NCBI GenBank assembly: GCA_016861105.1
Contig: BOKS01000004.1
Location: 186,001-250,000 of the forward strand
Direction: 5' to 3'
Source of the DNA: Betaproteobacteria bacterium
Lineage (GTDB): Bacteria; Pseudomonadota; Gammaproteobacteria; Burkholderiales; Casimicrobiaceae
Length of the DNA stretch: 64,000 bases
Of this stretch, positions 1-64,000 are shown piece by piece. Under the pieces are notes generated by a model, which had not been told where the DNA came from, searched no databases, and was given only the letters and a program-made list of their open reading frames with translations. Made by a program: the position numbers and the translations under genes. Each line of letters begins with the position of its first letter. The first letter of the stretch is position 1.

Positions 1-309
1 GCCGCCGCGGCCGCCGGTGCGCCGCAGCGCGGCGATGCGCTCGCGGTAGGTCGCGGACCGCGCGACGAGCCGCTCGCGGTAGACGCGCTGCAGCGCGAGG
101 AAGCCGTCGAATCCGAGCGCCTTCGCGAAGCGGATGACCGCCGACGGCGGCACGCCGGTCGCCTGCGCGACCTCGGCGACGGTGGCGAGCGCCATCTGGT
201 CGGCGTTGTCGAGCGCGAAGCGGGCGATCCCCTGCAGTCGCGGCGGCAGCGTCGCGTAGCGCTCGGTCAGCGAGCGGGCGAACGTGTCGTATCGGGTGGC
301 GGCGCTCAT
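1..309 (-). CDS. RpiR/MurR-family transcriptional regulator, N-terminal part (runs off the left edge)
   Basis: The 103 codons visible encode the N-terminal helix-turn-helix domain of an RpiR-family regulator. The typical segments are seen: an early RLQGIARFALDNADQMALA helix, the TVAEVAQATGVPPSAVIRFA recognition region, and KALGFDGFLALQ after it. In this family a C-terminal SIS domain, here beyond the window edge, senses a sugar phosphate or other metabolite. The start is the ATG whose complement lies at 307-309. The gene is divergent from the Liv-type transporter operon that starts at 389, with an 18-base palindrome between them, so it is inferred to control that operon and itself. The effector cannot be told from the sequence. 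The family assignment is firm. Confidence 0.85.
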   Translation of the reverse strand, partial: MSAATRYDTFARSLTERYATLPPRLQGIARFALDNADQMALATVAEVAQATGVPPSAVIRFAKALGFDGFLALQRVYRERLVARSATYRERIAALRRTGGRGG

Positions 310-324
310 CGGGCCCTTGCCAGC

Positions 325-342
325 GTGGAACGTTTATTCTAC
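325..342. promoter_or_regulatory. Candidate RpiR operator between the divergent regulator and transporter operon
   Basis: GTGGAACGTTTATTCTAC is an imperfect palindrome of the form GTRGAA-N6-TTCYAC. It lies 16 bases before the regulator start and 47 bases before the transporter start, in the only AT-rich patch of this intergenic region. A further GTTCC/GGAAC pair sits just downstream (344-360). Its place and symmetry suit an autoregulated operator that controls both directions. No consensus for this regulator is known to me, so this is inferred from symmetry and position. Confidence 0.5.
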
Positions 343-388
343 TGTTCCCGATCATGGAACGACAACGCAGCCCCGCGAGGGCGCTCGC

Positions 389-1423
389 GTGAGCGCCGCG
401 GCCGATCCGGCGCCCTCCGGCGCGCTCGGCGCCGGGGACGCGGTCCCGGCCCGCGCCGCGCCCGCCACGCGGCTGCCGCGCCCGCTGGTGGCGCTGGTGC
501 TGCTGCTGGTCGCGGCGCCCTGGTGGCTGCCGGCCGTCGGGCTGTATCCCTACCTCGCGGTCGAGGTCGCGATCTTCATGCTCTACGCCCAGGGGTACAA
601 CCTGCTGCTCGGGCACTCCGGCCTGCCGTCGTTCGGGCACGGCGCGTTCTTCGGCGTCGGGGCCTATGCCTTCGGCCTGGCGCAGAAGCACGTCGTCGAG
701 AACCTGTGGGTCGACCTCGCCGCGGGCGTGCTCGTCGCCGCGCTGGCGGGGGCGCTCGTGGCCGCGTTCGTCTCGCACCGGCGCGGCATCTACTACGCGC
801 TGCTGACGATCGCCTTCGGCCAGGTGGCCTGGTTCGTGGCGATCAAGTGGCACTCGGTGACCGGCGGCGAGGACGGCCTGCTGAACCTGCGGCGCCCGGA
901 CGTCGACCTCGGCTTCGCGCGGCTGTCGATCGCCTCGAACGAGGGGCTATTCCTGCTGGTGCTGGCGCTGCTCGCGGCCGTCGTCCTCGGCTGCTGGCGC
1001 TTCGTGCACTCGCCGCTCGGCCGCGTGCTCGCCTGCATCCGCCAGAACGAGACGCGGGCGCGCTTCCTCGGCTACCGCGTCTGGTGGTGCAAGTTCGCCG
1101 TGTTCGTCCTGTCCACCGCGATCGCCGGGCTCGCGGGGGCGCTCTTCGCGATGGCGCAGCAGTCCGCCTACCCGAACGTGATGAGCCTGCACCAGTCGGG
1201 GTTCGTCGTGATGATGGTGCTGATCGGCGGCGGGCTGGCGAGCTTCTGGGGCCCGCTCGTGGGCGCCGCCTTCTTCATCCTCGCGCGCGACCTGCTGGGC
1301 GCCTACACCGAGACGTGGCTGCTGTGGTACGGGCTGGTCTTCATGGCCGTCGTGCTCTGGCAGCCCGAGGGGCTCGCGGGCATCTGGCGGCAGCTCCGCG
1401 CGACGGCCGCGCCCGGGCGCTGA
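389..1423 (+). CDS. livM: ABC transporter permease, branched-chain amino acid type (LivM-like)
   Basis: This is the inner-membrane permease of a Liv/HAAT-type ABC importer. It has about eight hydrophobic segments and the LivM signature GHSGLPSFGHGAFFGVGAY near residues 72-90. GTG at 389 is preferred (344 residues) because a GAGGG ribosome site lies about seven bases upstream and the upstream extension is not hydrophobic or conserved-looking. It overlaps nothing and is followed two bases later by the first ATPase. A LivH partner and a periplasmic binding protein are expected for a complete importer, but neither is present in the visible operon; they may lie left of the window or elsewhere. The link to a hydrolase pair downstream suggests the substrate is not simply leucine. 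Confidence 0.85.
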   Translation: MSAAADPAPSGALGAGDAVPARAAPATRLPRPLVALVLLLVAAPWWLPAVGLYPYLAVEVAIFMLYAQGYNLLLGHSGLPSFGHGAFFGVGAYAFGLAQKHVVENLWVDLAAGVLVAALAGALVAAFVSHRRGIYYALLTIAFGQVAWFVAIKWHSVTGGEDGLLNLRRPDVDLGFARLSIASNEGLFLLVLALLAAVVLGCWRFVHSPLGRVLACIRQNETRARFLGYRVWWCKFAVFVLSTAIAGLAGALFAMAQQSAYPNVMSLHQSGFVVMMVLIGGGLASFWGPLVGAAFFILARDLLGAYTETWLLWYGLVFMAVVLWQPEGLAGIWRQLRATAAPGR

Positions 1424-1425
1424 CG

Positions 1426-2165
1426 ATGGCGCTCTTCGAGGCCGTCCGCCTGCACAAGCGCTTCGGCCAGCGCGTCGTGCTCGAGGACATCACGCTCGCG
1501 TTCGAGGCGGGCACGACGACCGGCCTGATGGGGCCCAACGGCGCGGGCAAGACCACGTGCTTCAACGTGCTCACCGGGCACTTCGCGCCCACGCGCGGCC
1601 GCGTGCTGCTCGACGGCCGCGACGTCACCGGGCTCGCGCCGCAGACGATCGCGCGGCTCGGCGTGGCGCGGTCGTTCCAGACGATCAGCCTGTTCGACAC
1701 CGAGACGGCGCAGGACAACGTCGTCGTGGCGCTGCCGCGCATCCGCGCGCGCGTGGCCGACGCCTGGCGCGACCTCGCGCGCGACACGGCGGCACAGGAC
1801 GAGGCGGCGGCGCTGCTCGGTCGCGTCGGCCTGCGCGGCCGCGAACGCACCAGGGCGAGGGACCTGTCGTACGGCGAGCGGCGCGCGCTCGAGATCGCGC
1901 TCGCCCTCGCCGGCGACCCGCGCGTGCTCTTCCTCGACGAGCCGACGTCGGGGCTGGGCGCCGACGGGACGGCGCGGCTCGCCGACCTCGTGGCGGAGCT
2001 CAAGCGACGCTACACGATCGTGATGATCGAGCACGACATGCGCTTCCTCTTCCGGCTCGCCGACGTCGTGCACGTCATCCACTGGGGGCAGGTGATCGCG
2101 TCGGGCACGCCCGACGCGCTGCGCGGGGACCCGTGGGTCGCGCGCTCGCAGCTCGGGGCCGGCTG

Positions 2166-2166
<1 letters not shown>
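1426..2166 (+). CDS. livG: ABC transporter ATP-binding protein (LivG-like)
   Basis: A 246-residue cytoplasmic ATPase that powers the importer. Walker A GPNGAGKTT, the signature LSYGERRALEIA, Walker B VLFLDEPTSG and the switch histidine in MIEHDM are all present and correctly ordered. The motif GVARSFQTISLFDTETAQDNV is typical of LivG. It starts two bases after the permease stop, and its own stop overlaps the next start (TGATG), so it is translationally coupled. Confidence 0.9.
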
Positions 2167-2911
<745 letters not shown>

Positions 2912-2912
<1 letters not shown>

Positions 2913-3568
2913 TGGCCCGGCCGCCGCCCGCCGTGCGCGTCGAGGGGCTGGTCAAGCGCTACTTCGCGCCGGGCTGGCCGCGGCGCGAGACGTTCCGGCT
3001 GGAGGCGGACTTCACGGTGCACGGCCCGCAGACCGTCGGCCTGCTCGGCGCCAACGGCTCCGGCAAGACGACGCTCTTCGAGCTCCTGACCGGCAGCAAC
3101 CTTCCGACCGCGGGACGTGTCCGGGTGGACGGCCTCGACATCCACCGCGTGCGCTACGGCGAGCGCGACCGCCTCGCCATCCACTACCACCAGAGCTACC
3201 AGGTGCGCCACTTCCGGCGCACGACGCCGTCGTTCCTGCTCGCGCGCGCGGCTCGCGACCGCCCGCTCGTCCACCTGTTCGACGAGCCGCAGTTCTCGAT
3301 CGCCGACGGCTACATCGGCTTCATGCTGGCGTTCTTCCGCCGGCTGCGCTCCGAGGGGCGCGTCGTGTTCGTCTGCGTGCATCCCAACGAGCCTTTCCAC
3401 CTCGAGATCCTGCGCGAGGCGTGCGAGCGGTTCCTGTTCGTGCGCAGCGGTCGCATCGTCGAGTTCGCGGACTTCGGCGCGCTCGTCGCCGACGACGCGG
3501 TGCGCGCCTACCTCGGGGCACTCGCGCCGGCGGCGCCGGGCCGCCCGCCGGCCGCCGGCGTATCATGA
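2912..3568 (+). CDS. Third, atypical ABC ATPase lacking the signature subdomain
   Basis: A 218-residue ABC-type nucleotide-binding protein, coupled to livF by a TGATG overlap. It keeps Walker A (GANGSGKTT, about residues 49-57), a Q-loop-like YHQSYQ, Walker B LVHLFDEPQ, a D-loop-like SIAD and a histidine in VFVCVHP. Between the Q-loop and Walker B only about 30 residues remain, and no LSGGQ-like signature can be found. The helical subdomain therefore appears to be deleted. Such a protein could bind ATP but could not offer a signature to a partner subunit. It may be a regulatory or accessory ATPase of this transporter. The reading frame is clean and ends normally, so it does not look like a random pseudogene. 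Its role is unknown. Confidence 0.75.
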
Positions 3569-3589
3569 GCCTCCCGGCGAGGAGGCACG

Positions 3590-4051
3590 ATGCACTACGC
3601 GGCAACGATCGAATGGGCGCGCGGCGACGCGGCGTTCACGGACGCCAAGTATCCGCGCGCGCACCGCTGGCGCTTCGACGGCGGGACCGTCGTGCCGGGC
3701 TCGTCGTCGCCGCACGTCGTGCCGGCGCCCTACTCCGACGAGGCCGCCGTCGATCCCGAGGAGGCGTTCGTCGCGTCGCTGTCGTCGTGCCACATGCTCT
3801 GGTTCCTGTCGATCGCCGCGCAGCGCGGGTTCGTCGTCGACGCCTACGTCGACGAGGCCCGCGGGACCATGGCCCGCAACGCCGAGCGGCGCGTCGCCAT
3901 GACCGAGGTGGTGCTGCGGCCGCGGGTGCGCTTCCACGGGAGCGCGCCGGACGCCGCGACGCACGAGGCGCTGCACCACGAGGCACACGAGCGCTGCTTC
4001 ATCGCGAACTCGGTGCGCACCGAGGTCCGCGTCGAGCCGGCGATCGGCTGA
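3590..4051 (+). CDS. OsmC/Ohr-family protein
   Basis: A 153-residue OsmC-like protein. Members of this family are cytoplasmic thiol peroxidases that reduce organic hydroperoxides with a pair of cysteines. Both are visible: Cys67 in SLSSCHMLW and Cys136 in HERCFIANSV. A strong ribosome site (GAGGAGG) precedes the ATG. A TATCAT box at 3561-3566, inside the end of the previous gene, could be its own -10. The gene follows the transporter by 21 bases and is followed closely by the hydrolases, so it is probably co-transcribed with them. In this context a hydrolytic or detoxifying side role is possible, but only the family is certain. Confidence 0.88.
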   Translation: MHYAATIEWARGDAAFTDAKYPRAHRWRFDGGTVVPGSSSPHVVPAPYSDEAAVDPEEAFVASLSSCHMLWFLSIAAQRGFVVDAYVDEARGTMARNAERRVAMTEVVLRPRVRFHGSAPDAATHEALHHEAHERCFIANSVRTEVRVEPAIG

Positions 4052-4070
4052 AGACGCGCCGGTGGGCCGC

Positions 4071-5309
4071 ATGCGCTTCGGCGCCGACATCCTCCGCCAG
4101 GCCGACCTCCTCGCCGGCGTGACCGAGGAGGCGGGCAGGATCACGCGCACCTACCTGACGCCGCAGCACCGCGAGGCCGGCGAGTTGATCGCCGCGTGGA
4201 TGCGCGACGCGGGCATGGGGGCGCACTTCGACGCGCTCGGCAACGTCGTGGGCCGCTACGAGGCGCTCGATCCGCGCGCCGAGGTCGTGCTCACCGGCTC
4301 GCACATGGACAGCGTGGTCGACGCCGGCCGCTACGACGGCGTCTTCGGCATCCTGGCGCCGATCGCGTGCGTGCGCGACCTGCACGGCCGCGGCGCGCGG
4401 CTGCCGTACACGCTGGAGGTCGTCGCGTTCGGCGACGAGGAGGGCGTGCGCTTCGGCGTGTCGATGATCGGCAGCCGTGCGCTGGCCGGCCGCTTCGATG
4501 GCGCGGCGCTCGACCGCCGCGATGCGCAGGGTGTCTCGATGCGCGAGGCGCTGCACGCGTTCGGCGGCGACGAGTCGGCGATCCCGTCGCTCGCCCGGAC
4601 GCGGATCGCGGCCTTCGTGGAGGCGCACATCGAGCAGGGGCCGGTGCTGCTCGACGAGGGGCTGCCGGTAGGGGTGGTGACGTCGATCGCCGGCGGCACG
4701 CGCGTGCGCGCGCGGGTCGAGGGCGTGGCCGGGCACGCCGGCACCGTTCCGATGCCCGGGCGACGCGACGCGCTGGCGGCCGCGGCCGAGATGGTGCTGG
4801 CCGTGGAGGCGCACTGCCGGGAACGCGCGGACACGCTGGTCGGGACCGTCGGGAGGATCGCGGTCTGCGGCGGGGGCGCGATCAACGTCATCCCGGGGGA
4901 GGTCGAGTTCACCGTCGACCTGCGCTCGGGCGACGACGCGACGCGCAGGGCGGCGCTCGCGGCGGTCGAGCGGCGCTGCCGCGAGATCGCCCGGCGGCGG
5001 CGTGTCGCGCTGCACTGGGACGCGTTCTTCGAGCTCGCGGCGGCCCCGTGCGACGCGGCGCTGCAGGCGCAGCTGGCGGCGAGCATCGCCGCGCACGGCA
5101 TCGCGCCGCGCTTCCTGCCGTCGGGCGCCGGCCACGACGCCATGGAGTTCGCCGCGGTCGTGCCGGCGGCCATGCTGTTCGTCCGCTGCGGCGCAGGCGG
5201 CGTCAGCCACAATCCGCGCGAAACGCTCGCCGCGGAGGACGCGGAGGTCGCGACCAGCGTGCTGCTGCACTTCCTCGAGCACTTCGAGCCGCGCCAGCTC
5301 GCCCGCTGA
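4071..5309 (+). CDS. M20-family amidohydrolase (allantoate amidohydrolase / N-carbamoyl-L-amino acid hydrolase type)
   Basis: A 412-residue metal-dependent amidohydrolase of the AllC/HyuC group, which cleaves N-carbamoyl or ureido groups and releases ammonia. Metal-site motifs are seen in order: GSHMDSVVDAGRYDGVFG, VAFGDEEGVRFG, AHIEQGPVL, GHAGTVPM in the dimerisation/lid domain, and CGAGGVSHNPRE near the end. ATG 4071 was preferred to GTG 4062, but both are possible. It overlaps the next gene (TGATG). With the upstream importer and the second M20 enzyme, it suggests uptake and stepwise hydrolysis of an N-carbamoyl or ureido compound. The exact substrate cannot be decided from motifs alone. 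Confidence 0.87.
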   Translation: MRFGADILRQADLLAGVTEEAGRITRTYLTPQHREAGELIAAWMRDAGMGAHFDALGNVVGRYEALDPRAEVVLTGSHMDSVVDAGRYDGVFGILAPIACVRDLHGRGARLPYTLEVVAFGDEEGVRFGVSMIGSRALAGRFDGAALDRRDAQGVSMREALHAFGGDESAIPSLARTRIAAFVEAHIEQGPVLLDEGLPVGVVTSIAGGTRVRARVEGVAGHAGTVPMPGRRDALAAAAEMVLAVEAHCRERADTLVGTVGRIAVCGGGAINVIPGEVEFTVDLRSGDDATRRAALAAVERRCREIARRRRVALHWDAFFELAAAPCDAALQAQLAASIAAHGIAPRFLPSGAGHDAMEFAAVVPAAMLFVRCGAGGVSHNPRETLAAEDAEVATSVLLHFLEHFEPRQLAR

Positions 5310-6568
5310 TGGACGCTGGCGCCCGCCTGGCGGCCCGCCTCGACGCCCACGTTGACGCCGCGCACGACGAGGCCGTCGCGTTCCTGCGCGAGCTGGTGCG
5401 CGTGCCGACCGACACGCCGCCGGGCGACAACGCGGCGCACGCGGCGCGCACGGCGGAGCTGCTCGCGGCCATGGGCTTCGACGTGGAGCGCCATCCGGTG
5501 CCGCAGGCGGACGTCGTCGCCGCGGGGCTCGTCTCGCTCACCAATCTCGTGGTGCGGCGCCGCTACGGCGAGGGCCCGGTGATCGCGCTCAACGCGCACG
5601 GCGACGTCGTGCCGCCCGGCGAGGGCTGGACCAGGCCGCCCTACGACGGCGTCGTCGAGGACGGCCGCATGTACGGACGCGGCGTGGCCGTGTCGAAGTC
5701 CGACTTCGCCACCCATGCCTTCGCGCTGCGCGCCCTCGACGCCGCGGCGGCCGAGGGCGCGGCCGCCCCGCGCGGCAGCGTGGAGCTGCACTTCACGTAC
5801 GACGAGGAGTTCGGCGGCGAGCTCGGACCGGCCTGGCTGCTGCGGCGCGGCCTCACGAAGCCGGATCTCGCGATCGGCCCGGGGTTCTCGTACGCGATCG
5901 TCACTGCGCACAACGGCTGCCTGCAGCTCGAGGTCACGGTGCACGGCCGTGCCGCGCACGCGGCGATGCCGTCGACCGGCATCGACGCCCTGCAGGGCGC
6001 GGTGCGGATCCTCGACGCGCTGTACGCGCAGCACGCGGCCTACGCCGCGCGCCGCTCGGCGCTGGAGGGCATCACGTCGCCGACGCTGAACGTCGGCCGC
6101 ATCGAGGGCGGCACGAACACCAACGTCGTGCCGGCCAGGGTGGTGTTCCGGCTCGACCGGCGGATCATCCCCGAGGAGGACGCCGGCGCGGCGGAGGCCG
6201 GGCTCCGCGACGTGATCGCGAAGGCGGCGGCGCGCTCGCCAGGCTTGCGCGTCGAGGTCCGCCGCCTGCTGCTCGCGCGGCCGCTGGTGCCGTTGCCCGG
6301 CCACGAGCGCATCGCCGCGAGCCTCGCGCGCCACGGCGAGCGCGTGTTCGGCGAGCCGATCCGCACGACCGCGACGCCGCTCTACACCGATGCGCGGCAC
6401 TACGGCGAGGCCGGCGTTCCGGTCGTGCTCTACGGCGCCGGGCCGCGCACGATCCTCGAGGCGAACGCGAAGCGCGCCGACGAGAACCTGCTGCTCGAGG
6501 ACCTCCGCCGCGCGACCAAGGTGGTCGCGGCGACGCTCGCCGACCTGCTCGCCTCGCCGGCCCGATAG
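5309..6568 (+). CDS. M20-family peptidase/deacylase (ArgE/DapE-like)
   Basis: A 419-residue zinc-dependent hydrolase of the ArgE/DapE/CPG2 superfamily. The motifs are NAHGDVVPPGEGW (first metal ligand and aspartate), YGRGVAVSKSDF, YDEEFGGELGP (catalytic glutamate pair) and, near the end, LYTDARHYGEAGVP. Enzymes of this type remove acyl groups from amino acids or cleave the last residue of short peptides. Its ATG overlaps the stop of the preceding amidohydrolase, so the two are made together and probably act on the same nutrient. It is the last gene of the transporter operon; the next gene starts 113 bases further on. Confidence 0.85.
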   Translation: MDAGARLAARLDAHVDAAHDEAVAFLRELVRVPTDTPPGDNAAHAARTAELLAAMGFDVERHPVPQADVVAAGLVSLTNLVVRRRYGEGPVIALNAHGDVVPPGEGWTRPPYDGVVEDGRMYGRGVAVSKSDFATHAFALRALDAAAAEGAAAPRGSVELHFTYDEEFGGELGPAWLLRRGLTKPDLAIGPGFSYAIVTAHNGCLQLEVTVHGRAAHAAMPSTGIDALQGAVRILDALYAQHAAYAARRSALEGITSPTLNVGRIEGGTNTNVVPARVVFRLDRRIIPEEDAGAAEAGLRDVIAKAAARSPGLRVEVRRLLLARPLVPLPGHERIAASLARHGERVFGEPIRTTATPLYTDARHYGEAGVPVVLYGAGPRTILEANAKRADENLLLEDLRRATKVVAATLADLLASPAR

Positions 6569-6681
6569 CACGCGTCCCGGACATCCTCGGCGAGGCGATC
6601 GGCCTGGGGCCTCGATGGACGGCGTTTGCCGCCGCGCATAGACTGCACGCTCCTCGCGTCCCGGGAAGGAAGACCGTCGGC

Positions 6682-8442
6682 ATGGCCGCGGAGCGCGTTG
6701 CAAGGCGGCTGGCGGCGATCCTGGCGGCCGATGTCGTCGGCTACTCGCGGCTCATCCGCGCCGACGAGGAGGGCACGCTCGCCGCGCTGGAGCGTCTGCG
6801 CACCGAGATCATCCTCCCGGGGATCGCCGCGCACGGCGGGCGCGTCTTCAAGCTCGTGGGCGACGGCATCCTGGCCGAGTTCCCGAGCGTCGTCGAAGCC
6901 GTCCGCGCCGCCGTGGAGGTCCAGCGGGCGCTGGGCGGGCGCATCGCCGCGGGCTCGGCCGCACGGCGCATCGACCTTCGCATCGGCGTGAACCTCGGCG
7001 ATGTCATCGTCGACGGCGACGACCTTCAGGGCGACGTCGTCAACGTCGCGTCCCGGCTGGAGGGGTTGGCCGAGCCGGGGGGGCTCTGCCTGTCCACATC
7101 GGCCTACGAGCAGGTCCGCGATCGCATCGAGCTGGTCTTCGAGGACCTGGGCGAGCGGTCGGTCAAGAACATCGACCGCCCCTTGCGCGTGTGGCGTTGG
7201 GCGCAGGAAGCCTCGCCGGCGGCCGGGGCGCCGGGCCTGCCGCCGTCCGCTCGGGTGAAGCCGTCGATTGCCGTACTGCCCTTCGCCAACATCAGCGGCG
7301 ATCCGGACCAGGACTACTTCGCCGACGGGATCGTCGAGGAGATCATGACCGACCTTGCGTGCGTTCGCTGGCTGACGGTGATCGCCCGCAACTCGACATT
7401 CGCCTACAAGGGCAGGTCGCCCGACGTCCGCAACGTCGGTCGGGAGCTTGGCGTTCGCTACGCGCTCGAGGGCAGCGTGCGCAAGGCCGGGGGGAACGTG
7501 CGCATCGCTGCCCAGCTCGTCGAGGCGGACACCGGCGGGCAGCTCTGGGCCGGACGCTTCACGGGCCGTCTCGACGACGTCTTCGACCTCCAGGACCAGA
7601 TCACGGCCGGCGTGGTCGCGGCGATCGAGCCGTCGGTGCGCAAGGCCGAGATCGAGCGCGCCAAGCGCAAGCGTCCCGACAGTCTCGACGCCTACGATCT
7701 CTATCTGCGCGCGCTGGAGCAGTCCTACACCTTCACCCCGGCGGGAAGGTCGGCCGCCTTGTCGCTGCTGGATGCGGCGCTTGCCCTCGATCCCGGCTAC
7801 GCGGAGGCGCACGGCGTCGCCGCCTTCTGTCTGCAACAGCGCTACCTTTGGGGCGGCCGGGCGCCGGCTGACCGGGAGGCGGCGTTGCGTCACGCCGAGG
7901 CGGTCGCGGCGCTGCGGACCGACGACGCGACCACGCTCGCCCTGGCGGCGCTCGCCCTGAGCGCCCTCGGCGGCCGCCACGACGCGGCGCTCGCGATGGT
8001 GCAACGGGCGCTGGCGCAGAACCCGAGCTCGGCCACCGCGCACAACGCCAGCGCCCTGATCAACATGCTGCTCGGCCGTCCCGAAGAGGCCGAACATCAC
8101 GCCGAGCGCTCGCTGCGGCTCAGCCCCTTCGACCCGTTGCGCCACATCCCCGAGTGCACGCTCGCCGTTGCGAGCCTGGCGGCGGGCGAGAACGAGGCCG
8201 CGCTGATCCACGTCCGCAGGGGGCTGGAGGCCAATCCGGCGTTCACGCCCGGCCTCACGACGCTCGCGCTGTGCCTGGTCAGGCTCGGCCGGATCGAGGA
8301 AGCGCGAGAGGCCGTTCGCCGCATCATCGAGATCGCGCCCGACACCCGTGTCGCGAATCTGCAGGAGCGGTACCTCTTCGCGAACGGCCTCGGCTTCGAC
8401 CGCGTCGTCGCCGACCTGCGCGTCGCCGGCCTGCTGGAATGA
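6682..8442 (+). CDS. Class III adenylate/guanylate cyclase fused to a TolB-like domain and TPR repeats
   Basis: A 586-residue signalling protein. Residues about 5-175 form a class III nucleotidyl cyclase domain with both metal aspartates (LAADVVGYS and KLVGDGILAEF), the substrate lysine in the latter motif and the Asn/Arg pair in VVNVASRLEG, so it is probably active. Residues about 190-300 match the TolB-like N-terminal domain (SIAVLPFANISGDPDQDYFA). The rest is TPR-like helices. There is no membrane segment. Codon use is milder than in the neighbours (more third-position T). The gene sits beside a broken gene fragment, which together suggest later insertion. A TAGACT box at 6639-6644 may be its -10. 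Confidence 0.88.
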   Translation: MAAERVARRLAAILAADVVGYSRLIRADEEGTLAALERLRTEIILPGIAAHGGRVFKLVGDGILAEFPSVVEAVRAAVEVQRALGGRIAAGSAARRIDLRIGVNLGDVIVDGDDLQGDVVNVASRLEGLAEPGGLCLSTSAYEQVRDRIELVFEDLGERSVKNIDRPLRVWRWAQEASPAAGAPGLPPSARVKPSIAVLPFANISGDPDQDYFADGIVEEIMTDLACVRWLTVIARNSTFAYKGRSPDVRNVGRELGVRYALEGSVRKAGGNVRIAAQLVEADTGGQLWAGRFTGRLDDVFDLQDQITAGVVAAIEPSVRKAEIERAKRKRPDSLDAYDLYLRALEQSYTFTPAGRSAALSLLDAALALDPGYAEAHGVAAFCLQQRYLWGGRAPADREAALRHAEAVAALRTDDATTLALAALALSALGGRHDAALAMVQRALAQNPSSATAHNASALINMLLGRPEEAEHHAERSLRLSPFDPLRHIPECTLAVASLAAGENEAALIHVRRGLEANPAFTPGLTTLALCLVRLGRIEEAREAVRRIIEIAPDTRVANLQERYLFANGLGFDRVVADLRVAGLLE

Positions 8443-8507
8443 GGTGCGCCCGGCGGTGGCGGCCCCTGCGCCGGAGGGACCCTGGCGCGCCGGCAAGCGA
8501 AGCCTGA

Positions 8508-8756
8508 CAGGCAGCACCTGCAGCAGCGCCGGCCACGGGGATCGGCGAAGCGCGCAACGCGCTGATCGCGCGCGCCGCTTCGTGCCTCGTCGCGATCGGC
8601 GACAGCTTCGGGACGCTCTCCGAGGTGGCGCTCGCCCGCCCGTTCGGCAAGCGGGTCGTCGGGCTCGCCGGGGCGGCACGCATCGACGGCGTCGAGCACG
8701 TCGACGGCGCGCCGGCCGCGCTCGCGCGCGTGGCCGAGGTGGTGCTCGGCCTGTGA
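8508..8756 (+). pseudogene. C-terminal remnant of a LOG-family (TIGR00725-type) nucleotide-binding protein
   Basis: The frame ending at the TGA 8754-8756 reads TGIGEARNALIARAASCLVA, then IGDSFGTLSEVALARPFGKR. This is the second half of the LOG/SLOG fold, whose hallmark is the GG-GTLSE nucleotide-binding turn. The frame is closed by a TGA at 8505-8507, and there is no ATG, GTG or TTG before the conserved motifs, so the N-terminal half (roughly 90 residues in intact members) is missing. The break lies about 65 bases after the end of the cyclase gene, which may have replaced the missing part. Family membership is from memory of the motif. Confidence 0.6.
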
Positions 8757-8780
8757 AGCGAGGCGCGGCGCCGCGGCTCG

Positions 8781-8803
8781 GGCGGCCCCGCGCCGGGGCC
8801 GTC
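8781..8803. terminator. Hairpin between convergent transcripts
   Basis: CGGCCCCG-CGC-CGGGGCCG is a perfect 8-bp stem with a 3-base loop, extended by two further pairs (one G-T). It lies between the gene remnant on the plus strand and the convergent gene at 8821-9288, where a bidirectional terminator would be expected. There is no T-run on either side. Confidence 0.45.
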
Positions 8804-8820
8804 CGCGCTGGCGAACGCGG

Positions 8821-9288
8821 CTACGGCTTGAGGATGCCGCGCGCGGCCATCCGCTCGCAGGGATTGAAGCGGGGGCCGGGGCCCGGCTCCACGCCGCGCT
8901 CCTGCGCCCGTGCCGTCATCTGCGCGCGGTGCTCGGTCCAGTACGCGGTGCACTCCTGCAGCGTCGTGAAGCTGTGCATCCGGTCGCGGTGCTCGGCACG
9001 CTCGGCGTCGGTCATCAGCGAGCCGGCGCCGCCCGGGCCGTAGCCCATGCCGCGGCCCATCCGCCCGTAACCGCCGCCCGGGCCGTAGCCCGGCCCGCGC
9101 GGGCACTCCCCGGTCGCCGCACCGGTCGCAGCCCCGGTCGCGCACGGCCCGTAGCCCGCGCCGTAGCCCATGCCGTACCCGGGTCCGCCGCCGTAGCCCG
9201 GCCCGTATCCGCCGCCCGGGGCCGCGAGCGCGGCCGCCGCGGCGAAGGCCATCGCAAGTCCCGTCGCGAGCATCGTCCTCGTCGTCAT
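8821..9288 (-). CDS. Exported glycine/tyrosine-rich hypothetical protein
   Basis: A 155-residue protein not recognised as a named family. It has a clear signal peptide (MTTRTMLATGLAMAFAAAAA, cleavage near residue 22-23). A low-complexity stretch follows (about 24-90) rich in GYGPGY and GYGMGYG units with two cysteines, and then a charged, helical C-terminal part (about 90-155) with TDAERAEHRDRMHSF and a further cysteine pair. It is probably periplasmic. A candidate FNR/ANR-type site lies 75-88 bases upstream of the start, so expression may respond to oxygen or redox. The C-terminal helix resembles Spy/CpxP-like periplasmic proteins only loosely. Confidence 0.7.
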   Translation of the reverse strand: MTTRTMLATGLAMAFAAAAALAAPGGGYGPGYGGGPGYGMGYGAGYGPCATGAATGAATGECPRGPGYGPGGGYGRMGRGMGYGPGGAGSLMTDAERAEHRDRMHSFTTLQECTAYWTEHRAQMTARAQERGVEPGPGPRFNPCERMAARGILKP

Positions 9289-9362
9289 CGTCGTCTCCTG
9301 TCAGTCGCGGCGCGGTTGCAGCCGCCACGCCCCCACGATGATCCCGCGGCGCGGGCGCACGC

Positions 9363-9376
9363 TTGAGCGGCGTCAA
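9363..9376. promoter_or_regulatory. Candidate FNR/ANR-type binding site
   Basis: TTGAGCGGCGTCAA keeps the outer bases TTGA-N6-TCAA of the FNR/ANR consensus. It lies upstream of the minus-strand gene that starts at 9288. A weak -10-like GATCAT (complement of 9338-9343) would put the site about 38 bases before the transcription start. The match is partial and the site is inferred. Confidence 0.35.
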
Positions 9377-9466
9377 CGCGCGCCGGCCGCGGCGCGGCGA
9401 CTTTGTAACGCGATGTGAGCGGCCGCGCGCCGCCGGGGCGCGCACTGCAAGAGGTGTGACGAAACG

Positions 9467-9913
9467 TTACCGTGCGGCTTCTCCCGCCCCGGCGCCGGGC
9501 AGGGCGTCGCCGAACCAGCGCCCCTGCACGTACGCGCCGGCGAACATGCCCGCCAGCGCGATGACGAGCGGCAGGTTGCCGCCGCCGGTGCCGGCGATCG
9601 CCGGACCGGGGCACACGCCGCACAACCCCCAGCCCACGCCGAAGACGGCGGCGCCGACGAGCGTGCGTGCGTTCATGGGCGCGGGGTGCTCGGCGAATGC
9701 GGGCGCGGCGAGCGGCTTGCGCAGCACGCGCCGGCCGAACTGGTAGGCGGCGAGCGCGACCCCGGTCGCCCCGCCGAGCACGAACAGCAGGCCGAAGTCC
9801 TCGTGGCGCAGGAACGACAGGATCACCTCCGGGTGCGTCATCGTCGCGAGCGACAGCCCGAACCCGAACAGCGTCCCCGACGCGAGCGCGATCGCGAAGG
9901 TGCGCGCGGCCAT
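9467..9913 (-). CDS. YeeE/YedE-family membrane protein, second of a pair (DUF6691-like)
   Basis: A 148-residue integral membrane protein with four or so hydrophobic segments. It contains GWGLCGVCPGPAIAGTG, the conserved cysteine-bearing loop of the YeeE/YedE family. Members of the family import thiosulfate or other reduced sulfur compounds, or move sulfur through membrane thiols. It lies two bases after the other half-size member. In many proteobacteria such half-size pairs together correspond to one full-length YeeE. The start is the ATG at 9913 just after the partner's stop. Confidence 0.8.
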   Translation of the reverse strand: MAARTFAIALASGTLFGFGLSLATMTHPEVILSFLRHEDFGLLFVLGGATGVALAAYQFGRRVLRKPLAAPAFAEHPAPMNARTLVGAAVFGVGWGLCGVCPGPAIAGTGGGNLPLVIALAGMFAGAYVQGRWFGDALPGAGAGEAAR

Positions 9914-9915
9914 CG

Positions 9916-10386
9916 TCACGCACCCCCGAGCGCGCGCACCGCGTGCGCGGTCAGCATCCCGGTGGCGAGGAACGCGAGGACGGCGAGCAGCGACTGCGGC
10001 TTCAGCAGCGCGAGCCCGCAGATCCCGTGGCCCGAAGTGCAGCCGTTCGCCAGCCGCGCGCCGAAGCCGGCGACGAAGCCGCCGAGCGCCAGCTGCCAGC
10101 CCGGCACGGCGGTGACGAAGCGCTCGCCGGCCAGCGCGACGAACAGCGCGCCGCCGAGGAGCATGCCGCCGGCGTAGACCAGCCGCCAGGCGCGGCTTCC
10201 GGTCAGCCGCGGCTGGCGGAAGTGCGGCAGCGACGACACGTACGACCACGTGCTGCTGAACACCGTGCTCGCGCCGCCGATCAGCCCGGTGACCAGGAAC
10301 AGGAGCGCCACCCCCACGCCGATGATCAGGCCGCCGGCGAGGTAGTGGGCGATGCCGAGGGGAAACAGCGAGTCGGGCAGGATCAT
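9916..10386 (-). CDS. YeeE/YedE-family membrane protein, first of a pair
   Basis: A 156-residue membrane protein with about five hydrophobic segments and the family motif ANGCTSGHGICGLALL carrying two conserved cysteines. It is the upstream half of a two-gene sulfur-compound transport unit with the gene at 9467-9913, separated by only two bases. Family knowledge: TsuA/PmpAB-type proteins pass thiosulfate or sulfide inward through conserved cysteines. The next gene upstream on the same strand starts at 10761 and is unrelated. Confidence 0.82.
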   Translation of the reverse strand: MILPDSLFPLGIAHYLAGGLIIGVGVALLFLVTGLIGGASTVFSSTWSYVSSLPHFRQPRLTGSRAWRLVYAGGMLLGGALFVALAGERFVTAVPGWQLALGGFVAGFGARLANGCTSGHGICGLALLKPQSLLAVLAFLATGMLTAHAVRALGGA

Positions 10387-10461
10387 GACGGCGCTCCGCG
10401 CGGGGAGAACGGGGAACGCCGAGCATAGCGCCGCGCGGCCGCGGCGCGCCGGGACGGCGGG

Positions 10462-10761
10462 TCAGCGCGGCGCGCCCGCCGCGTAGAGATCGTGCGTGTC
10501 CGGGTGGCGCCGCATGTAGCCGGCGACGTACGCGCACGCCGGCTCGACGCGCAGGCCATGCGCGCGCGCGTGGTCGAGCGCCGCCCGCACCAGGGCGCCG
10601 GCGATGCCGCGGCCTTCGAGGCGCGGCGGCACCTCGGTGTGCACGAGCCGCATCACGCCGCCGTGCATGCGGTAGTCCGCGCGCGCGAGGTCGCCGTCGA
10701 TCACGGCCTCGAAGCGCTGCGCCTGCGGATTGTGGCGGACGTCGGGCGCGGGAGCGGGCAT
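10462..10761 (-). CDS. Small GNAT-like N-acetyltransferase (YidJ/NATD1 type)
   Basis: A 99-residue protein with the compact GNAT fold of the Gcn5-related N-acetyltransferase (Gly-Asn-x-Ala) group seen in bacterial YidJ and human NATD1. The acetyl-CoA loop is visible as PPRLEGRGIAGALVRAALDHAR, followed by AHGLRVEPACAYVAGYMRRH. The substrate is unknown for the group. It stands alone between the sulfur-transport pair and a small membrane protein. Confidence 0.83.
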   Translation of the reverse strand: MPAPAPDVRHNPQAQRFEAVIDGDLARADYRMHGGVMRLVHTEVPPRLEGRGIAGALVRAALDHARAHGLRVEPACAYVAGYMRRHPDTHDLYAAGAPR

Positions 10762-10807
10762 CGTTCGACGGCGAATGGTGGCGGGGAGCCTACGAACGAC
10801 CGATACC

Positions 10808-11074
10808 TCAGCGGCGCTGCGCCGTCAATCGCACCGGCGCCGGCGCACGCCGCCACGCCTGCTGCCACGCGGCCCAGCTTGCGGGCGCCTCGCTGCGCAG
10901 CCCCGCCGCGGACAGCAGGAGCCCCGCCGCGCTTCCGGCGAAGACGAAGGCCCCGAGCGCCTGCACGAACCCGAAGGGCGTCAGCAGCGCGACCACGATG
11001 CCGAGCGGCAGCGTGAGCGCGAACAGCCGCAGGCCGAAGGAGAACCAGGTCGCCGCGGCGCGCTCGCGCGACAT
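10808..11074 (-). CDS. Small hydrophobic membrane protein, unknown function
   Basis: An 88-residue protein not recognised as a family. Two hydrophobic stretches (about residues 9-32 and 36-57, rich in Leu/Ala/Phe) suggest two membrane spans, followed by a basic, Trp-containing tail. It begins two bases after the glycine-zipper lipoprotein stop on the same strand, so the two are probably one transcript. Confidence 0.6.
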   Translation of the reverse strand: MSRERAAATWFSFGLRLFALTLPLGIVVALLTPFGFVQALGAFVFAGSAAGLLLSAAGLRSEAPASWAAWQQAWRRAPAPVRLTAQRR

Positions 11075-11076
11075 GG

Positions 11077-11514
11077 TCAGATCCGGTAGACGCGGTCGCC
11101 GACGACGCGCACGCGGTCGCCGACGCGCAGCTGCCCCTCGCCGACCTCGCGCATCGCGAGCGTGCCGCCGCCGTCCAGGCGCACGACGACGCGGTAGTCC
11201 TCGTTGCCGCGCGAGCGCTCCATCTCGTTGCCGACGTACGCGCCGCCGAGCGCGCCGGCGATGGTCGCGGCGGTGTTGCCGCTGCCGCTGCCGATCTGGT
11301 GGCCGAGGATGCCTCCGGCCACGCCGCCCAGCACCGCGCCCAGCCCGGTGGGGCGGCCGTCGCGCGTCATCTGGATCGATTCGACGACGCCGTACTCGAC
11401 GCGCTGCGGCGCGGCCGCGTAGGTGTCGTAGCCGCGGTAATAGGCCGGGTCCGCCGCGCAGGCGGCGAGGAGCGCGCACGCCGGAGCGAGCGCGAGGAGG
11501 GCGAGTGTGCGCAT
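11077..11514 (-). CDS. Outer-membrane lipoprotein with glycine-zipper domain (SlyB/17-kDa antigen type)
   Basis: A 145-residue lipoprotein. The signal peptide ends in the lipobox LLAAC (Cys about 19). After a tyrosine-rich linker, residues about 57-95 form a glycine zipper, GLGAVLGGVAGGILGHQIG then NTAATIAGALGGAYVGNEME, which in this family inserts in or packs against the outer membrane. A short beta-strand-rich tail (RVVVRLDGGGTLAMREV) completes the usual SlyB layout. It is probably a stress-responsive envelope lipoprotein. It is transcribed together with the small membrane gene after it. Confidence 0.85.
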   Translation of the reverse strand: MRTLALLALAPACALLAACAADPAYYRGYDTYAAAPQRVEYGVVESIQMTRDGRPTGLGAVLGGVAGGILGHQIGSGSGNTAATIAGALGGAYVGNEMERSRGNEDYRVVVRLDGGGTLAMREVGEGQLRVGDRVRVVGDRVYRI

Positions 11515-11777
11515 GGGAGTCGTCGCTGGATGCGGTAGGTGCAGGGTGAGGCGCGGACGCGCGGCGGCGTCGTTCGACGATCGGGCGCCGGCAGCACCGA
11601 GGGGGTGTGCCCCGGCGTCGCGGCCCGTCGAAGGAGCCGCCGCGCGTACCGCATGGAGCCCGACGATACGCACGGCGCTGCGATCGCGCAGTCGGGCAGG
11701 GCCGCGGCGTGCTGTGGTGTAGCGTCCTACCGGGCGGGAGAAACCGCGCGGGCCGATCCCGCGCGGCCGCTGCGCGC

Positions 11778-12092
11778 CTACCGCCGGAACTCGTCGTCGG
11801 CGCGGTCCCAGGCCTCGTTGCGCTCGGCGAACGCATCGCGGCGCGACGCGGCCCAGCGCCGGTAGCCCTTCGGGAAGCGGGCGGCGAGCACCATGCGCAC
11901 GATCACGCCGAGCACGAACGCGGCGATCGCGCCCAGCACGATCCACGGCGCCCAGCCGTCGCCGGGCCACGGCGCGGCGAGGGCCGCCGGCGCCACGCAG
12001 CCGACGAGTGCCGCGGGCAGCAGCACGGCCGCCCTGATCCGCGAGCGGTACGCGGGGCGTCCACGTGGGCGGGGCGGCACAGCATGTCTCAT
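11778..12092 (-). CDS. Small membrane protein, unknown function
   Basis: A 104-residue protein with two hydrophobic segments (about residues 21-41 and 50-73) and a charged tail with KGYRRWAASRRDAFAERNEA. No family is recognised. The ATG at 12092 overlaps the stop of the upstream gene (ATGA), so the two are translationally coupled and probably work together in the membrane. Confidence 0.55.
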   Translation of the reverse strand: MRHAVPPRPRGRPAYRSRIRAAVLLPAALVGCVAPAALAAPWPGDGWAPWIVLGAIAAFVLGVIVRMVLAARFPKGYRRWAASRRDAFAERNEAWDRADDEFRR

Positions 12093-12388
12093 TCGCGGAG
12101 GCGGGCGTCGTGGCGCCCGCGCGCACGGCTGGGCGCCAATGCGCCGGGCCCGCCGGAGCGCGCGGCGTGGCCGGCGGGACCGTCGCTGCGCGAGCGCTGC
12201 CGCTGCTGCGGCGGCGGCGTGAAGAAGGCTTCGCGCAGGAGGATCGCGACGATGACGGCGACCGCCGCGACGAACAGCGCATAGAGGGTCCACGCGGACA
12301 CGGCGCCTCCGCCCGCCGAGGCGGTCGCGGGCAACGCGCTCGCCGCGGCGAGCGCGATCCGCGGGAATCGGGGGCTGGGGGTCGACAT
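12089..12388 (-). CDS. Small single-span membrane protein, unknown function
   Basis: A 99-residue protein. It starts with a signal-like segment (about 8-30), followed by one strong hydrophobic helix (WTLYALFVAAVAVIVAILL, about 32-50) and a basic, Gln/Arg-rich cytoplasmic tail. No family is recognised. It is coupled by an ATGA overlap to the membrane gene after it. Confidence 0.5.
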   Translation of the reverse strand: MSTPSPRFPRIALAAASALPATASAGGGAVSAWTLYALFVAAVAVIVAILLREAFFTPPPQQRQRSRSDGPAGHAARSGGPGALAPSRARGRHDARLRE

Positions 12389-12473
12389 GGCGCGGTCCGG
12401 GGTTGACGGGCGTGAATCGTCCGTCGAGGTTACGCCGAGGCGGCTGCGCCTGCCATCGGCCGGCGGCGCACTG

Positions 12474-12507
12474 GTGCGTCGCCCGCGTTCCCACGCGGGC
12501 GACGCAC
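12474..12507 (-). terminator. Strong hairpin right after a stop codon
   Basis: GTGCGTCGCCCGCGT and its exact complement ACGCGGGCGACGCAC form a perfect 15-bp stem with a TCCC loop. It begins two bases after the stop codon of the minus-strand gene 12510-12719, as expected for a terminator. No U-tract follows, so it may need help to terminate or may protect the RNA 3' end. Confidence 0.65.
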
Positions 12508-12509
12508 GT

Positions 12510-12719
12510 TCAGCGGGCGAGGAACGCGTGCGCCGCGGCGAGGCACGCCTGTCGCGGATCTGCCGCGAGGCCGTTGCACGGCCCGGACGGCACCGCGCTG
12601 ACGACGACGGCCGGTCGCGGCTGGGCGCTCGGCCGCGTCGCCACGAGGCCGAGTGCGATCACGACGAGCGCGACGACGAGGCCGTCGCGCACGGCAGCCG
12701 CGGAGCGTCTCCCGCCCAT
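12510..12719 (-). CDS. Small exported or membrane-anchored protein, unknown function
   Basis: A 69-residue protein with one hydrophobic helix (VRDGLVVALVVIALGLVATR, about 10-29) and a short outer part containing two cysteines (PCNGL and QACLAA). No family is recognised. It lies four bases after the CsbD gene on the same strand and is followed at once by a strong hairpin, so the two form a short operon. Confidence 0.55.
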   Translation of the reverse strand: MGGRRSAAAVRDGLVVALVVIALGLVATRPSAQPRPAVVVSAVPSGPCNGLAADPRQACLAAAHAFLAR

Positions 12720-12723
12720 GGCA

Positions 12724-12960
12724 TCAGATCCGGGAGCCGGGCCGCTCGTTCACGGTCCAGTCCTGGTAGCGCGTGCCGAACTTGTCGATCTGCGCTTCCG
12801 CCTCGTCCTTGCCGATGCCGTAGGCTTCCTGCAGGCGGCCGGACAGCTGGTCGCGGCGGCCGGCGATGCGATCGATGTCGTCGTCGGTGAGCTCGCCCCA
12901 TTGCTCCTTGACCTTGCCCTTCAGCTGCTTCCAGTTGCCTTCGATGCGATCCCAGTTCAT
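12724..12960 (-). CDS. CsbD-family stress protein
   Basis: A 78-residue protein of the CsbD family. The N-terminal MNWDRIEGNWKQLKGKVKEQ and WGELTDDDIDRIAGRRDQL are diagnostic. Members are small, hydrophilic, helical proteins induced by general stress; the biochemical role is unknown. A good ribosome site (AAGGAGA) precedes the ATG. The gene heads a two-gene operon with a tiny membrane protein. Confidence 0.93.
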   Translation of the reverse strand: MNWDRIEGNWKQLKGKVKEQWGELTDDDIDRIAGRRDQLSGRLQEAYGIGKDEAEAQIDKFGTRYQDWTVNERPGSRI

Positions 12961-13192
12961 GCGCAGGGTCTCCTTGGGTGGGGGCGCGGGTGCGCCTGGA
13001 CCCACGGCGGTTGCGAAGCGCGTGCCAGCCGGCGATGCGCGTCGAATCAGCGACCTGGCGCGCACGCCGCCCGCTGCCCGCGCGCATTGCGGCGGCGTGC
13101 CGCGGCGGCGGTTACGACGCCGTCGGACGGCGCCGGACGGCCGCGCGTGCGCGGCGCCGGCAGGACTTCCCCGCAGCGCGGGCGCTGCGCCG

Positions 13193-14002
13193 CTACGCGG
13201 CGAAGCGATAGGCGTCCATCGCGAGCGCCGCGCCCTCGATGCCGGCGTGCACGCGCGCGCCGGCCGCGCCCTCACCGCCTGCGCCCCACGCGACGAGCAC
13301 CGGGAGGAAGTGCTCGTCGGTGGGATGCGCGCGCGCTGCGTCCGGCGCGCGCTCGCGCCAGTGCGCGAGCGCCTCGGCGTCGTTCGCCGCGAGCGCTTCC
13401 GCGAGCCAGGTCGCGAAGCGGGCCACGTACGGCAGCGGCGCGGGGTCGCGCCGGTGCGCCATCCAGTCGCGCAGGTTGTGCGTCACGTGGCCGGACCCGA
13501 CGACGAGCACGCCGCGCGCCGCGAGCGGCGCGATCGCGCGCCCGAGCGCGACGTGGTGCGCGGCGCCGCGCGCCGGCTGGATCGACAGCTGGACGACGGG
13601 GACGTCGGCCCGCGGAAACATGTGCAGCAGCGGCACCCACGCGCCGTGGTCCAGCCCCCGGCATCCGTCGATGCCCGCCGCGATGCCGGCGTCCCGCAGC
13701 AGTGCGGCCGCCTCCGCCGCGACGTCGGGCGCGCCTGGCGCCGGGTAGCGCAGCGCGTAGAGCGCGTCGGGGAAGCCGCCGAAGTCGTGGATCGTCTTCG
13801 GTGCGGCGGCCCCGGTCAGCATCGGCACCTCGGTCTCCCAGTGCGCGGAAGCCACGAGGATGGCGCGCGGGCGGCCGGCCTCGCGCCCGAGCGCCGCCCA
13901 CGCCGCGCCGGCCGGCCCCGGCTCGACCGCGGCCATCGGCGAGCCGTGGGAGACGAACACCGCGGGCAGCCGCGGCGGCGCACCAGTCGCGCGGGTCGCC
14001 AT
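13193..14002 (-). CDS. Extradiol ring-cleavage dioxygenase, 4,5-DOPA dioxygenase (YgiD/LigB-like) type
   Basis: A 269-residue protein of the class III extradiol dioxygenase (LigB) superfamily. The metal-site histidines are seen in FVSHGSPM, ASAHWET and GSGHVTHNLRDW. Bacterial members such as YgiD open the ring of L-DOPA-like catechols with a zinc or iron centre. The ATG overlaps the stop of the GST gene (ATGA), so it is the second gene of a coupled GST-dioxygenase operon controlled by the divergent LysR regulator. The aromatic substrate is unknown. Confidence 0.87.
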   Translation of the reverse strand: MATRATGAPPRLPAVFVSHGSPMAAVEPGPAGAAWAALGREAGRPRAILVASAHWETEVPMLTGAAAPKTIHDFGGFPDALYALRYPAPGAPDVAAEAAALLRDAGIAAGIDGCRGLDHGAWVPLLHMFPRADVPVVQLSIQPARGAAHHVALGRAIAPLAARGVLVVGSGHVTHNLRDWMAHRRDPAPLPYVARFATWLAEALAANDAEALAHWRERAPDAARAHPTDEHFLPVLVAWGAGGEGAAGARVHAGIEGAALAMDAYRFAA

Positions 14003-14610
14003 CACTTCGCCGGCGACGACTCGGCCGCCTTCGCCGCCTGCACCGCCGGACGCTGCGCCACGCGCGCCAGGTACTCGGCCAGGCGCGGCCACGGCGCGAT
14101 GTCGACCTTCAGGAACTTCGTCCAGTTGAGCACGGTGTAGAGGTAGGCGTCGGCGACCGTGAACGTCTCGCCGGCGACGTAGGCGTGCCGTGCCAGGGCC
14201 TCGTCGACCAGCGCGAAGCGCCTGCCCAGCGCGGCGATCGCCTTCTCGCGCGTCGCCGCCGGCGTGTCGGGATACCACAGCGGGCCGAAGCCCTTGTGGA
14301 TCTCCGTGGCGATGAAGTTCAGCCACTCCATCACGCGGTAGCGCTCCAGCGTGCCCAGCGGCGGCGCGAGCGTGCCGGGCTTGCGGTCGGCGAGGTACTG
14401 CAGGATGACCGCCACCTCGGCGAGGCGCGTGCCGTCGTCGAGTTCGAGCAGCGGCACGTACCCCTTGGGGTTGACCGCGTAGTAGTCGGTGCCGTCGGCG
14501 AGCGTGTGCGAGCGCAGGTCCACCTTGACGGCCTGCACGGGCAGGCCGAGTTCGTGGACCACGATGTGCGGGGCGAAGGAGCACGCGCCGGGCGCGAAGT
14601 AAAGCTTCAT
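14002..14610 (-). CDS. Glutathione S-transferase, beta class (GstA-like)
   Basis: A 202-residue cytoplasmic GST. The N-terminal thioredoxin-like domain starts MKLYFAPGACSFAPHIVVHE with the beta-class cysteine at position 10. The glutathione-binding loop NPKGYVPLLEL and the DGTRLAEVAVILQYL motif follow. The C-terminal helical domain contains TVADAYLYTVLNWTKF. It would conjugate or reduce electrophiles. It is the first gene of an operon with the dioxygenase and is divergent from a LysR regulator. Confidence 0.92.
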   Translation of the reverse strand: MKLYFAPGACSFAPHIVVHELGLPVQAVKVDLRSHTLADGTDYYAVNPKGYVPLLELDDGTRLAEVAVILQYLADRKPGTLAPPLGTLERYRVMEWLNFIATEIHKGFGPLWYPDTPAATREKAIAALGRRFALVDEALARHAYVAGETFTVADAYLYTVLNWTKFLKVDIAPWPRLAEYLARVAQRPAVQAAKAAESSPAK

Positions 14611-14758
14611 GGAAGTCCTCGGGGAAAGACGGCCGCGGGGGCCACGGACGAGAGAATGGACGTTGATGAATTAAACATAAAGAGCTGTCGATGGCATACA
14701 TCATTGCATGACATGGAATAATCACCGACTGCCCCGCCGCTACCTGCCCGCGCCGCCG
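14611..14758. promoter_or_regulatory. Divergent promoter region of gst and lysR
   Basis: This 148-base gap between the two divergent starts holds the most AT-rich patch of the area (about 14664-14726), which stands out in a genome this rich in GC. LysR regulators bind T-N11-A type dyads in such gaps. Several partly symmetric ATG/CAT elements are seen around 14690-14714, but I cannot single out one operator. Confidence 0.5.
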
Positions 14759-15766
14759 ATGATCGACCGCTTCGCCGCCCTCTCCGCCTTCGTCAAGGTC
14801 GTCGAGCTCGGCAGCTTCGTGAAGGCCGCCGCGCGCCTGTCGATGTCGACGTCGGCCGTGTCGCGGCAGGTGGCGGATCTCGAGGCGCACCTCGGGGTGC
14901 GGCTGCTCAACCGCACGACGCGCACGCTGTCGCTGACCGGGAGCGGGCAGGCCTTCCTCGAGCGCGCCGTGCAGCTCCTCGCCGACCTCGAGGAGGCCGA
15001 AGCGGCCGTCGCCGCCGCCGCGCTCGTCCCGCGCGGCACGTTGCGCCTGACGGCGCCGATCACCTTCGGCGAGCGCTACCTCGCGCCGGCGATCGCCGCC
15101 TTCGTCGCGCGCCACGACGAGGTGCGCTTCGACGTCGAGCTGTCCGACCGCATCGTCGACATCGTCGACGAGGGCTTCGACCTCGCGGTGCGCATCGGCT
15201 CGCCGGGGAGCCAGGCGCTGATCGCGCGGCGCATCGGCACGGCGCAGCTCGTCTGCTGCGCGTCCCCGGCGTACGTCGCGCGCCACGGCGCGCCCGCGGT
15301 CCCCGCCGACCTCGCAGGGCACCGCTGCCTCACCTACGCCTACCTGCCGGTGCGCGAGGCCTGGCGCTTCCGCGACGCGCAGGGGCACGAGCAGACGGTG
15401 CGCGTCGGCGGCGCGGTGCACGCGAACAACGGGCGTCTGCTGGCGGCGCTGGCCGTCGAGGGGACGGGCATCGCGCTGGAGCCGGACTTCATCGTCGGCG
15501 ACGACCTGCGCGCCGGCCGGCTGCGCTCGCTGCTCGCCGGCCACATGCCGGCGGCCTCGCCGATCTACGCCGCGTACCCGAGCCGGCGGCACCTGTCGGC
15601 CAAGGTCCGCGCGTTCGTCGACTTCCTCGCCGCGCGCTTCGAGCACGACGCGCCGTGGCGGATCGACCCGGCCGACTACGCGCCGAAGGCCGCGCCAGCG
15701 CGGCGCGGCGGCCGCGGGCGTCCCGCGCAGTCCGCGCGCGCCGCGAGGTTGCGCAGAGATTGCTAG
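14759..15766 (+). CDS. LysR-family transcriptional regulator
   Basis: A 335-residue LysR-type regulator. The winged helix-turn-helix is at residues about 1-60 (AALSAFVKVVELGSFVKAAA, SAVSRQVADLEAHLGVRLLN) and the periplasmic-binding-like effector domain at about 90-295. A basic C-terminal tail of about 25 residues is unusual but clean. The ATG at 14759 gives the usual family start (MIDRFAALSAF); the ATG at 14708 would add 17 residues. It is divergent from the GST-dioxygenase operon and is likely its regulator. Its TAG stop interlocks with the stop of the convergent gene in a shared CTAG. Confidence 0.92.
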   Translation: MIDRFAALSAFVKVVELGSFVKAAARLSMSTSAVSRQVADLEAHLGVRLLNRTTRTLSLTGSGQAFLERAVQLLADLEEAEAAVAAAALVPRGTLRLTAPITFGERYLAPAIAAFVARHDEVRFDVELSDRIVDIVDEGFDLAVRIGSPGSQALIARRIGTAQLVCCASPAYVARHGAPAVPADLAGHRCLTYAYLPVREAWRFRDAQGHEQTVRVGGAVHANNGRLLAALAVEGTGIALEPDFIVGDDLRAGRLRSLLAGHMPAASPIYAAYPSRRHLSAKVRAFVDFLAARFEHDAPWRIDPADYAPKAAPARRGGRGRPAQSARAARLRRDC

Positions 15767-16185
15767 GGCAGCTGGATCTTGCCGCCGCCGGGCAGACCGC
15801 CGCCGGGCAGCCCGCCGAGCGCGCCGCCGCCTCCGGTGAGTGCGCTCGCCGCGCCCGCCGGCGGCACGATCAGCGACGACGACGCCTGACGGCGCATCTC
15901 CTGCAGCTCGCGCAACGTCTGCTCGACGCCCACCTTCGCCGCGTCGCCGTAGCGGGCGACCGCGTCGGCGAGCGAGGTCGCCTCGATCTCGAAGCTGATC
16001 GGCAGCGGGCCCATGTTCGTCATCAGCTGCGCTTCGCCGATGTAGAGCGTGGCGCGGGTCGCGTCGGGCGAGCCGTCCGTCCGGACCGGCTGCATCACCC
16101 GCAGCGTGCCGAGCTTGCGGTCGGTGTAGATCTCCTCGCGGTACAGCTCGCGCGGATCCATCGTGGGTTCGCGGGGGTCGGCCAT
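15763..16185 (-). CDS. Conserved hypothetical cytoplasmic protein
   Basis: A 140-residue soluble protein with no signal peptide or membrane helix. The start MDPRELYREEIYTDRKLGTL (from residue 9) and the central GEAQLMTNMGPLPISFEIEA region look like a conserved family that I remember only as hypothetical in betaproteobacteria. The C-terminus is a Gly/Pro/Leu-rich tail. ATG 16161 is an alternative start. It is convergent with lysR and shares the CTAG stop overlap. Confidence 0.65.
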   Translation of the reverse strand: MADPREPTMDPRELYREEIYTDRKLGTLRVMQPVRTDGSPDATRATLYIGEAQLMTNMGPLPISFEIEATSLADAVARYGDAAKVGVEQTLRELQEMRRQASSSLIVPPAGAASALTGGGGALGGLPGGGLPGGGKIQLP

Positions 16186-16294
16186 GGCGTCGTGGGCAGG
16201 TGGCGGTGCGATCGCGTCATTGTACGGGCTGGCGCGCGCCGCCGCGTCCGGCGCTTGCGCCGCGCCGCCGCCCGGGGGCGCCCGTGCGGGCGCG

Positions 16295-16888
16295 TCAGGC
16301 CAGCGCCCGCACCTTCCAGTGGCGCAGCAGCAGGAAGCCGCCGACCATGCCGCCGAGGTGCGCGAAGTGCGCGATGCCCGACGACGACGCCGTGAAGCCG
16401 AGCGTCAGCTCGATCAGGGCATAGATCGTCACGAAGACGCGCGCGCGCATCGGGATCGGCGGGAACAGCAGCATGACGCGCCGGTGCGGGAACAGCATCG
16501 CGTAGCCGAGCAGCAGCCCGAAGACGCCGCCCGAGGCGCCCACGGTGGGCACGAAGGTCCCGCTCAGCCCCAGCACCAGCAGTTGCGTGAGCGCTGCCGC
16601 GACGACGCACGCGAACCAGTAGACGACGAAGCGCCGCGTGCCGAACGCGCGCTCGAGCTCGCTGCCGAACATGTACAGCCCGAACATGTTGAACGCGAGG
16701 TGCATCACGCTGCCGTGCAGGAACGCGTAGGTGAGGAGCTGCCACGGCGCGAAGCCGGCGTCCGGCACGAGCATCCACTGCCCGCCCAGCGGCCACAGGG
16801 CGAGCGAGAGCGTCAGCGACGGCACGAGCCCCTGCAGCAGGAACGCGGCGACGGTGGCGGTGAGCAGTGCGGCGGTGGCGGGCGGCAT
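16295..16888 (-). CDS. Rhomboid-family intramembrane serine protease
   Basis: A 197-residue polytopic membrane protease with six transmembrane helices. The catalytic serine is Ser119 in TVGASGGVFG and the histidine is His177 in HFAHLGGMVGG. The conserved LHGSVMHLAFNMFGLYMFG segment in helix 2 carries the oxyanion His/Asn. These enzymes cut single-span membrane proteins. The length is typical of the short bacterial form without extra cytoplasmic domains. No target gene is evident nearby. Confidence 0.92.
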   Translation of the reverse strand: MPPATAALLTATVAAFLLQGLVPSLTLSLALWPLGGQWMLVPDAGFAPWQLLTYAFLHGSVMHLAFNMFGLYMFGSELERAFGTRRFVVYWFACVVAAALTQLLVLGLSGTFVPTVGASGGVFGLLLGYAMLFPHRRVMLLFPPIPMRARVFVTIYALIELTLGFTASSSGIAHFAHLGGMVGGFLLLRHWKVRALA

Positions 16889-16954
16889 GTCCTGTCAGAC
16901 CGGAGCGGCACGGACGCGTTCGCGTCCGGCGGCGCGAGGCGGGCCCCGAGCCTC

Positions 16955-18481
16955 TCAGTTGGGGGCCGGTGCGGCGATTTCCAGGAAGTAGCGGTCCAGC
17001 AGGAACGCTTCGTCGAAGTGGCGGCGCCCCACGAACGCCGTGGCGTGCCGGCCCCACTGGCGCATCGCGCCCGCGCTGCGGATCCCCAGCGGCCAGAACA
17101 GCAGCGCCTCGGAGCGGCCGGTGCCCGCGACGAGGCCGTCGGGTCCGTACAGGCTGCGCGAGCCGCCGCCCGGCAGCGCGATCGTCGACAGCGCGTCGTC
17201 GGCGGCGATGCGATAGCGCAGCGCCCCGGGCGGCGCGTCGGCGACGCGCACGCCGCGCACCTGGTGCGAGCCGGCCTCGAGGGCGACCAGCACCCGCGCG
17301 CCCGGCGCGACCGGGGGCAGCACGACCGGCACCAGCGCCTGCTCGTCGAGCGTGGGCAGCGGCGGGCGCAGCGCCACGGCCGCGGTGGGCACGAACAGCT
17401 GGTAGCAGCCGCACGCGTGGATCGAGTCGAACACCAGCGGCGTGCCGTCGTCGCGCAGCGTCACGCGCCAGAGGACCCCGTCGAGCCGCCCGGCGAGCGG
17501 ATCGCCCGGATACGCCGGCGGCCGCGCCGCGAACCACGCGGTGTAGACGAGCTGGACCCGGGTCGTGCCGCCGAACCGCGTGTGGGCGACGCGCCCGAAC
17601 AGCAGCGGCGCGGGCACGAACGCCGGGCTCCCGTCGTCGGCGAGCCGCGGCCGGCCGGGCCTGTCGTTGGCGTCGCGCTCGTCGACGACGAGGATCGGCG
17701 CGTAGGTGGCGAGCAGCCGCTCGACGTCGACGTCGCGCAGCGGCGGCACGCCGAGCGGGTCGTCGCGCCCGCGCTGCAGCAGCGCGCGCACCTCCGGGGC
17801 CGCGAGCGGCGCGGCGCCGTCCGGCGCATAGGCCGTGGGACGTCCGCGCGGCGTCGGCGGTGCGGCGAATGCCTGCAGCACGGCGCGCTCGTACAGCCGC
17901 ACGCCTGCGGCGAACGGGATGCGGACGAGCGGATACAGGCCCGCGATGCGCGCCGCGTCTTCGTAGTCGTCCGGCACGACCGCGCGCGCGACGATCTGCG
18001 CCCGGCGCGCGGGGTCGCCGGCGTCGCGCCGCGCGAGCGCTGCGCCGCAACCTTCGACGAAGGCCGCCGGCGCCAGCGTGCCGAAGCCCTCCTGCGCCAG
18101 CGCGTCACGCACGCGCCGCGTGGCGTCGGGCGGCAGGTTGGCGATCTCGACGCGCCGCGCGCGCCGGTCCTCGTCCACGAGCCGCGCGTGCCAGGCGGCG
18201 AACGTGCGTGCGTCGAGTCCGGGCGCAGCGAAGGACGCGAGGAAGCGGGTCGCGCGCAGCGACGGGAAGCCGGCGATGCGCGTGGCCTCGGCGTCGCGCA
18301 CCGCCGACGCGTCGACCTCCCGGTCGAGCGCCGCGAACGCACGCTCGCAGCGCGCGTCGAGCGCATCCCCGGCGGGCGGCGGCACGTGCGGCGGGGTCGC
18401 GCACCCCGCCAGCGCGAGGGCCAGCGCGGCTGCGCACGGCCCCCGGAAGGCGGCGGTGGTGCTCGCGGTCGTGCTCGTCAT
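16955..18481 (-). CDS. Large lipoprotein, unknown function
   Basis: A 508-residue protein with a signal peptide and lipobox LALAGC (Cys about 27), so it is membrane-anchored in the periplasm or outer membrane. No known domain is recognised. The C-terminal third contains RQWGRHATAFVGRRHFDEAF, which suggests a conserved fold. Residues 200-330 hold VDVERLLATYAPILVVDERD and a FGRVAHTRFGGTTRVQLVYT strand-rich stretch. A TAGACT box lies on the same strand at 18527-18532, about 46 bases before the ATG. It is probably a single-gene unit. Confidence 0.75.
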   Translation of the reverse strand: MTSTTASTTAAFRGPCAAALALALAGCATPPHVPPPAGDALDARCERAFAALDREVDASAVRDAEATRIAGFPSLRATRFLASFAAPGLDARTFAAWHARLVDEDRRARRVEIANLPPDATRRVRDALAQEGFGTLAPAAFVEGCGAALARRDAGDPARRAQIVARAVVPDDYEDAARIAGLYPLVRIPFAAGVRLYERAVLQAFAAPPTPRGRPTAYAPDGAAPLAAPEVRALLQRGRDDPLGVPPLRDVDVERLLATYAPILVVDERDANDRPGRPRLADDGSPAFVPAPLLFGRVAHTRFGGTTRVQLVYTAWFAARPPAYPGDPLAGRLDGVLWRVTLRDDGTPLVFDSIHACGCYQLFVPTAAVALRPPLPTLDEQALVPVVLPPVAPGARVLVALEAGSHQVRGVRVADAPPGALRYRIAADDALSTIALPGGGSRSLYGPDGLVAGTGRSEALLFWPLGIRSAGAMRQWGRHATAFVGRRHFDEAFLLDRYFLEIAAPAPN

Positions 18482-18756
18482 CGGGCGTGTCGCGGGCCGT
18501 CGTCCTCCGCTGCGCCCGCACCGTGGAGTCTAGACGCCGGCGCCACGCGTCGTGTCGGCGGCGGCAGGGCCCGTGGGCGCCGGTCCTCCTACGCGTGCGC
18601 CGGATGTTGCACGAAGGCCGGGCCGCCGTTGCGCCGCACCGGCGGGCTGGCGCGCGCAACCCGATGATTGCACGGCGCCGGGCGCCGGCACGCGTTTCGC
18701 TGGAGTGCGTGGCCGACGTCGGCGCCGTGCCGGCGACGTTCCGCAGGGAGACCCGC

Positions 18757-19386
18757 ATGCCCACCCCGACCCGCCGCCAGGCCCCCGCGGCCAAGCGCGC
18801 CACTCGCTCCACCGCCTCCACCGCCTCCCGCGCCGGCGCACGGCGCGGCGTTGCCAAGACCGCGAAGACCGCCCGGTCGCGGAAGTCCGCGACGACGCGC
18901 GGACGCACCGCGGGCGCGCGCCGCCGCGCCGCCGCGAACGACGCGCTCGCGATGCTCAGGGACGACCACGACCGCGTGGACAGGATGTTCAAGCGCTACG
19001 AGAAGACGAAGGAGGACGGCCGCAAGGACGCGCTGCGCGAGGAGATCCTGCAGGAGGTGCGCGTCCACGCGCAGCTCGAGGAGGAGATCTTCTACCCGGC
19101 GCTGCGGGCCGCCGCCGGCGAGGACCCGAAGGGGAAGGCCGGGGAGCTCCTCGCCGAGGCGCACACCGAGCACGACACGGTCAAGTGGCTGATGGCGCAG
19201 CTCGAGGGCGGCGGGCTCGACGACACCGAGGTCGACGCGCACGTCAAGGTGATGGCCGAGTACATCCGGCACCACGTGAAGGAGGAGGAGGGCGAGATGT
19301 TCAAGGCGGCGCGCCGCGCGGGGCTGGACGTCGAGGACCTCGGCGCGCGGATGCAGGCGCGCAAGCGCGAGCTGGCGGCGGGCTAG
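18757..19386 (+). CDS. Hemerythrin-domain protein with a histone-like basic N-terminal tail
   Basis: A 209-residue protein. Residues about 65-200 form a hemerythrin/HHE domain with the expected histidines and acidic ligands (LRDDHDRVDRMF, HAQLEEEIFYPAL, EAHTEHDTVKWL, YIRHHVKEEEGEMF), which bind a di-iron centre and oxygen or a related gas. Residues 1-62 are almost only Arg, Lys, Ala, Thr and Ser, like histone H1/AlgP tails, and probably bind DNA or RNA. A GGGAG ribosome site precedes the ATG. It lies 15 bases before ku and is probably the first gene of the NHEJ operon. Confidence 0.88.
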   Translation: MPTPTRRQAPAAKRATRSTASTASRAGARRGVAKTAKTARSRKSATTRGRTAGARRRAAANDALAMLRDDHDRVDRMFKRYEKTKEDGRKDALREEILQEVRVHAQLEEEIFYPALRAAAGEDPKGKAGELLAEAHTEHDTVKWLMAQLEGGGLDDTEVDAHVKVMAEYIRHHVKEEEGEMFKAARRAGLDVEDLGARMQARKRELAAG

Positions 19387-19401
19387 CCCGGGAGCGTCGC
19401 G

Positions 19402-20310
19402 ATGGCACGCGTCGTCTGGAAGGGGGCGATCGTCTTCGGGCTGGTGCACGTGCCCGTCGACCTGTATCCCGGGTCGCGGGACCAGGACCTCGACTTCGAC
19501 TGGATCGACAAGCGCGACAACGCGCCGGTCGGCTACCAGCGCATCAACAAGGTCACCGGCGAGCCGATCGAGCCCGAGCACGTGGTCAAGGGCTACGAGA
19601 TCGAGAGCGGCCACTACGTCGTGCTGCGCGACGAGGACTTCAAGGCGGCGAACCCGAAGGCGACGCAGACGGTGGAGATCCTCGCGTTCGTCGACGCGGA
19701 CGCGATCGCGCCGCAGTACTTCGAGCGCCCCTACCGCCTCGTGCCGGGCAAGCGCGGCGAGAAGGGCTACGCGCTGCTGCGCGAGACGCTGAAGCGCACC
19801 GGCAAGGCCGGCGTGGCGCAGGTGGTCATCCGCAACCGGGCGCACCTCGCCATCCTGCTGGCGAGCGGGCCGCTGCTGGCGCTGGTGACGGTGCGCTGGG
19901 CCGACGAGGTGCTCGGGCACGAGGAGTTCGCCCTGCCCGGCGAGGGCCGCGCGTCGGGCGTCACGGACAAGGAGCTCGAGCTCGCGCAGCGCCTCGTCGA
20001 GGACATGAGCGAGCCGTGGGAGCCGTCGAAGTACAGCGACAGCTACCGCGACGACCTGCTGAAGCGCATCGAGGCGCTCGCGGGGGCCGGCGACACGCAC
20101 GTGGTCAAGCAGGCGTCGCGCGACGAGGCGCCGGCGTCCGGCGGCGCGCAGATCATCGACCTGATGGCCGCGCTGCGGCGCAGTCTCGACGGCAAGGACG
20201 CGAAACCGCGCAAGGCGGCGAAGTCCGCGCGCGCCTCGGCGAAGCGCGCCGCCTCGGCGAAGGCGCGCAGCAGCAAGAGCGTCCGCACCGCGGCGCGCAA
20301 GCGCGCTTGA
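19402..20310 (+). CDS. ku: Non-homologous end-joining protein Ku
   Basis: A 302-residue bacterial Ku protein. It starts MARVVWKGAIVFGLVHVPV and contains FDWIDKRDNAPVGYQRINK and RAHLAILLASGPLLALVTVRW, all typical. The homodimer rings a DNA end at a double-strand break and recruits LigD. Beyond the core (about 1-250), the C-terminus is a basic Lys/Ala/Arg/Ser tail (about 262-302), which in other Ku proteins adds DNA binding. It is followed ten bases later by ligD. Confidence 0.96.
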   Translation: MARVVWKGAIVFGLVHVPVDLYPGSRDQDLDFDWIDKRDNAPVGYQRINKVTGEPIEPEHVVKGYEIESGHYVVLRDEDFKAANPKATQTVEILAFVDADAIAPQYFERPYRLVPGKRGEKGYALLRETLKRTGKAGVAQVVIRNRAHLAILLASGPLLALVTVRWADEVLGHEEFALPGEGRASGVTDKELELAQRLVEDMSEPWEPSKYSDSYRDDLLKRIEALAGAGDTHVVKQASRDEAPASGGAQIIDLMAALRRSLDGKDAKPRKAAKSARASAKRAASAKARSSKSVRTAARKRA

Positions 20311-20320
20311 GCTGGCTCCG

Positions 20321-22798
20321 GTGGCCGACGGGCTGCAGCGCTACCGCGCGATGCGCGACTTCGGCGCGACGCCCGAGCCCCCGGGCGGGGCGCCCGCCGC
20401 GCGCGGGCCGCGGGCGAAGGCTCGCGCCGCGGAGGCGCCGCGGCTCTTCGTCGTGCAGCGACACGCCGCCCGCCGCCTGCACTACGACTTCCGGCTGGAG
20501 CACGCGGGCGTGCTGCTGTCCTGGGCCGTGCCGAAGGGGCCGAGCATGTCGGCGGGCGTGCGCCGCCTCGCGATGCGCACCGAGGACCACCCGCTCGACT
20601 ACGCGTGGTTCGAAGGCGAGATCCCGGCCGGCCAGTACGGCGCGGGGCGCGTGGAGCACTGGGACCTCGGCGTCTGGACGCCGGTCGGCGACGTCGCCGA
20701 CGCGCTCGCGGGCGGGCACCTCAAGTTCGACCTCGACGGCGAGCGGCTGTCGGGCCGCTTCGTGCTGATCCGCCTGAAGGGCGACGGCCGCGAGCGCGGG
20801 GAGCCGTGGCTGCTGATCCACGAGCGCGGCGCGCGGCGCGCCGCCGGCGGGACGTCCGGGCGCCAGCCGGCGCCGCAGCGGGCGACGGGCGAGCGCGAGC
20901 GGGCGCGCGCGGGCCTGGAAGAGCTTCCCGCGTCGATCGCCCCGCAACTCGCCACGCCGGTGACGGCGCCGCCCGCCGGAGACGCGTGGCGCTACGAGAT
21001 CAAGTTCGACGGCTACCGGCTGCTCGCGCGCGTGGCCGGCGGACGCGTCCGCCTGACGACGCGCAACGGCCTCGACTGGACCGCCCGGTTCCCGACGATC
21101 GCCGCGGCGCTCGCACGCCTGCCGGTCGGCGCCGCGTGGATCGACGGCGAGGCGATCGCGCTCGACGCCCACGGGCGCACGTCCTTCGGCGCGCTGCAGA
21201 AGGCGCTGGAGCGCGCCGACCACGACGTGCTGCGCTACGCGGCCTTCGACCTCATGTTCGTCGACGGCGAGGACCTGCGCGGCGCGCCGCTCGTGCAGCG
21301 CCAGGCGCGGCTCGCCGCCCTGCTGGCCGACGCGGCGCCGCCGCTGGTGCTCTCGCAGCCGCTGGAGGGCGACGCGGCGTCGCTCGTCGCGCAGGCGTGC
21401 CGGCTGCGCCTCGAGGGGCTGATCGCCAAGCGCGCGGACGGCCGCTACCACTCGCGGCGCACGCGCGACTGGCTGAAGCTCAAGTGCCGGCCGCGCGACG
21501 AGTTCGTCGTCGGCGGGTTCACGGCGCCGCGCGGCTCGCGCGTGGGGCTGGGCGCGCTGCTGCTGGGCGCCTACGACGGCGGCAAGCTGGTCTACTGCGG
21601 CCGCGTCGGCACCGGGTTCGACGACGGCACCCTGCGCGCGCTCGCCGCCCGGCTCGCGAAGCTGGAGACGGACGCCATGCCGTTCGCGTCGATCCCGCGC
21701 GACCAGCGGCGGCTGCTGCAGCACCCGCGCTGGGTGAGGCCGGTGCTGGTCGCCGAGGTCGAGTACGCGGAGCTCACGCCGCAGCGGCTGATCCGGCAGG
21801 GCGCCTTCGTCGCACTGCGCGCGGACCGCAGCGCGGCCTCGGTGCGCCTGCCACCGCCGGCGGGGCCGATCGAGGCGCCGCCGCGCGCCCCGGCGTCCCG
21901 GCGAAAGCGAGCGGGCAGGGGGCCGAAGGGCGACGCCGGCGAGACGACGGTCGCCGGCGTGGCGATCACGAACGCGCAGCGCCCGCTGCCGGGGCACGAG
22001 GAGCTGACCAAGCTCGACCTCGTGCGCTACTACGAGGCCGTCGCACCGTGGCTGCTCGCGCAGATCGGCCGGCGGCCGCTGTCGCTGGTGCGCTGCCCGG
22101 GCGGCGACTTCAGCCAGTGCTACTTCCAGCGCCATCCGGACGGCGGCCGCGGCGACGCGCAGGGCGGGGCGGTGCCCTTCGTGCGCGTGCGCAACGTGAA
22201 GGAGCTGGTGGCCTCCGTGCAGGGCGGCACCGTCGAGTTCCACGAGTGGGGCGCGAGCCTGCCGCGCATCGAACGCCCGGACCGCATCACGCTCGACCTC
22301 GATCCCGATCCGGCGCTGCCGTGGACGGCCTTCCGCGAGGCGTGCGAGCTCACGCGCGTGCTGCTGGACGAACTCGGCCTCGCGTGGTTCGCGAAGACGA
22401 CCGGGGGCAAGGGGCTGCACTTCGTGCTCCCCGTCGTGCGCCGCGAGCCCTGGGACGAGGTGAAGGACTTCGCGCAGCGCATCGCCGCGCACCTCGCCGC
22501 GACGCTGCCGTCGCTGTTCGTGGCCAGCATGAGCAAGGCGCGGCGGCGCGGCCGGGTGTTCGTCGACTACCTGCGCAACGGCGAGTCGGCCACGGCGGTC
22601 GCCGCCTACTCGCTGCGCTCCCGGCCCGGGCTGCCGGTCGCGATGCCGATCGCCTGGGAGGCGCTCGACGAGGACGTGCGCGGCGACCACTTCAACCTGC
22701 GCAACGTGCCGTCGCTCCTCGCCGCGCGCGACGACCCGTGGACGGGGTATGCCGCGGCGGCGCAGTCGCTCGCGCAGGCGCGGCGTCGGCTCGGCTGA
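20321..22798 (+). CDS. ligD: Multifunctional DNA ligase D (phosphoesterase-ligase-polymerase)
   Basis: An 825-residue LigD with the Pseudomonas-type domain order. The 3'-phosphoesterase is at about 40-175 (RHAARRLHYDFRLE, WAVPKGPSM, GEIPAGQYGAG). The ATP-dependent ligase is at about 200-500 with the adenylation lysine Lys228 in YEIKFDGYRLL. The primase-like polymerase is at about 530-825 (TLDLDPDPALPW, KTTGGKGLHFVLP). It trims, fills and seals breaks held by Ku. GTG 20321 is taken because the family usually starts with a similar segment; ATG 20351 is an alternative. It ends the operon. Confidence 0.96.
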   Translation: MADGLQRYRAMRDFGATPEPPGGAPAARGPRAKARAAEAPRLFVVQRHAARRLHYDFRLEHAGVLLSWAVPKGPSMSAGVRRLAMRTEDHPLDYAWFEGEIPAGQYGAGRVEHWDLGVWTPVGDVADALAGGHLKFDLDGERLSGRFVLIRLKGDGRERGEPWLLIHERGARRAAGGTSGRQPAPQRATGERERARAGLEELPASIAPQLATPVTAPPAGDAWRYEIKFDGYRLLARVAGGRVRLTTRNGLDWTARFPTIAAALARLPVGAAWIDGEAIALDAHGRTSFGALQKALERADHDVLRYAAFDLMFVDGEDLRGAPLVQRQARLAALLADAAPPLVLSQPLEGDAASLVAQACRLRLEGLIAKRADGRYHSRRTRDWLKLKCRPRDEFVVGGFTAPRGSRVGLGALLLGAYDGGKLVYCGRVGTGFDDGTLRALAARLAKLETDAMPFASIPRDQRRLLQHPRWVRPVLVAEVEYAELTPQRLIRQGAFVALRADRSAASVRLPPPAGPIEAPPRAPASRRKRAGRGPKGDAGETTVAGVAITNAQRPLPGHEELTKLDLVRYYEAVAPWLLAQIGRRPLSLVRCPGGDFSQCYFQRHPDGGRGDAQGGAVPFVRVRNVKELVASVQGGTVEFHEWGASLPRIERPDRITLDLDPDPALPWTAFREACELTRVLLDELGLAWFAKTTGGKGLHFVLPVVRREPWDEVKDFAQRIAAHLAATLPSLFVASMSKARRRGRVFVDYLRNGESATAVAAYSLRSRPGLPVAMPIAWEALDEDVRGDHFNLRNVPSLLAARDDPWTGYAAAAQSLAQARRRLG

Positions 22799-22840
22799 CG
22801 CGCCGCGCGCGCGCCGCGGCGACGCGGAAAACGGCACAGG

Positions 22841-22882
22841 TTAAGCGCGGTCAAACCGCCGGCGGCGGCGGCAGGGGACAAT
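22841..22882 (+). promoter_or_regulatory. Candidate FNR/ANR-dependent promoter of the universal stress gene
   Basis: TTAAGCGCGGTCAA (22841-22854) resembles the FNR/ANR site TTGAT-N4-ATCAA, with one good half (GTCAA). A -10-like GACAAT lies at 22877-22882. A start about seven bases after it would fall at 22889, which puts the site centre at -41.5, the class used for activation by FNR. No -35 is seen, as expected for such a promoter. Universal stress genes are known FNR/ANR targets in proteobacteria. Confidence 0.55.
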
Positions 22883-22913
22883 GCCCCTACCGCCTCACGC
22901 GAGGGAGCCTGGC

Positions 22914-23750
22914 ATGACCTACCGCTCGATCCTGGTCCACGTCGACGACGGCCCGCGCACGCCGCAGCGGCTCGAGGTCGCCGCCGGGCTGGCCCGGCAG
23001 TTCCCGGCCCAGCTGGTGGGCGCCTACCTCGTGCCGCGCGGCGACTACAGCCCGTTCGCCACCGCGCTGATCCCGCCCGACCTCGTCGAGAAGCGGCTCG
23101 AGCGCGCCAACGAGGCGCAGCACGCCGCCGAGAAGCAGTTCCGCGAGATCGGCGGCGCCGGCAGCAGCGCGCTGGAGTGGCGCGCGCCGGTGGGCGACCC
23201 CATCGAGGCGGCGGTCATCCACTCGCGGTACACCGACCTCGTGCTGCTGGGACAGCCGGCGCGCGATCACCCCGACCACGCCTTCGCGAGCGAGCTCGCG
23301 CACGCCGTGCTGATGGAGTCGGGCCGGCCGGTGCTGTTCGTGCCCTACACGCGCATCGAGCAGCCGATCGGCGCGCGCATCCTGATCGCGTGGAAGGACG
23401 CGCGCGAATCGGCGCGCGCGGTCGCGGACGCGCTGCCGTTCCTCAAGGACGCGAAGCAGGTGCGCGCCGTCGCGATCACGCCGGATGCCGAGGAGAAGCT
23501 GCGCGACGTGCTCGTCGACAAGCAGGTCGAGGGCTTCCTCGGCCGCCACGGCGTGAACGCGCAGGTCAAGCGCATCGTCGCCGACGACGTCAACGCGGGC
23601 GAGCTGCTGCTGTCGCACGCCGCGGACATCGGCGCCGACCTGATCGTCATGGGCGGCTACAGCCGGCCGCGGATCTCGCAGCTCGTCTGGGGGGGCGTCT
23701 CCCGCCTGATCCTCGGCTCGATGACGGTGCCGGTGCTGATGTCGCACTGA
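22914..23750 (+). CDS. Universal stress protein, tandem-domain UspA
   Basis: A 278-residue cytoplasmic protein with two USP domains. The first (about 1-140) starts MTYRSILVHVDDGPRTPQRL. The second (about 150-278) contains ILIAWKDARESARAVADALP and ends GGYSRPRISQLVWGGVSRLI, then SMTVPVLMSH; the GGYSR...GG...S pattern is the ATP-binding signature. ATG 22914 has a good GAGGGAG ribosome site, so it is preferred to ATG 22881. The candidate FNR promoter suggests induction at low oxygen. Confidence 0.92.
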   Translation: MTYRSILVHVDDGPRTPQRLEVAAGLARQFPAQLVGAYLVPRGDYSPFATALIPPDLVEKRLERANEAQHAAEKQFREIGGAGSSALEWRAPVGDPIEAAVIHSRYTDLVLLGQPARDHPDHAFASELAHAVLMESGRPVLFVPYTRIEQPIGARILIAWKDARESARAVADALPFLKDAKQVRAVAITPDAEEKLRDVLVDKQVEGFLGRHGVNAQVKRIVADDVNAGELLLSHAADIGADLIVMGGYSRPRISQLVWGGVSRLILGSMTVPVLMSH

Positions 23751-23850
23751 CGGGGCGCGGGGCGCGACAACCGGAACCCCGCGTCGCGCGTTAAGGACGC
23801 ATCGGCGCGCGAAGGCGGTCCGTGCGGCGGCGGACGCGGGGAGAGGTGTC

Positions 23851-24498
23851 ATGCGCAGGATGACCGGTGTGGTGGCGCTCGCCGTCGCGGTCGCGATGGC
23901 GGGCGGCGAGGCGTGGGCGCAAGGCAAGCCGGGCGGCGGTTCGCCGCCGGGCGGGCCGGGCTACGGGCGGCCGCCGGGCGGCGCCCCTCCGGGCGGGGGA
24001 CCGGGTTACGGCCGGCCGCCGGGCGGAGGGCCGGGATACGGCCGTCCCCCGGGGGGCGCGCCGGGGTACGGGCACGCGCCGGGCGCGAGACCGCCCGGCG
24101 GCGGGTGGTACGGCGGCCACCGGCCGGTGTACGGCTATGGCTACGGCGGCCGGTATCCCTACCGGCCCTGGTACGGCTACCGGCCTTCCTACGGCTATTA
24201 CGGCTACTACGGGCCGAGCGTGGGCGTCTACTTCGGCGCGCCGTGGTACTGGAGCGCTCCCTACTACGGCTACGCGTACCCGTACGCGTGGGGCTACCCG
24301 GCGTACCGCTACGTCCCGCCGCTGGCGGCCGACCCGCCGGCGTACGTCGAGAAGCCCGCCGACGCGCCCGCGGGCGGCGCCTGGTACTACTGCGAGGACC
24401 CGCAGGGCTACTTCCCGCACGTGGCGCGCTGCAACCGCCCGTGGATCGAGGTCGCCCCGTCCGAGATCGAGCGCCCGCCGGAGGGAGGCGCGCCATGA
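23851..24498 (+). CDS. Exported Gly/Pro/Tyr-rich protein with a conserved cysteine C-terminus
   Basis: A 215-residue protein with a signal peptide (cleavage after AWA, about 24). It continues with a low-complexity region of GYGRPPGG units (about 27-85) and a Tyr/Gly-rich stretch (about 88-150). The C-terminal motif WYYCEDPQGYFPHVARCNRP is known from many betaproteobacterial exported proteins of unknown function, with two cysteines likely to form a disulfide. A GAGAGG ribosome site precedes the ATG. Its stop overlaps the next start (ATGA), so the pair is coupled. Confidence 0.8.
   Translation: MRRMTGVVALAVAVAMAGGEAWAQGKPGGGSPPGGPGYGRPPGGAPPGGGPGYGRPPGGGPGYGRPPGGAPGYGHAPGARPPGGGWYGGHRPVYGYGYGGRYPYRPWYGYRPSYGYYGYYGPSVGVYFGAPWYWSAPYYGYAYPYAWGYPAYRYVPPLAADPPAYVEKPADAPAGGAWYYCEDPQGYFPHVARCNRPWIEVAPSEIERPPEGGAP
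23956..24090 (+). repeat. Degenerate 30-base tandem repeat inside a coding region
   Basis: Units beginning CCGGG-TACGG recur at 23956, 24001, 24031 and 24061; the last three are exactly 30 bases apart. They encode the PGYGRPPGGG repeats of the exported protein. Third positions vary between copies (ctacgg, ttacgg, atacgg, gtacgg), so the copies are old or have been kept apart. Confidence 0.75.
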
Positions 24499-25106
24499 CG
24501 ACGACCCTCGTCCGCAGCGCGATCCCGGCCGCCGTGCTGGCCGTCCTCGCGGGGTGCGCTACGGTGCCGACGGGGCCGGCATGGCAGGCGCTGCCGGGGT
24601 CGCGCACGACCGCCGACCAGTACGCCCGCGACGATGCCGATTGCCGCGCGTACGCGCAGGCGCACTTCGCGCCCGCCTCCGCGCAGGCCGCGAACGAGGC
24701 GGCCGCGGCGAACGTGGTGGGCGGCACGCTGCTCGGCGCCGCCATCGGCGCGCTGTTCGGCGCGGCGGTCGGCGACGCCGGCGGGGGTGCCGCGATCGGC
24801 GCGGGCATGGGGATGCTCGGCGGCGGCGCCGTGGCGGCCGACATGAGCGGCGCGTCGAGCGCTCAGCTGCAGGCGATCTACGACCGTGCCTACCTCGACT
24901 GCATGTACGCGCGCGGCCACCGCGTGCCGGGGCCGGTCGCGGCCTACCGCCGCCCGCCGCCGGGCTATCCGGTGCCCAATGCGGCGCCGCCGGCGGCCGG
25001 CTACCCGCCACGCGGCACGGCGCCACCGCGCGGCTACGCGCCGCCGACCGCGGTCCCGCCGCCGGGGGGCTATCCGCCGGCCGACGCGCCGCCGCCGCCG
25101 CGCTGA
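24495..25106 (+). CDS. Glycine-zipper lipoprotein with a proline-rich tail
   Basis: A 203-residue lipoprotein with a lipobox LAVLAGC (Cys about 19). Residues 35-60 hold DQYARDDADCRAYAQAH, common in this lipoprotein group. A glycine zipper (about 73-117: GGTLLGAAIGALFGAAVGDA and following) comes next, then a second cysteine in DCMYARGHRVPG. The C-terminal 65 residues are Pro/Gly/Tyr-rich like the tail of the gene before it. It is coupled to that gene by ATGA. The function is unknown, probably in the outer membrane. Confidence 0.82.
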   Translation: MTTTLVRSAIPAAVLAVLAGCATVPTGPAWQALPGSRTTADQYARDDADCRAYAQAHFAPASAQAANEAAAANVVGGTLLGAAIGALFGAAVGDAGGGAAIGAGMGMLGGGAVAADMSGASSAQLQAIYDRAYLDCMYARGHRVPGPVAAYRRPPPGYPVPNAAPPAAGYPPRGTAPPRGYAPPTAVPPPGGYPPADAPPPPR

Positions 25107-25163
25107 CGCGTCGCCGCGTCCCGCGCCGCCGGCGCGCGGGCGCGGGCGGCGGGCGGCAGGCGG

Positions 25164-26780
<1,617 letters not shown>

Positions 26781-26839
26781 CGGGCGGGAGAAAAAACGAA
26801 GCCGCCGGCCGGGGCGGCGGGCGGCGACGAAGCGCGCGG

Positions 26840-26868
26840 ATTATACCCCCGCGGGGGGGGGGGGTGGC
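26840..26868 (-). promoter_or_regulatory. prfC promoter with a G12/C12 tract in its spacer
   Basis: On the minus strand a perfect TATAAT (complement of 26840-26845) lies 60 bases before the prfC ATG. The 17 bases upstream of it contain a run of twelve C (plus-strand G at 26853-26864). The -35 position then falls at about 26863-26868 and is weak, overlapping the end of the tract. A change in tract length would change -10/-35 spacing. Confidence 0.55.
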
Positions 26869-26895
26869 TTCCCGCCGCGGCGCCCGCGGGCGGCG

Positions 26896-27795
26896 CTACC
26901 GCGGCACGGCGGCCAGCGCGGGGTCGGTGATCGCCGCGCGCAGTTCGAGCAGCTTCGCGCGCACGCGCTTCGCGTTCTCCGGCCCGATGCGCAGCATCAG
27001 CTTCTGGCCGGCCGGCAGCCGCTCGACGTCAGGATCGGCGTACTGCAGGAAGACCTTCGGCTGCGTCAGCCGCAGCGGCCCGGGAAGGGCGGGCGTGGCG
27101 AGCAGCACGTCGATCGCCTGCACCGCGCGGTCGTTGAACCCGCCCGCCGGGTAGCCGAGGTCGCGATAGGCCTGCTCGAACAGCGGGTAGTGCCGCCGGT
27201 ACAGCTCGACGAAACGGGCGGTGTCCATCGACTCGAGGATGCGGACGTAGGGCGCGTAGCGCAGCCCGTTCGCCTCCGCGAGCACGATGCGGCCGTCCTC
27301 GGTGCGTGTCGCCGGCGACCCGGCCGCGGGCTTGAGCGGCCACTGCGCGGGCGGCGCCGTGCGGCGCGGGACGTTGTCGACGGTCGCGACGATGCGGCGC
27401 ACGACGTTGCTGCGCTCGAGGTAGGCGGACAGCGCGCCGTCGCCGAACACGGTCGCCAGCCCGGCGAGCAGCGTCGCGTCGCTCATGTCGAGCGGCGGCT
27501 GCTGCGCCTGCGTCGGCGCGACCGGGTAGCGCGGCGGCTCGGGCTGCGCGGCCGCCGGCGCAGCGGCGGGCGCCTGGGCGGCGGGGGCCCGCTCGGGCGG
27601 AGGCGCCGGCTGCGGCTGCCAGACGATGGAAACGACCGCGGCGATCGCGAGCAGGACGAAGAGCACCACCAGCGCGCCGATCAGGCGGTTGCGCCGGCGC
27701 CTGCGTCGCGACGTTGCGCGCTCGCCCTCGTCGTGCGCCGCGCCGGCCGGCGTCTCGCCGGCGGAGAAATAGGGTTCGGTCCGCGTTTCGCTCAT
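26896..27795 (-). CDS. DUF3014-family membrane-anchored protein
   Basis: A 299-residue protein. A short cytoplasmic part with a run of arginines precedes one membrane helix (about 37-60, LIGALVVLFVLLAIAAVVSI). An Ala/Pro-rich linker (about 63-100) follows, then the periplasmic DUF3014 domain: DMSDATLLAGLATVFGDGAL, FVELYRRHYPLFEQAYRDLG, GYPAGGFNDRAVQAIDVLLA. The family is of unknown function. The gene stands 115 bases upstream of prfC on the same strand with the G-tract promoter between them, so they are probably separate units. Confidence 0.88.
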   Translation of the reverse strand: MSETRTEPYFSAGETPAGAAHDEGERATSRRRRRRNRLIGALVVLFVLLAIAAVVSIVWQPQPAPPPERAPAAQAPAAAPAAAQPEPPRYPVAPTQAQQPPLDMSDATLLAGLATVFGDGALSAYLERSNVVRRIVATVDNVPRRTAPPAQWPLKPAAGSPATRTEDGRIVLAEANGLRYAPYVRILESMDTARFVELYRRHYPLFEQAYRDLGYPAGGFNDRAVQAIDVLLATPALPGPLRLTQPKVFLQYADPDVERLPAGQKLMLRIGPENAKRVRAKLLELRAAITDPALAAVPR

Positions 27796-27949
27796 GGGGG
27801 CAGAGACCCGTCGCGGTGCGGCGCCCTCGCGGGCGGCGGGGCCCCGCGGCGCCGGCCAAAGCGCCATTGTGCGCCCGGAGCCGGCCTCCGCGGCAGTCGG
27901 ACGGACCCCGATGCCGCGCCGCGCGCCGCGCGGCGGCGCCGCGGGCGCG

Positions 27950-28231
27950 CTACCCCTTCTGGCGTTCCGCGTACTGCGACGGCGTCGCGCGCGCGTGCGC
28001 GAGGTACTCGCGCAGGTGCTGGATGTCCTGCCGCCCGAGCGTGTTGCCGTGGTGCGGGCGGTGCAGGATGCCCTCGTGCCCGTTGAGCCGCACGCGGATG
28101 CGCGCCCCCGACAGCGGCTCGACGTCGGCGCCGAGGTGGTGGATCAGCGACTCGACCTCGCGCCAGTGGATGTTCGCGCTGATCGGGTCGTGGAAGATCG
28201 CGCGCAGCAGGTTCTCGTGCTTGTGGCTCAT
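27950..28231 (-). CDS. HicA-like toxin-family protein without a HicB partner
   Basis: A 93-residue protein of the HicA/YcfA double-stranded RNA-binding fold. It starts MSHKHENLLRAIFHDPISAN and has the NIHWREVESLIHHLGADVE core. The strand with RVRLNGHEGILHRPHHG carries histidines, and HLREYLAHA ends the fold. True HicA toxins are mRNA interferases with one catalytic histidine, neutralised by an adjacent HicB. No HicB-like gene is next to it; the neighbours are a WYL regulator and a DUF3014 gene. It may be a solitary, non-toxic family member. Confidence 0.75.
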   Translation of the reverse strand: MSHKHENLLRAIFHDPISANIHWREVESLIHHLGADVEPLSGARIRVRLNGHEGILHRPHHGNTLGRQDIQHLREYLAHARATPSQYAERQKG

Positions 28232-28337
28232 GGCGATGCGCCGCGCGCGGCGTCGGAACGCCGCGGCGCCCCCTCGATGGCTTGGTCGTGCGGCAAGGAT
28301 ACGCCTGTTCGCGCGGATCCTCCCGCCCGCGGCGGCG

Positions 28338-29312
28338 TCAGGCACCGGCGATCGCCGCCATGCGCCGGACCTCGTCGCGCACGCGCTCGCGCAGCGACGC
28401 CGGCGCGAGCACCTCGACGTCGGCGCCGTGCTTCAGCACGTCCATCATCAGCTCGCGCGGGTCGGAGTACGGCACCTCGAGCACGTAGTGGCCGTCGGTT
28501 TCGGTGCGGCCGCGCTGCTCAGGGTGCCAGCGCTCGGTGGCGACCCAGCGCGCGCGCGCCGGAGTGAAGCGCAGCCGCGCCCACTGCACCTGCTCGCCGC
28601 CGAACACGCCGTAGCCCGCGTCGAACTCGCGCTCCACCGCCTTCAGGTCCACCGCCTTCGCGCGCTCCTCGGTCATGCGCGCTGCGGCGATCGCGTCCAC
28701 GGCGAACTTGCGCAGCCCGTTGCGCAGGTGGCACCACGCGTCGAGGTACCAGTTGTCGCGGTAGAGCACGAGCCGCTGTGGCGAGACCGTGCGTCGCGTC
28801 GTCTCGCCGCTGCTGCGCGCCGCGTACTCGATCTCGACGCGGCGGCGCTTGACGGTGGCCGCGGCGACGGCCTCGAACACGGCGTCGTCGATCCGGCGCG
28901 CGCCGAGCGGCACGATGCGGACCCTCCTGCGCACCTCGGCGGCCTCGACGCGGCCCTCCTCCAGCAGCATCTCCAGGCGCGCGCGGAGCGGCGCGACGTG
29001 CCCGCGGAGGATGCCGGGCTGCAGGTCGTGAAGCAGCGCGTCCATCGTCAGCAGCGCCTGGATCTCCGAGGCGTTGAACCACAGCCCCGGCAGCGCGTAC
29101 GTCGGCCCGACCGCCTTGCCGCGCGCGAACGCGTAGCCGCCGCGGTCCTCGTCCCAGACGATCGGGGCGTTGAAGCGCTCGCGCATGTACGCGAGGTCGC
29201 GCTTGAACGTCGCCGGCGACACCTCCAGCGCGTCGAGGAACTGCCGGCGCGTCACCGTGCCGTGCTCGTTCAGCAGGCGGTCGATCAGGTAGAAACGCTC
29301 GGTGCGGTCCAT
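28338..29312 (-). CDS. WYL-domain transcriptional regulator (YafY/PafC type)
   Basis: A 324-residue regulator with an N-terminal winged helix-turn-helix (MDRTERFYLIDRLLNEHGTV, SPATFKRDLAYMRERFNAPI) and a WYL domain at about 140-215 (RRTVSPQRLVLYRDNWYLDA) that in this family binds single-stranded nucleic acid or a nucleotide. A WCX-like domain at the end has GHYVLEVPYSDPRELMMDVL. Such proteins often control DNA-damage or defence genes, but no target can be named here. It is divergent from ggt with 151 bases between the starts. Confidence 0.92.
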   Translation of the reverse strand: MDRTERFYLIDRLLNEHGTVTRRQFLDALEVSPATFKRDLAYMRERFNAPIVWDEDRGGYAFARGKAVGPTYALPGLWFNASEIQALLTMDALLHDLQPGILRGHVAPLRARLEMLLEEGRVEAAEVRRRVRIVPLGARRIDDAVFEAVAAATVKRRRVEIEYAARSSGETTRRTVSPQRLVLYRDNWYLDAWCHLRNGLRKFAVDAIAAARMTEERAKAVDLKAVEREFDAGYGVFGGEQVQWARLRFTPARARWVATERWHPEQRGRTETDGHYVLEVPYSDPRELMMDVLKHGADVEVLAPASLRERVRDEVRRMAAIAGA

Positions 29313-29463
29313 GGCGGCGCAAAGGGGGCGGCGCGGCGTGCCGCGCCCAGGGGGGCTCGGGACGTGAGCCTGCCATGCCGCCGCCGCGGCCGCGAGGGGA
29401 CGTCCGACAAGCGGCGGGCGCGGGCTGGCATGATGGGCGCTCTTCGTCGCGTTTCGTCCCCCG

Positions 29464-31251
29464 ATGCCCGCCCCCCGCCGCGCGTACGCGCTCGCCCTCG
29501 TCGCCGCGCTCGCGGCCGCGTCCGCGTGGGCGCAGCCGGCGCCCGCGCCCGAGGCGGCGTCGGGCTGGCGGGCGCAGTCGCTCGTGCACGCGCAGCGCGC
29601 GATGGTGGCGGCGGCGCACCCGCTGGCCGTGCGCGCAGGGGTGGACGTGCTCGCGCAGGGCGGCTCGGCCGTCGATGCCGCGATCGCCGTGCAGCTCGTC
29701 CTCGGCCTGGTCGAGCCGCAATCGTCGGGCATCGGCGGCGGCGCGTTCCTCGTGCACTGGGACCGGGCGGCGCGCCGCGTCGCGACCTACGACGGGCGCG
29801 AGACGGCGCCGCGCGCGGCCACGCCGTCGCAGTTCCTCGACGCCGCGGGGCGGCCGCTGCCCTTCGCCGTCGCGCAGGTCGACGCGCGCTCGGTGGGCAC
29901 GCCGGGCGTGGTGCGCATGCTCGAGTTCGCGCACCGCGAGCACGGCCGCCTGCCGTGGGCGCGCCTGTTCGCGCCCGCGATCGCGCTCGCCGACGAGGGC
30001 TTCCCGCTGTCGCCGCGGCTGCACGCGCTGCTCGCGCGCGCCGGCGACGCGCTGCGCAAGGACCCGGGCGCGGGCCCGTACTTCTTCGCCGCCGACGGCG
30101 CCCCCAAGGCGGTCGGCACGCGCCTGCGCAATCCCGCCTACGCGGACACGCTGCGGGCGCTGGCCACGCAGGGCGCGGACGCCCTGCACGCCGGCCCGAT
30201 CGCGGAGGCCATCGTCGCGACCGTGCGCGGCGATGCGGGCAACCCGGGCACGCTGTCGCTCGACGATCTCGCCGGCTACCGCGCGATCAAGCGGCCGCCC
30301 GTCTGCGGCGCCTACCGCGGGCGCTCGATCTGCGGCATCGGCATGCCTTCGTCGGGGACGGTGACGCTGCTGATGGCGCTGGCGATGCTCGAGGGCCACG
30401 ACCTCGCGGCCATGGGGCCGGGCAGCGCCGACGCCGCGCACCTGATGGCGGAGGCGTTCCGCCTCGCGTACGCCGACCGCGCGCGCTACATGGCGGACGC
30501 CGACTTCGTCGCGGTGCCGGTCGCCGGGCTGCTCGACCGCGGCTACCTCGCGCGGCGCGCACGGCTCGTCGATCGCGCGCGCTCGATGGGCGTGCCCGCG
30601 CCGGGCCGCCCCCCCGGCTGCTGCGCCGACGGCCCGCGCGCGGAGGGGGTGCACGCCGAGGCCGCGGGCACTTCCCACCTGTCGATCGTCGACGCACGCG
30701 GCAACGCGGTGTCGATGACCACGACCATCGAGAGTGCGTTCGGCAGCCACCGGATGGTGGGCGGCTTCCTGCTCAACAACCAGCTCACCGATTTCTCGTT
30801 CGTGCCCGCCGGCGCCGACGGCGCGCCGGCGGCCAACCGCGTCGAGCCCGGCAAGCGGCCGCGCAGCTCGATGACGCCGGTGGTGGTGCTGGACGCGCGC
30901 GGCGACCTCGAGGCCGTGCTCGGCTCGCCGGGCGGCAGCGCCATCATCGCCTACGTCGCCAAGACGATCGTCGGCCTGGTCGACTGGCGGCTCGACGTGC
31001 AGCAGGCGATCGACCTGCCGAACTTCGGCGCGCAGGCATCGGCGACGACCGAGCTCGAGCACGGCACGCCGGCCGCGCTCGCCGACGACCTGCGGCGTCG
31101 CGGCCACCGCGTGGCGCTGCGCGACATGACGAGCGGCGTGCACGCGATCGTCCGCGCGCCGGCGCGCTCCGGCTACTGGGCGCCGCGCGCGCCCGGCGGC
31201 TGGCTGGGGGCCGCCGATCCGCGCCGCGAGGGAACGGCGGCCGGCCCCTGA
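29464..31251 (+). CDS. ggt: Gamma-glutamyltransferase, periplasmic
   Basis: A 595-residue Ntn-hydrolase. The signal peptide is [20 protein letters not shown], cleaved near AWA-Q. The large subunit contains [20 protein letters not shown]. Self-cleavage is expected before Thr403 in [20 protein letters not shown], which then becomes the catalytic nucleophile of the small subunit; [12 protein letters not shown] forms the oxyanion region. It transfers or hydrolyses the glutamyl group of glutathione and related peptides in the periplasm. It is a single-gene unit, convergent with the gene ending at 31268. Confidence 0.95.
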
Positions 31252-31267
31252 GGACGCGCGCGGCCCG

Positions 31268-31930
31268 TCACGCGCGCCCGTGGCACTGCTTGAACTTGCG
31301 CCCGCTGCCGCAGGGACAGGGGTCGTTGCGCCCGACCTTCGCGCCGTCGCGGCGGAACGTCGCCGGCGGCTCGCGCACGATCGTCCAGAACGCACGCAGG
31401 CGCTCGAGCGTGCCCGGCAGCCCCGCCTCGGCCTCGAGCACGCGCCTGCGCCACTGCTGCGGCGACAGCCGCGCGCGCGCTTCGGGCGGCAGCGCGTCGG
31501 CCAGCAGCTCGATCGGCGCGATCAGCTCGTCGACGTCCTCCGGCTCGCCGTAGGCGAACCAGTCGCTCGCGGCCGCGTTCACGCCGGCGAGGAAGCCCTC
31601 GCACCAGCTGCGGTAGTCGTGCCGGCCGCGGCGCAGCGCGTAGAGCAGCGGCTCGCAGCGCCCGGCCGCGAGGTCGGCCCGCGTGCGCGCGGCGAAGCGC
31701 CGCAGGAGGTCGGCGAGCTCCGGATCGCGCGCCCGGCCGCCGTCGTCGAGCGCGACGCCGATCCAGGAATCGTCGGACGGGAACGGATCGGGCCCGATCG
31801 CCAGCGCACAGAGCATGCCGTGCAGCGCGTCGGGGCGGAGCGAGCGTCCCGCGTGCGGCGGCGCGGCGAGCAGCGCGTCGAGCCGCGCGAGGTCCTCCGC
31901 GGCGAACGCTGCGCCGTCCGCGTCGCTCAC
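31268..31930 (-). CDS. YecA/UPF0149-family protein with a SEC-C zinc motif
   Basis: A 220-residue protein. The N-terminal UPF0149 domain (about 10-175) shows [20 protein letters not shown] and [17 protein letters not shown]. The C-terminal SEC-C motif [19 protein letters not shown] binds zinc and in other proteins mediates contact with SecB or the ribosome. A GTG at 31928-31930 is the start taken. It is the last gene of a three-gene minus-strand run (32816 to 31268), 20 bases after the NnrU-like gene. Confidence 0.9.
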
Positions 31931-31950
31931 GAGGGGTGCCCGCGCCGGGC

Positions 31951-32529
31951 TCAGCCGAACGGGCGCACGCCGATCAGCGGGCCGTGCAGCCAGAACGCGA
32001 ACGCGGCCCACGCGACCAGCCCGGTGGCGACGGCGACGACGTCGCGCGCGACCGGCCCCACCGCGTACACGGTGCCCGCGGCCCGGTCGCGGCGGCGCGC
32101 GGCGAGGTAGTCGACGACCGCCCACGCGAGGAACGCGCCGAACAGCACGACGTCGGCGAGCGTGCCGTTGGCGACGAGGTGCGCGAACGCCCAGATCTTG
32201 ACGCCCGCGACCATCGGGTGCCCGACGGCCGCCTTGATGCGCGTGCCCTTGACGTACGCCGCGGCGAGCAGCACGAACGCGGGGATCGTCAGCAGCGCGG
32301 CCAGGTGGCGCGTCCACACCGGCGGGGAGAACAGCGGCACGGGGTCGAGGCGCGCCTGGCCGTAGCCGACCACGATCAGCACGAAGCCCGCGATCGCCAC
32401 GACCGAGTAGGCGAGCTTCCACTTCGCCTCGCCCATCGCGGCCAGGCGCGCGCTGCGCCAGTCCTCGGCGAAGATGCGCACGGAGTGCGAGCCGAGGAAC
32501 ACGAGCAGTCCGACCACCATCAGCGTCAT
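31951..32529 (-). CDS. NnrU-family membrane protein
   Basis: A 192-residue membrane protein with about five or six hydrophobic helices. It starts [20 protein letters not shown] and has [20 protein letters not shown] and the [20 protein letters not shown] motif of the NnrU family, which also resembles isoprenylcysteine methyltransferases. NnrU was named in denitrifiers, but no denitrification gene is in this window. It lies 14 bases downstream of a small DNA-binding-like gene and 20 bases before the SEC-C gene. Confidence 0.9.
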
Positions 32530-32543
32530 CGCGTGCTCCTTCG

Positions 32544-32816
32544 TCAGCCGCGGCCGAGCGCGTCGCGCAGCAGCGCGGCGGCGAGGTCGTTGAGCGTGGT
32601 CCCGCGCGCCTTCGCGCGCTCCTGCAGCGCGGCGACGAGGTCGGCGGGCAGCTTGACCGCGAAGGGCACCAGCCCCGCCGCCTGGTCGCGCGCGCGCTGC
32701 TCCCGCCGCGCGCGCGGCTGCGCGGACGCGGCGCCGAAGCGCTCGGGGACGGGCTCGCCCTTCATGCGACCGGTGAGCTTCTTGCCGAGGTGCTTCTCGA
32801 GGTCCGTGCGCTTCAC
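32544..32816 (-). CDS. Small ribbon-helix-helix-like protein
   Basis: A 90-residue basic protein. The second half, [20 protein letters not shown] and [17 protein letters not shown], has the strand-helix-helix pattern of CopG/Arc repressors. The first half is basic and starts [20 protein letters not shown]. It heads the run with NnrU and the SEC-C protein and may regulate it. The resemblance is from pattern only. Confidence 0.6.
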
Positions 32817-32947
32817 GGGGGGCGGGGCGGCGGTGCGGGACGCGCATTGTGGGGCGCGGGCGCGATCCGCACAACCCGTCCGGGCGGCGCCCCGGCGGCG
32901 CTATCATCGTCCGCTCGTCCCGCCCCGGGACCGCGAAAGATCTTCCG

Positions 32948-35272
32948 ATGCCCTCCGAATCGCCCATCGCCCGCTTCGGCAGCGGCCGCGCCGTGCGCCG
33001 CGTCGAGGACGAGGCCCTGCTCACCGGACGCGGGTGCTTCGCCGACGACTGCTCGCTGCCGGGCCAGCTCGTGCTGCAGGTGCTGCGCTCGCCGCACGCG
33101 CACGCGCGCATCGAGGCGATCGACCCCGCGCCGGCGCTGCGCGTGCCGGGCGTGGTCGCCGTGCTGACGGGGCGCGATCTCGCCGCCGCCGACGTGCGGC
33201 CGCTGCCCGTCTCGCAGGACTTCCGGCGCCCCGACGGCTCGCCCACCGCCTCGCCGCCGCAGCACGTGCTCGCCATCGACACCGTGCGCTACGTCGGCGA
33301 GCCCGTGTGCGCGATCGTCGCGGAGACGAAGCACGCGGCCCGCGACGCCGCCGAGGCCGTCGCCGTGCACTACGCCGCGCTGCCGGCCGTCGCCGCCGTG
33401 GACGACGCGGTCGCGAGCGGCGCGGCGATCGTCTGGCCCGCCGCGGCCGGAAACGTCGCCTGCGTCGCGCGCCACGGCCGGCCCGACGCGGTCGACGCGG
33501 CGTTCCGCGACGCCGCGCACGTCGTGGCGCTCGACGTGGTCAACCAGCGGCTCGCGCCGTCGCCGATCGAGCCGCGCGCCACGCTGGCGAGCTTCGACGC
33601 GGAGAGCGGGCGCTTCACGCTGCGCGTGTCGTGCCAGACGCCCACGGGGCTGCGCGACGACCTGTGCTCGGCGGTGCTCGGCATCCCGAACGCGTCGGTG
33701 CGCGTGCTGGTGGGCGACGTGGGCGGTGGCTTCGGCATGAAGACGACGCTCTACCCCGAGGACGTGCTCGCCGCCTACGCGGCGCGGCTGACGCGCCGGC
33801 CGGTCAAGTGGACGGCGGAGCGGCTGGAGGAGTTCGTGGGGCCCACGCAGGGGCGCGACGTGACGAGCCGCGCCGAGCTCGCGCTCGCCGCCGACGGCCG
33901 CTTCCTCGCGCTGCGCGTCGACTCGCGCGCGAACCTCGGCGCCTACGCCACGCCGGCGGGCGTCGTCATCCAGCTGCTGATCGGCCCGTGGGTCACCACG
34001 AGCGTCTACGACATCCCGGCGATCGACGTGCGCATCGCCGGCGTGCTGACGAACACGACGCCGACCGGCCCCTACCGCGGCGCCGGCCGCCCCGAGGCGA
34101 TCTACCTGCTCGAGCGGGTGATCGACGCCGCCGCGCGCCGCACCGGCCTCGACCCGGTCGCGCTGCGCCGGCGCAACCTGATCCCGCCGTCGGCGATGCC
34201 CTACCGCAACCCGATGGACAAGGTCTACGACAGCGGCCACTTCGAGCGCATCCTCGACGGCGCGCTCGCGCTGGCGCGCTGGGACGCCTTCGCCGGGCGC
34301 GCGGCAGCGTCGCGCGCGCGCGGCCGCCTGCGCGGGCGCGGGATCGCGACGTTCCTCGAGTGGACCGGCGCGGAGGTGTTCACCGAGCGCGTCGGCGTGA
34401 CGGTCGGGGCCGAGGACATCGAGATCTTCTCGGCGACGCAGGCGATGGGGCAGGGCCTCGCCACCACGTTCGCGCAGCTCGCGGTGGACGTGTTCGGCGT
34501 GCCGATCGAGCGCATCCGCATCGTGCAGGGCGACACCGACCGCGGCACGGGCTTCGGCAGCGCGGGCTCGCGGTCGCTGTTCGTCGGCGGCGCCGCGGTG
34601 CACGTCGCGTCGGTGCGCACCGTCGACGAGGCGAAGGCGCTCGCCGCGCAGGCGCTGGAGGCGGCCGCGGCCGACCTCGAGTACCGCGACGGGGTCTTCC
34701 GCATCGCCGGCACCGACCGGTCGATCGGGCTGTTCGAGCTCGCCGCGCGCCAGGCCGCAGGGCGCATCGTCGTCGACTCGACGAGCTCGGTGGAGGCGGC
34801 GAGCTGGCCCAACGGCGCGCACGTCTGCGAGGTCGAGGTCGACCCGGACACCGGCGCCGTCGCGCTGGTCGGCTACTGGTCGGTCAACGACGTCGGCCGC
34901 GTCGTCAATCCCGCGATCGTCGTCGGCCAGCTCGAGGGCGGCGCGCTGCAGGGCATCGGGCAGGCGCTGTGCGAGCACATGGTGCACGACCGCGAGAGCG
35001 CGCAGCCGCTGTCGGGCTCGTTCATGGACTACGCGCTGCCGGCGGCGGACATGATCCCGCCGTTCGTGATGGCGATGGACGAGTCGGTCCCCTGCCGCAC
35101 GAACCCGCTCGGCGTGAAGGGCGTGGGCGAGCTCGGCACGATCGGCGCGACGCCGGCCGTCGTCAACGCCGTCGTCGACGCGCTCGTGCGCGCCGGCGCG
35201 GGCGAGCGCGTCGACGCGCTGCAGATGCCGCTGACCGCCGAGCGCGTCTGGAGGGTGCTCCGCCCAGGCTGA
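32948..35272 (+). CDS. Xanthine dehydrogenase-family molybdopterin-binding subunit (CoxL-like), solitary
   Basis: A 774-residue large subunit of the molybdenum hydroxylase family (CO dehydrogenase/aldehyde oxidase type). It starts with RRVEDEALLTGRGCFADD, has the Moco-binding GDVGGGFGMKTTLYPEDV and the active-loop segment TGPYRGAGRPEA. The catalytic glutamate is Glu728 in GVKGVGELGTIGATP. The loop is not the AYRCSFR form of true CO dehydrogenase, so an aldehyde or aromatic heterocycle is more likely. The FAD (CoxM) and 2Fe-2S (CoxS) subunit genes that usually flank it are absent on both sides. A TATCAT box at 32902-32907 may be its -10. Confidence 0.9.
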   Translation: MPSESPIARFGSGRAVRRVEDEALLTGRGCFADDCSLPGQLVLQVLRSPHAHARIEAIDPAPALRVPGVVAVLTGRDLAAADVRPLPVSQDFRRPDGSPTASPPQHVLAIDTVRYVGEPVCAIVAETKHAARDAAEAVAVHYAALPAVAAVDDAVASGAAIVWPAAAGNVACVARHGRPDAVDAAFRDAAHVVALDVVNQRLAPSPIEPRATLASFDAESGRFTLRVSCQTPTGLRDDLCSAVLGIPNASVRVLVGDVGGGFGMKTTLYPEDVLAAYAARLTRRPVKWTAERLEEFVGPTQGRDVTSRAELALAADGRFLALRVDSRANLGAYATPAGVVIQLLIGPWVTTSVYDIPAIDVRIAGVLTNTTPTGPYRGAGRPEAIYLLERVIDAAARRTGLDPVALRRRNLIPPSAMPYRNPMDKVYDSGHFERILDGALALARWDAFAGRAAASRARGRLRGRGIATFLEWTGAEVFTERVGVTVGAEDIEIFSATQAMGQGLATTFAQLAVDVFGVPIERIRIVQGDTDRGTGFGSAGSRSLFVGGAAVHVASVRTVDEAKALAAQALEAAAADLEYRDGVFRIAGTDRSIGLFELAARQAAGRIVVDSTSSVEAASWPNGAHVCEVEVDPDTGAVALVGYWSVNDVGRVVNPAIVVGQLEGGALQGIGQALCEHMVHDRESAQPLSGSFMDYALPAADMIPPFVMAMDESVPCRTNPLGVKGVGELGTIGATPAVVNAVVDALVRAGAGERVDALQMPLTAERVWRVLRPG

Positions 35273-35632
35273 GCCCCCCGCTCGCGCAGCGCCATCCGGG
35301 CGTACGCAGGGCTCGCGTTCGCCGACCGCGTCGTGCCGCGGCACGCGCAGACGGGACGCCGGGCTCGCGAACGGGGCCGTCGCACGGCCGTCCGGCGCGA
35401 CCGGGGGCCAGCGGGACGCGCGGCAGCGTCCGAAGCACCGGGTCGGGCCGGCCGGGCCACGCGCTTCGTTCCCGCCGATCCGCAGCCCGGCCCCGCGGGC
35501 CGCGCCTGCGTCGCAGCGCGTCGCGCGCCGGGCCGGCATCGGCTACAGTGTCGCCCTTTCGCGCGGCCGCCCTCGCGCCGCGCCGACCGGCCGCGCGCCC
35601 TGCGCGGCCGCACCCCCGGACCCGAGAACGCC
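35273..35632. other. Intergenic region with no recognised gene
   Basis: These 360 bases between the molybdenum enzyme and the S9 peptidase are very GC-rich. Frames are open by composition but show no family-like protein. A TACAGT at 35544-35549 could be a -10 for the peptidase. No hairpin with a T-run, tRNA or known riboswitch pattern was seen. Confidence 0.5.
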
Positions 35633-37657
<2,025 letters not shown>

Positions 37658-37672
37658 CCGGGGACGCGCGCG

Positions 37673-37689
37673 GCGCGCGTTCCGCGCGC
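37673..37689 (+). terminator. Hairpin after the S9 peptidase
   Basis: GCGCGCG-TTC-CGCGCGC is a perfect 7-bp stem beginning 16 bases after the peptidase stop and directly before the -35 box of the next gene. No T-run follows. Confidence 0.45.
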
Positions 37690-37691
37690 GA

Positions 37692-37720
37692 TTGACCCGC
37701 GTGCAGGGGCGGGAAATACT
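37692..37720 (+). promoter_or_regulatory. Sigma-70-type promoter of the cyclase/ATPase gene
   Basis: TTGACC at 37692-37697 and AATACT at 37715-37720 are separated by 17 bases, matching the primary-sigma consensus in nine of twelve positions. The start codon lies 45 bases downstream at 37765. Confidence 0.6.
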
Positions 37721-37764
37721 CCGCCCATGCGCGCGACCCCGTCCGCCTGACGCGACCCGACGCC

Positions 37765-40434
37765 ATGGAGACCCCCGGCGCCGTCGCGACGTTCGTGTTC
37801 ACGGACCTCGAGGGCAGCAGCCGCCTCTGGGAACGCGAGCCGGCGCGCATGCAGCTCGCGCTCGCCGCGCACGACCGGCTGGCGCGCGAGGCGGTCGAGG
37901 CGCGCGCCGGCCGCGTGCTCAAGTCCACCGGCGACGGGATGTGCGCGGTGTTCGACGATCCGCTGCACGCCGTCGAGGCCGCGGTCGCGTTCCAGAACGC
38001 GCTGGCCGACCCGGAGCGCACGGCGGGCCTCGAGCTGCGCGCGCGCTGCGGCGTCCACCTCGGCGTCGCGCAGCAGCGCGACAACGACTACTTCGGCAAC
38101 ACGCTCAACCGCGCGGCGCGCATCATGGGCGCCGCGCACGGCGGGCAGGTGCTGGTCTCGCAGCCCGTCGTCGACCTGGTGCGCGGCCGGCTGCCGGAGG
38201 CGATCGCGCTGCGCGACCTCGGCAGCGTGCGGCTGCGCGATCTCGCGCAGGCCGAGCGGCTCTACCAGCTGCTGCATCCCACGCTGCGCGCCGACTTCCC
38301 GGCGTTGCGCTCGCTCGAGGCGACGCCCAACAACCTGCCGCTGCAGGCGACGTCGTTCGTGGGGCGCGAGCGCGAGCTGCGCGAGGCGCGCGAGGCGCTC
38401 GCCCGCACGCGGCTGCTCACGCTGGTCGGTGCCGGCGGCATCGGCAAGACGCGGCTGTCGCTGCAACTCGCCGCCGAAGTGCTCGACGACTACCCGGACG
38501 GCGCGTGGTTCGTCGAGCTGGCGCCGATCGCCGACGAGCGCCTGGTCGTGCAGGCCGTGGCGACGACGCTCGGGATCAAGGAGCAGCCGGGCGTCGCGCC
38601 CGCGGACGCGGTGGCGCAGTGGGCAGCGGACCGCCGCGCGCTGCTGCTGCTGGACAACTGCGAGCACGTCCTCGACGCCTGCGCGACGCTCGTCGCGCAG
38701 CTGCTGCGCGGCGCCGCGGGCGTGCGCGTGCTCGCGTCGAGCCGCGAGCCGCTGCGCGTTCCCGGCGAGGCCACGTTCCCCGTCCCGGCGCTCGACGTCC
38801 CCGACGATGCGCGCGGCGAGGCCGCGGCCGCGTGCGCGGACTCGCCGGCGGTCCGGCTGTTCGCCGAGCGGGCCGCCGCGGTGCTGCCGGGCTTTCGCGT
38901 CGCGGCGGACAACGCGGGCACCGTCGCGCTCATCTGCCGCCACCTCGACGGGATTCCGCTGGCGATCGAGCTCGCCGCCGCGCGCATGCGCGCGCTGCCG
39001 GTCGACACGATCGCCGCGCGGCTCTCCGACCGCTTCCGCCTGCTGACCGGCGGCAGCCGCGCCGCGCTGCCGCGGCAGCAGACGCTGCGCGCGCTGATCG
39101 ACTGGAGCCACGACCTGCTGGACGAGCCGGAGCGCGCGCTGTTCCGCCGGTTGTCGGTGTTCGCCGGCGGCTGGACGCTCGAGAGCGCCGAGGCCGTGTG
39201 CGCGGGCGGCGAGGTCGCGCGCGACGACGTGGTCGAGCTGCTCGCGGGCCTCGTCGACAAGTCGCTGGTGGTCGCCGACCTGCGCAGCGCGCGCTACCGG
39301 CTGCTGGAGACGATCCGGCAGTACGCGCTCGAGAAGCTCGAGGCCTCGGGCGAGCGCACCGCCGTGCACGAGCGCTTCGTGGACCACTGGCTCGCGTTCG
39401 CGGAGGACCTGCAGCCGAAGCTGCACGGCGCGGCGCAGGGCGCGACGCTCGCGCGCATCGACGTCGAGCACGAGAACCTGCTGTCGGCGCTCGCCGCGTG
39501 CGCGGCGGCGAGCGGCGGCGGAACGAAGGGGCTGCGCCTGGTCACCGCGCTCAAGCCGTACTGGTTCAGCCGCGGCCAGCTGCGCCTCGCGAAGCGGGCG
39601 ATCCGCGAGGCGCTCGAAGCGCCGGGCGCGCAGGCGCGCGAGCGCAACCGCTCGACCGCGCTGTTCGGCCTGGGGCAGTACTGCACGTTCTCCGGCGAGT
39701 ACGACGAGGCCATCGGCTACCTCGAGGAGAGCCTCGCCATTGCGCGCGAGCTCGACGACCGCGATCTCGTCGCGGCGACGCTGCAGCCGCTCGGGTACGC
39801 GGAGTTCGGCCGCGGCCGTGCCGACGACGCCCGCCGCCACAGCGAGGAGGCGCTGGCGATCGCGCGCAGCGTCGGCCGGCTCGACCAGATCGCCTCGGCG
39901 CTCAATGCGGTCGCGCAGCTGCGGCGGGCCGCGGGCGACCTCGCCGGCGCCGAGCCGCTGTACGACGAGGTCGTCGCGGTGGCGCGGCGCCTGGGCGACC
40001 CCGAGCTCGTCGCCGTGGGCCTGCTCAACCTGACGATGGTCTACATCGGCCGCGGGGCGTACAGCGGCGCGCGCGTCGCGCTCTCGGAGATCATCGCGAT
40101 CGCCGGCGAGACCCGCTCGATGCCCGTGGGCCAGAGCGCGCTCGAGGTCGCGGCCGGGCTCGCGTCGGTGCTCGGCGAGCACGACCTCGCGCTGCGGCTG
40201 TACGGCGCCGTGGAAGCGAACACGTCGCTCACCGGCATCGTGCGCGACCCCGCCGACGACGCCTTCCTGCAGCCGCTGATCGCCGCGGCGCGCGCCGCGC
40301 TGGGCACCGAGCGCGCGCAAGAGGCCGAGCGCAGCGGGCGCGAGGCGGGCTACGACGACGCAATCGCGCAGGCGCGGACCTGGATCGCCGGCGCGCCCGC
40401 GACGCGCCGCGCCGCGCCGGCGGTCAGCGGTTGA
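37765..40434 (+). CDS. Class III cyclase fused to an NB-ARC/AAA-type ATPase and TPR repeats
   Basis: An 889-residue cytoplasmic signalling protein. Residues about 5-175 are a class III nucleotidyl cyclase with complete key residues: FVFTDLEGSSRLWE, STGDGMCAVF (metals, with the preceding lysine) and NTLNRAARIMG (Asn/Arg). Residues about 195-470 form a STAND-type ATPase with Walker A LVGAGGIGKTRLSLQ, Walker B LLLLDNCEHV, RVLASSREPLRVPGE and GIPLAIELAAAR. The rest is TPR-like. Such proteins respond to an unknown signal through the C-terminal repeats. Its end overlaps the convergent lipoprotein by 11 bases. Confidence 0.93.
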   Translation: METPGAVATFVFTDLEGSSRLWEREPARMQLALAAHDRLAREAVEARAGRVLKSTGDGMCAVFDDPLHAVEAAVAFQNALADPERTAGLELRARCGVHLGVAQQRDNDYFGNTLNRAARIMGAAHGGQVLVSQPVVDLVRGRLPEAIALRDLGSVRLRDLAQAERLYQLLHPTLRADFPALRSLEATPNNLPLQATSFVGRERELREAREALARTRLLTLVGAGGIGKTRLSLQLAAEVLDDYPDGAWFVELAPIADERLVVQAVATTLGIKEQPGVAPADAVAQWAADRRALLLLDNCEHVLDACATLVAQLLRGAAGVRVLASSREPLRVPGEATFPVPALDVPDDARGEAAAACADSPAVRLFAERAAAVLPGFRVAADNAGTVALICRHLDGIPLAIELAAARMRALPVDTIAARLSDRFRLLTGGSRAALPRQQTLRALIDWSHDLLDEPERALFRRLSVFAGGWTLESAEAVCAGGEVARDDVVELLAGLVDKSLVVADLRSARYRLLETIRQYALEKLEASGERTAVHERFVDHWLAFAEDLQPKLHGAAQGATLARIDVEHENLLSALAACAAASGGGTKGLRLVTALKPYWFSRGQLRLAKRAIREALEAPGAQARERNRSTALFGLGQYCTFSGEYDEAIGYLEESLAIARELDDRDLVAATLQPLGYAEFGRGRADDARRHSEEALAIARSVGRLDQIASALNAVAQLRRAAGDLAGAEPLYDEVVAVARRLGDPELVAVGLLNLTMVYIGRGAYSGARVALSEIIAIAGETRSMPVGQSALEVAAGLASVLGEHDLALRLYGAVEANTSLTGIVRDPADDAFLQPLIAAARAALGTERAQEAERSGREAGYDDAIAQARTWIAGAPATRRAAPAVSG

Positions 40435-40849
40435 ACACCCACGGGTCGACCGAGTCGACGCCGAGGAGGTCGATCCGGTAGGCGAAGTCCCCTTTCTCGC
40501 CGCTGTTCGTGCACTCCATCCGCCACCACGCCAGGCGATTGCGCTCGCAGCGGATCACTTCGCTGCCGCGCCCGTCGAAGACGATGCCGCGCTCCTCGAA
40601 CAGGAACGGGAACGCGTTCCACGTCATGTGGCGCGTCGCTTCCGCCCGCGGACCGTGGCGGTCGAACTCGACGCTGACGCTGTACGGTGCCCAGCCGGTC
40701 AGCGGCTCGACGAAGATCTCGCACGCGCCCGCCTTGCCGCAGTCCCTGGCGGGCTTGTAGAGGTCCGGCCTGTCGAGGCGCATGGGCGCCGTGTTGCAGC
40801 CTGCCAGTGCCAGGCAGGCGACGGCGATCGCAAGCATACCCTTCGGCAT
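40424..40849 (-). CDS. VFNR-tail lipoprotein, first of three paralogues
   Basis: A 141-residue lipoprotein with the lipobox LALAGC (Cys about 18). The mature part has four spaced cysteines (RDCGKAGACEIFVEP, VIRCERN, RMECTNS) and ends DSVDPWVFNR. The pattern and the tail recur in the two genes at 41055-41492 and 42164-42604, with a shared central W...RGI-F segment (here FEERGIVFDGRGSEVIRC). No known family is recognised. The fold is probably a small beta-sandwich fixed by two disulfides, at the outer membrane or cell surface. It is likely read through from, or separate from, the paralogue upstream, with a strong hairpin between them. Confidence 0.75.
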   Translation of the reverse strand: MPKGMLAIAVACLALAGCNTAPMRLDRPDLYKPARDCGKAGACEIFVEPLTGWAPYSVSVEFDRHGPRAEATRHMTWNAFPFLFEERGIVFDGRGSEVIRCERNRLAWWRMECTNSGEKGDFAYRIDLLGVDSVDPWVFNR

Positions 40850-40927
40850 GACGGCTCCTCGCGCGTTGGTGTCCGGAGTCGGAAGTTCGCTGCACAAAGG
40901 CGGCGAGAAGCGGCGCGCTGCGGTGTC

Positions 40928-40966
40928 GCGGCCCTCGCGGATGGTCCCGACATCCGCGAGGGCCGC
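40928..40966. terminator. Perfect 16-bp inverted repeat between two paralogous lipoprotein genes
   Basis: GCGGCCCTCGCGGATG is followed after a 7-base loop (GTCCCGA) by its exact complement. It lies 89 bases after the stop of the lipoprotein at 41055 and 79 bases before the ATG of the one at 40849. It may end the upstream transcript, or act on the leader of the downstream one. No T-run on either side. It has no coding role. Confidence 0.55.
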
Positions 40967-41054
40967 TTCGCGCAGCGCATCCGTTCCCGTCGCCTTCGTG
41001 CCGCCGGCCCGTCCACGATCGATCCATCCTTCAACCAACCCCCGACCCGGGACC

Positions 41055-41492
41055 CTAGCGATTGAACACGAACGGGTCGAGGAAGAGCACCTGGTGCTGC
41101 TGCGTGTCGAGCACGCGCACGTCGTACTTGAACTTGCCGCCGGTCGACCCCTCGCCGCCGTTGTTGGTGCACGTGCGCACCGGCCCGGATTGTCCGGGCG
41201 GGCAGTGGATGACGCCGCGGGCGGCCTGCTCGAAGAAGATGCCGGCGCCGTCCCAGCGGTAGCGCCCGCCGTGCCCGGCGAGCGTCCACTTGAGAACCGA
41301 CGTGCGCCCGCGGGACAGGTTCATGTTCTCGGCCACCATGCCGTTCAGCGGGTCGACGGGCACGTCGCACTCCGGCCGGTTCCGGCAGTCGGCGTCGGGA
41401 GGGCGCGTGGCGCTCTGGAACGGCACCTGCGTCGCGCAGGCGGTCGAAAACGACGCCGTGACGAGCAGCAGGGCCAGCGATCGTGCGTTCAT
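41055..41492 (-). CDS. VFNR-tail lipoprotein, second paralogue
   Basis: A 145-residue lipoprotein with lipobox FSTAC (Cys about 19). The mature part shows the shared pattern: DADCRNRPECDVPVDPLNG, a central YRWDGAGIFFEQAARGVIHC, RTCTNNGGEG, and the ending LFLDPFVFNR. The four cysteines align with those of the paralogues while the rest differs strongly, so the duplications are old. It is about 200 bases upstream of the first paralogue on the same strand and 200 bases from the divergent phasin-like gene. Confidence 0.75.
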   Translation of the reverse strand: MNARSLALLLVTASFSTACATQVPFQSATRPPDADCRNRPECDVPVDPLNGMVAENMNLSRGRTSVLKWTLAGHGGRYRWDGAGIFFEQAARGVIHCPPGQSGPVRTCTNNGGEGSTGGKFKYDVRVLDTQQHQVLFLDPFVFNR

Positions 41493-41658
41493 GCGCGGAC
41501 TCCTTCGCGTGGCGGCGGGCGCGGCGCCTGCCGGGGTGGGCATTCTTGCGCGGTGCACGACGGATGGAAAGCGCGGCGTGGGCCGGCCCGCACCCCGTGG
41601 TGCGTTGCACCGACGCGCTGTCGGACATCCGGCGATGGCACGGCCCGGCCGAATCCGC

Positions 41659-41676
41659 TATTGTGCACTGCACAAT
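41659..41676 (+). promoter_or_regulatory. Palindromic operator over a -10 box, possible PhaR-type site
   Basis: ATTGTGCACTGCACAAT (41660-41676) is a perfect palindrome around a central base. Its left arm overlaps a TATTGT -10-like box (41659-41664), 30 bases before the ATG at 41694, so a bound protein would block transcription. TGC-rich palindromes of this kind (TGCACTGCA core) recall PhaR operators in front of phasin genes. The identity of the regulator is inferred. Confidence 0.55.
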
Positions 41677-41693
41677 CACCGTGGGAAAGCCTC

Positions 41694-42080
41694 ATGCCGC
41701 GAACGCCACTCGCTTCCTCCGCACCGGATGCCGGCGGAACGCCGGTTGCACGCGCCCTCGGGCGCGAGGGCAACGGAACGAACGGCCCCGCCGGCGCGGC
41801 GTCGGGATGGGCGGCAGTCCGCGCATTCGCCGCCGAGATCGCGAGCCGCTCGGCGCACGCGCAGGTGGTGTGGGCCCATGCGTTGGGGGACGCCGCCCGG
41901 CGCGAGGCAACACGCCTCGCGCGGTCGTTCGCCGCCGTGCCGGGCGGCGCCGTGGGCGCGGCGAGTGCGCAGTCGCTGGCCGTGGGCATGCTCGACGCGT
42001 GGCTCGTGCTCGTGGACGCCTACGCGCGTGCGTGCGTGCGCAAGGCGAGCGGGCCGCTCGGCCCCGGCGCGGCACGCTGA
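41694..42080 (+). CDS. Possible phasin-like small protein
   Basis: A 128-residue protein with no signal peptide or membrane span. After a Pro/Ala/Gly-rich leader, residues about 38-120 are Ala-rich amphipathic helices (AVRAFAAEIASRSAHAQVVW and on to LVLVDAYARACVRK). That is the kind of fold and length of small phasins, which coat polyhydroxyalkanoate granules. The palindrome over its promoter resembles a PhaR site and supports the idea. The sequence itself shows no decisive phasin motif. It sits alone on the plus strand between two VFNR lipoprotein genes. Confidence 0.5.
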   Translation: MPRTPLASSAPDAGGTPVARALGREGNGTNGPAGAASGWAAVRAFAAEIASRSAHAQVVWAHALGDAARREATRLARSFAAVPGGAVGAASAQSLAVGMLDAWLVLVDAYARACVRKASGPLGPGAAR

Positions 42081-42163
42081 CGGCATTGCGGCGGCGCGCG
42101 CCCGCAGGCCGCGGATCGTCGCAAGGGCACCGCGAGGCGTGAGCGCGCAGCCCGCAGCCCGCG

Positions 42164-42604
42164 TCACCGGTTGAACACGAACGGATCGAATTGCAGGTTG
42201 ACGACGTAGGCCCACGGCCCGCCCGGTGCGGTCGCGTCGTTGTCGCACGTGAACTGGAAGGGCCCGTGCGCGCGGCAATTGCCGAATGGCGCCCCGGCGT
42301 CCGTGAACCTGATGCCGCGGTCGCCGAACTTGAACGGCCCGCGCGGATCGAGCTTCCAGCGGATGCGCGGGTACTTCCCCGCCGGCGTCCTCTCGGCGTC
42401 GATGTAGTCCGGGACCCAATCCCCGGTCGGCAGGATGTCGATCTCGCACTCGCCTTGCGCGTTCGCCTTGCACGGAAGCGACGGTCGCGGCTTGGCGTGC
42501 GCGATTCGCGGCCCGTCGCCGTCGGCGCGGTAGTCGTGGTGCGCACTGCATCCGGCCAGAAGGGCCGCCAGCAGCGCGCCCGTCGTCCAATGCTTCGATG
42601 CCAT
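42164..42604 (-). CDS. VFNR-tail lipoprotein, third paralogue
   Basis: A 146-residue lipoprotein with lipobox LLAGC (Cys about 19). The shared pattern is clear: SLPCKANAQGECEIDILPTG, a central FKFGDRGIRFTDAGAPFGNC, QFTCDNDATAPGG, and the ending NLQFDPFVFNR. It is separated from the other two copies by the plus-strand phasin-like gene. It is divergent from uup, with 160 bases between the starts. Confidence 0.75.
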   Translation of the reverse strand: MASKHWTTGALLAALLAGCSAHHDYRADGDGPRIAHAKPRPSLPCKANAQGECEIDILPTGDWVPDYIDAERTPAGKYPRIRWKLDPRGPFKFGDRGIRFTDAGAPFGNCRAHGPFQFTCDNDATAPGGPWAYVVNLQFDPFVFNR

Positions 42605-42764
42605 CGCTCGCCTCCCCTTGCGGCGGCCCCGCCGCTTGCGAGCGAGCATTGTTGAACCGCGGGAGCGCCTTGGGAAGCCCCCGATGCAACCAGGTGCCCC
42701 GGGGCGCTGCGGCTGCCGAAGATCCGCAGAGGGACGTTTCCCGCCTGCGGGCTATGCTTGCGCG

Positions 42765-44579
42765 ATGTCGCTCGTCACGCTTCGGGACGCCGAGCTCGCC
42801 TTCGGCCTGGCGCCGCTCCTCGATCGCGCGCAGCTCGTCGTCGCGGAAGGCGAGCGCATCGGCCTCATCGGCCGCAACGGCACGGGGAAGTCGTCGCTGC
42901 TGCGCGTCATCGCCGGCGCGGCCGCGCTCGACGACGGCGAGGTGCGCCGGCGCGACGGGCTGCGCGTCGTCCTCGTCGAGCAGGAGCCGGCGCTGCCGGA
43001 CGCGCCGACGCTGCGCGAGAGCCTGTCGCGGCGCGGCGCGCTTTCCGGCATCGCGGACGAGCGCGAGCGCTGGCGCGCCGAAGCGCGCCTCGTCGAGCAG
43101 CTGCACCGCTTCGGGCTCGACGACGCGACGGCGCCGGCGACCTGCTCGGGCGGCGAGCGCAAGCGCGCGGCGCTCGCGCTCGCCTTCGCGCAGCAGCCGG
43201 ACCTGATGCTGCTCGACGAGCCGACGAACCACCTCGACGCCGGCGCGATCGCCGACCTCGAGGCGCTCGTGCGCAGGCTCCCGGCGTGCATCGTGATCAC
43301 GCACGACCGCATGTTCCTCGACGGCGTGGCCACGCGCATCGTCGAGCTCGACCGCGGCCTGCTGCGCTCGTATCCGGGCGGCTTCGCCGCCTACCAGGCC
43401 CGGCGCGGCGACGAGCTCGCCGCCGAGGCCGTGGCCGACCGCAAGTTCGACCGTTTCTGGGCGCAGGAGGAGGCGTGGATCCGCAGGGGCATCGAGGCGC
43501 GGCGCACGCGCAACGAGGGCCGGGTGCGCCGCCTGGAGGCGCTGCGCGCGGCGCGCGCCGCCCGCCGCGAGCGGCTCGGCCGCGTGAAGCTCGGGCTCGA
43601 CGCGGGAGAGCGCTCGGGCAGGCTCGTCGCCGAACTGGAGAACGTCACCCGGCGCTTCGGCGAGCGCACGATCGTGCGCGACCTCTCGCTCACCGTGATG
43701 CGCGGCGACCGGCTCGCGCTGCTCGGGCCCAACGGCGCGGGCAAGTCGACGCTGCTCGCCCTGATCCTGGGCACGCTCGCGCCGGATGCCGGACGCGTGC
43801 GCCGCGGCACCAACCTCGAGGTCGCCTACTTCGACCAGATGCGCGCCGCGCTCGACGACGCGCGCACGCTGGCCGAGACGATCAGCCCCGGCTCGGAGTG
43901 GATCGTCGCCGGCGGCCAGCGCCGGCACGTGCTGTCCTACCTCGGCGACTTCCTGTTCCCGCCGCAGCGCGCGCAGGCGCCTGTGGCCACCCTCTCCGGC
44001 GGCGAGCGCAACCGGCTGCTGCTCGCGCGGCTGTTCGCGAAGCCCGCGAACCTGCTCGTCCTCGACGAGCCGACCAACGACCTCGACATCGAGTCGCTGG
44101 AGCTGCTCGAGGCGACGCTGCAGGGCTACGAAGGGACGCTGCTGCTGGTGAGCCACGACCGTGCCTTCGTCGACAACGTGGCCACGCAGTCGCTGGTCGC
44201 CGAAGGCGACGGCGTGTGGCGGGAATACGCGGGCGGCTACAGCGACTGGCTCGCGCAGCGGCCGGCGCCGGCGGAAGCGGCCGGATCGACCGCCGCGGCA
44301 CCCGCGCAGCGTCCCGACGCGCGGCGCGAACGCACACCGAAGCCGGGGCTCACGTTCCGCGAGCAGCGCGAGCTGGAATCGCTGCCCGAGGCGATCGAGG
44401 CGCTGGAAGCCGAGCAGGCGGCGCTGACGCAGCGGATGTGCGCGCCCGACTACCACCGGCAGCCGCCGGAGGCGATGAAGGCCGACGGGCTGCGCGCGCA
44501 GGCGATCGAGCACGCGCTCGCGGAGAAGTTCGAGCGCTGGGCGGCGCTCGACGCCAAGGCGTCCGCCGGAGCGGGCTGA
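42765..44579 (+). CDS. uup: ABC-F family ATPase Uup
   Basis: A 604-residue soluble protein with two ABC domains. The first has Walker A LIGRNGTGKSSLL, signature CSGGERKRAALALA and Walker B LMLLDEPTNHLD. The second has LLGPNGAGKSTLL, LSGGERNRLLLARL and LLVLDEPTNDLD. A linker coiled coil and the Uup-type C-terminal coiled coil (REQRELESLPEAIEALEAEQ, about 545-600) identify it as Uup, which acts on ribosomes or branched DNA. A TATGCT -10 box at 42753-42758 ends only six bases before the ATG, so its mRNA is probably leaderless. No SD is present. Confidence 0.93.
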   Translation: MSLVTLRDAELAFGLAPLLDRAQLVVAEGERIGLIGRNGTGKSSLLRVIAGAAALDDGEVRRRDGLRVVLVEQEPALPDAPTLRESLSRRGALSGIADERERWRAEARLVEQLHRFGLDDATAPATCSGGERKRAALALAFAQQPDLMLLDEPTNHLDAGAIADLEALVRRLPACIVITHDRMFLDGVATRIVELDRGLLRSYPGGFAAYQARRGDELAAEAVADRKFDRFWAQEEAWIRRGIEARRTRNEGRVRRLEALRAARAARRERLGRVKLGLDAGERSGRLVAELENVTRRFGERTIVRDLSLTVMRGDRLALLGPNGAGKSTLLALILGTLAPDAGRVRRGTNLEVAYFDQMRAALDDARTLAETISPGSEWIVAGGQRRHVLSYLGDFLFPPQRAQAPVATLSGGERNRLLLARLFAKPANLLVLDEPTNDLDIESLELLEATLQGYEGTLLLVSHDRAFVDNVATQSLVAEGDGVWREYAGGYSDWLAQRPAPAEAAGSTAAAPAQRPDARRERTPKPGLTFREQRELESLPEAIEALEAEQAALTQRMCAPDYHRQPPEAMKADGLRAQAIEHALAEKFERWAALDAKASAGAG

Positions 44580-44700
44580 CCGCCGGGGCGGGCCTGGCGC
44601 GAGCGCCGGCATGCGGGCGGATGCAGGCTCCGCGCGAAGCTTTACAACACGGGGCGCGTGCGCCGATAGTGGACGCATCGACGCCAGAGCCCTCGCGAGC

Positions 44701-46326
44701 ATGCCGCGCCGCACGTCCGCTCCGCACCGTCCCGCCCGCCTCGCGCCCCTGCAGTTCGAAGGCGTCGCGCTGCGCGTCGCGGGCCGCGAGGACGACGTCG
44801 CGCGGCGCCTCGCCGAAGCGCAGCGCATCGCCCGCGCGATGCGCCTGCGGTGGCGCGCGGTGGCGATCGACGCCCGCGCGCAGACGGTGCTGCTGCGGCC
44901 GGGGCCGCGGGCCGGACGCGTGACCCCGGCGCGCGCTTGGGAGCTGGCGCATCGTCTCGGCGCGCGGCGCGACGTCGCGTTCGCCGAGCCGGCGTTCGTC
45001 ATGCCCGGCGAGGGACCGTTCGGGCCGCGCGCGCGGCGCGGCGCCGTAACCGAGGGACCGCCGCTGCCGGGCACCGACGCGTGCGACTGGGCGCTCGCGC
45101 TGTGCAAGGTTCCGCAGGCGTGGGCGCTCGCCCCGGCGAGCGGCGGCGCGGCGCTCGGGCAGGGCGTCGTGGTCGCGCACCCGGACACCGGCTGGACGGC
45201 GCATCCCGAGCTCGCGAACACCGCGGTCGACGCGGCCGCCGCCTTCGACTTCGTGGGCGGCGTCCCCGGCGCGAACGACCCGCTCGACCCGCCGCACCCG
45301 GGGCACGGGACGAGCACGGCCAGCGTGATCGCGAGCGACGCGCTCGCGACGGCCGGCGCGTTCGTCAGCGGCGTCGCGCCGCTGGCGACGATCATGCCGC
45401 TGCGCGTGTCGAGCTCGGTCGTGCACTTCTCGTGGCTGCGGCTGACCGCCGCGCTCTGGCACGCGATCGGGCGCCAGGCGCACGTCGTCTCGATGAGCCT
45501 CGGGGGGCCGATGCCCAGCGGCGCGCTCGAGGAGGCGCTGGGTGCGGCGGTCGACGCGAACCTCGTCCTGGTCGCGGCCGCCGGCAACCAGTGGCCCTTC
45601 GTCGTGTATCCGGCGCGCTACGACGAAGTGGTCGCGTGCGCTGCCGTCAACATCCTGCGCAAGCGCTGGGCCGGCTCCGCCGCCGGCGCGGACGTCGACG
45701 TCGCCGCGCCCGGCGAGTCGGTCTGGCGCGCGCGCGCGGAGCCCACCGGCTTCGACGTCGCCCGCAGCTCCGGCACGTCGTACGCGACCGCGCACGTCGC
45801 CGGCATGGCGGCGCTGTGGCTCGCGCACCACGGCCGGGCGAACCTCGTCGCGAAGTACGGGCGCGGCGGCGTGCCCGCGGTGTTCAAGGAGCTGCTCACG
45901 ACCGCCGGCGTCGCCGGCACGCCGGCGTCGTGGCCGGACGACGTGATGGGCGCCGGCATCGCGAACGCGCACGCGCTGCTCTCGGCGCCGCTGCCGCCGC
46001 GGCCGCACGCGGCCGGCATGCGCGTGCGCGCCGGCGTGCGCAGCGTGGCGGCGAATCCGTTCGACCGCGTCGCCGCGTACTTTCCGGGCATCGATCCGGA
46101 GCGCCTGCGCGACTGGCTCGCGCGCGAGCTCCGCACTGCGCCCTCCGCGCTGCCGGGGCGACTGGCGACGCTCGGCGACGAGATCGTCTTCCACCTGACG
46201 GCCGACCCGGCCGCCTACGCGGGCGTCGCCAGGGCGCTGCTGCGGCCGCGCGCACGCGGCGCGGCGGCGGCTACGCGCGCGCTGTTCCGCCGCGCCTCGC
46301 CCACGCTCGCGCGCGCGCTGCGCTGA
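44701..46326 (+). CDS. Subtilisin-like (S8) serine protease without export signal
   Basis: A 541-residue S8 protease. The triad is complete: Asp162 in VVVAHPDTGWTAHPEL, His202 in GHGTSTASVI, Ser360 in SSGTSYATAHVAGMAA, and the oxyanion Asn in VAAAGNQWPF. The N-terminal 110 residues look like a propeptide or adaptor (ALRVAGREDDVARRLAEAQR) but carry no signal peptide or membrane helix, so the enzyme seems cytoplasmic. An ATG at 44611 would add 30 residues and no signal either. It is followed 15 bases later by a thermolysin-like metallopeptidase, and the two probably act together. Confidence 0.9.
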   Translation: MPRRTSAPHRPARLAPLQFEGVALRVAGREDDVARRLAEAQRIARAMRLRWRAVAIDARAQTVLLRPGPRAGRVTPARAWELAHRLGARRDVAFAEPAFVMPGEGPFGPRARRGAVTEGPPLPGTDACDWALALCKVPQAWALAPASGGAALGQGVVVAHPDTGWTAHPELANTAVDAAAAFDFVGGVPGANDPLDPPHPGHGTSTASVIASDALATAGAFVSGVAPLATIMPLRVSSSVVHFSWLRLTAALWHAIGRQAHVVSMSLGGPMPSGALEEALGAAVDANLVLVAAAGNQWPFVVYPARYDEVVACAAVNILRKRWAGSAAGADVDVAAPGESVWRARAEPTGFDVARSSGTSYATAHVAGMAALWLAHHGRANLVAKYGRGGVPAVFKELLTTAGVAGTPASWPDDVMGAGIANAHALLSAPLPPRPHAAGMRVRAGVRSVAANPFDRVAAYFPGIDPERLRDWLARELRTAPSALPGRLATLGDEIVFHLTADPAAYAGVARALLRPRARGAAAATRALFRRASPTLARALR

Positions 46327-46341
46327 CCCACGGGACCGCCC

Positions 46342-47886
46342 ATGCCGATCCTCTACTTTCCCAACGATCCGGAGGCGCGCGGGCAGCGCACGCCGCGCAC
46401 GATCCGGCCGTCGCGCAACCGGGCCGCCGGCCGCGCCGGGTTCGCCTTCGGGACGATGCCGAAGGCGCAGCCGTGGCCCGCCGACAGCGACGCGTTCCTG
46501 CGCTGGCAGTGCCGCGAGGCGCTGCTGCGCGCGGTCTCCGCGTGGGAGAAGATCGCCGGGCCGCTGCGCCGCTGGCAGCACGGCACGCGGCTGCGCGTGG
46601 ACGCCGACATCGGCGAGGAGCTCAACGCCTACTACGACCGCGAGTCCGTCGGCTACGCGCACCAGCGCAGCGCGAGGAACGGCAGGCTGCGGCGCTTCGC
46701 GGCGAGCGTGGACGTCGTGGCGCACGAGGCCGGGCACGCGTTCCTCGACGCCCTGCGTCCCGAGCTGTGGGACAGCAACCTGCCCGAGCCCAACGCGTTC
46801 CACGAGGCCTTCGGCGACTGCGTCGCGATCCTGACCGCGCTCGCCGACCGCGACCTGCGCCGCGCGCTGCTCGCGGCGGACCCGACGCTCGCGCGCGCGA
46901 ACTTCGTCGAGACGCTGATGGAGTCGCTCGCCAACGGCATCCGCGACGAGGTGCCGGGGCACAACGCGGCGAAGCCGCGCCGCGGGCGCAACCGCCACCG
47001 GTGGACGTTCTTCACGTCGCTGCCCGCGGACGGCGGCCCCGGCGTGCTGATCGCCGACTCGCACAGCTTCGGTCAGGTGTTCGTCGGCTGCTTCTACGAC
47101 ACGCTGCGCAACATCTTCCTCGCCGGGCGCAGGCACGACGAGGCCGCGCTGTGGAGCGCCGCGCGCACCGCCGGACGCCTGCTCGCGCGCGCCGCGCGCA
47201 AGGCGCCGCACGGCCCGCGTTTCTTCCAGTCGGTCGGCCGCGCGATGACGCTCGAGGACGACGCGCTGAGCGGCGGGCGCCACCACGAGGCCATCCGGCT
47301 CGCGTTCAAGGCGCACGGCATCCTGCTCGGCAGCGTGGCCGCGCTGGCACCGCGCGCGATGCTCGAGGGGCCGGCGCCGAAGGCGGCCGTGGGCGGCCCC
47401 ACCGTGATGGCGAAGTCGACGCTGGAGGACCTGCGCGCGCGCCTCAGCCTGCCGCCGGGCGCCGCGCTTCGCATGCGCAGCTACGAGCTGGGCGGGCGGC
47501 GGGTGACCGAGGCCTGCCACGAGCGCGAGGTCCCGCTCACCGGGCTGTCCGAGCGCCTGCAGGGCGTGGTGGCCATCGGCGTCGAGCCCACGCTCGTCGG
47601 CGCCGAGAACCGCCGCGCCGCGGTGCTCGGCGCGCTTCCCGACGCGCAGATGACGACCGACGAGGTCCGCGCGTTCGTACGCGGGCTGGTCGCCCGCGGC
47701 GCGATCGCCTACGACGAGGCCGCCCGCCGCGCGGCGGCGCGCCGCACGACGCGCCGCGGGCGCGGCGCCGTGGCGAGCCCGCGGGCCGCGCCCACGCACG
47801 CGGTGGTGCAGGAAGGCGGGAAGCCGGTGCTCAAGCGCTTGCGCTACGCATGCGGCTGCTGCACGCGGGCGGTCGCGCCCGCGTGA
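46342..47886 (+). CDS. Gluzincin-type metallopeptidase (M4-like), paired with the subtilisin
   Basis: A 514-residue protein. The zinc motif is VVAHEAGHAFLDAL (His128, Glu129, His132). The third ligand is Glu155 in NAFHEAFGDCVAIL, which matches the NEAxSD motif of M4 thermolysins in position and spacing. A later DSHSFGQVFVGCFYDTL (about 240) resembles the substrate-side histidine region. There is no signal peptide or prodomain. The C-terminal third is unlike known proteases and ends in a cysteine-rich YACGCCTRAV. It is in one operon with the subtilisin. The role is unknown. Confidence 0.82.
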   Translation: MPILYFPNDPEARGQRTPRTIRPSRNRAAGRAGFAFGTMPKAQPWPADSDAFLRWQCREALLRAVSAWEKIAGPLRRWQHGTRLRVDADIGEELNAYYDRESVGYAHQRSARNGRLRRFAASVDVVAHEAGHAFLDALRPELWDSNLPEPNAFHEAFGDCVAILTALADRDLRRALLAADPTLARANFVETLMESLANGIRDEVPGHNAAKPRRGRNRHRWTFFTSLPADGGPGVLIADSHSFGQVFVGCFYDTLRNIFLAGRRHDEAALWSAARTAGRLLARAARKAPHGPRFFQSVGRAMTLEDDALSGGRHHEAIRLAFKAHGILLGSVAALAPRAMLEGPAPKAAVGGPTVMAKSTLEDLRARLSLPPGAALRMRSYELGGRRVTEACHEREVPLTGLSERLQGVVAIGVEPTLVGAENRRAAVLGALPDAQMTTDEVRAFVRGLVARGAIAYDEAARRAAARRTTRRGRGAVASPRAAPTHAVVQEGGKPVLKRLRYACGCCTRAVAPA

Positions 47887-47916
47887 CGCGGGCAGGGGAA
47901 CGGCGGGCCGGGGCCG

Positions 47917-48120
47917 TCAGACGGCCGAAAAGCGCTTGCGCTTGACGCGCTTGACTCCGGCGGGGGTCACGACGATGCGGTACGTCGCGCCCGGCGGCAG
48001 CGGGCCGCGGCCGGCGACCGCCTTGCCCCGCCGCTCGAGGCTCTCGGCGTAGGCCGCCGCCTCCTCCTCCGGCGTGGGAGGCGGAGGTGCGGGCAGGCAC
48101 TTGCGGGCGCGCACCGTCAT
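47917..48120 (-). CDS. Small basic hypothetical protein
   Basis: A 67-residue soluble protein, proline-rich at the start (CLPAPPPPTPEEEAAAYAES) and basic at the end (VTPAGVKRVKRKRFSAV). Glu/Ala-rich helix and GATYRIVVTPAG strand are seen in between. No family is recognised. It is divergent from dinB, 40 bases apart, and may share regulation with it. Confidence 0.55.
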   Translation of the reverse strand: MTVRARKCLPAPPPPTPEEEAAAYAESLERRGKAVAGRGPLPPGATYRIVVTPAGVKRVKRKRFSAV

Positions 48121-48160
48121 GCGGCTAGGATACGCGCTGCTCCCGCGAAGTTCCAACACG

Positions 48161-49321
48161 ATGCGCGCCGCCGCGCCCCGACTCGTCGCGCACCTCGACA
48201 TGGACGCGTTCTACGCGTCCGTCGAGCTGCTGCGCTACCCCGAGCTCCGCGGGCTGCCGGTGGTCATCGGCGGCGGCCGCCGCCACCAGCCGGTCGAGAC
48301 GACCGACCCGCGCACCGGCACGGTGACGCGCACGTTCGCGCGGCTCGCCGGCTACGCGGGCCGCGGCGTCATCACGACCGCGACCTACGAGGCGCGCGCG
48401 CTCGGCGTCGGGTCCGCGATGGGGCTGATGAAGGCGGCGCAGCGCGCGCCGCAGGCGATCCTGCTGCCGGCCGACTTCGACCGCTACCGCGCGTATTCGC
48501 GGCGCTTCAAGGACGCCGTGCGCGCGATCGCCCCGCGCATCGAGGACCGCGGCATCGACGAGATCTACGTCGACCTAACCGGCGTGCGGCTCCCCGAGCA
48601 CGACGCGGACGCCGACGACGACCCGTGGTGGCGCGCGCGCGACGTCGCGAAGGCGCTGAAGGCCGCCGTGCGCGAGGCGACCGGGCTCGGCTGCTCGATC
48701 GCCGTCGCGCCCAACAAGCTGCTGGCGAAGATCGCCTCCGACCTCGACAAGCCGGACGGCCTCACGATCCTGCGCGAGGCCGACGTTCCCGTCCGCATCT
48801 GGCCACTGCCCGCGCGGCGCGTGAACGGCATCGGCCCGAAGGCGGCGGCGAAGCTCGCGGCGCTGGGCTTCGGCACCGTGGGCGAGCTGGCGCACGCCGA
48901 TCCGGCGCTGCTGCGCCTGCACTTCGGGGTGCACTACGGCGCGTGGCTGCTCGAGGCCGCGCAGGGCCGCGACGAGCGCGAGGTGGTCACCGAGAGCGAG
49001 CCCAAGTCGGTCTCGCGCGAGACCACCTTCGAGCGCGACCTCTCGGCGCGCCACGACCGCGCCCGCCTCTCCGAGGTCTTCGCGTGGCTGTGCGAGCGCG
49101 TCGCGGCCGACCTCGCGCGCAAGGGCTACGCGGGGCGCACGATCGGCGTCAAGCTGCGCTTCGACGACTTCCGCACGGTGACGCGCGACACGACGCTGGA
49201 GGCGGCCACCCAGGACGCCGGCGAGATCCTCCACGCCGCACGCACGTGCCTCAGGCGCATCGAGCTCGCGCGCCGCATCCGCCTGCTCGGCGTGCGCGTC
49301 GGGACGCTGCAGCACGCGTGA
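48161..49321 (+). CDS. dinB: DNA polymerase IV, Y-family
   Basis: A 386-residue translesion polymerase. The catalytic motifs are VAHLDMDAFYASVELLRYPE and RGIDEIYVDLTGV. The helix-hairpin-helix RRVNGIGPKAAAKLAALGFG and the little-finger domain (SVSRETTFERDL onward) follow. Between VVIGGGRR and RGVITTATYEARALG lies an insertion of about 25 residues (QPVETTDPRTGTVTRTFARL), as seen in some betaproteobacterial members. ATG 48161 is taken; upstream extension to 48074 would overlap the divergent gene. A TAGGAT box at 48126-48131 may be the -10. No LexA box was identified. Confidence 0.94.
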   Translation: MRAAAPRLVAHLDMDAFYASVELLRYPELRGLPVVIGGGRRHQPVETTDPRTGTVTRTFARLAGYAGRGVITTATYEARALGVGSAMGLMKAAQRAPQAILLPADFDRYRAYSRRFKDAVRAIAPRIEDRGIDEIYVDLTGVRLPEHDADADDDPWWRARDVAKALKAAVREATGLGCSIAVAPNKLLAKIASDLDKPDGLTILREADVPVRIWPLPARRVNGIGPKAAAKLAALGFGTVGELAHADPALLRLHFGVHYGAWLLEAAQGRDEREVVTESEPKSVSRETTFERDLSARHDRARLSEVFAWLCERVAADLARKGYAGRTIGVKLRFDDFRTVTRDTTLEAATQDAGEILHAARTCLRRIELARRIRLLGVRVGTLQHA

Positions 49322-49365
49322 GGCGGATCGCGTACGAGGCGCGCTCGTCCGGCGCGGGGAGGCGC

Positions 49366-51769
<2,404 letters not shown>

Positions 51770-51782
51770 CGCCGCCGCAGGC

Positions 51783-51800
51783 GCCGCGCGCTCGCGCGGC
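51783..51800 (+). terminator. Hairpin after fadH
   Basis: GCCGCGCG-CT-CGCGCGGC, an 8-bp inverted repeat (effectively seven pairs with a four-base loop), lies 14 bases after the fadH stop codon. No T-run follows. Confidence 0.45.
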
Positions 51801-51917
51801 GGCGAGCACGCGCGGGCGCCGCGCGGCTTAGACCAACGGATGATTTCGCGTCGCGTCCGCGATCCTTAGGCTTTCGATCGTGCCGGCCCGTCCGGCGCGA
51901 CGATCGCGGAGGCGCGC

Positions 51918-53849
51918 ATGGTCGCATCGCCCGGTCGCGAAAGCCCGCTCGCGCGGGAACTCGCGACGTGCAGGATCCTCGCGGTCGCGCTCGCCGCCGC
52001 CGGCGTCGTGGTCGTGCCGCCCGTTGCGGCGCAACCCGCTGCGACGATCGTGGCGTCGCGCATGCTGGGCGGCCACTGGGACGACGTCGTCGACGAGATC
52101 GCGCGCGCTGCGGACGGCAGGCTGTACGTTCGGGGCCGCCAGGCCTCGCCCTTCGCGCCCGACGTCGCGTCGTCGGCCACCGTCAACGCCGGCCAGTCGA
52201 GCGTCTTCGTCGCGCGCGTCGATCCCGCGACGCTCGCCGTCGACTGGCGCGTCCACGTCGGCCGCGACCGCACTTCGGTGCCGGAGGAGGACCACGCCCG
52301 ACGCGTCGAGGGCTTCGCGCTCGGTCCCGACGGCCACGCCTACGTCGCGGCCTACGCATCGTCGTCGCGCCCGCCGGCCGCGGGCGACACGTACACCGGC
52401 GACGGCGGCGCACCCGCCATCTTCCGCGTCGACCCGAACGGCACGGCCACGCTGCACGCGGGGCCGCTCGATCCCGCGATCCGCTCGGTGCGCGCGCTCG
52501 CCGTGGACGGGCACGGCCACGTCTACCTCACCGGGCGCGCCTCGCGGTCGCTGCCGACGAGCCCGGGGGCGATGGTGTCGGGCGCGCAGCTCGGCGCGCA
52601 CGAGACGGGCGCGTACCTGATGCGCATCGACGCCGCGACGCGCGCGGTCGGCGTCGCGACGTTCCTCGGCGTCCCGGGCAGCCGCGCCGCCACGCCGAAC
52701 GCGCAGTCGTGCCGTGCGCCGTTCGTTGACGCGCACACGGTGGCGCACGCGATCGCCGTCGCGCCGGACGGCACGATCTACCTCGCCGGCCAGGCCGAGC
52801 CGGGGGATCTCGCGGCCACGCCGGGCGCGGCCACGACGCCCGACGTCGCCTATCGCGACGCGTTCGTCATGCGCGTCGACGCCGCGGGGACGTCGCGGCT
52901 CTTCGTCGCGCGGTTCGGAGGCGGCGACAACGACCGGGCCACCGCGCTGCTGCTCGAGCCCGGAGGGAGCGCGCTCGTCGCCGGCAAGTGGCTCGACCGG
53001 GGCGGCGTCTGGCACGGACCGCGCGCGGGCTTCCAGACGACGATCGCACGCCAGTGGAGCGCCTCCAATCCGTGCGAGCCCACCGTGCCCACCGAGGCCG
53101 CGTTCCTGCTGCGCGTCGGTCCGGACGGCGCGCAGCTGGGCGGCGCGTCGCTGATCGGCAGCGTCGGTGGCGATCTCGCCGGCTGGATGAACCGCGAGGG
53201 CGCGATGCCGGTCCGCCTCGCCGGCGACGGCGCCGGGCACGTGCTGCTCGCCGGCACCACCGACTCCGGCCAGTCGCTGCCCACGCGTGCGCCGTTCGTG
53301 CCGGATGCCGACCTGTTCCAGGCATCGCCGCGGCCTGCCCACGCGTTCGTGATGAAGGTGCGCGCGAGCGACTTCGCGCTGGTCTACGCCTCGCGTTTCG
53401 GTCCGCGCGGCAGCGATGCGCACGGCCGCGGCGTCGCCGCCGACGGCGCGGGGAACGTGTACGTCGTCGGCACCGCGCCCAACGCGGAGGCGTTCCCGCT
53501 CGTGCACGCCGCGCCGTCCGGAAGACCGTTCCGCTTCGCCTCGACGTTCGTGACACGGCTGCACGAGGCAGCCGCCGACTTCGCGCTGGCCGCGGCGCCC
53601 GCCGCGGGCACGGGCGTGCAGTTGACCGCCACGCTCGCGGACCCGTACGCGACCGGCCACGTCGAGTTCCGCGACCGCGGCACGCCGCTCGCCACCGCCC
53701 CGCTGGTGGACGGAAAGGCGCGCGTCGCCGTGCCGCTCCCCGCGGGCATCCGCGTGCTCTCCGCAGTCGTCCGCGGGGCGGGCGCATGGGACGGCAACGC
53801 CACGGCGCCACTGGCCCTCGCCGTCGCGCAATCGGGGGCCGCGCCGTGA
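51918..53849 (+). CDS. Exported SBBP-type repeat protein with a C-terminal Ig-like domain (gene 1 of a four-gene cassette)
   Basis: A 643-residue protein. Residues about 17-39 form a signal peptide or anchor (ILAVALAAAGVVVVPPVAAQ). About 45-560 consists of repeated strands such as IARAADGRLYVRGRQASPFA, VFVARVDPATLAVDW, ALAVDGHGHVYLTGRA, VAADGAGNVYVVGTA, which is the SBBP/beta-propeller pattern. The last 80 residues (TGVQLTATLADPYATGHVEF) resemble an Ig-like Big_3-type domain. There is no catalytic motif. Its stop overlaps the GTG of the next gene (GTGA), so it is translationally coupled to the giant Ig-repeat protein. Confidence 0.8.
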   Translation: MVASPGRESPLARELATCRILAVALAAAGVVVVPPVAAQPAATIVASRMLGGHWDDVVDEIARAADGRLYVRGRQASPFAPDVASSATVNAGQSSVFVARVDPATLAVDWRVHVGRDRTSVPEEDHARRVEGFALGPDGHAYVAAYASSSRPPAAGDTYTGDGGAPAIFRVDPNGTATLHAGPLDPAIRSVRALAVDGHGHVYLTGRASRSLPTSPGAMVSGAQLGAHETGAYLMRIDAATRAVGVATFLGVPGSRAATPNAQSCRAPFVDAHTVAHAIAVAPDGTIYLAGQAEPGDLAATPGAATTPDVAYRDAFVMRVDAAGTSRLFVARFGGGDNDRATALLLEPGGSALVAGKWLDRGGVWHGPRAGFQTTIARQWSASNPCEPTVPTEAAFLLRVGPDGAQLGGASLIGSVGGDLAGWMNREGAMPVRLAGDGAGHVLLAGTTDSGQSLPTRAPFVPDADLFQASPRPAHAFVMKVRASDFALVYASRFGPRGSDAHGRGVAADGAGNVYVVGTAPNAEAFPLVHAAPSGRPFRFASTFVTRLHEAAADFALAAAPAAGTGVQLTATLADPYATGHVEFRDRGTPLATAPLVDGKARVAVPLPAGIRVLSAVVRGAGAWDGNATAPLALAVAQSGAAP

Positions 53850-56800
53850 CGCGGCGCGTCATCCCGCGGCTGCACGCGGCCTGCCTCGCGCTGGCGCTCG
53901 CCGCCGGCCCCGCCGCCGCCTCGTTCGTGTGGGTCGTCGACGCTGCCGCGCCGGCGCGCATCGAGGTCGCGAGCGGTGCTTCGCGCGCGCTCGCGCCGGG
54001 CCGCGTCGATGCGGTCGTGCCGCTGCGCGACGGCGGCGCCTGGATCCGCACGCCGGGCGAAGTGCTGCGGCTGGACGCGGCGCTCGAGGTCGCGGCGCGG
54101 GCGAGCGTCGCCGGCGCGGGGCCGCTGCTGCACGAGCCGGCATCGCGCAGGCTGTGGGTGGCGAGCGGCGCCGAGCTCCTGCGCTTCGACGAGGATCTCC
54201 GGCTGGAAGGCGTGGCCGCGCTGGACGGGGCGGTGCGGGGCCTCGCCGCGTCCGGGCCGGACGCGATCTGGATCGTCACCGATGCGACGCTGTCGCGCTT
54301 CGACCGCGCGGGGATGCCGCTGGACGCGGTCCCGCTCGCGACGCTCGGCATCGCGGGGCCGGTCGCAGGCGTGCTGGCCGACGCCGCGCGGGCGCGCGTG
54401 TGGATCGCCGCGGGGTCGGGCGACGCGGTCGCCGTGGATGCCGCCGGCCCGTTGCGCGCGACGCAGCAGCGCCTTCGCGCGCATCCGGACACGTGCGCCA
54501 TCGCCGTCGAGCCCGTCGCGGGGGCCCTGTACGGTGCGCTGCGCGACGCGTGGCTGCCGCTGCAGGAGGGCGGCTCCGCGGCGGCCGAGCGCGAAGGCGC
54601 GCCGGCAGGGCCCGGCTTCGAATCGACGGCCCTGCTGCGGCTCGCGCCGGGCGGTCCGGGTGCGCGAGGCGGGGCCGTCACCGTTCCCGTCGTCGTGCTG
54701 GGGTGCGGGATCGCGGGTGAGCCGTTGCGCGCTGCGGCGCAGCCGAGCCGGCTCGTGCTCGGGCCGACCATCGCCGCCGCGTCGTCGCGCTGGCGGTGGG
54801 ATGTCGCGCTGTGGTGCGGCAGTGCGAGCTGTGCGGACGCCGACGCGCTCCTCGCCACGGTCCGCGCCGATCTCGACGTCGCCGGGCATCGTGTCGGGGC
54901 GCCCGCCGCCCGGCAGGACGGTGCCTGGACCGTCGAAATCGCGATGCCGGACGCCGTCGCGGCGGCTGCGCAGGCGGTTCCCGCGACGCTGACGCTCGTC
55001 GACGCGTACGGCAACGCCGTCGCGGAACCGCTCGCGCTCGCAGCGGGAGCGGCGGGCGGCACGGTGCCGGTGCGCGCCGGGCCGAAGGGCACGCCGGTCG
55101 TCGCGATCACCAGCCCCGCCGCGAACGCCGTCTTCGTCGCGCCGGCCACCGTGCCGCTCGCGGCGTCGGCGTCGGTGAGCGGCGCCACGCTGGCGAAGGT
55201 CGAGTTCCTCCGCAACGGATCGCTGCTCGCGACGGACACGTCGTCGCCGTACACGTACGCGTGGACCGGCGTCGCCGCCGGGACGTACACGCTGACCGCG
55301 CGGGCGTGGGACAGCGCAGGGGGGAGCACGACGTCGGCGCCGGTTCCGGTCACGGTCAACGCGAACGCTCCGCCGGGCGTCGCCCTGACCGCGCCGGCGC
55401 CGGGAACGGTCCTCACCGCGCCGGCGACCATCGGCCTCGCGGCGCACGCGACGGATGCGGACGGCGGCGTCGCGAAGGTCGAGTTCTTCCGCGGCACGAC
55501 ACGCATCGCGACCGACACGACGGCGCCGTACGCGCACGCGTGGACGGGCGTCGGCGGCGGCACCTACTCGCTCACCGCGCGGGCGACCGACGACAAGGGC
55601 GCGGCGACGACGTCGGCCGCGGTCACGGTGGTGGTCAACCGCCCGCCGGCGACGGCGATCACGGCGCCGGCCGGCAATGCGACGCTCGTCGCGCCGCTGA
55701 ACCTCGCCGTCGCCGCGAGCGCCTCCGACGCGGACGGCAGCGTGGCGAAGGTCGAGTTCTTCCGCAACGGAACGCTCGCGGCCACCGACACGTCGTCGCC
55801 GTGGGGCTTCACGTGGAGCAACGTCCCGACGGGGACGCACACGCTCACCGCGAGGGCCACCGACAACCGCGGCGCCGCGACCACGTCCGCGCCGGTCACG
55901 TTCACCGTGAACGCCAACCTTCCCCCGGCCGTGACGCTGACCTCGCCGGCCGCCGGGGCGCGCTTCAGCTACCCCGCGGTCGTCCCGCTCGCCGCCACCG
56001 CGAGCGATGGCGACGGCAGCGTCGCGCGCGTCGAGTTCCACTACGACTACGGTGCGCTCGGCACCGACACCTCGAGTCCCTATGCGCTCGCGTGGAACAG
56101 TCCGTACGTCGGCACGTTCACGCTCACCGCGCGCGCGGTGGACAACAAGGGCGCCGCCGCGGTCTCGGCGCCCGTGTCGATCACGATCGCGGCCAACCAG
56201 CCGCCGGCGGTGACGGCAACAGGCACGCCCCCTGCCGGTGAAGTCGTGGCATCGGCGCCGCCCACGTTCGTCCTCGAGGCCGCGCCGGTGGACAGCGACG
56301 GAACGATCGTCGCGGTCCGCTTCCAGCGCTACGACGCGGCGAGCGATGCGTTCGCGACGTTCGCGACGGCCGTGCAGCCGCCTTATGTCGCCCAGTACGC
56401 GGCGCAGACGCTCGACGGCGAGTACTGGTTCCGGATCGAGGCGGTCGACAACGCGGGCGACGTCGGCCATGCCGACCTCTACTACATGGTCGTGGCCAAC
56501 CGCTCGCCGCAGGTGCGCCTGATCGAGCCGGGCGCGGAGGTCGAGTGGAGCGGATTCGTCGCGCCGGCCACCGTGGTGATCGTCGTCGACGCGACGGAGT
56601 TCGACCCTCCGCCCGATCGCATCGCCCGCGTCGAGGTGCTCGTCGACGGCCTGCCCGTCGGCGCCTTGGATGCGCCCAGCGGCACGCGTGGCGAGTACGT
56701 CCACGTCTGGCGCGACGTCCCGGCGGGAAGCTACGCGCTCCGCGTCCGCGCCGTCGACGCGTTCGGCGCCGTCGGCGAGTGGCAGCGCAACGTGCAGGTG

Positions 56801-59053
56801 CTGCACGCGGGACCGAACGCGTCCGTCGCGATCCTCCAGCCGGTGTCCGGCGAGGTCTACCGGGCCTCGGTGCCGCTGCAGGCCGTGGTCGAGCCCGGCG
56901 CGACGCCGGTGACCCGCGTCGACTACGTCGACACCCGCGGCCGCAGGCTGGCCACGTCGTCCGTGCCGCCGTACGCGGCCGCCTGGAACGCGCCTGCCCC
57001 GGGGCGCCACGCGATCACCGCCGTCGCGATCCAGGCGAACGGCATCGGCGTGTCGTCGCCGACGGTGCACGTCGACGTCGCGGACGCCGCGGCGAAGCGT
57101 CCGCCGCTGGTCGTGCTGACCGCACCGGCCGCGTCCGGCACCTACGCGGCGGGCGCGCCGCTGGCCGTGGAGGCCGACGCGCTCGCGGACGGCGCGGCAT
57201 CGATCGCGCGCGTCGACTTCTTCGCCAACGGCGCGCCGATCGGGACGGCCGCCGCCGAACCCTACCGCGTCGTGTGGAGCGACCCGCCCGCGGGTGCGGC
57301 GACGCTGACCGCCGTCGCCGTCGACTCCACGGCGCCGGCCGCCGGGTCGACGGCGACGTCCAGCCCGGTCGGCGTCACGCTGGCCGGCGCCAATCCGCGC
57401 CCGGTCGTGACGCTCACGGCGCCTGCGGCCGGGGCGAGCTTCGTCGCGCCGGCGTCGGTGGCGCTGGCCGCCGACGCCAGCGATGCGAACGGAAGCGTCG
57501 TGCGCGTGGAGTTCCGCGCCGACGGCGTCCTCGTGGGCACCGACACCTCGCCGCCGTTCGCCGTCGCCTGGCGCGACGTACCGGCCGGCACGTACGCCAT
57601 CACCGCCACGGCCGTCGACGACGGCGGCGCCGCGGCGACGTCGGATGCGCGCTCCGTCATGGTCGTGGCGAACGCGCCGCCGCAGGTCGCGCTGACCGCG
57701 CCGCTGCCCGGCCAGTCGTTCGCGCACGGTGCTCCCGTGACGCTCGCCGCGACGGCCGCCGATCCGGACGGCCCGATCGCGCGCGTCGAGTTCCTCGACG
57801 GCGAGACGCTGCTGCACGCCGACACGTCGGCACCGTACGCCTTCGAGTGGACCGGTGGCGCGGTCGGCGCGCACATGCTCGCGGCGCGGGCCTACGACGC
57901 CGCGGGGGCCGTGACCGTGACGCCCGGCACGTTGGTGACCATCACCTCCGACGCGGCGTCGATGGCGGCGCTCCTGCTGCCGCTCGACGGCCAGCGCTTC
58001 GTCACCGGACAGGCCGTCGACCTGGTCGCCGTGGCCGGCAACCCCGCCGGGGGCGTCGCACGCGTCGACTTCCTGGCCGGCGGCGTGGTGATCGGGTCGT
58101 CGGTGGCACCACCCTTCGCTCTCCGGTGGACGAACGTGCCGGGCGGAACGCACGCGCTCGCTGCGCGCGTGCACGACGCGAGCGGCACGGTGCGCACGTC
58201 GGCGCCGGCGACGATCCACGTGGCGCCCCTCGCGGCCGCGATCGCCCATCCGCCGGAGAACGCGTCGATCGCCGCCTCGTCCACGCTCGTCCACGGAACG
58301 TTCGCAGCGCCCGCGAACAGCGGGGTGCTGGTCAACGGCGTGCGCGCGCACGTGGACGGCGGCCGCTTCCTGGCCGAGGACGTCCCGCTGGTCGACGGAG
58401 CGAACACGCTGCGCGTCGTGGTCGTGACCGCGGACGGGCAGTCCGGCGAGGTGACCCGCAATGTCACCCGCTCGGGCAGCGCGGCGCTCGCCGTCCGGCT
58501 GGAGCCGGCCGCCGGGGTCGCGCCCCACACGGCCACGCTGCACGTCGACAAGCCGTCGGGCCTGACGATCGCGCAGGTCGCCTTCGAGGAGCTCGGCGCG
58601 GCGTCGCTCGACACCGCCGGCGCCGACCAGACCATCCTCGGCCGGTTGACGCTGGCCGCGCCGGGGGTCGCGACGCCGACGATCGTCCTGACCGATTCGA
58701 CAGGTACCGTCCACCGCGTGCCGGTGGGGATACTCGCCGCCAGCCGGGAGGTGCTGGACGCGATGCTGAGGGGGCTCTGGAGTTCGTACGCTGCGGCGCT
58801 GGTCGCCGGACGCGTCGACCTGGCGCTGGCGAGCCTGCCGCCGCTCGTCGCCGCCCGGTACCGGCCGATCCTCGAGCCGCTCGCGCCGCACTTCGCGCAG
58901 ATCGTGCCGACGTGGTCCGCGCCGCAGACGGGCCTGCTGGCCGACGACCTCGCCGAGTACGCGATCGGCCGGACGATCGACGGGCAGAAGCGCCTGTTCT
59001 TCGTCTACTTCGTCAAGGACGGACAGGGGCTGTGGCGACTGGACGCCCTGTGA
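53846..59053 (+). CDS. Giant exported protein with about eleven Ig-like repeats (gene 2 of the cassette)
   Basis: A 1735-residue protein. The GTG start overlaps the previous stop (GTGA) and gives a signal peptide (LHAACLALALAAGPAAASF, cleavage near residue 26). Residues about 30-400 look like a beta-propeller (GAWIRTPGEVLRLDAALEVA, RRLWVASGAELLRFDEDL). From about 416 to 1465 there are eleven Ig-like repeats of about 90-100 residues of the Big_7 type, with the pattern LTAPAAG-F...DGSVARVEFF-NG-TDTSSPYA-AW-VPAGTYTLTARATD. A further Ig-like unit and a unique C-terminal domain (about 1600-1735) with DLAEYAIGRTIDGQKRLFFV follow. No sorting signal is seen. Probably a cell-surface or secreted structural or adhesive protein. 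Confidence 0.85.
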   Translation: MTRRVIPRLHAACLALALAAGPAAASFVWVVDAAAPARIEVASGASRALAPGRVDAVVPLRDGGAWIRTPGEVLRLDAALEVAARASVAGAGPLLHEPASRRLWVASGAELLRFDEDLRLEGVAALDGAVRGLAASGPDAIWIVTDATLSRFDRAGMPLDAVPLATLGIAGPVAGVLADAARARVWIAAGSGDAVAVDAAGPLRATQQRLRAHPDTCAIAVEPVAGALYGALRDAWLPLQEGGSAAAEREGAPAGPGFESTALLRLAPGGPGARGGAVTVPVVVLGCGIAGEPLRAAAQPSRLVLGPTIAAASSRWRWDVALWCGSASCADADALLATVRADLDVAGHRVGAPAARQDGAWTVEIAMPDAVAAAAQAVPATLTLVDAYGNAVAEPLALAAGAAGGTVPVRAGPKGTPVVAITSPAANAVFVAPATVPLAASASVSGATLAKVEFLRNGSLLATDTSSPYTYAWTGVAAGTYTLTARAWDSAGGSTTSAPVPVTVNANAPPGVALTAPAPGTVLTAPATIGLAAHATDADGGVAKVEFFRGTTRIATDTTAPYAHAWTGVGGGTYSLTARATDDKGAATTSAAVTVVVNRPPATAITAPAGNATLVAPLNLAVAASASDADGSVAKVEFFRNGTLAATDTSSPWGFTWSNVPTGTHTLTARATDNRGAATTSAPVTFTVNANLPPAVTLTSPAAGARFSYPAVVPLAATASDGDGSVARVEFHYDYGALGTDTSSPYALAWNSPYVGTFTLTARAVDNKGAAAVSAPVSITIAANQPPAVTATGTPPAGEVVASAPPTFVLEAAPVDSDGTIVAVRFQRYDAASDAFATFATAVQPPYVAQYAAQTLDGEYWFRIEAVDNAGDVGHADLYYMVVANRSPQVRLIEPGAEVEWSGFVAPATVVIVVDATEFDPPPDRIARVEVLVDGLPVGALDAPSGTRGEYVHVWRDVPAGSYALRVRAVDAFGAVGEWQRNVQVLHAGPNASVAILQPVSGEVYRASVPLQAVVEPGATPVTRVDYVDTRGRRLATSSVPPYAAAWNAPAPGRHAITAVAIQANGIGVSSPTVHVDVADAAAKRPPLVVLTAPAASGTYAAGAPLAVEADALADGAASIARVDFFANGAPIGTAAAEPYRVVWSDPPAGAATLTAVAVDSTAPAAGSTATSSPVGVTLAGANPRPVVTLTAPAAGASFVAPASVALAADASDANGSVVRVEFRADGVLVGTDTSPPFAVAWRDVPAGTYAITATAVDDGGAAATSDARSVMVVANAPPQVALTAPLPGQSFAHGAPVTLAATAADPDGPIARVEFLDGETLLHADTSAPYAFEWTGGAVGAHMLAARAYDAAGAVTVTPGTLVTITSDAASMAALLLPLDGQRFVTGQAVDLVAVAGNPAGGVARVDFLAGGVVIGSSVAPPFALRWTNVPGGTHALAARVHDASGTVRTSAPATIHVAPLAAAIAHPPENASIAASSTLVHGTFAAPANSGVLVNGVRAHVDGGRFLAEDVPLVDGANTLRVVVVTADGQSGEVTRNVTRSGSAALAVRLEPAAGVAPHTATLHVDKPSGLTIAQVAFEELGAASLDTAGADQTILGRLTLAAPGVATPTIVLTDSTGTVHRVPVGILAASREVLDAMLRGLWSSYAAALVAGRVDLALASLPPLVAARYRPILEPLAPHFAQIVPTWSAPQTGLLADDLAEYAIGRTIDGQKRLFFVYFVKDGQGLWRLDAL
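55093..58240 (+). repeat. Array of about eleven Ig-like domain repeats
   Basis: Diverged units of about 270-310 bases, each encoding one Ig-like domain, run in tandem inside the giant gene. Units 1-4 and 9 are most alike (share VEFFRNG, TDTSSPY and LTARATDNKGAA blocks); units 5-8 are more divergent. DNA identity seems too low for frequent recombination between most units. Confidence 0.85.
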
Positions 59054-59757
59054 ACGCCGCCGCGCGCCGCGCGTGCCACGCAACGGCCGCCGCAGTGCGC
59101 CTCGCGGCGGTCGCCGCGCTCGCGCTGACGCCGGCCGCGTGCAGCGTGGAGCGAACCTACACGGCCGAGCCGATCGCCGCTCGCGTCGTCGACGCGGACA
59201 CGGGCGCACCGGTCGAGGGCGTGAACGTGGTGGCCGCCTGGCAGGCGAAGGGGGGTCTCGAAGGCGGCAACGTGATGGGCTACGTCATGGTGATGGAGGA
59301 CGTCACCGATGCCGACGGGGCGTTCTCGTTCCCCGGGTGGGGGCCGAAGAAGTGGCGCAACGGAGCGATCCGCGACGGAGCGCCTTTGCTGATCGTCTTC
59401 AAGCCGGGCTACGGCGTTCGCCTGCTCTGGGAGGAGAAGTACGGCGTGGAGTTCGCCACGCCGCACATGAGCTCGAGTTGGGACAAGCAGGTCATTGCGC
59501 TTAAGCGATTCGAAGGTTCCGCAGAGGACTATGCGTGGAACTTGTCGGGACTGCGAACCTTTCTTGATGGGCTCCTCTTGGAGGGGGGGTGTGCATGGCG
59601 CGGGGTACCGAACTTTCTGCGAACAGTCGATCGTCAGCATCGGGAGTTTGTCAGGCAACGGACGCGTGTCGCACTGGACAGCCTGCAGTCGATGCAAGAC
59701 AACGTCGACAAGTCATGCGGTTCCTTGCCCGATTTCGTCGAGGAGCACGCACGATGA
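59050..59757 (+). CDS. Lipoprotein with a carboxypeptidase-regulatory-like domain (gene 3 of the cassette)
   Basis: A 235-residue lipoprotein. The GTG start overlaps the previous stop (GTGA). The signal ends in LTPAACSVE (Cys about 31). Residues about 42-130 resemble a carboxypeptidase-regulatory-like beta-sandwich: AARVVDADTGAPVEGVNVVA, TDADGAFSFPGWGPKKWRNG, PLLIVFKPGYGVRL. The last third is helical and charged and ends SLPDFVEEHAR. From about 59490 the codon use turns AT-richer and unlike the neighbours. It ends by overlapping the next ATG (ATGA). Confidence 0.8.
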   Translation: MNAAARRACHATAAAVRLAAVAALALTPAACSVERTYTAEPIAARVVDADTGAPVEGVNVVAAWQAKGGLEGGNVMGYVMVMEDVTDADGAFSFPGWGPKKWRNGAIRDGAPLLIVFKPGYGVRLLWEEKYGVEFATPHMSSSWDKQVIALKRFEGSAEDYAWNLSGLRTFLDGLLLEGGCAWRGVPNFLRTVDRQHREFVRQRTRVALDSLQSMQDNVDKSCGSLPDFVEEHAR

Positions 59758-62006
59758 CAGCACGGACAGGAGTTGCCGGGATCGTTCTCGCGCTGGCCAC
59801 CAGCAGCGCCAATGCATATGAGATAGAGACACATGGAGAGCTCACTGAACGCGCATTCTTGCGGTCCGTAGTCGCATCCAGTTCCGTGAAGTGGGGCCGT
59901 CTCGGATTGCAGTACGGTCCGAACGACGACCGCCAGAAATTCCTGGACTCGAAGGGACAGTCCGCGACCGTATTGCAGCTTCTCCGCCGCGGCGCGGCCT
60001 ACGAAGACGACATCCTTCCCCTCCCGCCCCGCCCGCTGCACCACTTCTACGACCCCGCCACCGGCAAGGGGCTGTCGGTCGACACCGTCCCGCTGGAAGG
60101 CGTGCTGGCGCCGGACGTGCTGAACCTGATCGCGCTGGTCAACGCCACCAACCAGTCGTCGCCGGACTGGGTGCTCGATTCCCCGGTCGTGAACGAGTTC
60201 TCCCGCCCGCATCTCAGCGACGCGATGTACAAGGCCTACACGTCGCGTGACGCCGCGACGCGGCGCGCGATGACGGGGCGGATGTTCGAGATCGTCGGCC
60301 GCCTCGTGCATCACGTGCAGGACATGGCGCAGCCGCAGCACGTGCGCAACGACGCGCACCTGCACGACGAGCGGCTGGAGTCGGCGTGCCCGGCCCGGTG
60401 GCAGCCGTTCCTCGAGGATCCGCTGTGCCCGCTGTATCGCGCGCTGCGCGCGCCGAGCAGCTACGAGCTGTGGACCAAGCGGCTGCCCGCCGACGCGCTT
60501 CCGCTGTCGGGCTACGCCAACGTGTACGGCGACGACGGCGACGGGAGCTTCTATCGCGCGCGGCGTTTCTGGTCGAACGGCGGCAAGGGCCTCGCCGAGT
60601 TCACGAGCCGCAACTTCTTCAGCGCGGGCACGCTCTCGCGCACCCCACCGCTCCGCGGCGCGCCGCTCGACGTCAGTGTCGCCGATCTCTGCGCGGCCGC
60701 GCAGCCGCTGCCCTGCCCGGCCGTGCAAGCGGACCACGTCGTCCGCTTCTTCCCGTCGACGGTCGACGACGTCCTGCGCCCGCAGGCGGGTGGCGTGAAT
60801 CCGCATGCCGCCGCCGAGTCGATCTTCGACGCGGACTTCCGGCGCATCGTCGCAGGTGATCCGGTGCCCACGCTGAACCGCTTCACGTTCCAGCAGGCGC
60901 ACGCATACCTGCTTCCACGTGCCGTGGCCTACTCCGCGGGCCTGATCGACTACCTGTTCCGGGGGGCGATCGACGTGGAGCCGCCCGCTGAGGGCGTGTA
61001 CGGCATCGTCGACACCTCGCTCGACGGCTGCGACAACCCCTGCGGCTTCCGCAAGCTCAAGGTGAGGCTCCGCAACGTCACGCCCGGATCGGAGACGATG
61101 GGCCCCGGAGAGCTTCGCCTCGTCGCCAAGTACCGGCGCAACGGGTGCCACCGGCCCGATCTCGCGGGCCACTTCGGCGGTCCGCACTTCGCTGGGAACG
61201 CCTGCCGGCTGGAGGAGCGGGTCTCGGTCTCCGACCCGTTGCCGGTGGTGTCGTCCGTCGCCCGCGGGTTGTTCGGCGAGGAGCGGTCGTTCGCGTTCCC
61301 CGGCCTGGAACTGGTGCCCGCGGACGCGACCGATCTCCAGCTGCAGGTGGTGTTCCGCGGCCGCCTCGGCGAGGAGGCCGACGCCGTGGCGGTGAGCACG
61401 ATCGACGTCGCCGAGCCGAACTTCATCGCGGTCGCGAACAGCACCGACCACTACTTCGACGCGGACGCGAACGCCTACCGTCCGTCGACGGGCGGCATCC
61501 ATCCGTACCGGATGGAGTCGGTGAAGATCTGGTTTGCCGATCCCGCGGGCCAGGCGACGCCGATCGCCTCGCTCGCCGGGCTCGAGGCCGGCCAGCACGC
61601 GCAGCTCGCGGTCCTCGGCGACCGCAGCGGCGTGCGCTACTGGCTGCGCGACGTCACGCAGGGCGTCTCGTATCCGGACAAGGAAGGCGCGACGTTCCCG
61701 ATGCAGGAGTTCGTGCTCGACGAGAGCGGCGCCGCGCCGGTGTACCGGACCAACTGCCCGGTGGTGCTCGCGCGCGGCGTGTACCGCCAGTACGTCGAGA
61801 TGTACATCCGGGACGACCGCGGCACGCGGTTCGTGCCGTCGTCCGGTGCAGGGAACGAAGCCGCGAAGCGGCGCGCGGGCGCCAAGCTCGCCGCGATGAC
61901 CTGCCACGACTGGGTGGCGCCCGGGGACGGCGGCATCACGGACTTCTCGACGCTGACGCCGCAGTTCACCCCTCAGACCGCCAGCACCTGGGCCGTCCAG
62001 TTCTGA
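59754..62006 (+). CDS. Exported protein with a zinc phospholipase C/S1-P1 nuclease-like N-terminus (gene 4 of the cassette)
   Basis: A 750-residue protein. The signal peptide is residues 1-21 (MTARTGVAGIVLALATSSANA), and the mature protein would start YEIETHGELTERAF. About 22-215 resembles the zinc-dependent phospholipase C/S1-P1 nuclease fold: His27 near the mature N-terminus, and GRLVHHVQDMAQPQHVRNDA with His186, His187, Asp190 and His196, similar to the H...D..QPLH motif of that fold. Residues about 400-750 are beta-rich with disulfide-prone cysteines (CDNPCGFRKL, NGCHRPDLAG, NACRLEE). Coupling by ATGA to the lipoprotein suggests both act in one exported complex. Whether it is an active hydrolase is unproven. 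Confidence 0.7.
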   Translation: MTARTGVAGIVLALATSSANAYEIETHGELTERAFLRSVVASSSVKWGRLGLQYGPNDDRQKFLDSKGQSATVLQLLRRGAAYEDDILPLPPRPLHHFYDPATGKGLSVDTVPLEGVLAPDVLNLIALVNATNQSSPDWVLDSPVVNEFSRPHLSDAMYKAYTSRDAATRRAMTGRMFEIVGRLVHHVQDMAQPQHVRNDAHLHDERLESACPARWQPFLEDPLCPLYRALRAPSSYELWTKRLPADALPLSGYANVYGDDGDGSFYRARRFWSNGGKGLAEFTSRNFFSAGTLSRTPPLRGAPLDVSVADLCAAAQPLPCPAVQADHVVRFFPSTVDDVLRPQAGGVNPHAAAESIFDADFRRIVAGDPVPTLNRFTFQQAHAYLLPRAVAYSAGLIDYLFRGAIDVEPPAEGVYGIVDTSLDGCDNPCGFRKLKVRLRNVTPGSETMGPGELRLVAKYRRNGCHRPDLAGHFGGPHFAGNACRLEERVSVSDPLPVVSSVARGLFGEERSFAFPGLELVPADATDLQLQVVFRGRLGEEADAVAVSTIDVAEPNFIAVANSTDHYFDADANAYRPSTGGIHPYRMESVKIWFADPAGQATPIASLAGLEAGQHAQLAVLGDRSGVRYWLRDVTQGVSYPDKEGATFPMQEFVLDESGAAPVYRTNCPVVLARGVYRQYVEMYIRDDRGTRFVPSSGAGNEAAKRRAGAKLAAMTCHDWVAPGDGGITDFSTLTPQFTPQTASTWAVQF

Positions 62007-62244
62007 CCGCCGCGACCGCGCCCGTCGCCGGAATCGCGCCTTCGCCGGTGCGCCGCACGACCCGCCGGCCCCGTCGCGCGCCGGAGGCCGTCGCGACGCC
62101 GACGCGAGCGCCTGCAGTTCACGCGGCGATCGCCGGTCGCGAGCAACCCGTGCGCGGCATCGTCCTGAACGACGGGGACCGGAGCGCAGGTCGCGGCCGC
62201 GAGCAGGTACCATCGGGGCGCAGGCCGTTCCCCACGCCCCTCCG

Positions 62245-64000
62245 ATGTCCTCGCCCGAGGCGGTCCCCCAGCACGTCCCCGCGTCCGACGCCGGCCCCCG
62301 CGTCGATCGTCTGGGGCTGTACGTGCCCCGCGTGCTCCAGCAGCGGCTCGCCGACGCTCCCCAGACCCGCTGGTGGACCGCGTGGGGGACGGCGGCTTTC
62401 GTCGACATCTCGGGGTTCACGAAGCTTTCGGAGCAGCTCGCGCGCAAGGGCAAGGAAGGCGCCGAGCAGATCAGCGAGGTGATCGAGCGCAGCTTCGAGT
62501 CCATCCTGCAGGTGGCCTACGATCGCGGCGGCAGCCTGCTGAAGTTCGGCGGCGACGCGCTGCTGCTCTGGTTCGAGGGCGACGGCCACCTCGAGCGCGC
62601 GGCACACGCTACGCTCGCGATGCGCAGCGCGCTCGACGTCGTCGGCCGGATCGCGCTCCCGGACGCCGAAGTCGTGCTCCAGATGTCGCAGGGCGTGCAC
62701 TCCGGCGAGTTCCACTTCTTCGCGGTCGGGGGCGCGCACACCGAGCTGCTGCCGACCGGTCCCGGATGGACCCGCCTCGTGTCGATGGAGCAGGCGGCGA
62801 GCGCGCGCGAGATCCTGCTCAGTCCCGAGGCCGCGCTCGGCCTGCCCCCCGGATGCCGCGGCGAGGCGAAGGCTCCCGGCGCCCTCCTGGCCACCGCGCC
62901 GGGCGAGGCGGCGAAGGTCCCGCTGGTACCGCGACCCGCGCTGCCGGCGGACCTCCTGGCCCGCTGCCTGCCCCCGGTCGTCCGCAGCCACGTGCTGGCC
63001 GGCGGCGGCGCCTCCGAGCACCGGCCGGTGACGGTCGCGTTCCTGCGGTTCGAAGGCACGGACGCGCTGATCGCGGAGCGCGGCGCCGAGGCCGCGGCGG
63101 ACCAGCTGCACGCGCTGATGACCATCGTCGAGACCGCGACGGAGGCGCAGGACGTCGCGCTGCTCGCCTCCGACCTCGATGCGGACGGCGGCAAGCTGAT
63201 CCTCGCCGCGGGCGCCCCGAAGGTCACCGGCGACGACGAGGAGCGCATGCTGCTCGCCGTGCGGCGCATCCTCGACGCCGCGCTGCCGATGCCCGTGCGC
63301 ATCGGCGTGAACCGGGGCCCGGTGTTCGCCGGCGACATCGGCCCCGCGTACCGCCGCACGTACACGGTGATGGGCGACGCGGTGAATCTCGCGGCGCGGT
63401 TGATGGCGCGGGCGGACGCCGGTCACGCGTACGTCACCGAGGCCGTGCTCGAGCGGTCGAACACGCTGTTCGAGACCGTCGAGATCGAACCGTTCACGGT
63501 GAAGGGCAAGGCGGAGCCGGTGCACGCCTGGTCGCTCGGCCGCGCGCGGGGCTCGCGCACGCGCCCGGTGACGTTGCAGCGCCTGCCGCTCACCGGACGC
63601 AACGTCGAGCTCGGCGTCATCCGCAGGATCCTCGGCGGCATGCGGTCGGGCAGCGGGCACCTGATCGACGTCGTCGGCCAGCCCGGCGTCGGCAAGACGC
63701 GCCTGCTCGAGGCGACGCGGGACGCGGCCGTGGGCTTCCGCAAGCTGCACAACACGTGCGAAGCCTACACGTCGACGACGCCCTACGCGGTGTGGCGGGA
63801 CCTGGTGCGCGAGATGTTGGACATCCCGCGCGAGGCGCCCGACGCCGACGTGACCGCGAGGCTCCTCGCCGTCGTTGCGGAGAAGGTCCCGGACGTCGAG
63901 CCCTGGGTTCCGCTGCTCGGCGTCGCGCTGGGCGTGAAGGTCGACGCCACGCCCGAAGTGGACGCGCTGGCCGAGCGAAACCGCCGCGAGAAGCTGCACG
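62245..64000 (+). CDS. Tandem class III cyclase with AAA/STAND ATPase, soluble adenylyl cyclase type (runs off the right edge)
   Basis: At least 585 residues; the frame is open to the window end. Cyclase domain 1 (about 45-200) keeps the metal aspartates (AAFVDISGFTKLSEQL, LLKFGGDALLLWFEG). Domain 2 (about 255-430) lacks them (VAFLRFEGTDALI) but keeps the transition-state pair in VMGDAVNLAARLMAR. The catalytic centre is therefore split between the two, as in mammalian soluble adenylyl cyclase. A P-loop, DVVGQPGVGKTRLLEATRD, opens an ATPase domain at about 470. A TACCAT at 62208-62213 may be the -10. The missing part probably holds TPR repeats. Confidence 0.88.
   Translation, partial: MSSPEAVPQHVPASDAGPRVDRLGLYVPRVLQQRLADAPQTRWWTAWGTAAFVDISGFTKLSEQLARKGKEGAEQISEVIERSFESILQVAYDRGGSLLKFGGDALLLWFEGDGHLERAAHATLAMRSALDVVGRIALPDAEVVLQMSQGVHSGEFHFFAVGGAHTELLPTGPGWTRLVSMEQAASAREILLSPEAALGLPPGCRGEAKAPGALLATAPGEAAKVPLVPRPALPADLLARCLPPVVRSHVLAGGGASEHRPVTVAFLRFEGTDALIAERGAEAAADQLHALMTIVETATEAQDVALLASDLDADGGKLILAAGAPKVTGDDEERMLLAVRRILDAALPMPVRIGVNRGPVFAGDIGPAYRRTYTVMGDAVNLAARLMARADAGHAYVTEAVLERSNTLFETVEIEPFTVKGKAEPVHAWSLGRARGSRTRPVTLQRLPLTGRNVELGVIRRILGGMRSGSGHLIDVVGQPGVGKTRLLEATRDAAVGFRKLHNTCEAYTSTTPYAVWRDLVREMLDIPREAPDADVTARLLAVVAEKVPDVEPWVPLLGVALGVKVDATPEVDALAERNRREKLH

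Follow-up and report, generated by a model that had tools for sequence, protein, structure and literature searches.

What do four overlapping genes for exported proteins, carried by a bacterium of the Casimicrobiaceae, accomplish together? In the window, by which we mean the whole 64,000-nucleotide stretch of DNA analysed, the genes follow an IMS-family polymerase and an FMN/FAD oxidoreductase and precede a cyclase-AAA protein. An earlier note had seen in them a secreted or surface machine. Our analysis leans towards an enzyme accompanied by a protective, membrane-bound protein, and we posit, tentatively and at slightly less than an even chance, that the operon encodes an exported phospholipase together with its keeper, an immunity partner.

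Layout of the locus and spread of the module

Table 1. Features of the four-gene locus, in window positions.
Feature	Position	Strand	Basis
Gene 1, exported SBBP protein of beta-propeller type, Ig-like domain at the C-terminus, 643 aa	51918..53849	+	sequence, Pfam
Gene 2, exported giant Ig-repeat protein, 1735 aa, 10 Big_7 stretches	53846..59053	+	sequence, Pfam
NTF2-like domain at the C-terminus of gene 2, its conserved mark	58745..59050	+	
Gene 3, CarboxypepD_reg-like protein of 235 aa, membrane-tethered and probably a lipoprotein; immunity candidate	59050..59757	+	
Gene 4, exported zinc phospholipase C-like enzyme (predicted), 750 aa	59754..62006	+	
GTGA overlap, gene 1/gene 2	53846..53849	+	sequence
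GTGA overlap, gene 2/gene 3	59050..59053	+	sequence
ATGA overlap, gene 3/gene 4	59754..59757	+	sequence
Gene 4 signal peptide, residues 1-21, ANA before Tyr22	59754..59816	+	sequence; model residue 22 aligned to 1ca1 chain residue 1
Gene 4 catalytic domain, about residues 22-404; H27, D85, H97, H186, D190, H196, H202, E238	59817..60965	+	
Gene 4 beta-sandwich domain, about residues 405-575, comparable to the alpha-toxin C-terminal domain	60966..61478	+	model comparison

The four reading frames and the three overlaps on which the earlier note relied are all present in the sequence (Table 1). Its conclusion that the products are made in a fixed order and ratio exceeds the sequence evidence, as an overlap of this kind permits coupling and sets no ratio. 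Among relatives, genes 3 and 4 share exactly 4 nt at 45 of the 67 such junctions, a count that includes truncated copies and a number of close relatives, and the overlap is therefore not regarded as a product of chance; at the junction of the gene 2 tail and gene 3, the same overlap occurs in 8 of 54. Signal peptides or lipoboxes had been claimed for all four proteins, and exported starts are plausible by eye, the lipobox of gene 3 (PAAC) being atypical at position -3. Of the domains anticipated for the HMM searches, Big_7 and SBBP were found; CarboxypepD_reg stayed below threshold in the window's gene 3, and gene 4 was left without a Pfam match. An NCBIfam scan of the four genes gave only an OmpL47-type domain above cut-off, inside the Ig repeats of gene 2. 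Three small proteins encoded side by side on the minus strand at window positions 40424-42604, two of which look like lipoproteins by eye, share the near-identical ends DPWVFNR, DPFVFNR and DPFVFNR.

Gene 1 is an optional partner of the cassette. Pfam recognises one SBBP repeat in it and a sub-threshold Big_3_5 match, while two of the three gene 1 relatives scanned carry DUF7948 along with SBBP, DUF7948 being confined to the relatives. A separate gene 1 on the same strand was found in 7 of the 37 loci whose sequence extends 2.5 kb or more ahead of the gene 2 frame; in reading this count, the match of L058 lies inside the gene 2 frame and that of L101 on the other strand, and L102 has a gene 1 but falls outside the 37. 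Gene 2 has the size given in the earlier note, and in place of "about eleven" Ig repeats Pfam gives ten Big_7 stretches plus other Ig-like matches. Its conserved part is the tail, not the Ig repeats. The structure check that had been suggested for this C-terminus points to an NTF2-like fold: the best Foldseek rows for the tail were Ig-like domains, a second comparison led to NTF2, and the tail was assigned to the NTF2/KSI fold.

Of 61 genomes searched, 17 gave a gene 4 match, one of them the window's own, and most of these with sufficient sequence have the same gene order. The module usually occupies a chromosomal site other than that of the window; in several near relatives it is flanked, by eye, by panB/panC-like genes on one side and an ABC transporter on the other. 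One scan of a species genome collection, with the best 80 of 174 relatives kept, yielded 78 loci. The 80 loci used here remained after 16 earlier loci had been dropped as duplicates and L033 and L035 retained; some belong to close relatives, and most were found using gene 4 as bait. By title, Pseudomonadota and Nitrospirota predominate among the carriers; on the tree, a single Myxococcota-labelled bin contributes two loci and an Acidobacteriota-labelled one contributes one. The labels of the metagenome bins holding L074 (Bordetella parapertussis), L099 (Klebsiella pneumoniae) and L103 (Thermomicrobiaceae) look wrong to us.

The gene 2 tail is present in 61 of the 80 loci, each time with a same-strand gene 4 match downstream of it. 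Of the 19 tail-less loci, 18 begin less than 2 kb from a contig edge, the contig breaking just upstream of gene 4 (for example, L039, L043, L069, L086, L095 and L097), perhaps due to the Ig repeats or to arrays. L112 alone has upstream sequence without a tail; its genes 3 and 4 (5733-9933) come after a large frame that by eye resembles a restriction enzyme subunit. A search of 64 genomes of the family (E<=1e-3) returned the tail in 25 and gene 4 in 27, adjoining on most contigs, with the tails of G079, G034 and G023 (E 1e-15 to 1e-19) in genomes where gene 4 went unmatched. Across the class, 185 genomes were sampled; tail, gene 3 and gene 4 were matched in the same nine, including the window's, and a tenth has a weak partial gene 4 match. 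This sample overlaps our alignments: at least G119 and G257, whose contigs are as long as those of L061 and L101, and probably G188, whose coordinates equal those of L066, had loci in them. L117, L119, L121 and L122 are on contigs outside those of the species-collection scan. G119 also holds what appears to be a decayed second module (C328, 40349-41305), in which a tail precedes a gene 3 interrupted by two stops and gene 4 is not matched. On plasmids, a single record was found, with a partial 27% match. When neighbouring frames of at least 120 aa were compared all against all, none of the 25 clusters shown was a further module-wide partner; they were mostly antisense or alternative frames of genes 1-4, surroundings shared by close relatives, and common families including ABC ATPases and short-chain dehydrogenases. 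The four-gene set proposed earlier is recovered in other genomes as genes 2-4, which stay together in order and are not scattered, with gene 1 joining at the frequency given above.

Gene 4 as a predicted two-domain zinc phospholipase C

The earlier note had considered gene 4 a possible zinc hydrolase, and the model agrees: it has the helical metal-binding fold of the zinc-dependent phospholipase C/P1 nuclease superfamily, and the conserved residues supply the His/Asp/Glu ligand set of that superfamily, including H-x3-D-x5-H. D85, H97, H186, D190, H196 and E238 are invariant in 64 of 64 sequences, though for D190 and H196 the selection itself contributes to this, since one of the two scan patterns for collecting gene 4 loci contained the D-x5-H part of the motif. 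This pattern is broken at Q193 in nine of the 64 rows, all of which retain both residues. H202 is conserved in 63 of 64 and H27 in 58 of 59 ungapped rows; H202 probably replaces the usual His four positions before the last Glu. In zinc phospholipases C, the amino group of the mature N-terminal residue is a metal ligand. Residue 22 of the gene 4 model aligns with chain residue 1 of 1ca1, and an AxA-like site precedes the column of Tyr22 in 52 of 56 sequences with a readable N-terminus.

Family models largely miss this enzyme. Pfam gave no match at E<=1 for gene 4 of the window, which stays under the cut-off of PF00882 (Zn_dep_PLPC), and this family was weakly matched by 6 of 51 gene 4 sequences (best E 0.0038); the Pfam, NCBIfam and PADLOC scans assigned gene 4 to no family. 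Searching solved structures with the single sequence produced a chance-level row only and a profile was needed, which led to phospholipase C with E238 aligned to its Glu. Among the structures listed, those closest to the model are two-domain phospholipases, beta-sandwich included, at 13-14% identity over aligned residues for the alpha-toxin type; the list consists of Foldseek's picks, and nuclease chains missing from it carry no weight. Foldseek alone separates poorly (E 3e-4 for alpha-toxin versus 4e-4 for an unrelated transglutaminase, TM-score <0.35), and the extra C-terminal region is of low confidence in the model.

The earlier wording left room for a nuclease. The H-x3-D-x5-H motif and the spacing of Tyr22 and H27 do resemble those of S1/P1 nucleases, but the last zinc ligand of these enzymes is an Asp, in H-x3-D, whereas gene 4 has Glu238 in 64 of 64 sequences. 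The two-domain phospholipases among the closest structures listed and the profile match with its aligned Glu likewise speak against an S1/P1-type enzyme, which we consider very unlikely. Phospholipase C fits better, and the model suggests that gene 4 may have phospholipase activity.

The slot before gene 4 and the multiplication of gene 3

A slot gene stands between the tail and gene 4 in 58 of 61 loci, the adjacency looked for in an immunity gene. It is gene 3 in 49 loci, a small membrane protein in eight and, in L068, a divergent frame that is gene 3-like by eye; in L041, L077 and L099 nothing recognisable is found in the slot. The eight, picked by eye and without a gene 3 profile match, are small proteins with 3-4 hydrophobic segments that fall into six groups (BLAST, E 1e-3) and overlap gene 4 by 4 nt in two cases. 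When the multi-pass label is traced on the gene 4 tree against 12 array rows and 3 empty-slot rows (41 rows left out), no fewer than four changes along branches with good support are required. CarboxypepD_reg is matched by 62 of 73 gene 3 sequences at E<=0.1, and DUF576 is not among the 19 Pfam families listed for these 73. By simple sequence rules, their N-termini are lipobox-like in 36, hydrophobic only in 32 and neither in 5. Free-standing immunity arrays have been described for known systems; in the class-wide sample of 185 genomes, orphan gene 3 arrays outside the module were not seen, with 22 of 23 gene 3 matches lying inside it.

Gene 3 is repeated in a minority of loci. L061 and L042 have clean tandems free of gene 4 pieces, L100 contains pieces of the tail as well, and in L054, L055, L089 and L101 truncated gene 4 copies stand between the gene 3 copies. 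Counting gene 3 from 170 aa upwards and gene 4 where the catalytic domain is whole, gene 3 outnumbers gene 4 in 15 of 55 loci and is outnumbered in none; five of the 15 (L040, L046, L093, L109, L113) have split or partial gene 4 frames and the identical repeats of L065 may stem from assembly, which leaves nine clean. In G167, a genome of one contig that is rated complete, the order is tail, gene 3, truncated gene 4, gene 3 and whole gene 4, with 57% identity between the gene 3 pair and 68% between the gene 4 pair. For computable pairs, many with dS near saturation, dN/dS is 0.12-0.50 for gene 3 and 0.17-0.36 for gene 4. Because the gene 4 values indicate constraint like that on gene 3, the truncated copies are not shown to be debris, and several have their own start and a signal-like N-terminus. 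In L040 (7694-8143) a truncated gene 4 copy ends in residues like the end of the gene 2 tail, and in L065 (1565-1855) a tail piece comes after a truncated copy, as if duplications had been bounded by the end of gene 2 and a point within gene 4.

Proposed role and comparison with known systems

A predicted exported hydrolase of membrane lipids that follows a membrane-bound protein made ahead of it, multiplied and replaceable by unrelated membrane proteins would be in keeping with an enzyme and its immunity protein. With a single copy each of genes 3 and 4, the window locus supports this only by membership, and the case for immunity is built on the relatives. We posit that gene 3 would be translated just ahead of gene 4 through the 4-nt overlap and that gene 4 would be exported by Sec. 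Removal of the signal peptide would expose Tyr22, whose amino group may complete the zinc cluster, and the catalytic domain and C-terminal beta-sandwich might then bind and split membrane phospholipids. Gene 3, elsewhere an unrelated small multi-pass membrane protein, would inhibit the enzyme in the envelope of the producer, while gene 2 may hold or present it, most likely via the conserved NTF2-like tail, with gene 1 as an optional propeller accessory. The likely use would be antagonism of neighbouring cells or lysis of their membranes.

The same genes could serve nutrient scavenging, with gene 4 as an ordinary secreted phospholipase C that frees phosphate and fatty acids from dead cells or vesicles, genes 1 and 2 capturing lipid particles at the surface and gene 3 anchoring the enzyme. 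The exported or surface type of the proteins, carriers such as Nitrotoga, Methylocaldum, Thiogranum and Ramlibacter, which we take to be environmental bacteria, and a patchy presence (27 of 64 family genomes) befitting an accessory trait are all compatible with this; it leaves unexplained, however, why gene 3 multiplies without whole gene 4 and why unrelated multi-pass proteins occupy the slot, and we judge it unlikely, if a serious contender. Lipase-specific foldases set a precedent for a dedicated helper of a secreted enzyme, and gene 3 might be a membrane-anchored folding or secretion helper of gene 4, with gene 2 as surface acceptor. Such a role would suit the close adjacency and 4-nt coupling, the membrane signals on most gene 3 proteins and the lack of free-standing arrays in our sample, but a helper should come one per enzyme and from a single family, against which stand the multiplied gene 3 copies, the six unrelated groups replacing it and the three loci with none; a helper thus seems quite improbable to us. 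Hardly any credence is given to the truncated gene 4 copies being donor cassettes that vary the expressed enzyme while gene 3 copies ride along: the copies do retain the N-terminal part and look constrained, yet several possess a start and a signal-like N-terminus of their own, arrays are confined to a minority of loci, and L061 and L042 are pure gene 3 tandems.

The enzyme with a protecting partner may, in a broader claim that we find possible but doubtful, represent a previously undescribed Gram-negative antagonism system. In it, a surface Ig fibre with an NTF2-like end would carry a secreted two-domain zinc phospholipase C, and an interchangeable slot membrane protein (lipoprotein arrays or unrelated multi-pass proteins) would protect the producer, across Pseudomonadota, Nitrospirota and a few Myxococcota- or Acidobacteriota-labelled bins. 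We found no description of such a system in the open-access literature searched. The analysis offers a likely chemistry and a testable partner relation for a widespread operon whose enzyme escapes the family models tried. If gene 3 does inhibit gene 4, a family of protein antidotes would come built in with two-domain zinc phospholipases C, and the slot would offer further families of inhibitors.

Among known proteins, gene 4 shares the two-domain build of alpha-toxin-type zinc phospholipases C; unlike them, it has 750 aa with the extra low-confidence C-terminal region and no Pfam match, shares its operon with genes for an Ig-repeat protein and for a membrane partner, and is carried mostly by Pseudomonadota and Nitrospirota by title. 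Genes 1 and 2 recall SBBP/DUF7948 propeller and Big_7 Ig-repeat proteins through their SBBP and Big_7 domains, respectively, although the conserved feature of gene 2 is its NTF2-like tail. Polymorphic toxin systems share tandem paralogous candidate immunity genes, termed polyimmunity loci, and unrelated families doing the same job (PMC3482391). Their toxin is the exchangeable C-terminus of a carrier (PMC3482391), whereas gene 4 is encoded on its own, begins with a signal-like N-terminus and is no exchangeable module of a carrier. The closest published arrangement among the papers compared is TilA-TslA of Staphylococcus aureus, in which the lipase toxin TslA, a phospholipase A, has small helical partners and leaves the cell by type VII secretion, and TilA is an immunity lipoprotein (PMC10730906). 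Gene 3 matches CarboxypepD_reg and not the DUF576 family of that lipoprotein, and our loci instead have a Sec-type signal and an Ig/NTF2 partner. For counterparts of the small helical proteins, the comparison covered neighbouring frames of at least 120 aa, and the 25 clusters shown included no further conserved neighbour. Both arrangements place an exported membrane-lipid hydrolase, predicted in our case, after one or several membrane lipoproteins of variable number (PMC10730906).
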